In this document: positions 1-64,000 of the stretch, piece by piece
How positions within the stretch are numbered: position 1 is the stretch's first letter
How the letters are laid out: each line of letters begins with the position of its first letter
Source: Norana najaformis
Taxonomy: Eukaryota > Annelida > Clitellata > Crassiclitellata > Hormogastridae
Assembly (NCBI GenBank): GCA_964023275.1
Contig: OZ029928.1
Coordinates: 2,316,462 to 2,380,461, forward strand
Reading direction: 5' to 3'
DNA length: 64,000 nt
The notes under the pieces: generated by a model
Seen by the model: the letters and a program-made list of their open reading frames with translations, nothing else
What the model was told of the DNA's origin: nothing
Database searches by the model: none
Made by a program: the position numbers and the translations under genes

Positions 1-440
1 TGCCCAAAGAAAAGAATATATTGTTCAAGACTGGACTAATTGCATACAAGACTCTACATTTCAGCGAACCTCACTACCTTCACTTTGTACTGACTCTCAA
101 GACTTACCTCTATTCGACCAGGTCTTCTAGCTGTCTAAATCTGACTATTCCGTGGACACGAACAGCACGGCAGGCTTGCCTTTTCTGTAGATGGCCCTAG
201 ATTCTGGAACTCCCGGTAAATATTCGCTCGGCAAAGTCTGTTTCGGCCTTCGGATCTCAACTAAAAACTCGCCTCTTCCTGAATTGAAGTCCTCTGTAGG
301 CTGTCTATGTCTTCTTGACTCCTCATTGGCTTTTCGACCCTGTATCACCATGGAATTTGGCTTGGACAATGATTATGCTTGGCAGCGACCATTGATTGAT
401 GCCTTGAGCATTATTACAGTGACGCTATAGAAGTTCTTAG
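1..440 (+). mobile_element. CR1-like non-LTR retrotransposon, 3' tail (truncated by window start)
   Basis: Reading the plus strand across frames gives the usual C-terminal tail of CR1-type reverse transcriptase ORFs: a phrase of the type R-T-A-R-x-A-C-L followed by W-P-x-x-L-E-L-P-V-N-I-R-S-A-K-S and then S-Q-L-K-T-R-L-F-L-N, ending near 285. The frame is broken between these parts. The following ~150 bases look like 3'UTR and end near a gacgctatagaag motif, which resembles the gcgctatagaag ends of the LINE fragments near 23.1 and 45.2 kb. The 5' part lies outside the window. It is a dead copy. Confidence 0.6.
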
Positions 441-1497
441 ATTATTTTGTTTTATTTTAAATTGAATTAACGAGACTAGAAAAACATTTAGGCCTAGTTT
501 GTACTTAAACAACTCCACTGAAGCGGAAGTATGGGCTTAGTCCGCATCCACCTTTTAAGCAATTTCTCTTGGTGCCAGTAAGCTCACTGGGTCGCCTATC
601 ATAATGACTGCCCTAGGGCCTACTACTTGGACAGCTATGGTCTTGATCCCCGGCGCAAACTAATGGAATATTTTGTCCGCAGCCAAAGCAGCACGAATGA
701 AGACCTTCCAGCTACAGTAAGTGGACGATGTCATATGCGGCCACCTTTGCCTTCATGTGCTGAGAGTTCTTGCCGCTGGACATAAGTTCCATGATGTAGT
801 CCTTGACCTGTGTGGCAGATTATTACATTTAGATTACCACCCCCTTTTGCATTGCAGAATTGACGGTTGCCGTATTTGCCGCAAGCGGAGACGTGTTGAC
901 TGGTCAGAAGGACAGTTCCGTACCACTAGTACATTGCTGTCCTCAAGACTACGCACGCCATGCTGGGGATTTTATAAAATAGTGGGTACCGGATAGCAAA
1001 CGTAGAGCCTCTCACGACAAAAACAGACGCTGCGAAGAAAGATTATGCGGACACCACTGATCAGGACAACTTGCTGCTGAGTAGTTGGACGATGACTAGC
1101 GACCTGCGGTTGAGTGTAGGATCAGCCGAGGTTGCTCGGGTGTACCGATCTAACAGCGGACAAAGGTTCCACCCTTCCGCTGGGGAATCTGCAAAATTAA
1201 AACCAACTGCAGTTCACTGTTCCTATAAATTCGACGACTGATATGTTGGCATAGGACTGCTTCCAGATCCAGGTCGACGGTGTCTTCCAGTTGAACAGTC
1301 TGGGGGCTGCTGAACAAGGCGGCAAAAATCTGGTGATATAAACATTACTGAGGACGGACCTTTAACATTTTTTAGAAATGTTAGTCGGCGGCGGATTCGC
1401 CCTGATATAAATGTTCTTAATGTTCAGTAAGTTAACTGTCTTGCCTATAATTTAGTGCTTACTATTGGGACGTTGCTTTCTGAAGACGATGGGGTGC
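441..1497. other. No recognised gene
   Basis: Mixed-composition DNA. An open frame of 91 codons at 721-996 (plus) has no motif I recognise and no splice or promoter context, so I do not call it. Nothing else is supported here. Confidence 0.5.
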
Positions 1498-1740
1498 GCA
1501 ATAATCTGATGGTTGAGATTTTCGACTGTCAGTGGAAAGGTCTGGGATTCAAACCAGGAGAGAAACATGTTGCGAGATTTCGGATCCACTTGCACCCTGT
1601 ATCAACACAGCTATAGTGCATACACTGATCGTACACTGTAAGTGTAAAAGATCAGACGGCGAGGGAAACGGCTGGCAACCTGCATCCATCTGCCATACCC
1701 CAGGTTGTTTCTGTTTCTCACGATTCGCTTAAGGGACTGT
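1498..1740 (+). mobile_element. tRNA-derived SINE, copy 1
   Basis: The head resembles a tRNA gene: an A-box-like stretch (tgatggttgagattttc) is followed about 30 bases later by a B-box-like ggattcaaacc. The body shares words with a second copy at 44024-44290, including ccacttgc, an agctata(g/a)tgcatacactga(t/c)cgtacactgt block and a later gatcaga(c/g) segment. This defines a repeat family inside the window. The 66-codon open frame inside it (1532-1732) is a by-product. The 3' end is approximate. Confidence 0.6.
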
Positions 1741-2759
1741 CTTTCTTCTCTTCATATAGGGATGGTACAAAGTAGTCCTCTTATTGTTCGTGCTACATAA
1801 AATATATAAGCTATGTCTAAGCTAAGCATTGCGCTTTGGAATGGTTCTGATTGGATACCAAAGGGTTAGGGTTAGGGTTTACGGCTTATTCCACTTTAGT
1901 TTATGTCAGCTTTAGTGACGACCTGCAATTTGCACGCAGTTTGTGTTACTTGCATGCAGTTTATCTTAAACGAACTGGATAGGACACCTAATTCCTGTTA
2001 ATTTATCCTAACAGAAAAAAATCGAAGGTAGGATGATATTGGAATAGGATGATGGAAAAAGCCACAATGTGTCCCAGAAAAGTTAGACATGCCACAGAGC
2101 AAAACGCTGGCTTAGTTATATTCAGTGAAATGGAAAAAGTGTAGTTATTATGTTTTTGTTGCTTTTGTTTAACTACGACTGTTAAATACAACCTTAGAAC
2201 AGAAGTGCTTCAGCAAATAACAATAAACACTATCAAATAACTGCAAAATAGATCTCAGAACTGTTGTTATTAGTGAATTTGATGGATGCTTGAGTTCAGA
2301 ATTTCGATGTAAAATAGCAAAATCCATAGTATTTTTGTGCAAAGGTAGGCTAACAATTCAATGTTTCAAGTGGAGTGACTGGAAGACAATAAAGGGGAAA
2401 GGTATGAGGAAGAGCGATGATCGAATAGGCTGGATCTGGATGTTTGGAAGGGGTTAATAGCGCTGAAGAATGCAAGAAGGTTGAGACATTTTGTAAGATA
2501 GTTATGTTTTGTATACTGTTTCTATCAGCTCTCGTGCCTCTACACATGGAGCTGGAATAGAACTGACCTATTATCGTGGTAGTAGCGTTGAAAATTCCAA
2601 TGCGACACATTGCAATACATTTTCGTTGGACTGAATTGTGACGTCATAAAGTACAATAACGGATGATACTGACGTCATATGTTGTTTCCTTTGTTGTTCC
2701 AACAAGCTGTTATAATCTAATGTGACCAGATTCATTAAAAAGGCACATTACATATTCAC
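1741..2759. other. No recognised gene; short telomere-like tract
   Basis: AT-rich DNA without recognisable coding. It contains three tandem ggg-tta units at 1863-1880, matching the metazoan telomere repeat, but too short to be more than chance or a repair scar. Short open frames at 2003-2191 and 2350-2610 (minus) are low-complexity and not called. Confidence 0.5.
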
Positions 2760-3097
2760 TCTATGTTACGGGTTACTCGGCTTCACCTACCTTCATCATT
2801 TGGCTCCAGGGTGCACCAACGTAATAAGCATGCATATTTCTTCTTTTCACAACCGGCATCATCTGCACCCGGCAACTTCACATTCCAGCAATGAGAACTA
2901 GATGATCTGGTTCATGGAATTTCGCAGTTCTTGGGCCATTTGTCTGGAATACCCTATCGCCTGACATCCGTGGACACCAGCAGATAATCGATCGATTTAG
3001 GATAAGATTTAAAAGTACAATCTTCCTTCAAGCGTGTCTGCATGACTGAGTGCGTGACAACAAGGCAGGCTGTATGGACCGTGAAATTTATACTTGT
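2760..3097 (+). mobile_element. CR1-like LINE, 3' RT tail fragment
   Basis: A plus-strand frame around 2910-3060 reads W-N-F-A-V-L-G-P-F-V-W-N-T-L-S-P-D-I-R followed by R-F-R-I-R-F-K-S-T-I-F-L-Q. This is the typical C-terminal tail of CR1/L2-type reverse transcriptases (x-x-G-P-x-x-W-N-x-L-P-x-x-I-R ... F-K-x-x-L-K-x-x-L-F). Upstream frames are broken. The fragment runs straight into a trinucleotide array, as expected for LINEs whose 3' ends are microsatellites. Confidence 0.6.
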
Positions 3098-3119
3098 AAT
3101 GATGATGATGATGATTATA

Positions 3120-3184
<65 letters not shown>

Positions 3185-3204
3185 AATGATGATGATGATG
3201 ATGA
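3098..3204. repeat. (ATG)n / (GAT)n microsatellite
   Basis: About 105 bases of almost perfect ATG trinucleotide repeat with a few ATA/TAA interruptions. In translation it gives poly-Met, poly-His and poly-Ile open frames on both strands (2954-3389), which are artefacts of the repeat. It directly follows a LINE 3' tail and probably grew from it. Confidence 0.95.
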
Positions 3205-4312
3205 ATGACACCCAAAGACATAATTTTTTTCTGGTTTCCATAAAATGGCTAAAAGCATTGTTAGCTGGTTTGGGGGCACATAACGTGTGCTCTCTACTAG
3301 ATGAATTTGTTTGCGTGCTTTCTGGTCACTTCATGGTGTCGGCTAATACCAGACATTCAAATATTACATTTAAGAATTTACGTCACTGAATCAGGCAATC
3401 AGAGACAACCTAACCAGCTTTAGAAACGCATACAATCCATAAAATGAGTTCAGAACACAGGTTACTTGTGGAATATCGACGCAATACCCATCAGTTCTTT
3501 CGAACGGCTCAATCCTTCTGCGTTAAAATTCTGGAGGCCTTGCGTGTTGGGGTAGAGAATACAGCCGCTGTCTTACTACATGTCGTAAAAGGCGACTAAC
3601 TGGGAGCCCCGGATGTTCCGGGTGGACGTAGAACCAGGGAATCCTCTAGGCGACTTACTAGAGGCCCCTACCGTTCCGGGCGGAGAGCAGGACAGCTGCA
3701 TCTTCTAGGAATGTCGTAAAGGCGACTGACTGGAGGGTGCTGCTTTTCCGGTGCTAATAAATATGGGCATTCATAGACAAGCGATATGGGCTGTCCACAT
3801 AGAGCTCTCCAAGCATTAAATAAGACCTTCCAATATGGACTCCAATGGGCGCACTTAGCAATATATAATAGGTATCTCATAACAGTAACAGCTAGCCACA
3901 TTCATGTAATATCTACCTAGGCGGCCTTTGTTTGCCGTTCAGATAGCACCTGTAAGACTGAAAGCTTATGAAAGCTACATTGAACAACGATTAATATGAA
4001 CTGCAGACAGCTGATGAAAAGCGAGTGAATTGAGCAGGCAGGTGGAGACGATCAGCGAATTAGATGAATAGTCAGCTGCAGATAGGCAACAACCAAGATC
4101 TGTCAAGTGAAAAAGTTGGAGTGACAGCACACAAAGAATTACGTGGCAAATGCAGACTATTTTCACTGCGCCAAGCGTGGCTTAAATTTAGCAACATCAC
4201 AAGTGACGTTAGTGGACATAAACTTCATCACAGACAGCGCCAAGCAGCATGCAGCGACAGAGAACGCTGACCAACGTGGTGATCGCCTTGGTTCAAATAC
4301 AAAGCGGAATAA
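3205..4312. other. No recognised gene; motif pair near 3.57-3.74 kb
   Basis: No coding region recognised. Around 3575-3740 the motif gtcgtaaa(a)ggcgact occurs twice (about 3582 and 3713), with related ggcgactta and gttccggg(t/c)gg repeats between. This is a compact GC-richer block. Similar gtcgtaaaaggcgacta words are familiar to me from 5' ends of some invertebrate retrotransposons, but I cannot assign it. Confidence 0.4.
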
Positions 4313-4765
4313 GTGAATAAGCTGGTTCCCGCGACTTAGCTTTCTATGGGCTCTGTAAAAAATCTCGAGATTAGGATTACAGCTTAAACTTCGCTTTACA
4401 CGAGTCACTCGGCAATTAATCACACTTAAATCTAACGCGTCAGACATTTGACTCGGAGAAATTCGAAGCCGTCCTTCACGAACTTTACCCGCTCATGACC
4501 TGCGCAAGACTAAGTCAATTCGAACGTTTCACGCTTAAATCGTTCGCCCGACGATCGTCTGAGAGTTTGCCTGCTTGGCCTTTGGATAGAGATCTTGAAC
4601 ATAATCTTAACTACCTTCCTATTGATTTTACTTTGACTGGGCGCCTGTGAATAAGCTGGATTCCGCGACTTAGCTTTCTTTTGGTCCCATGGGGGTCTCG
4701 AGATTACGATTACGATGTTATAACTCAAATCAATCTTTGCATGACTATTGATTAAGGTACTCGCC
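4313..4765. repeat. Direct repeat pair of about 100 bp
   Basis: The block beginning gtgaataagctgg at 4313 recurs, diverged, at about 4648. Both continue with (t/a)tcccgcgacttagcttt(c)t and a ctcgagatta(g/c)gatta segment before a weaker match to about 4425 and 4765. The copies are in the same orientation about 335 bases apart. I do not recognise the family. Confidence 0.6.
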
Positions 4766-4967
4766 AATATTATCACCTTAGTCAAATTTTAAGTCAGTGC
4801 TTTCAGAGATTTTTAATTTTACAAACGTTTATTAGTCTTCAACATTAGTCTTGCCTACGTGCATATACTGATGTGCGTTTATACTACAATGATCAAGCTC
4901 AAACATGTTTTTGTTGTCAACTTTTGCATGTCTTAAATTGATCATTTCAAGTTTCTTTGCTATAAAT

Positions 4968-5115
4968 ACAAAAGCTAACTAAGTGTGACTTGCGAGTTGT
5001 TCATGGCAATAAATATGCCTAACTGATTCTTCAAAGCAAATGTTTTTTTTTTGTTTTTGCAGAAAATCGAAATCATGCTTTATTAGGTCTACAATGGTAC
5101 TTTAAAGAGCGGTGC
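4968..5115 (+). repeat. Dispersed repeat, copy 1 of 2
   Basis: This segment, containing ctgattcttcaaagcaaatg, an oligo-T run, tttttgcaga and catgctttattaggtctaca, recurs at 11245-11410 in the same orientation with a few substitutions. Two copies more than 6 kb apart show a dispersed interspersed element of unknown type. Confidence 0.7.
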
Positions 5116-5399
5116 CCAGGTTTTAAATTTTCAGAGCTACTTATAACTTTACTATGCTTAAGCCAATTTGCTGCAAACACCAAGTTGTTTATTATGATCC
5201 TTCCTGAATTGGAACGTCACTCTCGAATCCAGGCAAGACCCTATGAACACTGCATATGCATCTCGTATTAAGAGCTATAGACCTACACAGTTTAAAAATT
5301 ATCGTCTAATAAAAGCAAAAAGGGATGGCACTACAATGGTAAAACTCAAACGCCTGTAGTTTTTGTATAGGGCCAGTAATTTGGAATTTAAATGCAATT

Positions 5400-8080
5400 G
5401 CTTTGGTGTATGCAGCAAAAAAAAGTACAATTACACTGGCCAAGAGAAAATTTTTTTTTCTTGTTGCCTTCGGTTTTAGACCTGTTCTTGGGGTAATTTT
5501 GGGCGCTGATTCAGAAAATGTCATTGGATTGAGTGCATCAGGTCTAGTTTCTGAGATATCGTCGATTTTGTGAAGAAAACCCAGTCCACTCTTTAAACGA
5601 TGTCTTTGGCAAAACTAAAATGTCATAATAAGCTTTATTTATGGCTAATTATAATTCTTGCTGATTCATATAATGCCTACATCCTTATAATGTAAAATCA
5701 GCATATCTTGCCGCGTGCTGAGATATTGCTGATTCAACGAAATAACTATTCCGTAGCCTACAGCTTACTCAGCACTAAATTCATGGCCTCATTTAGAATT
5801 TATTTGTGCTTATACAGCGTTTCATGGTTTCGAACTATGTAAATAGATTATGCTGAAGTCAGCATTTATAGCCTATATAAACCGCCTCCTGAAAGCTAGA
5901 GCAGCCGCAGTCGTCTTAGGGCATATGAAGAGTTGGTCGCAAGAACAATCTGTGAATGTGAGCATTAAATAACTACATATTCTTACTATTTTTTAGGTTA
6001 GTCATTTAATTCCTCAGATGCGAACATCCTTAAGGTTATGGCTACTTCCAGACGGAGCTGCATTAACCATCCAGACATATTCTGCTACATTTGTGGGGAA
6101 TACACACTAAAAGCAAACAGGAAACCGATTTCTGAGTTTGTAAAAAGAGCATATGTAGGTTATTTTGGTGTCAAACTTGGAGATCAAGATAAGCAATGGG
6201 CTCCTCATACAGTATGCAAAACTTGTATTGAACAATTGCGCCACTGGACAATTGGAAAGAGAAGCTGCCTGAAATTTGGTGTACCGATGGTTTGGAGGGA
6301 ACAGATAAACCACTTCGACGACTGTTACTTTTGTATGGTTAATATCATAGGCATCAATCGAAATAATCGTCACAAGTTGTCTTACCCTGATATACCTTCA
6401 GCCAGGAGACCTGTTCCGCATTCGGATATTGTACCAGTTCCACCTTTTCGCGAACTACCTCAGCTCTCAGACGATGAGACTTGCATGTCCAATATCGGAC
6501 AAGATGACGAAAGTGAAGAAAGTGGGGGCAGTGACAGTGATTTCCAATCAACTTCACACAGTGAACGTTTTGACCAAAAAGAGTTGAGTGATCTGATCAG
6601 GGACTTAAATCTTTCCAAAGAGTCCTCTGAATTGCTTGCGTCCAGACTAAAGGAAAAGAATGCACTTCAGCCTGGAACGAAAATTACAATTTATAGAAAC
6701 AGAGAAAAGGATTTGCTGCCATTCTTTACCGAAGACAACAACCTAGTATTCTGTAATGACATCAGCAACTTATTGAAGAAAATTGGTCTGTCGGATTACA
6801 GCCCAGATGAGTGGCGTCTTTTTATCGACAGTTCAAAACGTAGTCTGAAATGTGTGCTTTTAAATAACGGCAACAAATTTGGTTCTATTCCAATCGGTCA
6901 CTCCACCAGGATGAAAGTAGAGTACAATGCCATCTCTTTAGTACTGGAAAAGATAAAATACAAAGAACATCAATGGGTAATTTGTGTAGACTTGAAGATG
7001 GTAAATTTCCTCCTTGGTCAACAAAGTGGCTACACAAAGTATCCCTGCTTTTTGTGTCTTTGAGACAGTAGAGCCAAGCATGAACATTGGACAAGAAAAG
7101 ATTGGCCTTCGAGGAAAGACATGGTGGTTGGAGCTCAAAATGTAATCAAGGAATCTTTGGTGGCACGAGATAGGATCATACTGCCACCACTACATATAAA
7201 GCTAGGCCTGATGAAACAATTTGTCAGGGCTTTGAATAAAGAAGGTTCATGCTTCGAATACATAGTACACAAGTTACCAGGAATTACAATGGAAAAATTG
7301 AAGGCTGGAATCTTCGATGGTCCACAGATCAGGCAACTTATGAATGACCCACTTTTCATACCATCAATGAATGAAATCGAATCTTGTGCCTGGTCTTCCT
7401 TTGTTCTTGTAAGTAAAAATTTTCTTGGCAACAAGAAGGCAGACAATTATGCACAACTAGTAGAGGATATGCTTCTTCATTTCAACAAGCTTGGCTGCAA
7501 CATGAGCATTAAAGTCCATTATCTCCACAGTCACTTAGATCGCTTTCCAGAGAATCTTGGTGACTTCAGCGAAGAGCAAGGTGAAAGATTTCACCAAGAC
7601 ATCAAAACAATGGAAAATCGATATCAAGGAAGATGGGATGCACACACGATGGCAGACTATTGCTGGAATATTACGCGCGATTGTTCCGGCAGATGCCACA
7701 CTCGGAAATCGTACAAAAGGAGCTTCTTCGGTGTCGAATGACTTGAAATTTTTATAACAAACTTGTTCTGTTTGGTATCATATAAGTACAGTTTCAGGTA
7801 CTACCATTTTCTTTTAAGTATTTGTATTATTATGTTTATTTAGTGTATCACATAATAAATTGAGCACTACATAATTATTGCTATAGCCTTGTGTTTTATG
7901 GGCGAGCAGAGGCAAGGACTGGTATATGGCATAATGTTCTATATCTCGAAAACTAGACCTGCTGGGAGAAAACTGGTGCCTTTTCTGGAATCAGCAGGTC
8001 AAATATACCCAGAAACAGTTCTAACATTTGAGGCAACAAATTATGTGTTGGCCAGTGTTATGGTTCCTCATTTGCATGAG
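5400..8080 (+). mobile_element. DNA transposon with long diverged terminal inverted repeats
   Basis: The stretch at about 5425-5575 matches the reverse complement of about 7925-8080. Shared blocks in order are acactggccaa, ttgttgcct, a gaactg/gacctg-tt-c-ggg segment, gctgatt(c)cagaaaa and caggtctagttt(c/t)gagatat. This gives inverted repeats of roughly 150 bp with indels. Between them lies one long coding frame (6038-7741). Inverted repeats around a single gene are the structure of a class II transposon. Superfamily is not assigned; exact outer ends and the target-site duplication are not resolved. Confidence 0.65.
6038..7741 (+). pseudogene. Transposon-encoded protein (transposase candidate), interrupted by one in-frame TGA
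   Basis: One frame of 568 codons from ATG 6038 to stop 7739-7741, broken only by TGA at 7061-7063. Upstream part, 341 residues: an N-terminal region rich in Cys/His pairs (F-C-Y-I-C-G near residue 15, V-C-K-T-C near 58, D-C-Y-F-C near 96), which looks like a zinc-binding module. Then come an acidic Ser-rich linker (about 150-180) and a conserved block with I-C-V-D-L-K followed by L-L-G-Q-Q-S-G-Y-T-K-Y-P-C-F-L-C. The downstream part begins D-S-R-A-K-H-E-H-W and includes P-P-L-H-I-K-L-G-L-M-K, C-N-M-S-I-K-V-H-Y-L-H-S-H-L-D and G-E-R-F-H-Q-D-I. I recognise this as a repeated, uncharacterised family common in invertebrate genomes. Relatives have Trp (TGG) just before D-S-R-A, so TGG to TGA is the probable single change. 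An RNase H-like transposase core is inference. Confidence 0.75.
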
Positions 8081-8129
8081 AGTTTGTATGCTGTTTTGGG
8101 ACTAGATTCAAACAAACAATAACATCCTA

Positions 8130-9657
8130 CTTATTATGAATAGTTTATGAACTTCACGTGTGCTAAAAAGTAAGGTAAACTTATATAAAAACACTCTTTT
8201 TGATCCATTTTTGCCTACCATACTTGTGGACTGACCTTCTGGATATTGATCCAGATGCGGATTGGCTTTGGTGCGCTATCGGTTGATGTTCTGTGCGTTT
8301 GACTCAGGCGCGTTAGGGGTTAGTAATTAATAATTAATGGCGTTACTTGTCTTCTGAGAGCGGTTCTCGCAAATTCATATTTCGGAATTTGGCGAGCATT
8401 ATTTCGTACACGGTCACAAATGATGCCTCGTTGTGGTTCAAACAGATGGATGGAATAGGGACCTATCACAGATGTGAATCGATCGAGCTTCGAATCACAG
8501 ATTCGCCGAGTTTTTAAGCTAGCTTTAACTCGTGAAAAGATATTTGCCTCTTCGATTTCCTCTCTTATATTAAATAAAAACAGTTCAATTACGGCAGTAC
8601 TGCTATCGACAAGATTAAATTTCCTACACGGACGAATCTATAAATAGTCATTTTGAGGAATACAGCATTATCGTTCCTTGTATATAAAGCAATCTACATA
8701 CGTATGTACGCTATCATGCCTGCCTAAACATGCTGACTTATCACTACGATGGACACATGGCGTGTTAAGGAATGTCTTACTTGCTTACAAACAGTAAAGG
8801 CATGATCTCGCAACGGACGCGTGGCATCTAAGTAGGCCTACGTTTTGAAACTCTGCAAAGACGCATTCCTCATCTGTCCGTATCGTAGTGGAAGTGGGTT
8901 GCAAGGGTATTTTGCACGAATACAGGATGCTGATAGATTGAATGTGACTAACTGGTTTTGTCACGAGATTTATCACCTTTTGAATCCTTCAGCATATTGG
9001 TATTTAAGGTAGACAACATATATCTCAAATGCGCTAATTAAGTATATGTATGCATCTACTTCGCGCCTCTGCAGTAATCTGTTATTAGATGTAGACCGCC
9101 GAAGGCTGCTTTTAGTTGTATATGTTCTACCAGCCGCCATACCTCGGCTCGAGGATGGTTGAAGAAAGACAAGTTCTACCAGCCTAAATTTGAACCGATC
9201 AGGAGCCGACAAGTAGGTTGAGGTCGCGGCAAGGAAAAATAGGATATAGGCAGTTTTGCTGACTTATCATCTCTTTCAGGTGATAGAAGGGCTTTTAGTT
9301 TCATGTCTGGTCATATGTCTGGTAGTTATTGAAAGTTGAAGCAGTTGTTTTGTTTATGGATGGCCGGAGTATTCGACTGATCTTTCGGTCTCTTCTTCGG
9401 ACCATCAATCGTTGGTCCGTAGAAGAGAATCGATCTTGTATGATCAAAGGTCCCACGATTGCGCAGGAATCACATATTGTGTTCAAATAAGCAGACAGAA
9501 CAGATTTCAAACTCAACTATCCACGTTTTGGTATATATTCAAGATAAGTGGCGCATATTAATAGTACGGTTATTGTGTTTAGAGTGTGTAGTATAGATTT
9601 AGGCTTTCTTGAAAGCAGGATAGCAAATTGTAACGAACCTTGGTATATCTCCTAGTA
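8130..9657. other. No recognised gene
   Basis: Ordinary AT-rich sequence. The short open frames here (8785-8976, 8973-9212 and 9301-9516, minus) show no motif. Nothing supported. Confidence 0.5.
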
Positions 9658-10555
9658 TGTCACGAAGTGGCGACGAGGTCGCTTTACTTCGTCTCGTGAA
9701 ACCCCTGCTTCGGGTCTACCAAAGTGTAACGGCCGTGGCGTATCTGAGTTGCATCAATAGGGCTGCCACTTCCCCATCGTCGAGAGGAGAGTCGCAAACC
9801 TCCACGGCCTGTTCTGCGGAACCTAGAGGTTATGGGAAGTCTGTCCCCTTAGGGTTGCTTTCAAGTTCGTTCAAAGGGCCTGGTCTCAAAACGTCACCGG
9901 ACTCTTAAAATTCCAAGGATGTATCGGTGGTATAATCGACATTTCCATAGCCCGTGTCCTTCGGGCTAGAGGCAAGACGAGTCAGGGTCCGAGGTGGCCC
10001 CAAAATAACTGATTTAAGGCGGTATCTCGTGAACAGTGAATGGGGCACTAGTATCCGCCGGAAATCCCTTCTAAGTCTTATCCATTCAACTCCATGGCCG
10101 TTGAAGCAGCTGAGACATTTTACCACGCATGTTCTCCAAACACTGCTCAAAATGCTCTTGGTGTTGTGACATCCTTCCAATCGTGTCAAACAAATCTGCA
10201 ACCCAACCACATAGTTCGTCTAACCGACGCCCTAGAAATCCTGGATTTGTAGGCACAGGTGGTGTAGAGCATATTTCGTCTACATCCGATCTTAAATCGG
10301 CAACACATATACTGATTCTGATTGAAAGAAACGAAGGAGAAGCGCGCATAAACAACCGCGCGTTATCATGTGACCCCAAAGTCAACCATCATTGGCCTCT
10401 CTCAGATTAGAAGAACCAATCAGGACACAGGTCAAAGACTACAGCCAAGTCAACGACTGAGATCTGCTTAACTCTCTTAGCACAGAGGCAATCCACATTT
10501 TCTGCACCTTTATACCTCGAATTACTATCTTGTGGCAAGGAAACCCGTCGCCACA
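9658..10555. mobile_element. LTR-like segment (candidate LTR of a Gypsy-type element)
   Basis: A distinctly GC-richer block that begins tgtcacgaagtggcgacg and ends cccgtcgccaca, that is TGT...ACA with a nine-base inverted pair gtggcgacg (9667-9675) and cgtcgccac (10546-10554). Length ~900 bp and TG/CA ends suit a long terminal repeat. About 150 bases after it comes a gag-like broken frame. I see no second LTR in the window and no clear target-site duplication, so this is tentative. A 99-codon minus frame (10086-10385) inside it, with an amphipathic helix-like C-terminus, could be part of something else. Confidence 0.35.
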
Positions 10556-10700
10556 GAATTATAGCTAAATGGTGAATAATTGATTAGGCAAAGTGCTGAT
10601 TAGTTTAACCAAGATTCCAATCTTGCTAGTTCGCGCATAATTTGTAACTATAGTTTTAAAGGCACATCATTCAATTGTCAATATGTATGAATAGGATCGA

Positions 10701-10936
10701 GAGCACGAGGTTGATTTGATTTTCGAAGACCAAGACGGTCAGAATTTGAACCCTCCAGAGCTCTGAACACAGACTCTGATGTCAGCGTTGCTGTCATGGA
10801 AACGTTATTCACTAAGCTCTATGAATCGATGAATAAAGAATTATACACCGCCAAGGATAAACTTCGAGAACAATTTATACTTCTGACAATGCGCCTAAAA
10901 TTATGTCATAAAAGTCTGTCTTCGCAGTTTTCGTAG
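10701..10936 (+). pseudogene. Gag-like remnant
   Basis: Two adjoining frames read H-E-V-D-L-I-F-E-D-Q-D-G-Q-N-L-N-P-P-E-L, then, after a shift of frame near 10768, D-S-D-V-S-V-A-V-M-E-T-L-F and K-L-Y-E-S-M-N-K-E-L-Y, with charged helical composition to a TAG at 10934-10936. The continuity of sense across the frameshift suggests a decayed protein start. Its place just after an LTR-like block suggests gag. No zinc knuckle or pol follows. Confidence 0.35.
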
Positions 10937-11244
10937 AGTTAAATGTAAATGATAAGTGGTAATATTATAGATTGTTCTTCTAGGGTATGCGGATGGTGTC
11001 CAGTTGGAGATGAGAACAGAAAAAGCAAGGATTCTAAGGGGAACATAGGGACTCAGTTGAACCCGATATCACTATAGGAGAGGTTGTCTCCTGTCCGGTA
11101 TCCTAGGCTATAGCTCCCACGTTTAATCCTCGTAGGCAGTCACATGAGGAAGGAGCCTCAGTCCCTTTTTCAATCGACACCCCTTTGCGCTGAGTGTCCG
11201 TGTGGCCCCGATAAATCTATATTTTGTTCAAGTTTGTTTGTTTC

Positions 11245-11410
11245 CTATAAATTAACTAAGTACGACTATGGACAGAGTTATCGCTCTTTCGAGTGTTCAC
11301 GGCAACAAATTTGCTTAACTGATTCTTCAAAGCAAATGTTTTTTTTTGTTTTTGCAGAACATCGAAATCATGCTTTATTAGGTCTACAGTGATACTTTAG
11401 AGAGCGGTGG
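11245..11410 (+). repeat. Dispersed repeat, copy 2 of 2
   Basis: Same family as 4968-5115: shared ctgattcttcaaagcaaatg, oligo-T, tttttgcagaa, atcgaaatcatgctttatta, ggtctaca and agagcggtg. The copy is followed directly by a (GT)n run at 11411-11431. Confidence 0.7.
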
Positions 11411-11431
11411 TTGTGTGTGTGTGTGTGTGTG

Positions 11432-12449
11432 AATCGGATTTCAACAAATTTCAACATATTTAACATACTTATGAATAGTATATATATATATACAAGATGA
11501 CTATCCTAGCTGTAAACCTTATGCAGGGTGGCACATTAATTGGTTTGCAAACGTACAATCTACTTACCGTCTTTGTCCAAAATAGGACTATAGTATAAGA
11601 GCTAAAATTGAACTTTGATGTGGCGTAGACGTATAGCTTAACGACTTGTTTACTGGCTGTGGTGTTTAATGGGTTGCTTTCGATTCCTTTGAAACTGGAG
11701 ATGTGTTAAATCGCTCATGCTTAAGCGCAAACAATGAGCAAGTAATTTGCCAATGCCATATTAGAGTGACACAAGGATGCTTACTCATGAACGTCGTATA
11801 AGGTTCCGCAAAGAAATTAAATTATTTCACGAGGCTTTATGAAATCAAGCAAACGTAGTCTTACGTTTCTTACCAGAAAAGATATACATTCAATTGTCAG
11901 TGATGATTCTGGTTGATCTCTTAGTTTCTGTGTATTCTCTATTGAAGTACAGTAGTCCAGAAATCTGAATGGTGGTGAAGCAATATGCAGTTGCATATAA
12001 GTTGTTTACTTGGCCTATGCGTATTCTATCAGACCAGAGATTTGAGCAAGTGTCGACAAGTTTTTCGAGTTATATGGCACTAATGTGTATATAAACAAAA
12101 AGGTTCAAAAACACTTGATGTTCTCTTCTTTCAGCGCCGAAAATTGTCAGTGAAAAACGCCTTAGCTATCTACTTACGGTGCTGTATAATCTTTTGCTTT
12201 ACAATAACAATATAATTAAATTATATGATATTATGATATAATAAAACCCTTAATTTGTCGCTCTAATTGCGTTGTTTTACTGCGCTTTGCCTTACTCTGG
12301 AAGCTGTGGACATTAATCCCATAGAAAAATTGTCGTCCTACGCAATTCTCACCCCACTCGATCTCCTCATAGCAGATAATACAACCATAGATATCGTTTT
12401 TAGCCATGACATCACCGACTGCGAGATATTTTACTTCCTGATTGAATAA
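11432..12449. other. Upstream intergenic region of gene A
   Basis: AT-rich sequence with a short (TA)n run near 11480 and no recognised coding. It precedes the TATA box of the first BRICHOS gene, so regulatory sites may lie here; I could not identify specific ones. Confidence 0.45.
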
Positions 12450-12457
12450 TATATAAA
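12450..12457 (+). promoter_or_regulatory. TATA box of BRICHOS gene A
   Basis: tatataaa at 116 bases upstream of the ATG at 12566. Gene B has the same octamer 103 bases upstream of its ATG, although the two upstream regions are otherwise diverged. This supports a functional core promoter with a 5'UTR of roughly 80 bases. Confidence 0.6.
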
Positions 12458-12565
12458 TTGTTTAAATGCTGTAGAACAATAGACGGCTAACTCTTGACAG
12501 GCGTGTGTCCAATTACTCACCTATTGCCGAAGTCTGCATTTGCAACTAGTGACTGGAAGAATACT

Positions 12566-15500
12566 ATGCCAAATCTGTTCAACATGACCGATGGCAAGTA
12601 CACGACATCAGAAGTGCCCGTGGTGATCACCCAGGTATAAATAGATGAAACTGCTCGATTAATACTGATTAAGTAATTATTTCTTTACAGGAAACGCAGA
12701 TTCAGTTTGACGTGAAATAAAGAAAATGCTCTCAGAATCAGTCCATTTCTGGTGCTTGCAGATTGCCATTGCTACACATTGCTCTAGCATTCTGCCTCTC
12801 GTCACGCATATGTTAATACAGTGGGGCCGCTTGGGCCTTGCCCCAGCACCGGTGATCATCGCCAGACATCTCACCCTCACTGTGCAGCTGTTAGTCACAC
12901 AGTTAGTTGGCTGTCATGTGAACATCGACGACCCAACCAGCTAATGAAATTTAAGCAAGCTAGAAACATAAACGGGTAAAATATTTGCTAAGCAGAGGTA
13001 AGCTAATGGTGAAAATTCTCCCATAACTATGCTTTTCCGAACATGTATTATCCTTTTCTAGCATGCATTTATGCTTGAAAAATGCTTAACTAATTAATTA
13101 GTTTATCATAAGCAGAAGTCTTGCTCTGTAATTAGTTGTTTACCGAAGGACGTCAGAAACACCAGATAGGCAAATACTTCAGCTCCAAGACGATCCATCA
13201 CCATAGATCAGAATTTTGTGATTTTAGTCGAAAGTTGTTTGTCATACGACAGCTGCTTAATGCTACCAAAGGAACTTCCCAGAAATTAGGATAAATGTGT
13301 GCAAGCAGGACCTTACAATAATGGCTTCTCTCCCTGAAGGCCAATCTAAGAATCTAAATAGGAATGAAATGGTATAAATTATATCGACTAACCTCCGCCG
13401 TTAGTTCGAGGACAAGCTCAAAATAGAATACATAAATCTATTAGCGTTTAGGAAGATATTGCGAGGGCCTGCGAGTTGGAAAGGAAAGTTATGTTGAATA
13501 TATTTAACGTTTCTATCTTTTGAAGGGTCCTGTCTCAAAACAGCCTGCGCGCAAAAAGTACGTAATAATTGCTGTGAGCGGATGCATTGCTGCAGCAATC
13601 ATACTGACAGCCATTTTGGTTGGAATGTACCTTTTCACGGAGGCCCAAAAGGATATCATCAAGGCAAGATTATTGGAGTTCCGATTCTGAAGGATTATGA
13701 TAAGACGATATGCAATTGCGCTTTTTGAATTGTAAATTTAATTGCAATTACAGTTATGTTCAGTATGAATATTAGAGCTCCTTCCATTCTGATTCTTCTT
13801 CCACTCTAAAGCTCCTTCCAATCTAAACATGTAATAATAGATTGTATTAATAGTTTACTCTCAACATGAATTTTTTTTTAAACTTTTATAAGGAAATATA
13901 TAATTAAACCTTCAAGACTATTATAAAATATCTGATGTGTAGTTCATTCATCTCTTCGAGCGGAGTTCGAATCTTGATTCATAACATGAAGTGAATGATG
14001 CTTCGTCGAACCATGAATGTGACCTGTAAATGAGTGTATTTTAAGCAGCTGTTATTGCGTTTGATTGCACTTCGCCCTCAATATCGTTCAACATTCCTTT
14101 CACCTGGAATATGAATCTAAAATTCTTTGGTCTCTTCAACTGAAAATGCTGAACTGTTTGATTAATTTAAACATTGAGCCAAAGTTACTAATCACGTTCT
14201 CTGTTGTCTTGCAGGAAGTGATTATTTACAAATACAGAATAATTCCAATTCTGAAAATGTTTATATTTGTGCAGTTCTCTTACAATCGAGACGATACCAC
14301 CGAGGAGGATGTGACCAGTGACCCAAACTCCAACATCGTGCAATATCACGTCAACAGTCATGATTACGAGATGTGGGTTGTAAACGACTTCAATCGAGTG
14401 AGTTTCCGCAAAATTATTACTTTTTATTGTAACTTTATGAATATACATGTCTGTATTCATGTACAGTAGGCCTATATAAACATATATATATTTGTGTATA
14501 TATATAGGCATACACATTTACATGCATATATATATATATGAAGATACACTTTAAACGGCGGAATGCACGCAGGCATGCATATACACATATATACATAGAT
14601 GCATACATATATTCATATATGCATGTATAAATACATAAGTACACATTTAGGCCTATACTTATATATGTACGTGCACACATATATACAAACATACTTACAT
14701 ACTTGTTTACCCTACTTTATCTATCTACATATACACTTACTTACTTACTTACTTAACTTTACAATTGCTATTACGATTACAATAACAATCATGTTTACAG
14801 TTAGAGTTACTTTCTTGCTTACTTAATGATTCGAGTAGCATCTGTGATCATAAATTGTTTTGTACTAGTTGTCACAAATCATTCTAACGGCTTATTTATG
14901 TTCGTCTTTATTCCGCCTTTTCCTCTCCATACTCCCGCCCGTCAACAGCAGTTAGCCGAGGCAATATAACACTTAGTGGCCTTGGTGCACATAAATAAAT
15001 GTCACAGCAGTCTAAATATATGTGATGATGTGTAGGCCAACCGAAAAAATATTTTAGCCTTATTCCATGCATTTGGAACCTTCTACAATAACATGATTGC
15101 TGACAATGCTTTCGCAATTGAGGATGCAAATAACGATGAAAGATGTGCGGTATGGAGTAGTCGGATGATTTGCATCGGTATCTAGATTGAGGGTTTTCAA
15201 GTTAGTGTATTATTATATCCATCTTAGGATATTCAAGTGATGAAAATACATTCAACATCTGGTACGAGCTGCTACGTGGCTCCTCTTAACAGAACGACGG
15301 CCACTGATCCATCGAAAGTCAGTTCTCCGTCGGATCTTGATGCAACGGTACGTCCTGACACAAACACATTATCACGATTCACGATGCATTTCTAGTGAAA
15401 CTTCAGCTGCAAATGTTCTAATGACATTTTAATCTTAATTCGTCTCAACACTGTATTAGCTAGGCCTCTCTAATTCTATATTAAACCGTGCGCATAGCAA

Positions 15501-18500
15501 GTGGAAACGGTACATAACAGCTATGTTACAATTGCGGTTAATGCTCGATCAGTCTATGACAGCCGCATTGCAGGTTTTGTTTGTATACCAGCATCATTTC
15601 AAGCACTTCATTTCTTCGCTCAATGGGCTACTAGAAAAACAATTACTGTGCTTTCCGTCTCATAACATATGGGAAAGGAAACTGTGGTATATTACAACCA
15701 TCCACGTCATAATTATTGTCATAATATCAAAATGCTTAATTTCTTAACTCTTTATCCCGAATGTTGTAATTATCATTGTTGATGAAATTAAAAGACTTCT
15801 TTCATTTTGCATCTATTAATGCAATACAGTCTTTGCCACAAATCAAACTATTAATATATAGTTTTGCAGGCGTATCGGAAGTGATACTCTTTCAGCATCA
15901 ACTTATATCTTGATGCATTTCAAATAATAAATTATAATGCTGCTTGGTACCTGAAATGCACGTGTTTAGTTTTGATTGCAGAATAGTAACGGCTTAGCAA
16001 AACATCGGTTTTCATAAAATTCGCAAAGAAGTGGGTTCAGATGTATGATAGAAACACATAAACCATATATCATGTGTAATTAACACTTTGCTCCCCTATT
16101 TGACATATCCTTCTTTCGTATTTGTCAGCCTACATTGTTCGAGCCCATTTCATGGTGCAAACACAAAGTTTCCAACGTATGTGACAGAAAAGGCTATTTC
16201 CGGGGCGTACTTGAGCATTTTTTGGTAAAGCCTGACACTGGATTTAGCAAATGAGAAGCCCCGCCTCCTTCTCCGAGCCATTCCCGTCATTTCCTTTCCC
16301 ATACACTTTTAGCATCAAAATATAGGACCACGTCTTAATTTAGACCCAAAACTCAACGCCTTCCTACACGAAAAATCTGTTCCCTTTGCTCTTATGTGAT
16401 ACCGTCATTGCTTAAATGCGAATTCATGCAGAACATCCTCGTTTGTCCATTGTGGGTTGTCTTTTGTACCTGCTTTCGTTGCTTCTTTTGGCTGATGATA
16501 TTGAAATCAATCTTGGACCAGCTAGAATTTACATTAGGTCTGTTGGATGTTGGTCAACTAAATATCTGCTTTCTTTGAAGTAAAACTCCAGATCTAGGTA
16601 ATTTCCCTTATGAGCATTTCTTACATTTCCTTGATTTTTATAAGATCTGGCTTCAACTGAGTGATATATCAGCAAACATTTCTTATCTCGAGTTCCAACC
16701 TTTCATTTTTTAATCAGCGTTGGTGAAATGGCATAAGTTAGTATTTGTTATTGATGTAAACAAACAGGCATTACCTGTAGACATTTATCAGCCACCGTCC
16801 ACCTCTTGGGCTGACTTTTGAGTGAGTTTCAGGTACTGTTTGAATATCTGATTCAATACCTTTCCGAAATAATTCTTATGGGAGGCCTACTATAAAAAAT
16901 ACTTCCTAGACATAATCAATTTTCTGATATCTGCCTTGCTGCTCTTCTCTGGTTTAGTAATTTCCAGCGGAAATTGATACTGAGTGATTAGTTTGCCATA
17001 GACACCTTAACAGCTACGGTACATTCTTTTTCTTTCTTTTCTCTCGTCCGTCAGGCTATAGCCGACGATGAGGTCTGAACGAAATGCAACCTCGTTCTTT
17101 AAATTGTGGCTCATTTGTTCAGATTTCTAGATCCTGTAACCAGGTGGTGACCATTCCTCTCCTGGCAGGATAAGGAAGCCGGTGGGCCCTGGTAGGGCCT
17201 CCTACGCCCTAGGGTGTCCTTCCAGCACCCGCCTCCTGCGTTGGCCAGCCGTTTTCAGTTCCTAATGAACCTGTCCACCTCGCGTAACGCCCTAGGTGGT
17301 GCTTCGGCCTGAGCCTTCTCCACTGATGACATAGCCTCGCTAGGCGATCTCTTACTTGGCTGTTTACCCTTCCACCGCGTTGAGATGCAGGTAGGGCTTT
17401 GGAAGGGCTACGGTACATTGCAATGTCTTAATTACGATTTCAATATCTTTCAGAAACGGAATACAACTTATAGCTTGACTTACAGTTCCGCCAACACTCC
17501 AATCCCCGATACTTCGTTCCTTGGTAAGACGGCCAGAGAAACCTGCAACGGAATTTCAACTTATTGGGTATATCCAAGCTGCAAAGTCTCAGAAGGTTAG
17601 ACTATACATGGTTTACCTTTTTACCAAGTTATAAGTATGCCATACATCGTCGCAGTGCATGTATGCAGAAAATTTATTTCTTATCTCCTTCAAAGTTTAA
17701 GAGCTATTGCATTTAATTCAGTTAAATTTTATATGCGCTCAGTGCTTATCCTTCTTATAATAAATAAGCAATCGCTTGATCAACCGTCGATCACTTGAAT
17801 TCTGCGCCTCGTAACTATATATGTTGGGATTTCAGGCGTACCAACGATTGGTGAAAGATTTGGAGTTCATTGTCCAGTTCTGTAATTCTACCAGTTCTTG
17901 ATACTCTTTTAGATCTACTGTATACTTAGAACACGCTATTTAAATATTTTCTTATCCCGACTTGACCTAGTTTCCCCAAGTTCATGAATTTAAACTTTAA
18001 CAGAGGTTACATGACTTTGAACTGTGATTTTACTTGAAGCAACTATTGATTAACGCCTTGTGCATTATGATAGAACCCAGTGGAAGTCAGCAGCTTCCAT
18101 TAGATTATGCCTGATTAGATTCTTTAGTAGGCTAAAATTATTTGTCGCCGCATTGATTCCCAATGTCGCGACTTAGCATAAAATTATATCACTTCAATCA
18201 CCTTAACGTCTAATTTATTTATGCATATATGTATTAATGTATGTATGCATATACTATATATGTTTGTATGTGTGTACGTATGTATGCATGTAGGTATGTT
18301 TTTTATATGTGTATGTATGTATGTATGTGTGTGTGTGTATGGAGGGAGGTAGGGAGGTGTTTAGACACTTAACATAGCGCCTTTTGTACATCTTAAAAGC
18401 TGTGTACACTTGCTAGCCACGGTTTTTAAATTCGTTAAGAATAAAAACATATGCATGCAAATGATGTTCGGATATCTATTGCTTCCGGGCTCTGGCACAC

Positions 18501-19577
18501 ATAGAACCAATCCGGATTTGTATTTAACACGATGCTAAGCTTCTAGTCATGTTGCATTAATGGCCACAACCGAATGAAGTCCAACACAAACGGTTACGTT
18601 CACCAATTGGCACCATCGGTAGATGATGTATGTAGGTAGGTAGGTCCGGAAAAACTTGGTTTTGCAAGGCAGACAATGCACTATCAACCAGCCGATTGGT
18701 AATTGAACCTCTCCAATCATACTATGAGGCTCGGAACTGTCCAAAAGGACACCATTCTATCTTGATAGGTCGATCAATTCAAAATAGCGCATGGATATAG
18801 TGATAGGTAATAAAATACAGTCCAGAAACGATAAAAATCAACAAAAGCAGGCTTATGAAATATAAAATATTCCAAAATGCGGACTTGGACAAATAAGAAA
18901 ATCTAAATTCGAAAACTACCGAATAATTTCTTACGTGACGAGCTAATCAGTCCGAATGCACAAGAATCTTAAATTAAGTGACCGCCATCTTGGCCGCCGA
19001 CTTCTAATGAGTGGTCAATTATCTACAAAACTCTGGCTCTTTACATTGGTAGCAATAGGTTTAAAGGCCAATGTAAGAATCAGCAGTCTACAGAAGAAGG
19101 TAGAGAAACAGGTTTTGTGAAATTCCTGAGCACACTATTACAGTGTATAAATGAATGTTTACTATATAGAAATACCCGATACGATCACAATTTACTATTG
19201 TACTATTGTGACTCCTTTTCGCTATCATGCTGTCTGTTTTACGTTTGTGGTTCGAGTGCAATAATTTACAATAACTTGGAGAATCCGTGTTGAGATATTT
19301 AATTTGCAACGAAACAATAATGTGACTGTGACGTTTGCATTTCATCATAAGATTCACATCAAAGATTGATAGTCTGTGATTACAGGTACGCAGTGGGCTA
19401 AATTTTATGTTCAGCGATAATGCATCAGATGAGCGATTATGCTAGCTGACCTCTCTAAAACTGTATGCTTACTATGTTTAACCAGATTCGAGCGGAAGAA
19501 GATACAAACGAGGATGGTCTTTCTGTTTCACCGTCGGTTGGGGCTGGTTTAGTGTCGAAATTTGCTACGAGTCGTAA
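12566..19577 (+). CDS. BRICHOS-domain antimicrobial-type peptide precursor, gene A (6 exons)
   Basis: Exons: 12566-12634, 13526-13663, 14275-14397, 15228-15347, 17454-17595, 19486-19577; introns 1-4 are phase 0, intron 5 is phase 1. Predicted product is 227 residues: short polar N-terminus; transmembrane segment about 36-60 (V-I-I-A-V-S-G...M-Y-L-F), probably type II; linker; BRICHOS domain about 90-193 with the expected Asp (W-V-V-N-D-F-N-R, D107) and Cys (C-Y-V, C125; E-T-C-N-G, C181; further C193). Then come R-R-Y-K-R and a 21-residue C-terminal peptide. BRICHOS acts as an intramolecular chaperone in relatives; the tail would be released by a furin-like protease in the secretory pathway. 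The layout matches annelid arenicin/alvinellacin-type precursors. Every exon is supported by an equivalent in gene B. The intron 2 donor is GC (AAG|GCAAGA). Family assignment is strong; antimicrobial function is inference. Confidence 0.8.
14461..14705. repeat. (AT/ACAT)n alternating purine-pyrimidine tract in intron 3 of gene A
   Basis: About 240 bases of tatata, catata and acatac repeats. It produces low-complexity Tyr/Ile/His-rich open frames on both strands (14435-14692, 14599-14826) that are not genes. It ends just before the left edge of the large duplicated block, near a (ttac)n run at 14735-14755. Confidence 0.85.
17026..17419 (-). mobile_element. SINE-like retroposon in intron 4 of gene A, with 13-bp target-site duplication
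   Basis: Absent from the matching place in copy 2 (near 48280). Flanked by gctacggtacatt at 17013-17025 and again at 17407-17419; the single-copy site in copy 2 reads gctacggtacact. The left end is a CT-rich run, so on the minus strand the element ends in a gaaaagaaagaaaaag tail. It is GC-richer than its surroundings. A minus-strand frame (17209-17418) is open but has no motif I know. Retroposition after the duplication is the simplest reading. Confidence 0.8.
18216..18345. repeat. (GTAT)n/(GT)n microsatellite in intron 5
   Basis: Runs of gtatgtat with gtgtgt ending in a ggagggaggtagggagg purine tract. The paralogous run at 49135-49262 is shorter, so it has varied in length since duplication. 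Confidence 0.9.
19486..19577 (+). CDS. Gene A last exon: furin site and mature two-cysteine peptide
   Basis: Acceptor tttaaccag, phase 1, stop TAA at 19575-19577. It encodes D-S-S-G-R-R-Y-K-R and then 21 residues (19512-19574) starting G-W-S-F-C and ending I-C-Y-E-S. Key residues: Cys at mature positions 5 and 18 (C-x12-C, predicted disulfide), three Trp, three Phe, a central V-G-W-G-W-F turn-like segment, two Glu and no Lys or Arg. Size and the cysteine pair resemble beta-hairpin peptides such as arenicin, but the charge is about -2. The reading frame across Cys-x12-Cys is preserved in gene B despite a 6-base insertion there, which argues that this exon is really translated. Confidence 0.75.
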
Positions 19578-19601
19578 CTCGTTTAAGTTCAACCAATGTT
19601 T

Positions 19602-19687
19602 CTATCAAATATTATATGCTATAATATTGCGAATTAAAAAATAACTATCAAATATTATATGTTATAATATAGCGAATTAAAAAATAA
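19602..19687. repeat. Two 43-bp direct repeats with an internal palindrome after the gene A stop
   Basis: Units 19602-19644 and 19645-19687 differ at two bases. Each contains the near-palindrome atattatatgctataatat. They lie in a ~275-base segment after the stop codon that is replaced in gene B by only about 44 unrelated bases. Confidence 0.85.
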
Positions 19688-19925
19688 CTAAGCACTAGAT
19701 TCACATTTCTGTGTAACTTTGTGAGCACTGTAATTTTTGCAATAATAATATACATTGCTAAATGATTTATTGATGCAACAATTCAATTTTTAGCTTATAG
19801 TTTCCTAAACTATGGGTTTCTCGATATTTATTAAAACACTTTTACTTCGTAGCTTTGTTGCGGATGATGAATTGCCGAATGATTTATATCAAAACAGTGT
19901 ATTGGAAGGTATCATGTTAATTATT

Positions 19926-20567
19926 TTTCTTTTAGTTAAGTCTTGAGCATAGCTATGTCAGGTTATATAGCAATATATGCTGATCCATATTGCCTTGGTC
20001 TATTTTCGTAAGCAGATACTGAAACATGTTATATTCTTTACATCTTTTTGAAGTAAAAAACAGGCGGTATATGATTTTTTACTTGCGAAAACATTTAAGT
20101 CTTACTTAATATAACGGGGACATTTTTGGCTTCCATTAAAGTGGATCTGATATAAAAAAAAATAAAAAGTATGTTGACACACATTGTTTACTTGTTTTAT
20201 TGAGAATTTGACTTTTGAAACGTACTTTTGAATGGGTGTAACCAGGAATTTAGAATCAAGACGCTGGCCTGAACTCTTGATCAGTACTGGGAAGCTTGAC
20301 CCTTGACCTGCGGTTGAACATTTAAAAGAGACTGGAGATATCTAGAACTGCATCCATCTATTGTTATTGATGTCTGCAACAATCAATAAATAACAATGTC
20401 AAAATCTAACTTCTAAGTTTATCTAGCCTACTTTTTCACTGCTGGTTCTCTGCTTTCCTTTGTGGTCAGCCACAACGTAACGTCTCCTCCCATATCCCAG
20501 GTTAATTATTATCTTCTAACAATGTTGATCGTGTTAAAATTTTATTTAAATCTATGTTCTTGCGGCG
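19926..20567 (+). repeat. Single-copy progenitor of the 627-bp tandem array
   Basis: From ttcttttagttaagtcttgag to ctatgttctt, this is one diverged unit of the monomer that is tandemly repeated behind gene B from about 50605. After 20567 the sequence switches to unrelated DNA instead of a second monomer. It includes a possible poly(A) signal attaaa at 20135-20140, about 558 bases after the gene A stop codon. Confidence 0.9.
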
Positions 20568-21469
20568 GTAGGATTAAAACCGACCCGGAGTAGCTTTTTA
20601 TCACGGCTGAGGGTTGAGTTTTTCTCCAGTTGGGTTGAACACCATAAACCAGTCGTGAAATCCGACCGCGTGAAGGAATGGCGCCCGTTCAGCGAGCAGC
20701 AGTGGGGAGGCGATGAATTCATGAAAAAATGAACAGCAATGAGGAAGTGATAAATTCATTTAGTTTTCACAAATCTGTCGATTTACTGTCTTCTTTCAAT
20801 GAATTATCCTCTTAGTTATCAAAGGAAAGTTTTACAACTTGCGGACGGACCCCAATATTTAGCGTTATCGGATCCGTTGGCAATTTGGGCTTAAGCAAAA
20901 TGCTCTAAATAAAATCCTTCTTTGTCTAAAACATCTAATGAGATTCTGAATTCATAAGATCTCACTATAAACGGCTTCGCATTAACAAAAAATTTAGAAT
21001 TTTTTTTATTACGTAGGTGTTCTACTTGTGTGTTCAGATATGTGGTTAGGTATTTGAAGAGGTCTCCAAGTATGCAAGAATGCTTCGTCATGCATGCTGA
21101 TCATAGCCAAATTAAGTTTCCGAATAAACAGACAACTGACTATTATTTAAAATATATACGAAATACTGGTCACTATCTGCAACCTGTGACAGCGAACCCC
21201 ATTTGAAATAAGGAGCCTATTTGTATAACCCAGTCCCAATATATCACAACCTTGACTCAACAATGTACTTAATATAGTTTTTCAACGTTGAGTTATATAA
21301 CTTCAAGAGTAACATTCAGGCGTTGGTTCCAAACAAGATCTAACCCATAAACTCGGCTTGATTGCTTTCAAATGGTGCCATTGACACGATACAGGCAAAA
21401 CCTACATGTATAGATGAAGACGAATTAACTCGCAACCGTTATGCACTATTTTACACTTTTTATTGGGCG
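20568..21469. other. No recognised gene
   Basis: A GC-richer block at 20568-20715 (gcggcggtaggatt... to gtggggaggcgatg) looks like a piece of a mobile element but I cannot assign it. The rest is AT-rich with no supported coding. Confidence 0.4.
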
Positions 21470-22423
21470 TATTCTTAAACATCTATATAATTAAACTGCA
21501 TTCTATGCTTTGCTCAACGATAGGAATGCAATGCTTGATCGGCACCCGACCAAGATAAGTCAGTAATTGTTCATCGACAGTTACAATCTCTTCCGGAACA
21601 TCTGCATCTCGGTGTTCCCTTCTGCTTGCTGTGTCGTCAAATCTCACGGCACAATGCTATTCCTTGAAACTATTTCTGGCCGTACTATCACTGAATATAT
21701 ATCGGATGTCCATCTAGCATGTTCCACAGCTGCTGTATGGCTTCATTTCGGGCTTGTACACTCCGTCTAAGATACAAAATCCTACGTAGCAAAGTAGCTC
21801 ATCGTCAGTAACATCGGTCTAGCTTTGCTCAGAGATGAGCGACTGCCTTCTTTATTTGTCCATTTCGTGATCTCTTTCAAAACAGGATCTCTCATGAATA
21901 GCTAGAAAGCTCTATGAGAAATATCGTCCAAGAGTGTTGTTCATTACTTTTGCAGCTTCTGTCCTCCTGTTAGTTTGACAGGCCGTTTATGCCATACGCT
22001 TTTTCCATATTTTGACGTCCAAGTCTGGTCTTAACATTCATCTCTTCTGTTTCTGGCTGCTGAGGATTGTGATGCCGATGAATCCTTCCTACCAATCTTG
22101 CCAGTTGCATGGCCAGCATTCTAAGCATCGAGTGTCGCAGTGACTGTTGCAATGGCTTGTGACCGCCCACGTCAACCAGTTTCCAACTTCCGTCCAACAC
22201 GGCCGCGACACCCATCTCGTCCCTTTCGTTTAACTGTTGCAGTAGGTTTTGTAATGAGTTCCTCGATCTCACAATGGCCACAGGTTGATCTTGCTTCAGT
22301 ACCAATGTCAGAGACGTCAGTGTCTGAAGGTGTTGGTTGGTGATCATCTTCCTCTTTGCTTGAACTCTCAGATGCATCATCTTCTTCGCTATCCAACTCT
22401 TTTAAAAGAGAAGAATGTTTCAA
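21470..22423 (-). pseudogene. piggyBac-like transposase remnant
   Basis: Read on the minus strand from 22423, a frame starts with an acidic Ser/Asp/Glu-rich N-terminus (D-S-E-E-D-D-A-S-E-S-S-S-K-E-E-D), typical of piggyBac proteins. After several frameshifts come K-E-I-T-K-W-T-N-K, an A-R-N-E-A-I-Q-Q-L-W segment, and near 21700-21480 the run A-R-N-S-F-K-E, V-R-F-D-D-T-A-S-R-R-E-H-R-D-A-D and V-T-V-D-E-Q-L-L-T-Y-L-G-R-V-P. This matches the piggyBac core around the R-F-D-D and V-D-E-Q-L-x-x-F-R-G-R segments. At least one stop and several frame changes make it dead; the C-terminal half is missing. Confidence 0.75.
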
Positions 22424-23084
22424 ACTTCTTGCGCTGAATAGTTACGCTTAGTCATCTCAAAATACATACGTATCACAATTATCACAGCAAATAAGCACAT
22501 TACGACCATTGTTGTCATCTGAATATACATACTTTGCAGACTATATAATGTTGTTGGACAGATACAGTAATACATAAATCTTCTTGCTTTGGTAATTAGA
22601 TCAATTTTTGTTCAAATAGCATTTATATTTATATATTTCTAATGATTTCTATTAGGTAAATATGGTTTTATTTAGCATTTTAATTTTGGGTCAAAGTGAC
22701 CCCAGTGGTACTCAGTGTTGCATATCGTAAGGTATGCCACCTGGTGAGCATAAGTGGTACTAACAACAGAGGACTTTGTAAAGAATGGTCATATCTATAA
22801 AGTAAAAAAATCATGAAAATGCTGCATGTGATGTAATGCAAGCAGTTGGATTTTCGATATTTCTGTCCTTTGCCGATTGATTTTAAAACTCGTGTCCTGT
22901 TTGTATTCGTATTGTAATTGTAAACTCTGATTTTTACAGTGGCCCAAGGGAGCTAATTCGCTAAAACTAAAAAACTTATTTACAGGAGCTCAGTCAAAAT
23001 GAATTTGGTAGCAATCCAGTACAGTATGTGAAGTTTGGGCGTTTGCCTCTTACATCAAAATGCAGTGTTCCTTATTAGTCTAAT
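22424..23084. other. No recognised gene
   Basis: AT-rich, no motif, no convincing open frame. Possibly 5' flank of the piggyBac remnant. Confidence 0.4.
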
Positions 23085-23290
23085 ATTATCTAAAGACTTC
23101 TATAGCGCCGTTTTCATAATATTCAAGGCATCAGTCGATGGTTACGCCAAGTCAAAATCGCATTTACCCTAAGTCAAAATCGCAGTCAAAATTGTAAACG
23201 ATTGGATAAGTCGGGTCGAATTTCGATATTTCAGAGAAACCAGAGTGGCTGGATTGAGCCGACTATCGAGGCCCTCCCTATAAGAAGAAT
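23085..23290 (-). mobile_element. CR1-like LINE 3' fragment
   Basis: The forward strand starts with acttctatagcgccgttttc and continues with aaggcatcagtcgatgg, then aagtcaaaatcgcagtcaaaatt. The fragment at 45155-46050 has the same order of words, so it is the same LINE family on the minus strand. Only about 200 bp of the 3' end remain. Confidence 0.65.
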
Positions 23291-24709
23291 CATGAACTGA
23301 ATTCTCTTCTCAACCGGAAGCCAATACAAATGTTTAAGTACAGAAGGTAAATGTATATGCTCAAATTTTTAAGTATTAGTATTAAAACATTCGTCCACAT
23401 TGATATATTAAATCTTACATATTCCACATTGTAATTGCATCCACGAGTAAAATTAAGCAAAGCAGTCATTAACTTACAAATCATTTCTAACACCGAGTGT
23501 ATTAGCATTCAGATCTCAATTGTTATTATACAATTTCTAGATCAAAAGTTAGAATCGATGCTCAATATAATTGAATTATTGCTTGGTAGCATCAGAAGTC
23601 TGATTAAGTTTTAAGTCAAGTTGTTATAGTGATTTTACATTTAACGGCCCACAATCTGAGAAGAATACCGAAGTTCATGCCCTTCTGTCTTCCAGCGCCG
23701 CCTGCGTGTGTATAGATATACAGTTGTTAAAGTTCTAAACATGAATTGATATTGCTTTCAGAACGCTAGCTGGTTATTTTTGGTTCCAGATGCATTGTGG
23801 GTGTCTAAATTTACGATGGCTAATAGTAGCCCATTACAAAGTTGGTTTCACTTAGTGTTATTATGTGTTTAGTGCTGGAACTTTAAGATTTTTGAATCGA
23901 ACCAGTTTTGAAATGAGTTTACAGTATGAGTTTCGTTTATTGATTGCCATATATGGTTTGGTTAGTTTGGGAGTATGTTATGGCATTTTGTGTGCTAAAA
24001 ATTCAAAATTCTGATTTTTGCCTTTTGAAGAACGGAGGTACTGATACAAAATGCGCTATAGTATGCCTATACCTGTTGTAAAGTCATCTAGCTGGCGGGA
24101 AAGTAGGATCGGCTGTTGGGCACGGTGAATAAGAAGGACGGCTGAACCTAGAGTTGAGGAGTCGCTGGGTTGAGTCAGTTCCTGAATGACTGAGCGAGAA
24201 GATATTCGAGGAATTCGAAGGAGGGTTCAGTCAGACGAACTGGATGAGCGAAGTCGAGTGACGGGAAGCCTGAGAAGCCGAGAAACGCTTTCCGTCCCTT
24301 AGTCTTTGTTTTATCCCGGTACCCGTGGTCCTGGTGGTATGGGTGAACTGGAGCTGTTTGGTCTGATGACACGGAACCATTGCCGAGCTTGTCGTCTGTA
24401 TGAGAATGGACTCCTAATCCATTCAAGTATTTCTGAGTGGTGATTATGCGAGTGGAAATGTCGACTTGAACAGACCAACGCAAGATGACTGAGACTTCTA
24501 CTACGCCCGTAGGTCTGTAGATGTCGTGAGAGTTGATTTTGGTGTTTCTCTGTATAGGATGGTTTGCAGTTTTTGATAGGACTGTGTGACAGTTATTGGT
24601 TATTCTGTTGAAAGAAGTGTCTTTGCAAATAAAATGTGTAATTAGGCAGTGTAAATATAACGACTGAAATTAGAAATTGGGTTTTTCTTAAAAATTTAGC
24701 TGAGAGAAT
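23291..24709. other. No recognised gene; unexplained open frame at 24175-24483
   Basis: Mostly AT-rich. A GC-richer block at about 24090-24530 carries a 102-codon minus frame (24175-24483) without a motif I know, and other frames there are also partly open. It may be part of a retroelement. Not enough to call a gene. Confidence 0.35.
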
Positions 24710-24925
24710 TCGCGACAGTGACTTAGTTGACTCTGTGGTGCAAACACTTTATGACATATATTGCACTCGTATGATTTTTCTCCAGTGTAAGTTCTTACAT
24801 AAGTTTTGAGATTGTGACTATGCTCAGATGTTTTGTTTAGAAATCTACAGTTGAATCAGTGTTCTTTGTTTTCAGTCTTTGCATGCATCTTCAGATCTTC
24901 AACAGAGTGAAAACATTTTAAAAGT
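24710..24925 (-). pseudogene. C2H2 zinc-finger fragment (dead)
   Basis: On the minus strand one frame reads C-F-H-S-V-E-D-L-K-M-H, then a stop, then H-N-L-K-T-Y-V-R-T-Y-T-G-E-K-S-Y-E-C-N-I-C-H-K-V-F-A. T-G-E-K-x-Y-x-C-x-x-C-x-K-x-F is the linker and first half of classical C2H2 fingers. The second finger lacks its final His, the linker His is changed, and the stop lies inside, so this is a pseudogene fragment, possibly retroposed. Confidence 0.65.
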
Positions 24926-25789
24926 TCTTGCCGTTTATCTATGTTGCTTTGAACTCTATCAAGAGTTCAACTGGGTAGAACGAAACTGCTGGTTGGCGTT
25001 TGTTATAAAGTACCACATGAGAATGGAACTATGGCCTTCATAAATTTCAGGAAAGGGCTACCAGAAATTATACTTCAACTTTGGAGATTACGACTACCAC
25101 AGCTCCGTCTCATCCTGCATTACCTTCTTTTTTGCTTATTCTAGATTGTGAGTAACTCAGCAAATAGACTTCTGAAATCAGAAGTAGAAACCAAAAAAAC
25201 CAAGATGAGATTACTGTCTAGGCCCGAAGTAAACGAAATATATCTCACCTGCCAGCATAACAATAAAAATAGTGTAGCACAATTTTTTTATTTTGTCAAG
25301 CTCATCAAAAAAAGAAAACGCTATAATATATCAAAAGTTGAGTTATCGATATTTATGTCTTCTGGCGATTAAACTCAAAGTTCACGTTCCATGTGAAACG
25401 CTAATCAGATATTAAAACGTGATCGTTAAGAAACCTGGAGTTTTTAACAAAAGTAATCGAGGCTGTCGATATATTACAAAATCTAAATCTGATCTGTTCA
25501 GTAGTAACCAAGCACAAATTTCAATTCATTAAAGTAATCGTGTTTATGTTTCCACTTATCAGTTTGGCTTCTTAATTGTGTAACTGTCTTACTTGCACTA
25601 ATTTTCCTTTGAAAAATCAATTAAATAACACTCGTACGAGTCATACTAACGTAATCTGTGTAGAAATCATTATACAAACTAAAGATTACTAAAAAGCGTT
25701 AATTTTTGCCCTCTAGCCAACAAATAAACATGTTCTGTACTATCATGCCATCTACTGAATATATGTATAACTGCAACAGAATATACTCA
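24926..25789. other. No recognised gene
   Basis: AT-rich. A 74-codon plus frame (25148-25372) is Lys-rich without motif. Nothing supported. Confidence 0.4.
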
Positions 25790-26900
25790 TTATGATTCCT
25801 CACACCCATCAATTTCTTACTACGGCAGAGAATCTCCGTGTTTTGTGCTAATTGAAAGAATCAGTCCAACTGTACTGCCCCTCTTACAGTGATAATCTTA
25901 TAAGCTTCAATCAGGTCTCTGCTACTCCTTCTCTCCAATGTCATTAGACCACATCTTTTCAACCTCTTTTCATTGCCCAGATCATTGTAACTCCGAATCC
26001 TTTTGCACATATCGTTCTGCACTTGTACCAGTTGTTCTATGTCATATTTTAAGATATGAATTTCCTATCGTGATGCAACACTTCAACTATGGTCTCAACA
26101 GTAATCTGTACAACCTCAGTAGAGTATCCTTGTCTCTGCTAACTACTCTCCTATTTCTCATACCCAAGGTTCAGTAACCCTTTTTTGTTGCTTCAGCACA
26201 TTGCTTTGAAAATTTTGTACCCTTATGCATCATCACTTCCAATTCCTTTTATTCATCACTCACTTTAATACAACACAGTACTTTCTATGAAACTTCGCCA
26301 CATACATCACAGAATACTTTTTCATCTTAAAAGAACTGCCAGTCCTTAGACCAAGGAACAGTTTTCTTGGATTTCCTAACATTATCTTCGCTTCTTTTTC
26401 ATCACCCACTGTTCTGCACAGTTCTCTTTCATCCCCAAACTTTGAAACTGTGGACAACATTCCATAACCTACAATACCAATCAAAATTAGAAACACAAAT
26501 GGCTCAAATACTGATCCTGGTGGCACTCCGCTTAGCACTTTTTTCACCCAGAATTTCTCCCTTATGCCCTCCTTTTGCCATCAGCCTAAAACCAACTTAG
26601 AATCCACATTATCATCTGCCCTGTAATTCCGTGTAGTTGCAACTTTTTGGCCAGCCGTACGTCAGGTAATTTGTCAAGTGCTTTAGCAAAATCTAGGTAC
26701 ACTAAATCGATAGGTTTACCCTCATTCGTCCTTTTATAAGTCTCCTCAAAGAACTGTAATATATTTGTCAAGCATGAACGACCTCTTGTACATCAGTATT
26801 GACTGTCTTTTTATATCATACTCATTCAATTGCTCCATTATGTTATCCTTAATAATCCTCTTCATGACTTTGCACACAACACTGGTTAAGTCTTCTATAT
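25790..26900 (-). pseudogene. CR1-like LINE reverse transcriptase remnant
   Basis: Read on the minus strand from 26900 downwards: V-C-K-V-M-K-R-I-I-K-D-N-I-M-E-Q-L (start of the RT domain), N-I-L-Q-F-F-E-E-T-Y-K-R with P-I-D-L-V-Y-L-D-F-A-K-A-L-D-K-L-P (catalytic motif A, 26586-26771), then S-G-V-P-P-G-S-V-F-E-P (motif B) and S-K-F-G-D-E, where motif C should read A-D-D. Next come decayed tail sequence and L-G-N-E-K-R-L-K-R-C-G-L-M-T-L-E-R-R-S near 25960. There are several frameshifts, and the catalytic Asp pair is lost. Confidence 0.8.
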
Positions 26901-27054
26901 TACGCCTATACTGCACACTGAGCAAATATAATCAAGTTTAACATATGGTTCGTAGTATACAAAGTACTATTATTTAAATAAGCCGATCAATCTCTATTTT
27001 ATGATCACCCTTCATGCCAGCAAACATTGCACTTGGTCACTGAACAATATGACA

Positions 27055-27300
27055 CTTGATGTGCCTGCAGACGATGGTCGGTGCTCAAGCGTTCTTGGTA
27101 ATTGGTCCACGACCTTGGAATTTGCTGACCACTTTTTTCGTCCTGCTAGTTATTTCATGTCATTCAAGTCTATATACAAGACTCGATTTTTTCAAATTGC
27201 AACCTACCGAGGTTGGCTTCGAAAGGCTCACCTATCTGGTCGATCTGACTTATCCAAAATACTGATTTTTTATTATGATTTCACTTGAAGCGACCATCGC
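27055..27300 (+). mobile_element. CR1-like LINE 3' tail fragment
   Basis: Two overlapping plus frames share the features of a CR1 RT C-terminus: A-F-L-V-I-G-P-R-P-W-N-L-L in one, and Y-F-M-S-F-K-S-I-Y-K-T-R-F-F-Q in the other, the order expected for G-P-x-x-W-N-x-L ... S-F-K-x-x-L-K-T-x-L-F. A frameshift separates them. Fragment only. Confidence 0.5.
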
Positions 27301-28169
27301 TTTATGCCTAAGACATTGTGAAAACGATAATCTAGAAGTTATTAGATAATATTAGAACATTAAAAATAATTTTATGCATTATTTGTAGAGACCTTGGTAT
27401 TTTGCCAAGTCCTGCTGAGGACAGAAACTTTAAGTATTAATGCAAAAATCACAGTATTAAAGAAAAGCTAGTACTTTCTAGACTTTACTGCTTTAGCCGA
27501 TGACCAGTAAGATTCATAAGTATTGCCGATTGGCATTTGCTGTTTCGCATGTCTAATTTGTAATATAGTATCTTTAACACTAATTTTAAAGTGTGAAGTT
27601 TCCATTAAGCAAGTAAGTCAATGTTGGTAACGTGAATCAAACGCTCCCGCTTAAAACAACAACGCATACAAAACAGTAAAAAGTGGCACATTGTCCGTAA
27701 AAATGCAAAATTATAAACAGATTAGGGGAAAATAAAATTTTTAAAATCTAACTTTGTACAATGTTCAAGAAAAAACTAACAGCATTTATATTGAAGCAAT
27801 CATGGAAAGCAATGTAAGTGCAATTTCTTTATTTATTCAGTGAGCGGCAATGAAGGGTTTTTATCCAGCAATGTATTGAAGTGTAGTAATTCACATGTAT
27901 TTCCCCTTTGTGTTTAGTTGAATTTATGGTAGTGCTTTGGAGCAACTGAACAAGACAGTGAAGGGTTGACTGGGTGGCTTTAGAACTTCTTTCTCAGAAA
28001 TCATCACCACTAGTAGAAGGGCAGCCAACATTGTCGACACCAGATTGGAAATTGTACAAATAGATGGGCGCTTCATTCGAAGCTACCTGAATAAAGCATG
28101 TAAGTTTGAATTCGTGGTGAACGTCAGGCCTACCCGATTGATTGAAGAGTTCACCTTTCAACGCGCAGA
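27301..28169. other. No recognised gene
   Basis: AT-rich; nothing supported. Confidence 0.4.
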
Positions 28170-28475
28170 ATAGGGATTAGCGCCTCCCCTACACAGCGTG
28201 GGACCTCGAGCTAGTGTTTCTCTCGCAATTGTTGTTCGGTGTCATCGATTGATGGGCCAGAGCTGCTGTACAAACAACCTCGTTCATCAAATGGAGTCAG
28301 AATACTGATCCTTTGTGCAGCTATGACGCAGTGCATACAATGGCGCGCATTCTCGATGTTTGTCCGCAACACGCTTCATTGGCGGACTATTGGCGCTTCA
28401 CCTCGCTGATGATGACGCCTGCAACTCGCTGGCACGAATCGCACATGCAAGAAGAAGAATCGATTGATGCGTAGT
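28170..28475 (+). mobile_element. Non-LTR retrotransposon 3' coding fragment (tentative)
   Basis: A GC-richer island. One frame near 28320-28475 reads S-Y-D-A-V-H-T-M-A-R-I-L-D-V-C-P-Q and ends with A-T-R-W-H-E-S-H-M-Q-E-E-E-S-I-D-A and a stop. This resembles the C-terminal H-I-L-x-x-C-P zinc-like motif of several RT polyproteins. No upstream RT is present. Confidence 0.45.
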
Positions 28476-28648
28476 CATTACATAGTGGCGCTTAATATAT
28501 GCATATATAATAATACAAATTCACAATGTGCCCATTAGAGTACTCTTTATAATCGTCAACAACAATATCTCGTTATTACAGTATTTCTATGGCATATCGA
28601 TTTTCAAAACTGTTGTCACGAAACCGTAAGCCAGTTGCATATAGGATT

Positions 28649-29698
28649 TTAGTAACTCAATATTGGCTTCCCATTCCAATCCAATTTAGTAATATTTGCG
28701 GGTATGAGAACAAATTCATCATTCCATCTGCTTAGCAGCTGACAGTAATCTTCTCTGCCTTTTGAACCAACATGAAGACCCACTTCTCGACGATTAATGC
28801 AAAGACAAGAGGAAGTATCGGCATTGTAACTCTTAAGATTGTTGTATATCGTAAAGAGTTTTTCTTGATAGGCGAAATAAATAAACCATTGTTCCCACAT
28901 GGAATCAGCCGAACCAGAGCGTTCAAACCCTTTGTACCAATTTGTAGTGACACTTCCAGGCACATATGGATGGAAATCTTTGAGTAGAATGTGAGTATGA
29001 TACCAATCTTGAAAATCCTTCCATACAGATGGCTTAGGAGAAAACCCCCATGTTCCAATGCATTTGTACATAAACATCGTCTCATTCTGAGGTACTTTCA
29101 ACGGATTAAAGGAACCATCGTGCGATTTCTGTTCGTCACTAGTGAGAGTAGTTCCAGCAAAGTCGTTCCTCGCGTTGTAAATGCGGTGAACAGCCTTTAT
29201 CCATCGGTAGCTGTACTTTGAAATACTGATGTCATCTTCTAAAATCAGCGCCAATTCTTTAGATTCTGAGTCTCTGGATCTCCACGTATCTATCCACTGG
29301 CCATAGATTCCTGCGTGAGCATTCTGTATGTGAACTCGAGTTGGTCCGTGTCGCCACTTAAATGAACGCGCAGCTTCAACAGTTTCGTCGTGTATTCGAC
29401 CGTTCTTATCTCTGTCTATCCAGATTTCTAAAGCGCCTTGACTACCATCCAGTTCAATTTCATCGACAGATTTTAATAGTTTTAATAAGGACTGTGCTCT
29501 GTTGAACGTAATAATGATAATTCGAAAATCAACTTCTTCGAGATACACGCAAGGGGTTCCGGTAACACACTTTTGGTTGTCACCACTCGGCCTAATAGGT
29601 TGTTGGATTCGAAGTGATCTCAAGCGATTCAAATACAGTAGATATCCGCACACACTGCATATAATAAAAGCAAACAAAAACTTCTTTTGTTGGATCAT
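28649..29698 (-). CDS. Golgi type II glycosyltransferase-like protein (single coding exon)
   Basis: Intact frame of 349 residues. Residues about 7-24 (F-L-F-A-F-I-I-C-S-V-C-G-Y-L-L-Y-L) form one membrane segment after a short Lys-containing N-terminus, the signal-anchor layout of Golgi enzymes; a stem follows. The catalytic-like part begins F-R-I-I-I-I-T-F-N-R-A (about 58), the start of a GT-A fold. Next come L-E-I-W-I-D-R-D and A-L-I-L-E-D-D-I-S-I-S (about 150), which sits where the metal-binding D-x-D motif lies in GNT-I-like (GT13) enzymes. Two N-glycosylation sequons (N-E-T, N-I-T) and conserved Trp/Cys follow. Substrate is unknown. On the minus strand a possible acceptor (ccattgtag) about 50 bases upstream of the ATG suggests a 5'UTR intron. 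I am fairly sure of the enzyme class, not of the reaction. Confidence 0.75.
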   Translation of the reverse strand: MIQQKKFLFAFIICSVCGYLLYLNRLRSLRIQQPIRPSGDNQKCVTGTPCVYLEEVDFRIIIITFNRAQSLLKLLKSVDEIELDGSQGALEIWIDRDKNGRIHDETVEAARSFKWRHGPTRVHIQNAHAGIYGQWIDTWRSRDSESKELALILEDDISISKYSYRWIKAVHRIYNARNDFAGTTLTSDEQKSHDGSFNPLKVPQNETMFMYKCIGTWGFSPKPSVWKDFQDWYHTHILLKDFHPYVPGSVTTNWYKGFERSGSADSMWEQWFIYFAYQEKLFTIYNNLKSYNADTSSCLCINRREVGLHVGSKGREDYCQLLSRWNDEFVLIPANITKLDWNGKPILSY

Positions 29699-31720
29699 TA
29701 TTTTTTAAGCTGACGATTTAGTCCGTTGAAATAATTCCCTTATGTCTACAATGGAAAACACGAAGGACAGTAAAAATATCAGTTTATGCTACCGTTACCG
29801 TCTTCAACAATCAAAAGTCAAACATATCAAACAAATTTTGTGGCAAATTGTTAATCAAGATTTGCAGGCGAGAGAAGGTCTTTAGACTTTGCCTGACATT
29901 CGTTATTTGAGTTAAATTAAAAAGTTAATCAGTTAAGAAGATTAGAGAAAAACTGTTTCCCACTTTAAATTAGTGTAAGAGAATAATCTCTGCATGTAAA
30001 CTTCATAGCTTAAGAATATATCTAAATGGCAGCTCTTGTGAAATAACAGAGTCGTGTAAAAGCCAACACTTTCAAATCTTACTACTAGTTTCGTATCAGT
30101 CCTTAAGTTTGCATTCTATTGAGTTTTTGAGGTTTCCTATCTAACATGTGTTATTGTCGTTGTGTTGTCTTACACTGATTTTAAATTTTGAAGTTTTGAT
30201 GTAAAATAATACCATGCTTTGTTATCCATCACACTTTAGTTCATTGCATAGATACAGTAGTTGCTGGTTTATCGTCTATTAATAGGAGATGTGGATGTTC
30301 TGTCCGATTCCAGTTCAAACTTAAACTAGTTGAAAAAAGGATATTTCACAGTATATTCAGTTTATTTCCAAGTTTACAACCACGCGTGGTTTCAGGCACT
30401 CTCCGCCATCTCTGCCCTATAGTGATCGCTGTTTCCTTTGACAGTTAACAGAACACCGAAACCAAAGAATTTTTAGGCTATTATTAAGGCGTTCAGTTGT
30501 CATCTCTGGTAATTTAGTGAAGTCACACTTGGTGTGTCCTTCTTTTATTAAAATGTTGAGTTCATTCAGACAGGTAGACAAGTTGGATTGGAGCACCCAC
30601 TTCTAAGACTTTACTCAAAAGCTGAACCTGATGGCTTCTTGTATAGCCACCAGCACAGGAACATATTTTCATATCCTGAAACTGAAGGATCCATTCTTGT
30701 AGTTCTCATCAAAAATCTCGAATAAAATCAAGGACCATCTTGCTTCATTGCAAATCGTGATGGCAAGGAAGTTGCCAATGAAGCGCCATGATAGGAATAA
30801 ACTAATCCAGGATTACAACTCAGTTGTAGCAAACGACGAACTGCACAGAAACATTTGCTGCGAGATGTTCAGTGTCGCCACAAAATTTCTGGCTTCAAGA
30901 AGACTACTTTGCTGGCCGGATTTGAATCAAATGCAAAATAACAATCTGAGCTGTCCCCGTACTAAACACTGACAAGGATATAAAGTCGTAGTTTAAGGCT
31001 GGCTAATGTATCATTGCATTCGCAGATTGTTCACTTACTACTTTATCACAGTATTAGATGTTAGATATTGACAGTCAATGTCAAACTAAAGTACGTGTTT
31101 TGTTATGCTTGTGCACTGATTCACGTTTGCTTGCTATAAAGCCATGTACCCAGAAATCGTTGGTCGACTTGTGCATCCTATAAATATAAGTCAATTTGGC
31201 TCAGATTTTCACCATAGTTGTGTTTTAACAGATTGACTGTAATTGTGGGTTCCAACACTGAACTTTAAATAAAAAACATCTGGACCACTCAAGGCCCCAA
31301 TAACCTATACCTACTCAACACAGTTCATCCCAAATTTTCCAGTTTAGCTGTCTAGGCTATTCAAGTGAAGGTTTCTTAGTCAGTTCATAAAAGTTCGCTT
31401 CCTCTAATTATATCCAGTGGGCGTCCATTTTGAGCATTTAGTTTTCTGTGACAAAAATGTTTTTCTACTATTGCAGAAAAATGTGGTAGACGCCTTTGTA
31501 TTTCACTCTGCTAAAACTAATTAATGTTTAATAATAATAATAATAAGACAATTTATATAGCGCCGTAGCGTCCAATGTCATTCAAGTAATTCTGAATATA
31601 CTTAATACACTGGCTGTCTTAGTGATAATGATAACGTAGCAAAATGTACAGATCATTTTTACAGGACTCATAATAATCTGGACGAAAATCCAGGTGTTTT
31701 GATTTCCTGCTTATCTTTAG
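29699..31720. other. No recognised gene
   Basis: AT-rich region between the glycosyltransferase-like gene and the orphan exon. A short (AAT)n run near 31538 is followed by a tatagcgccgtagcgtcc segment resembling the 3' ends of the LINE fragments elsewhere. The 74-codon plus frame 30748-30972 has no motif. Confidence 0.4.
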
Positions 31721-31870
31721 AAAAAAATAAGTGATGTGTCCATCTATGACACATGCTGGCAGTACCCAGTTGAAAATGGCCAGTACTCTACAGCCAAGAT
31801 CTCCCTAGGTAACGTCTGTGGCCTGGATGAATTGTGTGCTGAGCGTTTGATATATGTCCATTCGTGCTTG
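31721..31870 (+). CDS. Orphan candidate exon encoding a cysteine-rich 50-residue segment
   Basis: Bounded by an acceptor-like ttatctttag (to 31720) and a strong donor cttg|gtaagt (31871). Exactly 150 bases, open in the phase 0/phase 0 frame. It reads K-K-I-S-D-V-S-I-Y-D-T-C-W-Q-Y-P-V-E-N-G, then S-L-G-N-V-C-G-L-D-E-L-C-A-E-R-L-I-Y-V-H-S-C-L. Four Cys, and a C-x(n)-I-Y-V-H-S-C ending that faintly resembles the T-Y-W-V-Y-P-S-C end of the BRICHOS exon 5 of genes A and B. It could belong to a third, more diverged BRICHOS gene or to something unrelated; I found no partner exons nearby. Confidence 0.4.
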
Positions 31871-32040
31871 GTAAGTGTATTTGCGCAGCTCTTTAAGTTC
31901 ACTAGAAGCAGGACGTTTGGGAGCCGGCCGTTTGAGCGCCCATGAGCACACTTGACACTTAGTCTACAAATTTGCGTATATTATTATTCTTTTATTGAAT
32001 TGATTGAGATTGTTTTAATGTGTATATTTTATGCTGGTTC

Positions 32041-33110
32041 CCTTGCGCATGATATTGCGCAGTTTTGTTGCTGGATTTCTCCTATTTTACAACTTCTCAG
32101 ATGATTCTGAAATAAGGGTGGCAATTACACAATCACAATGGTTTCATATCCGAAAAGGGGTCAGGCAAGGCAGCGTCCCTTCACCATATTTATTTAACAT
32201 CTTGGCATAAGGAGATTGAGGGAGAGAGAGAGAGAAAAGAGAGAGAGACTGAGAGAAACAGAGAGAAACAGAGAGAGAGAATCATGAGAGAAACACCCGA
32301 TGGTTTCAAGGACGGATAAAAATTGGTGACAGGAAGGTCCCCAACCTGAGATATGCCGATGACATTGTATTGTTGACTGGTTGATCGCCTTGATCGGGTT
32401 AGCCAGAAACTTGGATTGTTGTTTAATATTGACAAGACAAAGGTGATGGGAATGAACGGTGCTACCTGCTGTATCAAGGTTCAGGGTGAACAGCTGGAAC
32501 AGGTTGATACGTTCTGTTCCTTGGAGCTCTCATCACAGAGGATGCTGAATGCACTAAGGAAATCAGAGATGGATTGAACAAAGGTGAAAGAATCATGGGA
32601 ACGTCGAAGAAACTTTGGAAAAGTCATGGTTTACCAGTTACAACTAAATTAGGATTCTGAGGGCACTGATATGGCCAGTTGCAACTTATGGTTGCGAAGG
32701 GTGGATCATCAAGAGAACAGATGAAATGAGGATAAATGGATTTGAAATGAACTGAGGCAACAACTGAGGGTTTCTTGGATAACAAGGAAAACCAGCGAAT
32801 GGATACTGGAAGAAACCGGCATGGAACGTCAAATCTTAAGTAGACATCAAATCAAGGAAGTTGACATACTTTGGTCATATTATGAGGAAAATTGAGATTG
32901 TTTGGAGAAAGAAATAGTGTAGGGTACAAAATCTGCTCGCGAGCACTTGAAAGACCACAAACGGACTGGATTTGGAACTTAAGGTCTTGGACAGGAATAA
33001 CTATGGGTCAGTTACCGAGGACAACTTAAGATGGAAACTGGAGACAGACGGTACATCGTGTGGCCCAACTTCGGATCGAAGATGGTCAAAGACAAGACAA
33101 GACAACACAA
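32041..33110 (+). pseudogene. Non-LTR retrotransposon RT C-terminal remnant (family 2)
   Basis: Broken plus frames give, in order: K-G-V-R-Q-G-S-V-P-S-P-Y-L-F-N (RT motif B, ~32155), a decayed motif C region, G-L-L-F-N-I-D-K-T-K-V-M-G-M-N, E-Q-L-E-Q-V-D-T-F-C-S-L, W-P-V-A-T-Y-G-C-E-G-W, a W-I-L-E-E-T-G-M-E-R-Q segment, and a decayed G-H-I-M-R-K region. This is the C-terminal half of an invertebrate non-LTR ORF. A fragment of the same kind, still intact, is at 39041-39290. A (GA)n stretch interrupts the element at 32219-32290. Confidence 0.75.
32219..32290. repeat. (GA)n microsatellite inside the LINE remnant
   Basis: gagaga repeats with acagagagaaacagag imperfections, absent from the coding logic on either side (between RT motif B and motif C), so it arose or inserted after the element died. 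Confidence 0.8.
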
Positions 33111-33164
33111 GTCAAATCTATTTGTTTTTATATGTTTATTTTTTTAAACACTTATAACGCGCGA

Positions 33165-33690
33165 AATGTCAGCACACCTGAATCTGAGTTGCAGTCAGAG
33201 ATACAGCCATCATTGACACGAACATTTCCAACTGTCACAGGATTATCAGTGATTAGTAAATCCAGCAGATTTCCACAGCGGGTTGAAGTTGAAACATGCT
33301 GGTTGAGATCGAATGATTTTAATAGATTGTCTAACCCGTGATCAGTATGATTTTCATCATTGCCTCGGCAGTTAAAGTCGGCACAAACAAGCAGTAACTG
33401 TGGATATCATGTCCGAAAATTCGTCATAGAATATATGAATGGAACTTGATGGTGGACGATATATGTTAGCGATGATCAAAGAGGAAGCAGCTTTACCTAC
33501 TCGAACCAACTGAAGCTCATACGACGACGTATAAAAGTGTTCAGACAAGCGATGCCCATCCGACTGCTTATTAGTGTTCAAAATAATAGTCTCAAATCAC
33601 TTTGCTATCGGTATTAATTCCTCTGCGACGTCGTTGGCTAATGCTTCTAGTGTTTAGGGCGTCTTTATAAGTAACGCTCCTACATGTATT
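33165..33690 (-). pseudogene. LINE endonuclease-domain fragment
   Basis: Minus frames read E-L-Q-L-V-R-V-G-K-A-A-S-S-L-I-I-A-N-I-Y-R-P-P, then Y-D-E-F-S-D-M-I (33372-33581). After a frame change comes D-F-N-C-R-G-N-D-E-N-H-T-D-H-G-L-D-N-L-L, with L-L-D-L-L-I-T-D-N-P down to 33165. This is the C-terminal half of the apurinic endonuclease domain of CR1/L2-type elements (Y-R-P-P; G-D-F-N; L-D-L-x-x-T). The RT part is not adjacent. Confidence 0.75.
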
Positions 33691-34500
33691 GTTAAGAAAC
33701 ACAAATTAAAGTAAGCAATTTATTGAAAATAATAATGTAGCGACTGTAGGCTAACTGATAATATATAAAAGAAGACGAAATATTAAATTAGCATGAAAAA
33801 TATAGGGCCCATGCCGGTAAAACTAGAAATATAAAGGAAAGACAACACTACGTCTAGAGCAAAACAAAGCTAGTTTAAGTAGTTTAGACTAAGCAATAAA
33901 ATTATGTCTAAATTTGTGTTTCTAAGTAAACTGAAAAAATGCTTTGCAGCGTCGCGCCAAAAGACCGACACCCATGAAATGCCGGCGTCCAAGCGGCGGA
34001 GCCAAAACGGCGGCTCTCAGGTGTCCAAGTTATTACTAGCGGTATGTCGTCTGGGTTGGTGACGGCACTGTTGTATATCTAATTAAATACAGACTCGGAA
34101 TCTTAACGTAGAAAAAGTAGTCATCACTTTTATTGCCGTTTTTCTGAGGTATTTCAAACACTACTTCTCAATATTTGTGACTTTTCTTGTCATCGACGAA
34201 TCAGGCTTCGGCTTTTAGCATAGAGTGGGCTGAATAGAGGTTATTTCGCTCTGATGACAACTGTTGAACATTTTAACAATAAGGGCAATAAAGTATTTAT
34301 GGTTGCTTGTACTTTAGGAAAGAATTTGACAGTGTTTCAAGTAGCAAACTGTTTGATTCCTTGTCACAAGGGTGCAATCTCCGTCATAGTACCTGTCTCG
34401 CAAAACTTATATATACATATATATATAACTGCCTGTTAAAGTGCGCTGTGGCAGTTATTTGTTTTGTACTGAGTTTCAATTAATTCTGGCGTGAGGCAGG
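33691..34500. other. No recognised gene
   Basis: AT-rich except for a GC-richer island near 33945-34030 (cagcgtcgcgcc... cggcggctctcagg). No coding recognised. Confidence 0.4.
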
Positions 34501-35501
34501 GTAGTCTTTAGCCCAACTGGATTGTGGTGATCCTCAAGTTTCCTCTCTGGGCCCGCTGCTATTCTTCCTTTACACAGCCGAGATTTTGGACGTAGTCGAG
34601 AGCAAGGGTTTGACAGCGCATTGCTACGCCGACGACACTCAGATCTACATCAGTTCCCCGGCCCTGGATACTTCGGCGACCGTTCAACGTTTCACCGATT
34701 GTGTCGCATGTATTGATGACTGGATGTGTAGAAATCGGCTGAGGATGAACGTGGACAAGACACAGCTTGTTTTGATTGGTACAAGACATCAGTTGGACAC
34801 GGCGAAGATCAATGTGCTTCAATTAAAGACATCGGCTGTGGCACTATCACTGAGGGTCACTGACCTGGGAGTAATAATAGACCGGGAACTTACGATGAGG
34901 GACCATGTGGCCAACATCTGCAAGAAATGTTACTTCGAGCTGCGGCAGTTGGAACAGATTTGATCGTCGCTGTCACCCGACTCAAGGAAGAGTTTCGCCT
35001 GCGCTTTCGTCGGTAGTCGGCTAGACTACTGCAACAGCCTGTTATACGGCATTAGTCGCGGGCTACTTAAGAAGCTGCAAGGCATACAGAATGCTGCTGC
35101 GAGGTTTGTTGCTGGGGTTCGGAGGTTCGACCACATAACGACTGTTTACAAGATCTACACTGGTTGCCTGTCCGCAAAAGGATTACATTTAAAGTGGCGA
35201 TACTAGTTTACAAGTGCCTTCACGGATTGGCGCCCCATATTTGTCTCGCGACTGCGTTCCGGCTTCCTCGGTTCCTGGTCGGTCTCAGCTGCGCTCTGCA
35301 CTGAGCTACGATCTGATCTGGTCTGGTAGGGCCACTGTCGCGCGCCCAAGAACATTTGGTGTATCCGGCCCTACGGTGTGGAACGCGCTACCGACCGAAC
35401 TACGAACACCGGATCTCTCCATCATCGGACTGAGGCAACTGCTATTAGCGGTTTTGCGGTGCATTAAGTTTTATTAACTAGCGCTTTATGAATCTTCTTC
35501 T
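34500..35501 (+). pseudogene. CR1/L2-like LINE, RT C-terminal half
   Basis: A 125-codon frame (34586-34963) carries A-H-C-Y-A-D-D-T-Q-I-Y (RT motif C with the catalytic A-D-D), C-I-D-D-W-M-C-R-N-R-L-R-M-N-V-D-K-T-Q, and L-G-V-I-I-D-R-E-L-T-M-R-D-H-V. After a frameshift come F-V-G-S-R-L-D-Y-C-N-S-L-L-Y-G, K-L-Q-G-I-Q-N-A-A-A-R-F-V and, in 35214-35477, T-F-G-V-S-G-P-T-V-W-N-A-L-P-T-E-L-R. Motif B upstream is decayed (S-S-L-G-P-L-L-F). The element ends in a (TAA)n tail, typical of this clade. It is 5'-truncated with a few frameshifts. Confidence 0.85.
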
Positions 35502-35566
<65 letters not shown>

Positions 35567-35640
35567 CAACAACAACAATAATAATACAATGACAATAACA
35601 ATAACAATAAACTTTATTATTATTATTATTATTATTATTA
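35502..35640. repeat. (TAA)n ... (ATT)n inverted microsatellite pair
   Basis: About 60 bases of TAA units, then a (CAA)n and caataa-rich spacer, then about 29 bases of ATT units: self-complementary arms. The left arm is the tail of the plus-strand LINE ending here; the right arm is the tail, read on the other strand, of the minus-strand element at 35641-37090. Confidence 0.85.
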
Positions 35641-37090
35641 CGTCACTTCAATTATGAAACAAATCTTTTGTTACTGGAGCAACTAGAGCTGCTGTGGCGT
35701 CCAGGCTGGCACACTGGAAACAGATAGACTAGTTGCACCTCCGAATCTCGTGATCTTGTCTGTAAGCGCCGTGGTGAAGAAGCAACGCTGAGTTAGCGGT
35801 CTCGTAAGTGTAGAGCGTTCTGTGGGCGTTTCTTCGATGAAGCGCAAGAACATCCGGTGTGGATCGGACGAACATCCAGCACCACCAACTCCCTCCTCTT
35901 CATCGCCGTCGTCGTCTGCTTCGAAGGCGCCTGCGTCGTGGGCTTCACTGCCCGAGCGTCGACGTCTCCTCGACCTCGACCCGCGGCTGACCTTCGACAG
36001 GCGGTGTGGCTCCTTGACCCAGAGGATCGGTTGGGGCCCGTCGGCTGGGTCTCGACGACCAATTCCAGGTTCTCTCCTTTTCTTTAATCTTGGCTTCAGG
36101 CACGCCCTTCTCTCCTTCTTTGATTTCAGCCGTCTTGTTCTTCGTTGTATTGTTGTCGATGAAGAACTTGATTTGCGACTGGGTACTCTCGCTCACTGCG
36201 TCGAGTGCGAGTTCTGAGGTCATGAATTCGTGTGATTGCTTCTTCTGAATTAAATCCTTCAGATAACGTTCGTCTTTTCTTCTGTTAACCATTGTAAATG
36301 GTTTGTCATAGCTGGAGTCAATCGCTTCTTCTTCCATCGATGGAAGGTCGCGCGGAGACAACTGTTCTCGGTCAGGTAGAAGACAAGGGAAATTATGAGG
36401 AAGCAAAGAAGCATGGTCTGAATGGGTAGAATGTTCGTCGCACTGATTTGAGGCTGTCTTCCGGCCGGTGATTGTTCTCTGGAATTGCCAGTCTTTGCTT
36501 AAATCTGGCTCCAAGAATGTGCCATTAAAGTCAATCGCGTTAGATCGCTGGATGGCAATGGAGAGGCGTTGGAACAGGAAAGAAGTCTTCCTCTTGTCTC
36601 CCGATACTTGGGTTAAGTGGCGTCCGATTTTCTTGATGAGGCTAAAGCCTTCCTGATTTATGGGCCTAGAGTCTCGAAGGTCAGAGGGACGAAGCAGTGT
36701 GTCGAGAGAATATCACTGTATTTTGAGGTCTTTCGTTCTGCTGCGATCTCAGCAGCAGCACCTGAGACCACGGCTGTTCTGGATCGATAAGAGACTGCCA
36801 GAGTATCGATTACTGTGGCGTCCCAGATCAAGCATTTACCCCCTTCCCGAGGAATGAGGGTTGCTCCTTCAGGTCGTCGGCCGTCGGACCTAAGCAATCC
36901 TGCTGGTTCTTTAGTTGATGGAAAGCCAGCCTTCACGAGGGCGCGCCACACGATGTCATTGATACAGGCGTGTCTTGCTGTTCTCCCTGGGCCTAAAGGG
37001 CATGCTGGACCGTGTGAGCCGTCCGCAGTGACCAGAAACCCGCAGGAGCAAACGTGAGGGGCGCACAAGTCTATCCCAAGTCTTATGCCT
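35641..37090 (-). pseudogene. Non-LTR retrotransposon 3' ORF (family 3), one-base frameshift
   Basis: Minus strand. From 37068 a 136-codon frame has G-P-G-R-T-A-R-H-A-C-I-N-D-I-V-W-R-A-L, R-R-P-E-G-A-T-L-I-P, C-L-I-W-D-A-T-V-I-D-T-L-A-V-S-Y, A-A-E-I-A-A-E-R-K-T-S-K-Y and F-V-P-L-T-F-E-T-L-G-P, then stops at 36658. The neighbouring frame resumes exactly there with I-N-Q-E-G-F and continues F-L-F-Q-R-L-S-I-A-I-Q-R-S-N-A to about 36510, then stays open to 35945 in a charged region. I know this as the C-terminal part of reverse transcriptase proteins common in invertebrate and cnidarian genomes. One missing C in a run near 36664 would explain the break. The 3'UTR runs to an (ATT)n tail at 35612-35640. 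Confidence 0.75.
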
Positions 37091-37094
37091 GTTA

Positions 37095-37178
37095 AAAATA
37101 ATAATAATAATAATAATAATAATAATTATTATTATTATTATTATTATTATTATTTGTAGTAGTAGTAGTAGTAGTAGA
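37095..37178. repeat. (AAT)n(ATT)n perfect hairpin plus (GTA)n
   Basis: About 30 bases of AAT units join directly to about 30 bases of ATT units, forming a palindrome that could extrude as a hairpin, followed by (GTA)n. The long poly-Ile open frame on the minus strand (36956-37237) is an artefact of this. Confidence 0.9.
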
Positions 37179-39028
37179 AGTTGAAGTTCTCGGCATAGTA
37201 ATGCCTGGACAACAACCAGATTACAGAATGCGGGCAATTAAGTGAGCAAACGAACAAGTGAGAGTTGTATAAAAAAATCTACAGTACCTACACGAGAAGC
37301 TACGTGTTTACTGAGCATGTTTGAATAACAATTAAGGACATCGCTTTCAAGAACATGCATAACCATTTTTTTGTAAATCACGAACTCAATTCTTGGCTAC
37401 CGTTTCATAGGCATTCAAAATACTTTGAGATGGGTTGAAAGTGATATATACTCAAAATTTTCCCTTTTCGGGTTCATTACTTTTCTAGCATCATCATTTC
37501 TCTCATATGAATTCAATCGACCAACACACGAACACGGCTTCAACGGGTGGTTTCGCAATTCGATGTGAAGTAATATTTATAATTACTACCCCTTTGATTC
37601 CCATGAATGCCACTGAAGACGAGACCTCTCTGTCTTAGTGAAATGATCCCGCTCGTTTCATCATAGAAATTCAAACCCAGCTGGGTGTGAGATATGGTCC
37701 GCTATGACCGTTCGTTTAGATGCGAATAAATGAACACTGTAAAGTTTCATAATAAGACGTATACAGAAAGTAAACAACATATAAAGGCTCTGGCTTTGTT
37801 TGTGTCATAACGGAAGAAAATTGCCAACAAAAAAGCGAGCTTTTCATCCATTTTGATTTTGATTTCAAAACTAGCAAAATTTTCTATCAAAATGCCTGTT
37901 TAGCATGAATTCCAACACTCTTAGCTTTATAGTTTGTGGTTGGTGTGGTGGACTCTCAGTCCTGATGTCAGGGAGGGTTACAAATATCACTCAGTAATAT
38001 ATTTCAAAAATTATGTTGCGCTAGCACCTTCGACTTAACTAAGCTCTAATGAATATATCGACCGCGAACTGTCGATGAGAAAATCGATGGTGGGCTGAGA
38101 TTCGACTCTCAGTTATAGGACAACAACAACATGATAACAATGAGGACAACAGTGACCGTCACGTGAAGCATGTTTTGAAGAATTTCATGATACATCACGT
38201 TTCTGTTTTAGTTTTCGACAAATGGCAAGGAACTTTAGATGGCCTATATGGTTCCCCTTTCTAGCAAACGCTGTTGTGTCTCTGGTCACATGTAATCTTT
38301 AGAGACCACCATAATGTCTGTGAGACAGATTTTTGAAATGAATTATCACGTGTGTGCATGTATGTGCCTCTAACATAACAAATGATCATATGTTTAGTCG
38401 TTTGTAAAATCTCAGGATTAGAATTTCATCATTGTTTTCGATGTATTACTGTCATTTGCATTTCTCCATTAACAGCAGATAACAATGCTGGTATTTGTCT
38501 GCTTTAAGCCCGTATGTGACCAATTACACATCTGGAAAACAAGTAGCGGCCATAATCAGTTATATCCGTAAATGAATATCCGTAAAGTTACTAAGTTTGT
38601 CAAATGTTATGTCAAGTTCAACTTCTCAACATGCAGGATAACATTGTGTCGTATATTTTATGTTGATACAAGGCATAGGCTATGGGCAATTTTAACTTAA
38701 TTAGTTTTGCCTAAATAAGTGCTTCAAGGAATCGGGCGTAGGCATATGCCGCTGTTTAGTAAACTAAGGGTCTAAAACCCGCAGAATGTTAGCCGCTTGC
38801 AGCCAGCCCAAGTCCTATCTTGCTGCCATAATACGGTCCACCAAAGCTCTAAAAATATTTCGTAAAGCAAATTTGTACGTAGTCTTCGTCTTTGTATTAA
38901 TGTAGCTAATGATTTTACTGACTTAGTCGTCAAATTTCTAATAATAAAGCTCCCTTATCTTTCCAGTGATACCGCCATCTGTTTTCGAAGTGAATTAGCT
39001 GATTCAACATTTGCATTAGTAGATGTAT
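37179..39028. other. No recognised gene
   Basis: AT-rich DNA without convincing frames. A ggtgtggtggactctcagtcctgatg segment near 37945 could be a decayed tRNA-like SINE head, but without a supporting B box. Confidence 0.4.
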
Positions 39029-39040
39029 ATCACTCGATAA

Positions 39041-39290
39041 AATAAAATTGATCTATTTTGGCCACATCATGAGGAAGGAGGGAACATGCATCGAGAAGGA
39101 GATAATACAGGGCACAATACCGGGAGGACGGAAAAGAGGAAGACCGAGAATAAACTGGTTGGGCAACATCAGGGCATGGACTGGGTTAACAATGGAGGAG
39201 ATGCTCAGGCTGGTGGAGGACAGAGGACACTGGAGGAACATTGTGCATGATGCGGCCGAATCTCGGAACGAGGAAGGCTGAGAACAGAAC
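39041..39290 (+). mobile_element. Young 5'-truncated LINE fragment with 12-bp target-site duplication
   Basis: Flanked by atcactcgataa at 39029-39040 and 39291-39302. Inside is an open frame ending at 39281 that reads I-Y-F-G-H-I-M-R-K-E-G, I-I-Q-G-T-I-P-G-G-R-K-R-G-R-P-R and a W-T-G-L-T-M-E-E-M segment, then W-R-N-I-V-H-D-A-A. This is the extreme C-terminus of the same class of RT ORF as the remnant at 32041-33110. The frame is intact and the duplication perfect, so the insertion is recent. Confidence 0.85.
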
Positions 39291-39302
39291 ATCACTCGAT
39301 AA

Positions 39303-40055
39303 TTAAAAATTAAAAACAACCAAACTTGACTTCAGAGTAGAAGAAAAGAAAATTCGTGGCAGAAAAATATTTTCCCAAACAATTGGTGAATATAAATGTT
39401 TTATGGAGAAAAGAGACAAAATTCAGTGCCTTATCTGTCAATAGATGATTGCTGTTCTCAAAAAGTAGGCAGTGTGACACCATGCAGAGTAAAGATGGGA
39501 AGCAATCACGGGCAAATTCAGAGAGTCAAAAGTTAAGCAAATAATGGATTTTCCAAGGTCAGAATTTTTGCTTTTAATATTAGTAACGGTAGTGAAGATT
39601 CGGTAAGGGCAATTTTTGTACTCAGCAAAGTGATAATAAATCATTGTGGTCATTTGCATAAGAGTAATTTTTTAAAGAAAATGTTTGGCCAAAACTAGCG
39701 AAATTTTATATCCTGATAAGAGAATTTTAAGGCATGAGCTTGTCTGTCAATACATTTGCCAGTATGGTTTTAGAATTGGGAGGTAATGTGCAAACATAAT
39801 TATTTCATATAAAAACGGCTTCAAAATATTTTCATTATTGCCTGTAACGTGATGCATCTGACACCAATGTCAATAAAAGTAATAAGTTGAGTTTTAATAA
39901 CATACTGTGTTACTCTTTCCATTATGACTAACTTTTGTATCGTTGAATGAAAGTATAAAGTGACGTGGATAAGGATATAGTGGACGTCCAGTCTGTTGCA
40001 AAGACTTGGCTGTGCGCCGTTGCATAGTCGTTAGGTTTTCCTACAACATTCATAG
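39303..40055. other. No recognised gene
   Basis: AT-rich, no motif found. Confidence 0.4.
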
Positions 40056-40113
40056 CGTTGCATCATATGCCGTTGCATCATGTGCCGTTGCATCGTGTGC
40101 CGTTGCATCGTAT
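40056..40113. repeat. 15-bp minisatellite, about 3.9 copies
   Basis: Units cgttgcatcatatgc, cgttgcatcatgtgc, cgttgcatcgtgtgc and a partial cgttgcatcgtat follow each other exactly. A related gccgttgcatag lies 40 bases upstream. Confidence 0.9.
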
Positions 40114-40310
40114 TTATATAGCATCTGATAAAAGCGTTTTAAGGTTGCATTCGATGGCTATACAATTTACATTTATGTAATCAAAAAATGTAACCAAAAA
40201 TTTATAAAGCGCCACTTCGAGGTAAACTTCATAGTATTGTATGGTTTTATGTGCATTTGTAGCATAGTATTGTATTGTGTAGTAATTTATCATAGATACA
40301 GATATAAATT

Positions 40311-40545
40311 GGCACGGTGGTCTAGCAGTAATGCGTTTGGTCAGTGCACATCTGGTTTCGGCTTGGACTCCATGTAACGACCCTGGGAAAGTACTTTGCG
40401 CACGCCGTGCCTCTGTCAACAAGCAGTATAATTTGGTATTGGCGTAAGCTGGAAAGTAAACGGCAAGTCCTGCGCTGCACCGACCCCGTGTCCAAGACCT
40501 TGGGATTTGTCCATTGCCGCCTGAAGGGCCTAAAGAAAAGGAAAT
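40311..40545 (+). mobile_element. tRNA-derived SINE (second family)
   Basis: ggcacggtggtctagcagtaatgcg has the start and A box of a tRNA gene (tggtctagcagtaatgcg), followed about 30 bases on by a degraded B box (ggcttggactcc). The tRNA-unrelated body includes ctgggaaagtactttgcgc and ends near ctaaagaaaaggaaatgagcg. It shares no body sequence with the SINE family at 1498 and 44024. It is not a functional tRNA: no matching acceptor stem. Confidence 0.6.
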
Positions 40546-40559
40546 GAGCGTCTCTTGTT

Positions 40560-42486
40560 TACTTTTCATTTGTGGGATATGGGATAATTTTAGACCAAAA
40601 AATTAGAGGTCCCCTTACATACTTACTAGATTACACAAGAGTCAGGCCTCGGGGTCAGTCGATATTATAGCGGTTGTATAGCGGTTTTGGGATGCAACAA
40701 GAAAACGAAACTTTAAATATCATAGGGACCAAGTTAGGGGTTACTGTGCTGATTAATGGCATCAAGTCAGTGTCTAGTGCTCGAACATTAACTAGACAAA
40801 TAGGTGAAATATAGGCGCAAATAAGAGATGAAAAAATATGTACTAGATTTAAGCTATAATGTTAGATGCTGCAACTTTCTATTGGACTGGTCATTAGAGG
40901 TGTAATATCAAAACCAGTCACAAATCAAGGATTGAATATAATAGTTCGGGTTCGTGATATCTTTATTTGACTAAAAGCGTTCGAACTTACGATGTACCGC
41001 TTTCAATATATAGACTTGCCAATTAATAAAATTCCTAAAATGCCTTTTTTGTTATATTATATTTAAATGTGTTGTATTACGTTGCATTAAATTGTATTGT
41101 AGTGGTTATTCCATGCAATTATATTTATAAGTCTTCCAATTAAGCCACCATGGATACCGGAGACTTTGCCACCTACTTTGCAGGGATGTGTTAAATTAAG
41201 CATTAAGCCTGTGACAAAGCAATTATACGAACAAGGACATTTTAGTAAATAACATAATGACCTTTGAACCTAGTCAGTTTCGAAAACGGAGCTTATTAAC
41301 TAGTGACTTATGATGCAGACTACCAAAATCAACTCGCCCTGTTTCCTACCCGCTGCTTCAGTTTCATTTATGCGATGCTGCTCGAATTACATGGGCTATA
41401 GCACATTTGTGATAGGCCAGCAACAGTCCCAGTGGCGGTTCCTGAAACTTACGAAAGGGGGCGGCAAGTAATCAAGATTGTATTTAACATTGCCAATATT
41501 ATACTTTGGCGAAGTTTTACTATGCATGAACATTTATTCTTTCTGACGACCGCTTTTGGTTCCCTTTGAAGTTTTATTCATTTTGTCCGACTCCCAGTTG
41601 TTCACTGTGAAGAGTCCGTGTTGACTGTTCAGATCTTTTTCATAAACTTATTTCTCCATAGGCGTCCACTGTGTCTCCTCGAATTTCCCTCGTAGCTTTT
41701 GAGAAACTCACCCTGGAATTTGACTCGCTAACCGATTTTACTCTGTATCGATCATCGACTGATGTCTTGTGCATCATTAGAGTGGTGCTATAACAGTTCT
41801 TTTATTTGTTATTGTTGCTTGATTTTCCACTTTCATCATGATTTTCGGAATAAGCTCTCGCTGTAATCAGTTTCAAGCCAACTCAAAGACATTCGCGCTT
41901 CAGAAAATTCAAATGGGGCCACGACCAGATTGTCTCAGAATCAGAATTTACCCTTGAGCCGACTAATTAAAAGGTTAACATCCAACTGCTTGACAAGCTA
42001 TCGGAGAAGCTAAAGAAATGCCCTCTGAAAATGTTACGTTACATCATTCATATTAGCAAACAGTTGAAAAATTTTATCGTCTAGATAGCCAATCGAACGC
42101 GATGTTTTTTTTTGGTCCAAAGCATAAAGTTCAAAAGAACACCGTTTCCGCTTGCTTTCATTAAGCATTTTCAATTAAACCAATTCGTACATTACGCTTA
42201 CAGTGAACAATCATCTACACTATTGCAATAGAGAAATCGGGAGCGATTGCGCGAAAACTGTTGAAATATGCGAATCAAGATTAAAAGATGTGAAATTTAT
42301 GTACGACTCATCTGCGAATTTATATATCACTATGAGATCCCTACAGATGTAGGGCCATTATTTTTCTCTTCAGACAAAAGGTTTGCAACACCATGACTTT
42401 GCTGATGTAATTACAAAGGTTTGAGTGCGCATTTCTGGAAATACCAGATTAGGAATTTATAAACTACATCCTTATTGTTCACTAGG
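40560..42486. other. Upstream region of gene B; one hAT-like end
   Basis: Mostly AT-rich without coding. At 41431 cagtggcggttcctgaaac... gaaagggggcggcaa resembles the terminal inverted repeat of hAT transposons (cagtggcgg...gggggcggc), but I found no matching opposite end. Confidence 0.35.
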
Positions 42487-42494
42487 TATATAAA
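42487..42494 (+). promoter_or_regulatory. TATA box of BRICHOS gene B
   Basis: tatataaa 103 bases upstream of the ATG at 42590, the same octamer at a similar distance as in gene A. An acceptor-like tttcttttacag ends 18 bases before the ATG, so a 5'UTR intron is an alternative. Confidence 0.6.
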
Positions 42495-42589
42495 CTGCTG
42501 AAACGTTCACATAATTCAAGACTCCCGTCAGCGCAAGAGACACATCGAGCAAGTATCTCGTTTCTTTTACAGGGACAGCACTTCGGAGA

Positions 42590-45500
42590 ATGCGACCAAA
42601 TATGTCAGAGGAAAAGCAGACAACAGATTCGCCGACTTTCGTCATTGCACCTACTGAGGTAAATAAACTAGTCTCTAGTGCAACAGTTAACATGCTCAAC
42701 TACGCTAACGTTAGGCCTACATAAACTTTGCAATTTGGCATATGGCGTTATAGAAACAATTAAATACCAAAACTGTTAGTGTTTCACCAGTACAATTTAT
42801 CAGTAGAAGTCTGTTAGATGCCTCAAGATGGGGTTTACAAATTATATGAATGAATGAAAATAAGAAGGTATGTTGCTATTTCAATGTTTTGTGTTGCAAT
42901 TGGGTTTTCAAAGGCGCTTCCTTCGGGTGATCCTCCAAAATGGCGTCCCTACAAGAAGTATGCGGTCATTGCAGTGAGCACCATATTGGTGGCAGTCGTC
43001 ATTCTTACCGCAATCCTGGCGGGAATGTATCTGTTCACTGAAGCGCAGAAGGAAATGATAAAAGTAAGCGAATTGGAAGTTGCTAGATATTCAGAGACTT
43101 ACTGGGTTTCAGTCGTTTCTGTTGAAGAGGTTCTAATAAACTGTGCACTTACTTTAACGGTTTTAGAGAAAAATTTAAATATTGCATAGACCTGTAATGC
43201 TCCTAGTGTTTGTCGGGTGATGTGTTTTAGGGTTAGCTCTTTAAATAAAGGATATCTATTTTGTGTTGAAGATGTTTTAAACTGACTGCAGAAACAGTAA
43301 ATGTACACAGTTTTCTATAGCGACCGTTTTCCCTCAACCGTTCATGAATTCAATGAATTTATTGGGTGAAATCCTTCACTAACGCTGCCCGTTTGAATGG
43401 ACGCCACAATATTCAAGGTCTCCGTGCAAAGATCATGCTGGCCTGAGATTCAAATTTTGGAAATGAACCACAATCGGGTTGCGATCTGGCATCTTCAAGC
43501 ACAGAGGTGCCTTGACGTACGCATTTACTGATGTAGCTAACTAGGCAAGTGTATATAATAAATGAATAGGCTTACGTATTATAGCCTACTTCTAGGCCAA
43601 TCTGTTGCACATAATAAAACCTACATGTAAGTCAAATTATTTATTCATAAGAATTATGCGACATCTTATAATTTTACTAATAAAATAATTGTACTAGTAA
43701 AATTATTTGATCTTCCGACATTAACAAACTTTCCTATGCATCTGTTAGTTCTCATTCAATCGGGACCAGAACACCAAAGAAGAAGTGATTAGTGATCCAA
43801 ATGCAAATATTGTCCAGTACCATGTCAACGGCGAAGCATACGAATTGTGGGTTGTTGAAGACTTCAACCGGGTAAGTAGTTTTGATTCATAAGCAACTTA
43901 CTGACCGTTGGAGTACATCACACATTTTTTTATTGCCCTATGTGCCAATTTATGAGAGAATATTTATAAAAGCGTTCAACTGAAGCATCTTTAAATTTTA
44001 CAACCTTTATCATTATTTAAGGGATGCGGGATGATTTAATGGTCAGCGTTCTAGACTGTCAATCGCTCGCGGGTTCAAATCGGAGCCAGGATAGAAATTG
44101 TTTTTCCAGATTTCTGTTCCACTTGCGACACCTAGCCAAGTCAGCTATAATGCATACACTGACCGTACACTGTCGATGATAAGATAAGACGATCAGAGAG
44201 AGGACTGGCCACACACCCTCAAATACCGAGGCTACGACAAATAAAGTGGCTAACACGTCGTATCCATGGCTGCCTCTAGGAAATAACTTATGAGACTGTT
44301 TTTCCGCTCCTCTTCTTCTCTTTTTATAACTACTTTTAGTTCAGCAGCACTTGATAGCTCGGCAGAGGCAGGAGTGTTGATCATGAGTGGCCCCAGGGGC
44401 CCGGACCCTTGCAATATTGTGAGAAGTTGGCAGCCAAAATTTGAGCTGCAATAGAGCTAAAGACAGCTGCTGTGCAGGCTTACATTTTTAAAATTTAAAC
44501 AGTTACTTGGCTTTATAGTCTCAATTTCCTAAAAAAAAGTCCGATTGGTTTATATCGCTTCATTTGGTTACAGGCAAACGATACATAAAAAGTGATGATC
44601 AAAATTGCCAAACTTGGATAATTAATGCACCGTATAAATATTCCACGACATTATGACTCAGTGCCACTCCCTATGTTGTCGCCTAGCTGACCTATTCTAG
44701 GGTCTGGCTTTTGGTTTGCGCGCCTCAGATTCATATTTACCGACTTCTGGGCATGATGTAATTGTTTCTAATAATAAATAAACTAAAATAAAGGTAAGCG
44801 AATACCTTAAACTAGATCAGGCGCTTTGGACCTAAAACAATAGCAGGTGTAAATTTGATCGTTTAACGATATATGTTCTTCTTTATTTAGACAAGTTAGG
44901 GATAAAGGTTTGATCTCCAACGCGCACTATATTATCCTACAAGACAGAGAGGGAAGGGGAGATGGGAAGGGGGAGTAATGGGGAGATCGCGTTCGGATAG
45001 TGAGATGAGAGAGAAGGCTACTTTGACAGCGGTGACATAAGCTCAAATATATAATAATGGGTGAGTGGGCTTTAAGAGAGAGAAAGAGATACAGACTGGG
45101 TCAGTTCAACTCTAGTGTTGAAACTCATTAGGGTAATCTAATCTAAACTAATAGAAACACTTCTATAGCGCCGTTACCAAAATGCCCAAGACATCAGTCG
45201 AAGGTCGCTTCAAGTCAAAATCGCAGTCCAAAATCATAAACCATTCGAGAAGCTGGGTCAAACTCCGATAGGTCAGAGAAGCCAGAAGCCAGGCTACGAT
45301 GCATCTCAAGTGTAGACCTGAATGACATAAAAGAATTGGCAGAACGGGCAGAACGTGACAGTGAATTCCAAAGCTTTGGACCAGCTCCTGATAATGTCCG
45401 AGACCCCAACATGGTTCGGGTATGGGTCGTAGTAAGAGTCACAGTGTTTATTGATCGAATGCAATGTCTACTAGTGTTACGGTTAAGCATGGAACAGGGA

Positions 45501-48500
45501 TAGGTTGACTGATTTAAATGTAGTACTTTGTGAATTATAAGAAAGATTTTGAAATAAACTCTGCTCAATGAGGAGCCAGTGCAATAAATATAATATTATC
45601 TTAGAATGCCCACGTTTAAGGGACTTTGTTATGGCTCTGGCATGAGAGTTCTGAACAGGATTGGATATAGAGCTATCAAATGAAAGGAAGAGTTGGGCAT
45701 CATAAGCATACAGATGGCAGTTCAGAAAGATATTAGTAGTGAACCGAGTGAAGTGGCAAATACATGTAATGTAAACAGGAGTGGGCCCAATACAGAATGC
45801 CACAATTCTAGACAGTAGGCACTGAAGTGAGTTGGTTGATAGGGACTGACTAAGTATGAGTGTGCAGGTAAGATGCAAACCAACGGAGAGCAGGACCAGA
45901 AAGACCAAACCAGTATTCGAGGCGCTGAAAGATAATGATCAACATTTGCAAAAAAAAGGTCGAGGAGAATAAGAGCAGTTACTTTTCCTTGGTCCATAGA
46001 GTTGATTATGGGATTGTGAAAAGCAAGTAGTGCGGTTTCTGTGGAATGGTATTTTGCGGTAACGGCGCTATAGAAGTGTTTCTATTAGTTTAGATTAGAT
46101 TACCCTAATGAGTTTCAAAACTAGAGTTGAACTGACCCAGTCTGTCTATCTCTTACTTACTTACTTAACTTTACAATTGCAATTACGATTACAATAACAA
46201 TCATGTTTACAGTTAAACTTAGAGTTACTTCCTTGCTTACTTAATGATTCGAGTAGCGTCTGTGATCATAAATTGTTTTGTACTAGTTGTCACAAATCAT
46301 TCTAACAGCTTATTTATGTTCGTCTTTATTCCGCTTTTCCTCTCCCGCCCGTCAACAGCCTTATTCCATGCATTTGGAACCTTCTACAATAACATGATTG
46401 CTTTCGCAATTGATGATGCAAACAACGATGAAAGATGTGCGGTGTGGAGTCGTCGGATGATTTGCATCGGTATCTAGATTGAGGGTTTTCAAGTTAGTGT
46501 ATTGTTATATTCATCATAGGATATTCAAGTGATGAAAATACATTCAACATCTGGTACGAACTGCTACGTGGCTCCTCTTAACAGAACTACGGCCACTGAT
46601 CCATCGAAAATCAGTTCTCCGTCGGATCTAGATGCAACGGTACGTCCTGACACAAACATTATCAAGATTCACGATGCATTTCTAGTGAAACTTAAGCTGT
46701 AAATGTTCTAATGACATTTGAATCTTAATTCGTCTCAACACTGTATTAGCTAGGCCTCTTTAATTCTATATTAAACGGTGCGCATAGCAAGTGGAAACGG
46801 TATATAACAGCTCTATTACGATTGCAGTTAATGCTCGATCAGTTTATGAGAGCCGCATTGCAGGTTTTGTTTGTATTTCAGCATCATTTCAAGCACTTCA
46901 TTTCTTCGCTCATTGGGCTACTAGAAAAACAATTACTGTGCTTTCCGTCTCATAACATATGGGAAACTGTGGTATATTACAACCATCCACGCCATAATTA
47001 TTGTCATAATATCAAAATGCTTAAGTTCTTAACTCTTTATCCCGAATGTTGTAATTATCATTGTTGATGAAATTAAAAGACTTCTTTCATTTTGCATCTA
47101 TTAATGCAATACAGTCAAACTATTAATAAATAGTTTTGCAGGCGTATCGGAAGTGATACACTTTCAGCATCAACTTATATCTTGATGCATTTCAAATAAT
47201 AAAATATAATGCTGCTTGGTACCTGAAATGCACGTGTTTAGTTTTCATTGCAGAATAGTAACGGCTTTGCAAAACATCGGTTTTCATAAAATTCGCAAAG
47301 AAGTTGGTTCAGATGTATGATAGAAACACATAAACCATATATCATGTGTAATTAACACTTTGCTCCCCTATTTGACATATCCTTCTTTCGTATTTGTCAG
47401 CCTACATTGTTCGAGCCCATTTCATGGTCCAACGTATGTAACAGAAAAGGCTATTTCCGGGGCGTACTTGAGCATTTTTTTTGGTAAAGCCTGACACGGG
47501 ATTTAGCAAATGAGAAGCCCCGCCTCCTTCTCCGAGCCATTCCCGCCATTTCCTTTCCCATACACTCTTAGCATCAAAATATAGGACCACGTCTTAATTT
47601 AGACCCAAGACTCAATGCCTTCCTACACGAAAAATCTGTTCTCTTTGCTCTTATGTGATACCGTCATTGCTTAAATGCGAATTCAAGCAGAACATTTTCG
47701 ATTGTCCATTGTGGGTTGTCTTTTGAACCTGCTTCCGTTGCTTATTTTGGCTGATGATATTGAAATCAATCTTGGACCAGCTAGAATTTACACTAGGTCT
47801 GTTGGATGTTGGTCAACTAAATATCTGCTTTCTTTGATGTAAAGCTCCAGCTCTAGACAATTTCCCTTATGAGCATTTCTTACATTTCCTTGATTTTTAT
47901 AAGATCTGGCTTCAACCGAGTGATATATCAGCAAACATTTCTTATCTCGAGTTCCAACCTTTCATTTTTTAATGAGCGTTGGTGAAATGGCATAAGTTAG
48001 CATTTGTTATTGATGTAAACAAACAGGCATTACCTGTAGACATTTATCACCCACCGTCCACCTCTTGGACTGACTTTTGAGTGAGTTTCAGGTACTGCTT
48101 GAATATCTGATTCAATACCGTTCCGAAATAATTCTTATGGGAGGCCTACTATAAAAAAAAGACTTCCTAGACATAATCAATTTTCTGTTATCTGCCTTGC
48201 TGCTCTTCTCTGGTTTAGTAATTTCCAGCGGTAATTGATACTGAGTAATTAGTTTGCCATAAACACCTATATAGCTACGGTACACTGCAATGTATTCATT
48301 ATGAATTCAATTTCCTTCAGAAACGGAATACAACTTATAGCTTGACTTACAGTTCCGCCAACACTCCAATCCCCGATACCTCGTTCCTTGGTAAGACGGC
48401 CAGAGAAACATGCAAGGGAATTTCAACTTATTGGGTATATCCAAGCTGCAAAGTCTCAGAAGGTTAGACTATACATGGTTTACCTGCAGCCAAGTTATAA

Positions 48501-50513
48501 GTATGCCATACATCGTCGCAGTGCATGTACGTAGAAAATTTATTTCTTATCTGCTTTAAAGTTTAAGATCCGTTCCATTTAATTCAGTTAAATTTTATAT
48601 GCGCTCAGTGCTTATCCTTCTTATAATAAATAAGCAATCGCTTGATCAACCGTCGATCACTTGAATTCTGCGCCTCGTAACTATATATGTTGGGATTTCA
48701 GGCGTACCAACGATTGGTAAAGATTTGGAGTTCATTGTCCAGTTCTATAATTCTATCAGTTCTTGACTCTCTTTCAGATCTACTGTACACTTAGAACACG
48801 CTATTTAAATATTTTCTTATCCCGACTTGACTTAGTTTTCCCAAGTTCATGAATTTAAACTTTAACAGAGGTTACATGACTTTGAACTGTGATTTCACTT
48901 GAAGCAACTATTGATTAACGCTTTGTGCATTATGATAGAACCCAGTGGAAGTCAGCAGCTTCCATTAGATTACGCCTGTTTAGAACCCAGTAGAAGTCAC
49001 CAGCTTCCATTAGATTATGCCTGATTAGATTCTTTAGTAGGGTAAAATTATTTGTCGCCGCATTGCTTCCCAATGTCGCGACTTAGCATAAAATTATATC
49101 TCTTCAACCACCTTAACGTCTAATTTATTTGTGCATATATGTATTAATGTATGTATGCGTATACTATATATGTTTGTATGTGTGTACGTATGTATGCATG
49201 CAGGTATGTTTTTTATATGTGTATGTATGTATGTATGTGTGTATGGAGGGAGGTAGGGAGGTGTTTAGACGCTTAACATAGCGCCTTTTGTACATCTTAA
49301 AAGCTGTGTACACTTGCTAGCCACGGTTTTTAAGTTCGTTAAGAATAAAAACATATACATGCAAATGATGTTCGGATATCTATTGCTTCCGGGCTCTGGC
49401 ACACATAGAACCAATCCGGATTTGTATTTAACACGATGCTAAGTTTCTAGTCATGTTGCATTAATGGCCACAACCGAATGAAGTCCAACACAAACGGTTA
49501 CGTTCACCAACTGGAACCATCGGTAGATGATGTATGTAGGTCCGGAAATACTTGGTTTTGCAAGGCAGACAATGCACTAGCAACCAGCCGATTGGTAATT
49601 GAACCTCTCCAATCATACTATGAGGCTCGGAACTGTCCAAAAGGACACCAGTCTATCTTGATAGGTCGATCAATTCAAAATAGCGCATGGATATAGTGAT
49701 AGGTAATAAAATACAGTCCAGAAACGATAAAAATCATCAAATGCAGACTTATGAAATATAAGATATTCCAAAATGCAGACTTGGACAAATAAGAAAATCT
49801 AAATTCAAAAACTGCCGAATAATTTCTTACGTGACGAGCTGATCAATCCGAATGCACAAGAATCTTAAGTGACGGCCATCTTGGCCGCCGACTTCTAATG
49901 AGTGGTCAATTATCTACAAAACTCTGGCTCTTTACATTGGTAGCAATAGGTTTAAAGCCCAATGTCAGAATCAGCAGTCTACAGAAGAAGGTAGAGAAAC
50001 AGGTTTCGTGAAATTCCTGAGAACACTATTACAGTGTATAAATGAATGTTTACTATATAGAAATACCCGATACGATCACAATTTACTATTGTACTATTGT
50101 GACTCCTTTTCGCTATCATACTGCCTGTTTTACGTTTGTGGTTCGAATGCAATAATTTACAATAACTTGGAGAGTCCGTGTTGAGATATTTAATTTGCAA
50201 CGAAACAATAATGTGACTGTGACGTTTGCATTTCACCATAAGATTCACATCAAACGTTGATAGTCTGTGATTACAGGTACGCAGTGGGCTAAATTTTATG
50301 TTCAGCGATAATGCATCAGATGAGCGATTATCCTAGCTGACCTCTCTAAATCTGTATGCTTGCTATGTTTAACCAGATTCGAGCGGAAAAAGATACAAAC
50401 GAGGATGGTCATTGTCTATCTGTTTCACCGTCGGTTGGGGCTGGTTTAGTGTCGAAATCTGCTACGAGCCACCTTTAATTTCCCTATTAAAAAAGCTTTT
50501 CGATAATGAGTAA
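42590..50513 (+). CDS. BRICHOS-domain antimicrobial-type peptide precursor, gene B (6 exons)
   Basis: Exons: 42590-42658, 42914-43063, 43749-43871, 46520-46639, 48321-48462, 50377-50513, same phases as gene A. Exons 1, 3, 4 and 5 have exactly the same lengths as in A; exon 2 is four codons longer. Product 246 residues: transmembrane segment about 40-64; BRICHOS about 94-197 with W-V-V-E-D-F-N-R (D111), C-Y-V (C129), E-T-C-K-G (C185) and P-S-C (C197); K-R-Y-K-R; then 36 C-terminal residues. Exons 1-3 differ from A at many residues, yet keep length, phase and BRICHOS signature, which is what selection on protein leaves. Exons 4-5 differ at only three residues in total (S/N, V/I, N/K). Intron 3 has been enlarged by a SINE and a LINE. 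Probably the same role as gene A with a different effector peptide. Confidence 0.8.
44024..44290 (+). mobile_element. tRNA-derived SINE, copy 2, in intron 3 of gene B
   Basis: Same family as 1498-1740. The tRNA-like head is better preserved: gggatgatttaatggtcagcg as A-box region and gcgggttcaaatc as an almost perfect B box. The shared body block is agctataatgcatacactgaccgtacactgt. Lies within the enlarged intron 3 of gene B and is absent from gene A. Confidence 0.75.
45087..46153 (-). mobile_element. LINE fragment enclosed by a ~90-bp inverted repeat
   Basis: Left arm 45087-45179 (agagatacagactgggtcag ... cttctatagcgccgttacc) is matched by the reverse complement at 46056-46153 (ggtaacggcgctatagaag ... 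ctgacccagtctgt). Between them on the minus strand is a CR1-like LINE: M-D-Q-G-K-V-T-A-L-I-L-L-D-L and an H-S-V-L-G-P-L-L-F-T-L-H-V motif (RT A/B region, 45722-45997), decayed middle, then L-S-G-A-G-P-K-L-W-N-S-L-S-R-S-A-R and S-F-R-S-T-L-E-M-H (45215-45568). The left arm is the element's own 3' end; the right arm is an extra inverted copy of it. It abuts the left edge of the segmental duplication. Confidence 0.75.
49135..49262. repeat. (GTAT)n microsatellite, paralogue of the one at 18216
   Basis: Same position in intron 5 of gene B; shorter gt run before the ggagggaggtagggagg tract. Confidence 0.9.
50377..50513 (+). CDS. Gene B last exon: furin site and mature peptide with extended tail
   Basis: Acceptor tttaaccag, phase 1, stop TAA at 50511-50513. 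Encodes D-S-S-G-K-R-Y-K-R, then 36 residues from 50403. The start G-W-S-L-S-I-C carries two extra residues relative to gene A (6-base insertion at about 50412). The C-x12-C core (mature positions 7 and 20) is identical to gene A. After C-Y-E the sequence is unrelated: P-P-L-I-S-L-L-K-K-L-F-D-N-E, a possible amphipathic helix. Net charge about -2. Both this tail and the new stop come from a replaced 3' segment. Confidence 0.75.
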
Positions 50514-50604
50514 ACCACTTTTACTTCGTAGCTTTGTTGCGGATGATGAATTGCCGAATGATTTATAACAAAACAGTGTATTGGAAGGTATCATGTTAAT
50601 TATT

Positions 50605-53600
50605 TTTCTTTTAGTAAAGTCTTGAGCATAGCTGTGTCAGGTTATATAGCAATACGTGTAGATCCATATTGCCTTGCTCTATTTTCGCAAGCAGGTACTG
50701 AAACATGTTATATTCTTTGCATCATTTGAAGTAAGAAACAGGCGGTATATGACTTTTTACTTGCGAAAACATTTATGTGTTTCTTAATATAACGGGGACA
50801 TTTTTGGCTTCCAATAAAGTGGATCTGATATAAAAAAAGTATATTAACACACATCGTTTACTTGTTTTATTGAGAATTTGACTTTTGAAACGCACTTGTG
50901 AACGGGTGTAACCAGGAGTTTAGAATCAAGGCCCTGGCCTGAATTCTTGATCAATACTGGGAAGCTTGACCCTTGACCTGCGGTTGAACATTTAAAAGAG
51001 ACTGGATATATCTAGAACTGCATTCATCTATTGTTATTTTTGTCTGCAACAATCAATAAATAACAATGTCAAAATCTAACTTCTAAGTTTATCTAGCCTA
51101 CCTTTTCACTGCTGGTTCTCTGCTTTCCTTTGTAGTCAGCCACAACGTAAAGTCTCCTCCCATATCCCAGGTTAATTACTATCTTCAAACAATGTTGGCC
51201 GTGTTAAAATTATATTTAAATCTATGTTCTTTCTCTTTTAGTTAAGTCTTGAGCATAGCTATGTCAGTTTATATAGCAACACGTGTAGATCCATATTGCC
51301 TTGCTCTATTTTCGCAAGCAGGTACTGAAACATGTTATATTCTTTGCATCTTTTTGAAGTAAGAAACAAGGGGTATATGACTTTTTACTTGCGAAAACAT
51401 TTATGTGTTACTTAATATAACGGGGACATTTTTGGCTTCCATTAAAGTGGATCTGATATAAAAAAAAGTATGTTAACACACATCGTTTACTTGTTTTATT
51501 GAGAATTTGACTTTTGAAACGTACTTTTGAATGGGTGTAACCAGGAATTTAGAATCAAGACGCTGGCCTGAACTCTTGATCAATACTGGGAAGCTTGACC
51601 CTTGACCTGCGGTTGAACATTTAAAAGAGACTGGAGATATCTAGAACTGCATTCATCTATTGTTATTGATGTCTGCAACAATCAATAAATAACAATGTCA
51701 AAATCTAACTTCTAAGTTTATCTAGCCTACCTTTTCACTGCTGGTTCTCTGCTTTCCTTTGTAGTCAGCCACAACGTAAAGTCTCCTCCCATATCCCAGG
51801 TTAATTACTATCTTCTAACAATGTTGGCCGTGTTAAAATTATATTTAAATCTATGTTCTTTTTCTTTTAGTTAAGTCTTGAGCATAGCTATGTCAGTTTA
51901 TATAGCAATACGTGTAGATCCATATTGCCTTGCTCTATTTTCGCAAGCAGGTACTGAAACATGTTATATTCTTTGCATCTTCTGGAAGTAAGAAACAGGC
52001 GGTATATGACTTTTTACTTGCGAAAACATTTATGTGTTTCTTAATATAACGGGGACATTTTTGGCTTCCAATAAAGTGGATCTGATATAAAAAAAAGTAT
52101 ATTAACACACATCGTTTACTTGTTTTATTGAGAATTTGACTTTTGAAACGCACTTTTCAATGGGTGTAACCAGGAGTTTAGAATCAAGGCCCTGGCCTGA
52201 ATTCTTGATCAATACTGGGAAGCTTGACCCTTGACCTGCGGTTGAACATTTAAAAGAGACTGGAGATATCTAGAACTGCATTCATCTATTGTTATTGATG
52301 TCTGCAACAATCAATAAATAACAATGTCAAAATCTAACTTCTAAGTTTATCTAGCCTACCTTTTCACTGCTGGTTCTCTGCTTTCCTTTGTAGTCAGCCA
52401 CAACGTAAAGTCTCCTCCCATATCCCAGGTTAATTGCTATCTTCTAACAATGTTGGCCGTGTTAAAATTATATTTAAATCTATGTTCTTTCTCTTTTAGT
52501 TAAGTCTTGAGCGTTGCTATGTCAGTTTATATAGCAATACGTGTAGATCCATATTGCCTTGCTCTATTTTCGCAAGCAGGTACTGAAACATGTTATATTC
52601 TTTGCATCTTTTGGAAGTAAGAAACAGGCGGTATATGACTTTTTACTTGCGAAAACATTTATGTGTTACTTAATATAACGGGGACATTTTTGGCTTCCGT
52701 TAAAGTGGATCTGATATAAAAAAGTATGTTAACACACATCGTTTACTTGTTTTATTGAGAATTTGACTTTTGAAACGTACTTTGGAATGGGTGTAACCAG
52801 GAGTTTAGAATCAAGGCCCTGGCCTGAATTCTTGATCAATACTGGGAAGCTTGACCCTTGACCTGCGGTTGAACATTTAAAAGAGACTGGAGATATCTAG
52901 AACTGCATTCATCTATTGTTATTGATGTCTGCAACAATCAATAAATAACAATGTCAAAATCTAACTTCTAAGTTTATCTAGCCTACCTTTTCACTGCTGG
53001 TTCTCTGCTTTCCTTTGTAGTCAGCCACAACGTAAAGTCTCCTCCCATATCCCAGGTTAATTACTATCTTCTAACAATGTTGGCCGTGTTAAAATTATAT
53101 TTAAATCTATGTTCTTTCTCTTTTAGTTAAGTCTTGAGCATAGCTATGTCAGTTTATATAGCAATACGTGTAGATCCATATTGCCTTGCTCTATTTTCGC
53201 AAGCAGGTACTGAAACATGTTATATTCTTTGCATCTTTTGGAAGTAAGAAACAGGCGGTATATGACTTTTTACTTGCGAAAACATTTATGTGTTACTTAC
53301 TTGTTTTATTGAGAATTTGACTTTTGAAACGTACTTTTGAATGGGTGTAACCAGGAGTTTAGAATCAAGGCCCTGGCCTGAATTCTTGATCAATACTGAG
53401 AAGCTTGACCCTTGACCTGCGGTTGAATATTTAAAAGAGACTGGAGATATCTAGAACTGCATTCATCTATTGTTATTGATGTCTGCAACAATCAATAAAT
53501 AACAATGTCAAAATCTAACTTCTAAGTTTATCTAGCCTACCTTTTCACTGCTGGTTCTCTGCTTTCCTTTGTAGTCAGCCACAACGTAAAGTCTCCTCCC

Positions 53601-56600
53601 ATATCCCAGGTTAATTGCTATCTTCTAACAATGTTGGCCGTGTTAAAATTATATTTAAATCTATGTTCCTTCTCTTTTAGTTAAGTCTTGAGCATAGCTA
53701 TGTCAGTTTATATAGCAATACGTGTAGATCCATATTGCCTTGCTCTATTTTCGCAAGCAGGTACTGAAACATGTTATATTCTTTGCATCTTTTGGAAGTA
53801 AGAAACAGGCGGTATATGACTTTTTACTTGCGAAAACATTTATGTGTTACTTAATATAACGGGGACATTTTTGGCTTCCGTTAAAGTGGATCTGATATTA
53901 AAAAAAGTATGTTAACACACATCGTTTACTTGTTTTATTGAGAATTTGACTTTTGAAATGTACTTTGAATGGGTGTAACCAGGAGTTTAGAATCAAGGCC
54001 ATGGCCTGAATTCTTGATCAATACTGGGAAGCTTGACCCTTGACCTGCGGTTGAACATTTAAAAGAGACTGGAGATATCTAGAACTGCATTCATCTATTG
54101 TTATTGATGTCTGCAACAATCAATAAATAACAATGTCAAAATCTAACTTCTAAGTGTATCTAGCCTACCTTTTCACTGCTGGTTCTCTGCTTTCCTTTGT
54201 AGTCAGCCACAACGTAAAGTCTCCTCCCATATCCCAGGTTAATTACTATCTTCTAACAATGTTGGCCGTGTTAAAATTATATTTAAATCTATGTTCTTTT
54301 TCTTTTAGTTAAGTCTTGAGCATAGCTATGTCAGTTTATATAGCAATACGTGTAGATCCATATTGCCTTGCTATATTTTCGCAAGCAGGTACTGAAACAT
54401 GTTATATTCTTTGCATCTTTTGGAAGTAAGAAACAGGGGGTATATGACTTTTTACTTGCGAAAACATTTATGTGTTACTTACTTGTTTTATTGAGAATTT
54501 GACTTTTGAAACGCACTTGTGAATGGGTGTAACCAGGAGTTTAGAATCAAGGCCCTGGCCTGAATTCTTGATCAATACTGGGAAGCTTGACCCTTGACCT
54601 GCGGTTGAACATTTAAAAGAGACTGGAGATATCTAGAACTGCATTCATCTATTGTTAATGATGTCTGCAACAATCAATAAATAACAATGTCAAAATCTAA
54701 CTTCTAAGTTTATCTAGCCTACCTTTTCACTGCTGGTTCTCTGCTTTCCTTTGTAGTCAGCCACAACGTAAAGTCTCCTCCCATATCCCAGGTTAATTAC
54801 TATCTTCAAACAATGTTGGCCGTGTTAAAATTATATTTAAATCTATGTTCTTTCTCTTTTAGTTAAGTCTTGAGCATAGCTATGTCAGTTTATATAGCAA
54901 TACGTGTAGATCCATATTGCCTTGCTCTATTTTCGCAAGCAGGTACTGAAACATGTTATATTCTTTGCATCTTTTTGAAGTAAGAAACAAGGGGTATATG
55001 ACTTTTTACTTGCGAAAACATTTATGTGTTACTTAATATAACGGGGACATTTTTGGCTTCCATTAAAGTGGATCTGATATAAAAAAAAGTATGTTAACAC
55101 ACATCGTTTACTTGTTTTATTGAGAATTTGACTTTTGAAACGTACTTTTGAATGGGTGTAACCAGGAGTTTAGAATCAAGGCCCTGGCCTGAATTCTTGA
55201 TCAATACTGGGAAGCTTGACCCTTGACCTGCGGTTGAACATTTAAAAGAGACTGGAGATATCTAGAACTGCATTCATCTATTGTTATTGATGTCTGCAAC
55301 AATCAATAAATAACAAAGTCAAAATCTAACTTCTAAGTTTATCTAGCCTACCTTTTCACTGCTGGTTCTCTGCTTTCCTTTGTAGTCAGCCACAACGTAA
55401 AGTCTCCTCCCATATCCCAGGTTAATTACTATCTTCTAACAATGTTGCCGTGTTAAAATTATATTTAAATCTATGTTCTTTTTCTTTTAGTTAAGTCTTG
55501 AGCATAGCTATGTCAGTTTATATAGCAATACGTGTAGATCCATATTGCCTTGCTCTATTTTCGCAAGCAGGTACTGAAACATGTTATATTCTTTGCATCT
55601 TCTGGAAGTAAGAAACAGGCGGTATATGACTTTTTACTTGCGAAAACATTTATGTGTTTCTTAATATAACGGGGACATTTTTGGCTTCCAATAAAGTGGA
55701 TCTGATATAAAAAAAAGTATATTAACACACATCGTTTACTTGTTTTATTGAGAATTTGACTTTTGAAACGCACTTTTCAATGGGTGTAACCAGGAGTTTA
55801 GAATCAAGGCCCTGGCCTGAATTCTTGATCAATACTGGGAAGCTTGACCCTTGACCTGCGGTTGAACATTTAAAAGAGACTGGAGATATCTAGAACTGCA
55901 TTCATCTATTGTTATTGATGTCTGCAACAATCAATAAATAACAATGTCAAAATCTAACTTCTAAGTTTATCTAGCCTACCTTTTCACTGCTGGTTCTCTG
56001 CTTTCCTTTGTAGTCAGCCACAACGTAAAGTCTCCTCCCATATCCCAGGTTAATTACTATCTTCTAACAATGTTGGCCGTGTTAAAATTATATTTAAATC
56101 TATGTTCTTTCTCTTTTAGTTAAGTCTTGAGCGTTGCTATGTCAGTTTATATAGCAATACGTGTAGATCCATATTGCCTTGCTCTATTTTCGCAAGCAGG
56201 TACTGAAACATGTTATATTCTTTGCACCTTTTGGAAGTAAGAAACAGGCGGTATATGACTTTTTACTTGCGAAAACATTTATGTGTTACTTAATATAACG
56301 GGGACATTTTTGGCTTCCATTAAAGTGGATCTGATATAAAAAAGTATGTTAACACACATCGTTTACTTGTTTTATTGAGAATTTGACTTTTGAAACGTAC
56401 TTTGAATGGGTGTAACCAGGAGTTTAGAGTCAAGGCCCTGGCCTGAATTCTTGATCAATACTGGGAAGCTTGACCCTTGACCTTCCATTTAAAAGAGACT
56501 GGAGATATCTAGAACTGCATTCATCTATTGTTATTGATGTCTGCAACAATCAATAAATAACAATGTCAAAATCTAACTTCTAAGTTTATCTAGCCTACCT

Positions 56601-59600
56601 TTTCACTGCTGGTTCTCTGCTTTCCTTTGTAGTCAGCCACAACGTGAAGTCTCCTCCCATATCCCAGGTTAATTACTATCTTCTAACAATGTTGGCCGTG
56701 TTAAAATTATATTTAAATCTATGTTCTTTTTCTTTTAGTTAAGTCTTGAGCATAGCTATGTCAGTTTATATAGCAATACGTGTAGATCCATATTGCCTTG
56801 CTCTATTTTCGCAAGCAGGTACTGAAACATGTTATATTCTTTGCATCTTTTGGAAGTAAGAAACAGGCGGTATATGACTTTTTACTTGCGAAAACATTTA
56901 TGTGTTACTTACTTGTTTTATTGAGAATTTGACTTTTGAAACGTACTTTTGAATGGGTGTAACCAGGAGTTTAGAATCAAGGCCCTGGCCTGAATTCTTG
57001 ATCAATACTGAGAAGCTTGACCCTTGACCTGCGGTTGAATATTTAAAAGAGACTGGAGATATCTAGAACTGCATTCATCTATTGTTATTGATGTCTGCAA
57101 CAATCAATAAATAACAATGTCAAAATCTAACTTCTAAGTTTATCTAGCCTACCTTTTCACTGCTGGTTCTCTGCTTTCCTTTGTAGTCAGCCACAACGTA
57201 AAGTCTCCTCCCATATCCCAGGTTAATTGCTATCTTCTAACAATGTTGGCCGTGTTAAAATTATATTTAAATCTATGTTCCTTCTCTTTTAGTTAAGTCT
57301 TGAGCATAGCTATGTCAGTTTATATAGCAATACGTGTAGATCCATATTGCCTTGCTCTATTTTCGCAAGCAGGTACTGAAACATGTTATATTCTTTGCAT
57401 CTTTTGGAAGTAAGAAACAGGCGGTATATGACTTTTTACTTGCGAAAACATTTATGTGTTACTTAATATAACGGGGACATTTTTGGCTTCCGTTAAAGTG
57501 GATCTGATATAAAAAAGTATGTTAACACACATCGTTTACTTGTTTTATTGAGAATTTGACTTTTGAAAAGTACTTTGGAATGGGTGTAACCAGGGGTTTA
57601 GAATCAAGGCCCTGGCCTAAATTCTTGATCAATACTGGGAAGCTTGACCCTTGACCTGCGGTTGAACATTTAAAAGAGACGAGATATCTAGAACTGCATT
57701 CATCTATTGTTATTGATGTCTGCAACAATCAATAAATAACAATGTCAAAATCTAACTTCTAAGTTTATCTAGCCTACCTTTTCACTGCTGGTTCTCTGCT
57801 TTCCTTTGTAGTCAGCCACAACGTAAAGTCTCCTCCCATATCCCAGGTTAATTGCTATCTTCTAACAATGTTGGCCGTGTTAAAATTATATTTAAATCTA
57901 TGTTCTTTCTCTTTTAGTTAAGTCTTGAGCGTTGCTATGTCAGTTTATATAGCAATACGTGTAGATCCATATTGCCTTGCTCTATTTTAGCAAGCAGGTA
58001 CTGAAACATGTTATATTCTTTGCACCTTTTGGAAGTAAGAAACAGGCGGTATATGACTTTTTACTTGCGAAAACATTTATGTGTTACTTAATATAACGGG
58101 GACATTTTTGGCTTCCATTAAAGTGGATCTGATATAAAAAAGTATGTTAACACACATCGTTTACTTGTTTTATTGAGAATTTGACTTTTGAAACGTACTT
58201 TGAATGGGTGTAACCAGGAGTTTAGAGTCAAGGCCCTGGCCTGAATTCTTGATCAATACTGAGAAGCTTGACCCTTGACCTTCCATTTAAAAGAGACTGG
58301 AGATATCTAGAACTGCATTCATCTATTGTTATTGATGTCTGCAACAATCAATAAATAACAATGTCAAAATCTAACTTCTAAGTTTATCTAGCCTACCTTT
58401 TCACTGCTGGTTCTCTGCTTTCCTTTGTAGTCAGCCACAACGTAAAGTCTCCTCCCATATCCCAGGTTAATTACTATCTTCTAACAATGTTGCCGTGTTA
58501 AAATTATATTTAAATCTATGTTCTTTTTCTTTTAGTTAAGTCTTGAGCATAGCTATGTCAGTTTATATAGCAATACGTGTAGATCCATATTGCCTTGCTC
58601 TATTTTCGCAAGCAGGTACTGAAACATGTTATATTCTTTGCATCTTCTGGAAGTAAGAAACAGGCGGTATATGACTTTTTACTTGCGAAAACATTTATGT
58701 GTTTCTTAATATAACGGGGACATTTTTGGCTTCCAATAAAGTGGATCTGATATAAAAAAAGTATATTAACACACATCGTTTACTTGTTTTATTGAGAATT
58801 TGACTTTTGAAACGCACTTTTCAATGGGTGTAACCAGGAGTTTAGAATCAAGGCCCTGGCCTGAATTCTTGATCAATACTGGGAAGCTTGACCCTTGACC
58901 TGCGGTTGAACATTTAAAAGAGACTGGAGATATCTAGAACTGCATTCATCTATTGTTATTGATGTCTGCAACAATCAATAAATAACAATGTCAAAATCTA
59001 ACTTCTAAGTTTATCTAGCCTACCTTTTCACTGCTGGTTCTCTGCTTTCCTTTGTAGTCAGCCACAACGTAAAGTCTCCTCCCATATCCCAGGTTAATTG
59101 CTATCTTCTAACAATGTTGGCCGTGTTAAAATTATATTTAAATCTATGTTCTTTCTCTTTTAGTTAAGTCTTGAGCGTTGCTATGTCAGTTTATATAGCA
59201 ATACGTGTAGATCCATATTGCCTTGCTCTATTTTCGCAAGCAGGTACTGAAACATGTTATATTCTTTGCACCTTTTGGAAGTAAGAAACAGGCGGTATAT
59301 GACTTTTTACTTGCGAAAACATTTATGTGTTACTTAATATAACGGGGACATTTTTGGCTTCCATTAAAGTGGATCTGATATAAAAAAGTATGTTAACACA
59401 CATCGTTTACTTGTTTTATTGAGAATTTGACTTTTGAAACGTACTTTGAATGGGTGTAACCAGGAGTTTAGAGTCAAGGCCCTGGCCTGAATTCTTGATC
59501 AATACTGGGAAGCTTGACCCTTGACCTTCCATTTAAAAGAGACTGGAGATATCTAGAACTGCATTCATCTATTGTTATTGATGTCTGCAACAATCAATAA

Positions 59601-62600
59601 ATAACAATGTCAAAATCTAACTTCTAAGTTTATCTAGCCTACCTTTTCACTGCTGGTTCTCTGCTTTCCTTTGTAGTCAGCCACAACGTAAAGTCTCCTC
59701 CCATATCCCAGGTTAATTACTATCTTCTAACAATGTTGGCCGTGTTAAAATTATATTTAAATCTATGTTCTTTTTCTTTTAGTTAAGTCTTGAGCATAGC
59801 TATGTCAGTTTATATAGCAATACGTGTAGATCCATATTGCCTTGCTCTATTTTCGCAAGCAGGTACTGAAACATGTTATATTCTTTGCATCTTTTGGAAG
59901 TAAGAAACAGGGGGTATATGACTTTTTACTTGCGAAAACATTTATGTGTTACTTAATATAACGGGGACATTTTTGGCTTCCGTTAAAGTGGATCTGATAT
60001 AAAAAAGTATGTTAACACACATCGTTTACTTGTTTTATTGAGAATTTGACTTTTGAAACGTACTTTGGAATGGGTGTAACCAGGAGTTTAGAATCAAGGC
60101 CCTGGCCTGAATTCTTGATCAATACAGGGAAGCTTGACCCTTGACCTGCGGTTGAACATTTAAAAGAGACTGGAGATATCTAGAACTGCATTCATCTATT
60201 GTTATTGATGTCTGCAACAATCAATAAATAACAATGTCAAAATCTAACTTCTAAGTTTATCTAGCCTACCTTTTCACTGCTGGTTCTCTGCTTTCCTTTG
60301 TAGTCAGCCACAACGTGAAGTCTCCTCCCATATCCCAGGTTAATTACTATCTTCTAACAATGTTGGCCGTGTTAAAATTATATTTAAATCTATGTTCTTT
60401 TCTTTTAGTAATGTCTTGAGCATAGCTATGTCAGTTTATATAGCAATACGTGTAGATCCATATTGCCTTGCTCTATTTTCGCAAGCAGGTACTGAAACAT
60501 GTTATATTCTTTGCATCTTTGGAAGTAAGAAACAGGCGGTATATGACTTTTTACTTGCGAAAACATTTATGTGTATACTTACTTGTTTTATTGAGAATTT
60601 GACTTTTGAAACTTAACTTTTTGAATGGGTGTAACCAGGAGTTTAGAATCAAGGCCCTGGCCTGAATTCTTGATCAATACTGAGAAGCTTGACCCTTGAC
60701 CTGCGGTTGAATATTTAAAAGAGACTGGAGATATCTAGAACTGCATTCATCTATTGTTATTGATGTCTGCAACAATCAATAAATAACAATGTCAAAATCT
60801 AACTTCTAAGTTTATCTAGCCTACCTTTTCACTGCTGGTTCTCTGCTTTCCTTTGTAGTCAGCCACAACGTAAAGTCTCCTCCCATATCCCAGGTTAATT
60901 GCTATCTTCTAACAATGTTGGCCGTGTTAAAATTATATTTAAATCTATGTTCCTTCTCTTTTAGTTAAGTCTTGAGCATAGCTATGTCAGTTTATATAGC
61001 AATACGTGTAGATCCATATTGCCTTGCTCTATTTTCGCAAGCAGGTACTGAAACATGTTATATTCTTTGCATCTTTTGGAAGTAAGAAGAACAGGCGGTA
61101 TATGACTTTTTACTTGCGAAAACATTTATGTGTTACTTAATATAACGGGGACATTTTTGGCTTCCGTTTAAAGTGGATCTGATATAAAAAAGTATGTTAA
61201 CACACATCGTTTACTTGTTTTATTGAGAATTTGACTTTTGAAAAGTACTTTGGAATGGGTGTAACCAGGGGTTTAGAATCAAGGCCCTGGCCTAAATTCT
61301 TGATCAATACTGGGAAGCTTGACCCTTGACCTGCGGTTGAACATTTAAAAGAGACGAGATATCTAGAACTGCATTCATCTATTGTTATTGATGTCTGCAA
61401 CAATCAATAAATAACAATGTCAAAATCTAACTTCTAAGTTTATCTAGCCTACCTTTTCACTGCTGGTTCTCTGCTTTCCTTTGTAGTCAGCCACAACATA
61501 AAGTCTCCTCCCATATCCCAGGTTAATTGCTATCTTCTAACAATGTTGGCCGTGTTAAAATTATATTTAAATCTATGTTCTTTCTCTTTTAGTTAAGTCT
61601 TGAGCGTTGCTATGTCAGTTTATATAGCAATACGTGTAGATCCATATTGCCTTGCTCTATTTTAGCAAGCAGGTACTGAAACATGTTATATTCTTTGCAC
61701 CTTTTGGAAGTAAGAAACAGGCGGTATATGACTTTTTACTTGCGAAAACATTTATGTGTTACTTAATATAACGGGGACATTTTTGGCTTCCATTAAAGTG
61801 GATCTGATATAAAAAAGTATGTTAACACACATCGTTTACTTGTTTTATTGAGATTTGACTTTTGAAACGTACTTTGAATGGGTGTAACCAGGAGTTTAGA
61901 GTCAAGGCCCTGGCCTGAATTCTTGATCAATACTGAGAAGCTTGACCCTTGACCTTCCATTTAAAAGAGACTGGAGATATCTAGAACTTGCATTCATCTA
62001 TAGATTTATTGATGGTCTGCAACAATCAATAAATAACAATGTCAAAATCTAACTTCTAAGTTTATCTAGCCTACCTTTTCACTGCTGGTTCTCTGCTTTC
62101 CTTTGTAGTCAGCCACAACGTAAAGTCTCCTCCCATATCCCAGGTTAATTACTATCTTCTAACAATGTTGGCCGTGTTAATAATTATATTTAAATCTATG
62201 TTCTTTCTCTTTTAGTTAAGTCTTGAGCATAGCTATGTCAGTTTATATAGCAATACGTGTAGATCCATATTGCCTTGCTCTATTTTCGCAAGCAGGTACT
62301 GAAACATGTTATATTCTTTGCATCTTTTGGAAGTAAGAACAGGCGTATATGACTTTTTACTTGCGAAAACATTTATGTGTTACTTACTTGTTTTATTGAG
62401 AATTTGACTTTTGAAACGTACTTTTGAATGGGTGTAACCAGGAGTTTAGAATCAAGGCCCTGGCCTGAATTCTTGATCAATACTGAGAAGCTTGACCCTT
62501 GACCTGCGGTTGAATATTTAAAAGAGACTGGAGATATCTAGAACAGCATTCATCTATTGTTATTGATGTCTGCAACAATCAATAAATAACAATGTCAAAA

Positions 62601-64000
62601 TCTAACTTCTAAGTTTATCTAGCCTACCTTTTCACTGCTGGTTCTCTGCTTTCCTTTGTAGTCAGCCACAACGTAAAGTCTCCTCCCATATCCCAGGTTA
62701 ATTGCTATCTTCTAACAATGTTGGCCGTGTTAAAATTATATTTAAATCTATGTTCCTTCTCTTTTAGTTAAGTCTTGAGCATAGCTATGTCAGTTTATAT
62801 AGCAATACGTGTAGATCCATATTGCCTTGCTCTATTTTCGCAAGCAGGTACTGAAACATGTTATATTCTTTGCATCTTTTGGAAGTAAGAAACAGGCGGT
62901 ATATGACTTTTTACTTGCGAAAACATTTATGTGTTACTTAATATAACGGGGACATTTTGGGCTTCCGTTAAAGTGGATCTGATATAAAAAAGTAATGTTA
63001 ACACACATCGTTTACTTGTTTTATTGAGAATTTGACTTTTGAAAAGTACTTTGGAATGGGTTGTAACCAGGGGGTTTAGAATCAAGGCCCTGGCCTAAAT
63101 TCTTGATCAATACTGAGAAGCTTGACCCTTGACCTGCGGTTGAACATTTAAAAGAGGACTGGGAGATATCTAGAACTGCATTCATCTATTGTTATTGATG
63201 TCTGCAACAATCAATAAATAACAATGTCAAAATCTAACTTCTAAGTTTTATCTAGCCTACCTTTTCACTGCTGGTTCTCTGCTTTCCTTTGTAGTCAGCC
63301 ACAACGTAAAGGTCCTCCTCCCATATCCCAGGTTAATTGCTATCTTCTAACAATGTTGGCCGTGTTAAAATTATATTTAAATCTATGTTCTTTCTCTTTT
63401 TAGTTAAGTCTTGAGCGTTGCTATGTCAGTTTATATAGCAATACGTGTAGATCCATATTGCCTTGCTCTATTTTAGCAAGCAGGTACTGAAACATGTTTA
63501 TATTCTTTGCACCTTTTGGAAGTAAGAAACAGGCGGTATATGACTTTTTACTTGCGAAAACATTTATGTGTTACTTAATATAACGGGGACATTTTTGGCT
63601 TCCATTAAAGTGGATCTGATATAAAAAAGTATGTTAACACACATCGTTTACTTTGTTTTATTGAGAATTTGACTTTTGAAACGTACTTTGAATGGGTGTA
63701 ACCAGGAGTTTAGAGTCAAGGCCCTGGCCTGAATTCTTGATCAATACTGGGAAAGCTTGACCCTTGACCTTCCATTTAAAAGAGACTGGAGATATCTAGA
63801 ACTGCATTCATCTATTGTTATTGATGACTGCAACAATCAATAAATAACAATGTCAAAATCTAACTTCTAAGTTTATCTAGCCTACCTTTTCACTGCTGGT
63901 TCTCTGCTTTCCTTTGTAGTCAGCCACAACGTAAAGTCTCCTCCCATATCCCAGGTTAATTACTATCTTCTAACAATGTTGGCCGTGTTAAAATTATTTA
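50605..64000 (+). repeat. Tandem array of a ~627-bp monomer (about 22 units, continues past window)
   Basis: Using gtcttgagc as anchor, monomers begin at 50619, 51246, 51875, 52504, 53131, 53685, 54313, 54867, 55495, 56124, 56743, 57297, 57922, 58540, 59168, 59787, 60413, 60969, 61597, 62220, 62772 and 63409. Periods fall into classes of about 625-629, about 619 and about 552-556 bp. The short class lacks about 73 bases between two ttactt words. The 619 class has ccttccatttaaaag in place of cctgcggttgaacatttaaaag. Monomer-to-monomer joins are ctatgttcttt(t/c)tcttttag. Each unit carries an aataaa in caatcaataaataac. Small open frames inside (e.g. 51935-52153, 55555-55773, 57522-57728, 61197-61403) are repeats of the same non-coding sequence. 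No coding function is supported. Confidence 0.95.
50813..50818 (+). terminator. Candidate poly(A) signal of gene B
   Basis: aataaa in ccaataaagtgg, 300 bases after the gene B stop codon, inside the first monomer of the array; the equivalent in gene A is attaaa at 20135. If used, the satellite monomer is itself the 3'UTR end of the gene. Confidence 0.4.

What the first reader, a model, noticed from the sequence alone, without database searches (positions are those of the whole stretch)
19486..19577. Hidden last exon turns gene A into a BRICHOS peptide precursor
Seen: after the BRICHOS exon, an acceptor in the right phase (1) opens a frame giving R-R-Y-K-R, then 21 residues with a C-x12-C pair and three Trp, then a stop. 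Known: annelid arenicin, alvinellacin, capitellacin and nicomicin precursors place a short disulfide peptide after a BRICHOS domain. Inference: this is a new member whose mature peptide is unlike the ones I know in sequence.
Basis: partly seen in the sequence, partly recalled or inferred. Interest (0 to 1): 0.92.

Follow-up and report, generated by a model that had tools for sequence, protein, structure and literature searches.

The report
Worm gene family with hypervariable peptides
The gene really has a sixth exon that encodes a small two-cysteine peptide behind a chaperone-like BRICHOS domain, and it belongs to a large gene family in this worm genome whose members keep the chaperone but carry very different peptides, most of those read being not positively charged as antibiotic peptides usually are.

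Summary
Observation confirmed. At 19486-19577 a phase-1 exon follows BRICHOS exon 5 and reads (D)SSGRRYKR|GWSFCFTVGWGWFSVEICYES-stop. Random 5-kb sequence gives such an exon in 20 of 2000 trials. Paralogs settle it: genes B (same window) and C and five copies on contig C11 have the exon, all eight with C-x12-C. The spliced 221-aa product has a Pfam BRICHOS domain (E 1.4e-11). The genome holds at least 120 matches to BRICHOS exon 5, 6 with in-frame stops, and 42 copies of one exon-6 start (reversed control 0). Of 54 exon-6 peptides read, 52 are distinct, 35 have net charge <=0, 9 reach +3. In close paralogs the mature-peptide DNA usually diverges more than its flanks (11 of 12 chosen pairs; L036/L037 20/48 versus 27/1024 in the intron), though A/B shows no clear excess. 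Alvinellacin shows the reverse. The layout is that of known annelid BRICHOS precursors; the scale, charge and focal divergence I did not find in print. Expression, antimicrobial activity and the diversifying mechanism are untested.

The parts
13321..13371 (+). gene A exon 1, MASLPEGQSKNLNRNEM (cytoplasmic N-terminus, inferred)
   Evidence: ORF with donor M|GTATAA; 87.5% identical stretch in gene D, L022:2-49
13526..13663 (+). gene A exon 2, basic stretch plus hydrophobic membrane anchor (YVIIAVSGCIAAAIILTAILVGMYLF, judged by eye)
   Evidence: AG acceptor, GC donor AAG|GCAAGA; similar exon in paralogs
14275..14397 (+). gene A exon 3, linker and start of BRICHOS (WVVNDFNR)
15228..15347 (+). gene A exon 4, BRICHOS middle with Cys
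17454..17595 (+). gene A exon 5, BRICHOS end, leaves phase 1
   Evidence: at least 120 matches genome-wide to a 43-aa exon-5 query
19486..19577 (+). gene A exon 6: SSGRRYKR and mature peptide, stop TAA
19497..19511 (+). RRYKR, furin/proprotein-convertase-like cleavage site
   Evidence: sequence; R-x-K-R kept in A, B, C, L015, L074, L078, L081, L082
19512..19574 (+). predicted mature 21-mer GWSFCFTVGWGWFSVEICYES (C-x12-C, 3 Trp, charge -2)
42590..42658 (+). gene B exon 1 candidate (MRPNMSEEK...)
   Evidence: similar stretch upstream of exon 2 in L026, L027, L031-L036
42953..43063 (+). gene B exon 2, conserved part (start not fixed)
43749..43871 (+). gene B exon 3
46520..46639 (+). gene B exon 4
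48321..48462 (+). gene B exon 5
50377..50513 (+). gene B exon 6: SSGKRYKR|GWSLSICFTVGWGWFSVEICYE plus a C-terminal tail read from the 3' flank

Best explanation
Gene A is a six-exon gene for a membrane-anchored (type II) pro-peptide: short N-terminus, membrane anchor, linker, BRICHOS domain, an RRYKR cleavage site and a C-terminal peptide with one Cys pair. Shown: the gene structure by sequence and conservation, the BRICHOS match, the conserved cleavage motif and Cys spacing, the gene family and the divergence pattern. Inferred: BRICHOS acts as an intramolecular chaperone that keeps a hydrophobic, aromatic-rich, probably beta-hairpin peptide soluble in the secretory pathway; a furin-like protease then frees it outside the cell. 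The family (at least 120 exon-5 matches) is most likely a germline-encoded repertoire of secreted defence effectors in which the anchor, BRICHOS and pro-part are kept and the last exon diversifies fast. Gene A carries a non-cationic member of a C-x12-C subfamily whose relatives range from -2 to +7.
For: BRICHOS match E 1.4e-11, model positions 4-91 of 91, and E 5.3e-9 to 8.1e-12 in 4 of 4 paralogs tested. By my reading, 21 of 21 distinct exon-5 copies end in phase 1. Of 44 C12 exon-5 copies, 38 have the conserved exon-6 start within 4 kb downstream on the same strand. 42 exon-6 starts, reversed-pattern control 0. A-type exon 6 with C-x12-C in 8 of 8 copies with an intact start; charges A -2, B -2, C +1, L074 0, L015 +6, L078 0, L081 +3, L082 +7. 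53 of 54 peptides have an even Cys count, Cys-free ones included. Mature region more divergent than flanks in 11 of 12 chosen closest pairs, Wilcoxon p 4.9e-4, 8 of 12 with Fisher p < 0.05. L036/L037 mature 20/48 ungapped (10/44 with gaps) versus intron 27/1024; 0 of 1756 windows as divergent. A/C mature 10/63 versus intron 88/1866; 7 of 2288 windows as divergent. BRICHOS-side exons 2-5 of L036/L037 differ by only 0.8-3.6%. Annelid origin: erythrocruorin-linker family PF16915, 29 matches, best 8.1e-32, 0 of 14 control genomes of unstated identity (that the family is annelid-specific is recalled). Similar layout and anchors in H. filiformis and spoon worms (PMC10745061 section 2.1; PMC9410094 passages).
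Against: No RNA or protein evidence and no fold prediction. An acceptor score trained on exons 3-5 of the family rates the exon-6 acceptors of A, B and C poorly (-8.4, -11.2, -8.9; 60 training sites -1.5 to 17.9). Gene A's peptide is anionic, unlike tested BRICHOS AMPs, so a defence role rests on analogy and diversification. A/B shows no clear excess in the mature region (4/63 versus 62/1867; 365 of 2087 windows at least as divergent), L036/L034 only a mild one (5/48 versus 37/1023; 43 of 1738 windows). L037/L040 have an identical mature part (0/48) while exons 2-5 differ by 1.6-4.1%. Pooled over eight close pairs, replacement and silent sites in the mature region are raised alike (0.211 and 0.191; N>S p 0.40; noncoding flank 0.040), so positive selection alone is not proven.
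Confidence: 0.75

Rival explanations
1. The peptides of the family, gene A's included, are classical membrane-lysing antimicrobial peptides like arenicin.
For: Same precursor layout. C11 relatives of gene A encode strongly cationic peptides with the same C-x12-C (L015 +6, L082 +7). Some others are cationic (L027 and L059 +4; the single-copy candidate L073, LSIRIGLGWRKWRDLLEISVDVSKR).
Against: Of 54 peptides 35 have charge <=0 and only 9 reach +3; gene A has no Lys or Arg in its mature part. Cationic charge is what draws hairpin AMPs to bacterial membranes (PMC13001179 passages).
Confidence: 0.3
2. The peptides are not immune effectors but surface or secretion material (mucus, tube or adhesive), or predator-deterrent or signal peptides; Tyr/Cys-rich members would cross-link or assemble after release from BRICHOS.
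For: C3 peptides L067, L068, L075, L076 are more than half Tyr (sequences; counted by hand). C is 22% and Y 17% of residues in the 43 distinct peptides (gene B cut there with three extra residues). BRICHOS is thought to guard aggregation-prone clients (PMC10745061 section 1).
Against: Dozens of unrelated sequences on one pro-part fit an effector in conflict better than a building material (inference).
Confidence: 0.2
3. Transcripts end at the TAG after exon 5 or use another last exon; exon 6 at 19486 is unused or decaying in gene A.
For: No transcript evidence; poor score of the exon-6 acceptor by the family-trained model. Decayed relatives exist: an in-frame stop inside the L038 peptide, orphan exon-6 pieces L079/L080, an in-frame stop in exon 3 of gene D and in the exon 5 nearest L078.
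Against: Splice site, frame, cleavage site, Cys pair and stop kept in A, B, C and five C11 copies; 38 of 44 C12 exon-5 copies have an exon 6 nearby.
Confidence: 0.05
4. The hypervariability is not fast evolution of the mature part: flanks and BRICHOS exons are homogenised by gene conversion between tandem copies while old mature sequences persist.
For: Genes are mosaics: A and B differ by 29% in exons 2-3 but 2-6% in exons 4-6; L037/L040 share an identical mature part in more divergent genes. Silent sites in the mature part are also above the flanks (7 pairs: 0.136 versus 0.042, p 0.00096). Recombination among paralogs is known in preproalvinellacin (PMC5431198 passages).
Against: Divergence is bordered by the cleavage site and the stop in the L055/L056/L058 set; L055/L056 plus L034/L036 have 18 replacement and 0 silent changes.
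Confidence: 0.3

Closest known systems
Preproalvinellacin (Alvinella pompejana, A. caudata)
   Same: BRICHOS precursor, 5 introns, peptide in the last exon, multigene family with recombination (PMC5431198, passages)
   Different: At least six genes, peptide invariant in A. pompejana and BRICHOS diversifying; here at least 120 exon-5 matches, conserved BRICHOS side and hypervariable peptide
HfBRI peptides of Heteromastus filiformis
   Same: Membrane-anchored and secreted BRICHOS precursors, dibasic site, nine peptide structural families in one species, two peptides not markedly cationic (PMC10745061 section 2.1)
   Different: 13 transcripts described; no gene arrays, exon structure or divergence test in the sections I read
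Arenicin / abarenicin / UuBRI-21 beta-hairpins
   Same: About 21 residues behind BRICHOS; arenicin-1/-2 have one disulfide (PMC13001179 and PMC9410094 passages); spoon-worm precursors are membrane-anchored
   Different: Known ones are cationic (arenicin-2 charge +6, abstract in the listing); gene A peptide is -2 with C-x12-C and has no PDB sequence match
Conotoxin-type precursors (recalled, not tested)
   Same: Conserved pro-part and fast-evolving Cys-rich mature part
   Different: Different precursor, BRICHOS chaperone, no venom evidence

Membership tests
BRICHOS-domain proteins (PF04089) | BRICHOS domain above the curated cut-off | tested here: met
   44.9 bits versus cut-off 25; 4 of 4 paralogs above cut-off
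Annelid BRICHOS peptide precursors | N-terminal signal or membrane anchor, linker, BRICHOS, then C-terminal peptide | tested here: met
   Order of exons 1-6; anchor judged by eye, no predictor run
Annelid BRICHOS peptide precursors | Dibasic or furin-like site before the mature peptide | tested here: met
   RRYKR in A, R-x-K-R in the 8 A-type copies
Annelid BRICHOS peptide precursors | Peptide in a separate last exon (as in preproalvinellacin) | tested here: met
   Exon 6 in phase 1 by sequence and conservation; splicing itself not tested
BRICHOS antimicrobial peptides | Cationic mature peptide | tested here: not met
   Gene A charge -2; 35 of 54 family peptides <=0
BRICHOS antimicrobial peptides | Disulfide-stabilised hairpin | tested here: inconclusive
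   Cys pair kept in 8 of 8; fold prediction never ran, queue full at 12 of 12 tries (first, last)
BRICHOS antimicrobial peptides | Measured antimicrobial activity | not testable with these tools
   needs synthesis and assay

The most novel reading that the evidence does not exclude
The worm keeps a germline repertoire of about a hundred or more chaperone-fused peptide precursors in which a focal process (targeted hypermutation or cassette replacement at the last exon, plus selection) rewrites only the roughly 40-110 bases between the cleavage site and the stop. The products are mostly neutral or anionic aromatic Cys-paired peptides, so they work by something other than classical cationic membrane lysis.
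Probability: 0.25. Interest if true: 0.92.

Novelty: new variant of a known kind. Interest (0 to 1): 0.78.

Why it matters
BRICHOS is studied as an anti-amyloid chaperone in human proteins and as the pro-domain of a few worm antibiotics. Here one genome supplies dozens of natural client peptides for closely similar chaperone domains, from Tyr-rich to cationic to anionic, which makes client specificity directly testable. It also reverses the alvinellacin picture (chaperone fast, peptide fixed). The focal divergence raises the question whether a special mutational or conversion process diversifies the last exon. My paper searches listed no paper that I recognised as reporting such a family; they cover open-licence PMC only and I read few of the listed papers.

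Tried and rejected
A Pfam BRICHOS search of the whole genome gave nothing because a gene is matched exon by exon (the 14 controls also gave nothing). PDB sequence searches gave no BRICHOS relative (best E 0.47, a dockerin protein) and no peptide match. An acceptor score trained on 60 acceptors of exons 3-5 rejected the exon-6 acceptors; I set it aside because it learned one family's T-rich exon-3-to-5 sites, but it is a result against. Exon 6 was not found for gene D (L022/L023), L025, L069, L071 and L072; L070 gave only a long candidate. Six of 44 C12 exon-5 copies had no exon-6 signature within 4 kb, and one of 39 C12 exon-6 starts had no listed exon 5. The Tyr-rich C3 exon-6 pattern was found 5 times against 14 C3 exon-5 copies. 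pN/pS pooled over 21 overlapping pairs was only 1.24, so I do not claim positive selection as proven. Fold prediction of the exon-6 peptide was asked twelve times and always met a full queue. Species identity was not settled beyond annelid.

Rows dropped before counts: pairs with identical mature DNA (L052/L053, L037/L040) were left out of the threshold table, as were A, B, C and L038; L038 was also left out. The 12 pairs and 8 pairs were picked by me as closest non-overlapping pairs; for L037/L044 the downstream flank was left out. Gene B's mature part was cut three residues early and corrected. L077, L070 and the orphan pieces L079/L080 are not among the 54 peptides; L073 and the C3 peptides L067, L068, L075, L076 are.

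Full report
What was claimed. The sequence is as described. Donor GAAG|GTTAGA at 17595/17596 and acceptor AACCAG|ATTCG at 19485/19486 join in phase 1 and read DSSGRRYKR, then GWSFCFTVGWGWFSVEICYES and TAA. The whole model is exons 13321-13371, 13526-13663 (GC donor), 14275-14397, 15228-15347, 17454-17595 and 19486-19577, 221 residues. Pfam finds BRICHOS at residues 95-182, E 1.4e-11. Exon 1 is backed by a similar stretch in gene D. The membrane anchor was judged by eye.

Is it chance? A scan for an acceptor-like AG, an early RxKR/RxRR, 12-45 residues with two or more Cys and a stop finds the exon once in the 5 kb behind exon 5 and in 20 of 2000 order-1 random 5-kb sequences. That alone would be modest, and an acceptor model trained on the family's exons 3-5 scores the site poorly. 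The paralogs settle it. Gene B in the same window (exon 6 at 50377) and gene C (L021) have the exon at 90% and 80% protein identity. A weak genome hit about 1.85 kb behind a C11 exon 5 and a second search with one relative (7 matches) led to five C11 copies: L074 WWRICLEFEFSWISGSVCVKWG, L015 AACAKFKWFIFRGKICIKWRF, L078 ATCFEIQWFIFNGKICINWWWWW, L081 WFRVCIRFRWSIFSGSVCAEWR and L082 WWWPRRARICRKFKWFIFSGSVCVKWG, each behind an R-x-K-R site. All eight copies have twelve residues between the Cys. Net charges are A -2, B -2, C +1, L074 0, L015 +6, L078 0, L081 +3, L082 +7, so one Cys scaffold carries peptides from anionic to arenicin-like cationic. The other two matches (L079, L080) lack the start of the exon, and the exon 5 nearest L078 has an in-frame stop.

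The family. A search of the window's own genome (608 Mb, 17 contigs) with a 43-residue exon-5 query gives 120 matches at E <= 0.001, all 124 first-look candidates scored, a lower bound by the tool's own note. By my count of that table: 44 on C12, 23 on C7, 19 on C11, 14 on C3, 8 on C16 and 12 on six other contigs; six have an in-frame stop. These are exons, not proven genes. The exon-6 start of the C12 type (AGATCCAGYCGRYTCATCGCRAAGAMAGAAACG, up to 3 mismatches) occurs 42 times, the reversed pattern 0 times; 38 of 44 C12 exon-5 copies have one within 4 kb downstream on the same strand. The genome looks annelid: the erythrocruorin-linker family gives 29 matches, best 8.1e-32, and none in 14 controls whose identity is not shown.

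The peptides. The first filter was run on genes A and B and 19 fetched loci of about 10 kb (L021, L022, L024-L040; L023 overlaps L022) and found exon 6 in A, B and 16 of the 19 loci. L038 turned up with an in-frame stop inside its peptide; L022 and L025 gave none. Twenty-six short stretches gave 26 more, and C3 and C11 copies came. Of 54 peptides tabulated 52 are distinct, 53 have an even Cys count (two of these have no Cys), 35 have charge <=0 and 9 have +3 or more. They range from four-Cys peptides (L026 GWCIRVCYFICYQRCW) to Tyr/Cys-rich chains (L032, L054, and the C3 set such as GYYYRCYYYYYYCYGYYYGYYRYYLCYRYVCYWYYI) and a Cys-free linear candidate seen once (L073). The pro-part (P)(A)DSSRRQKR is nearly constant in the C12 type.

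How fast it changes, and where. Among pairs with non-identical mature parts whose flanks differ by 5% or less, 18 of 18 (overlapping pairs) have a more divergent mature part (mean 0.193 versus 0.030 upstream and 0.032 downstream); among all pairs up to 30% flank divergence it is 611 of 814. In 12 closest non-overlapping pairs picked by me, 11 show it (Wilcoxon p 4.9e-4), 8 with Fisher p < 0.05; L062/L063 does not. In the L055/L056/L058 set the dense changes start behind the cleavage site and end at the stop. L036/L037: exon 5 2/129, intron 27/1024, pro 0/32, mature 20/48, 3' flank 13/397 (10/44 if gaps are allowed), while exons 2-5 differ by 0.8-3.6%. A/C: mature 10/63 versus intron 88/1866. 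Against this, L036/L034 shows a mild excess (5/48 versus 37/1023), A/B no clear one (4/63 versus 62/1867), and L037/L040 share an identical mature part although exons 2-5 differ by 1.6-4.1%. Selection is not the whole story: L055/L056 plus L034/L036 have 18 replacement and 0 silent changes (N>S p 0.011), but over seven pairs silent sites are raised too (0.136 versus flank 0.042, p 0.00096; N>S p 0.13), and over eight pairs 0.191 silent and 0.211 replacement, the eighth being a heavily gapped pair. Alignment error, gene conversion of flanks, focal mutation and selection all remain possible. Mosaic structure is clear: A and B differ by 29% in exons 2-3 and 2-6% in exons 4-6, with homologous blocks 15056-17023 and 17407-19571 at 93-94%.

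How it most likely works. By analogy with preproalvinellacin (5 introns, AMP in the last exon; PMC5431198 passages), HfBRI precursors (PMC10745061 sections 1 and 2.1) and spoon-worm precursors (PMC9410094 passages), the product sits in the membrane with BRICHOS outside; BRICHOS keeps the hydrophobic C-terminal peptide from aggregating; a furin-like protease releases it. The defence role is inferred from this kinship and from diversification. In Alvinella the peptide is invariant and BRICHOS diversifies; here the opposite holds.

Known or new. As a precursor type it is known; two H. filiformis peptides that are not markedly cationic are a precedent. What I did not find (open-licence PMC searches; papers seen as listings, abstracts, passages or the named sections; of PMC6265681 section 2.1) is a family of this size, with mostly non-cationic peptides among those read and a hypervariable last exon. 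I therefore call it a new variant of a known kind, and I do not file gene A as an antimicrobial peptide because the cationic criterion was tested and not met.

Noticed in passing
window 50600-64000 and 19921-20561: A satellite of about 632-bp monomers (90-96% like the gene A copy, several with an internal deletion) fills the window from behind gene B to its end; a single monomer lies behind gene A.
   Followed up: partly
window 50466-50513: Behind its exon 6, gene B lacks about 220 bp present behind gene A's stop, so its frame runs on into the 3' flank and adds a C-terminal tail.
   Followed up: partly
L038, exon 6 at 5218: In-frame stop inside the mature peptide of a C12 copy.
   Followed up: no
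L022:1219-1341: Gene D, which resembles gene A in exon 1 and exon 4 (1 change in 120), has an in-frame stop in exon 3.
   Followed up: no
L079 and L080 (C11, - strand): Two orphan pieces of A-type exon 6 without the cleavage-site part, 12 differences in 381 bases between them.
   Followed up: no
L067, L068, L075, L076, L077 (C3): Last exons coding peptides that are mostly Tyr with a few Cys, behind an RQER or RQKR site.
   Followed up: partly
window 28649-29698 (-), 6038-7063 and 7121-7741 (+): Three long ORFs; no Pfam family above cut-off, one sub-threshold zf-AD match.
   Followed up: partly
G000:C5 34.39-36.88 Mb: A cluster of matches to the erythrocruorin-linker C-terminal family.
   Followed up: no
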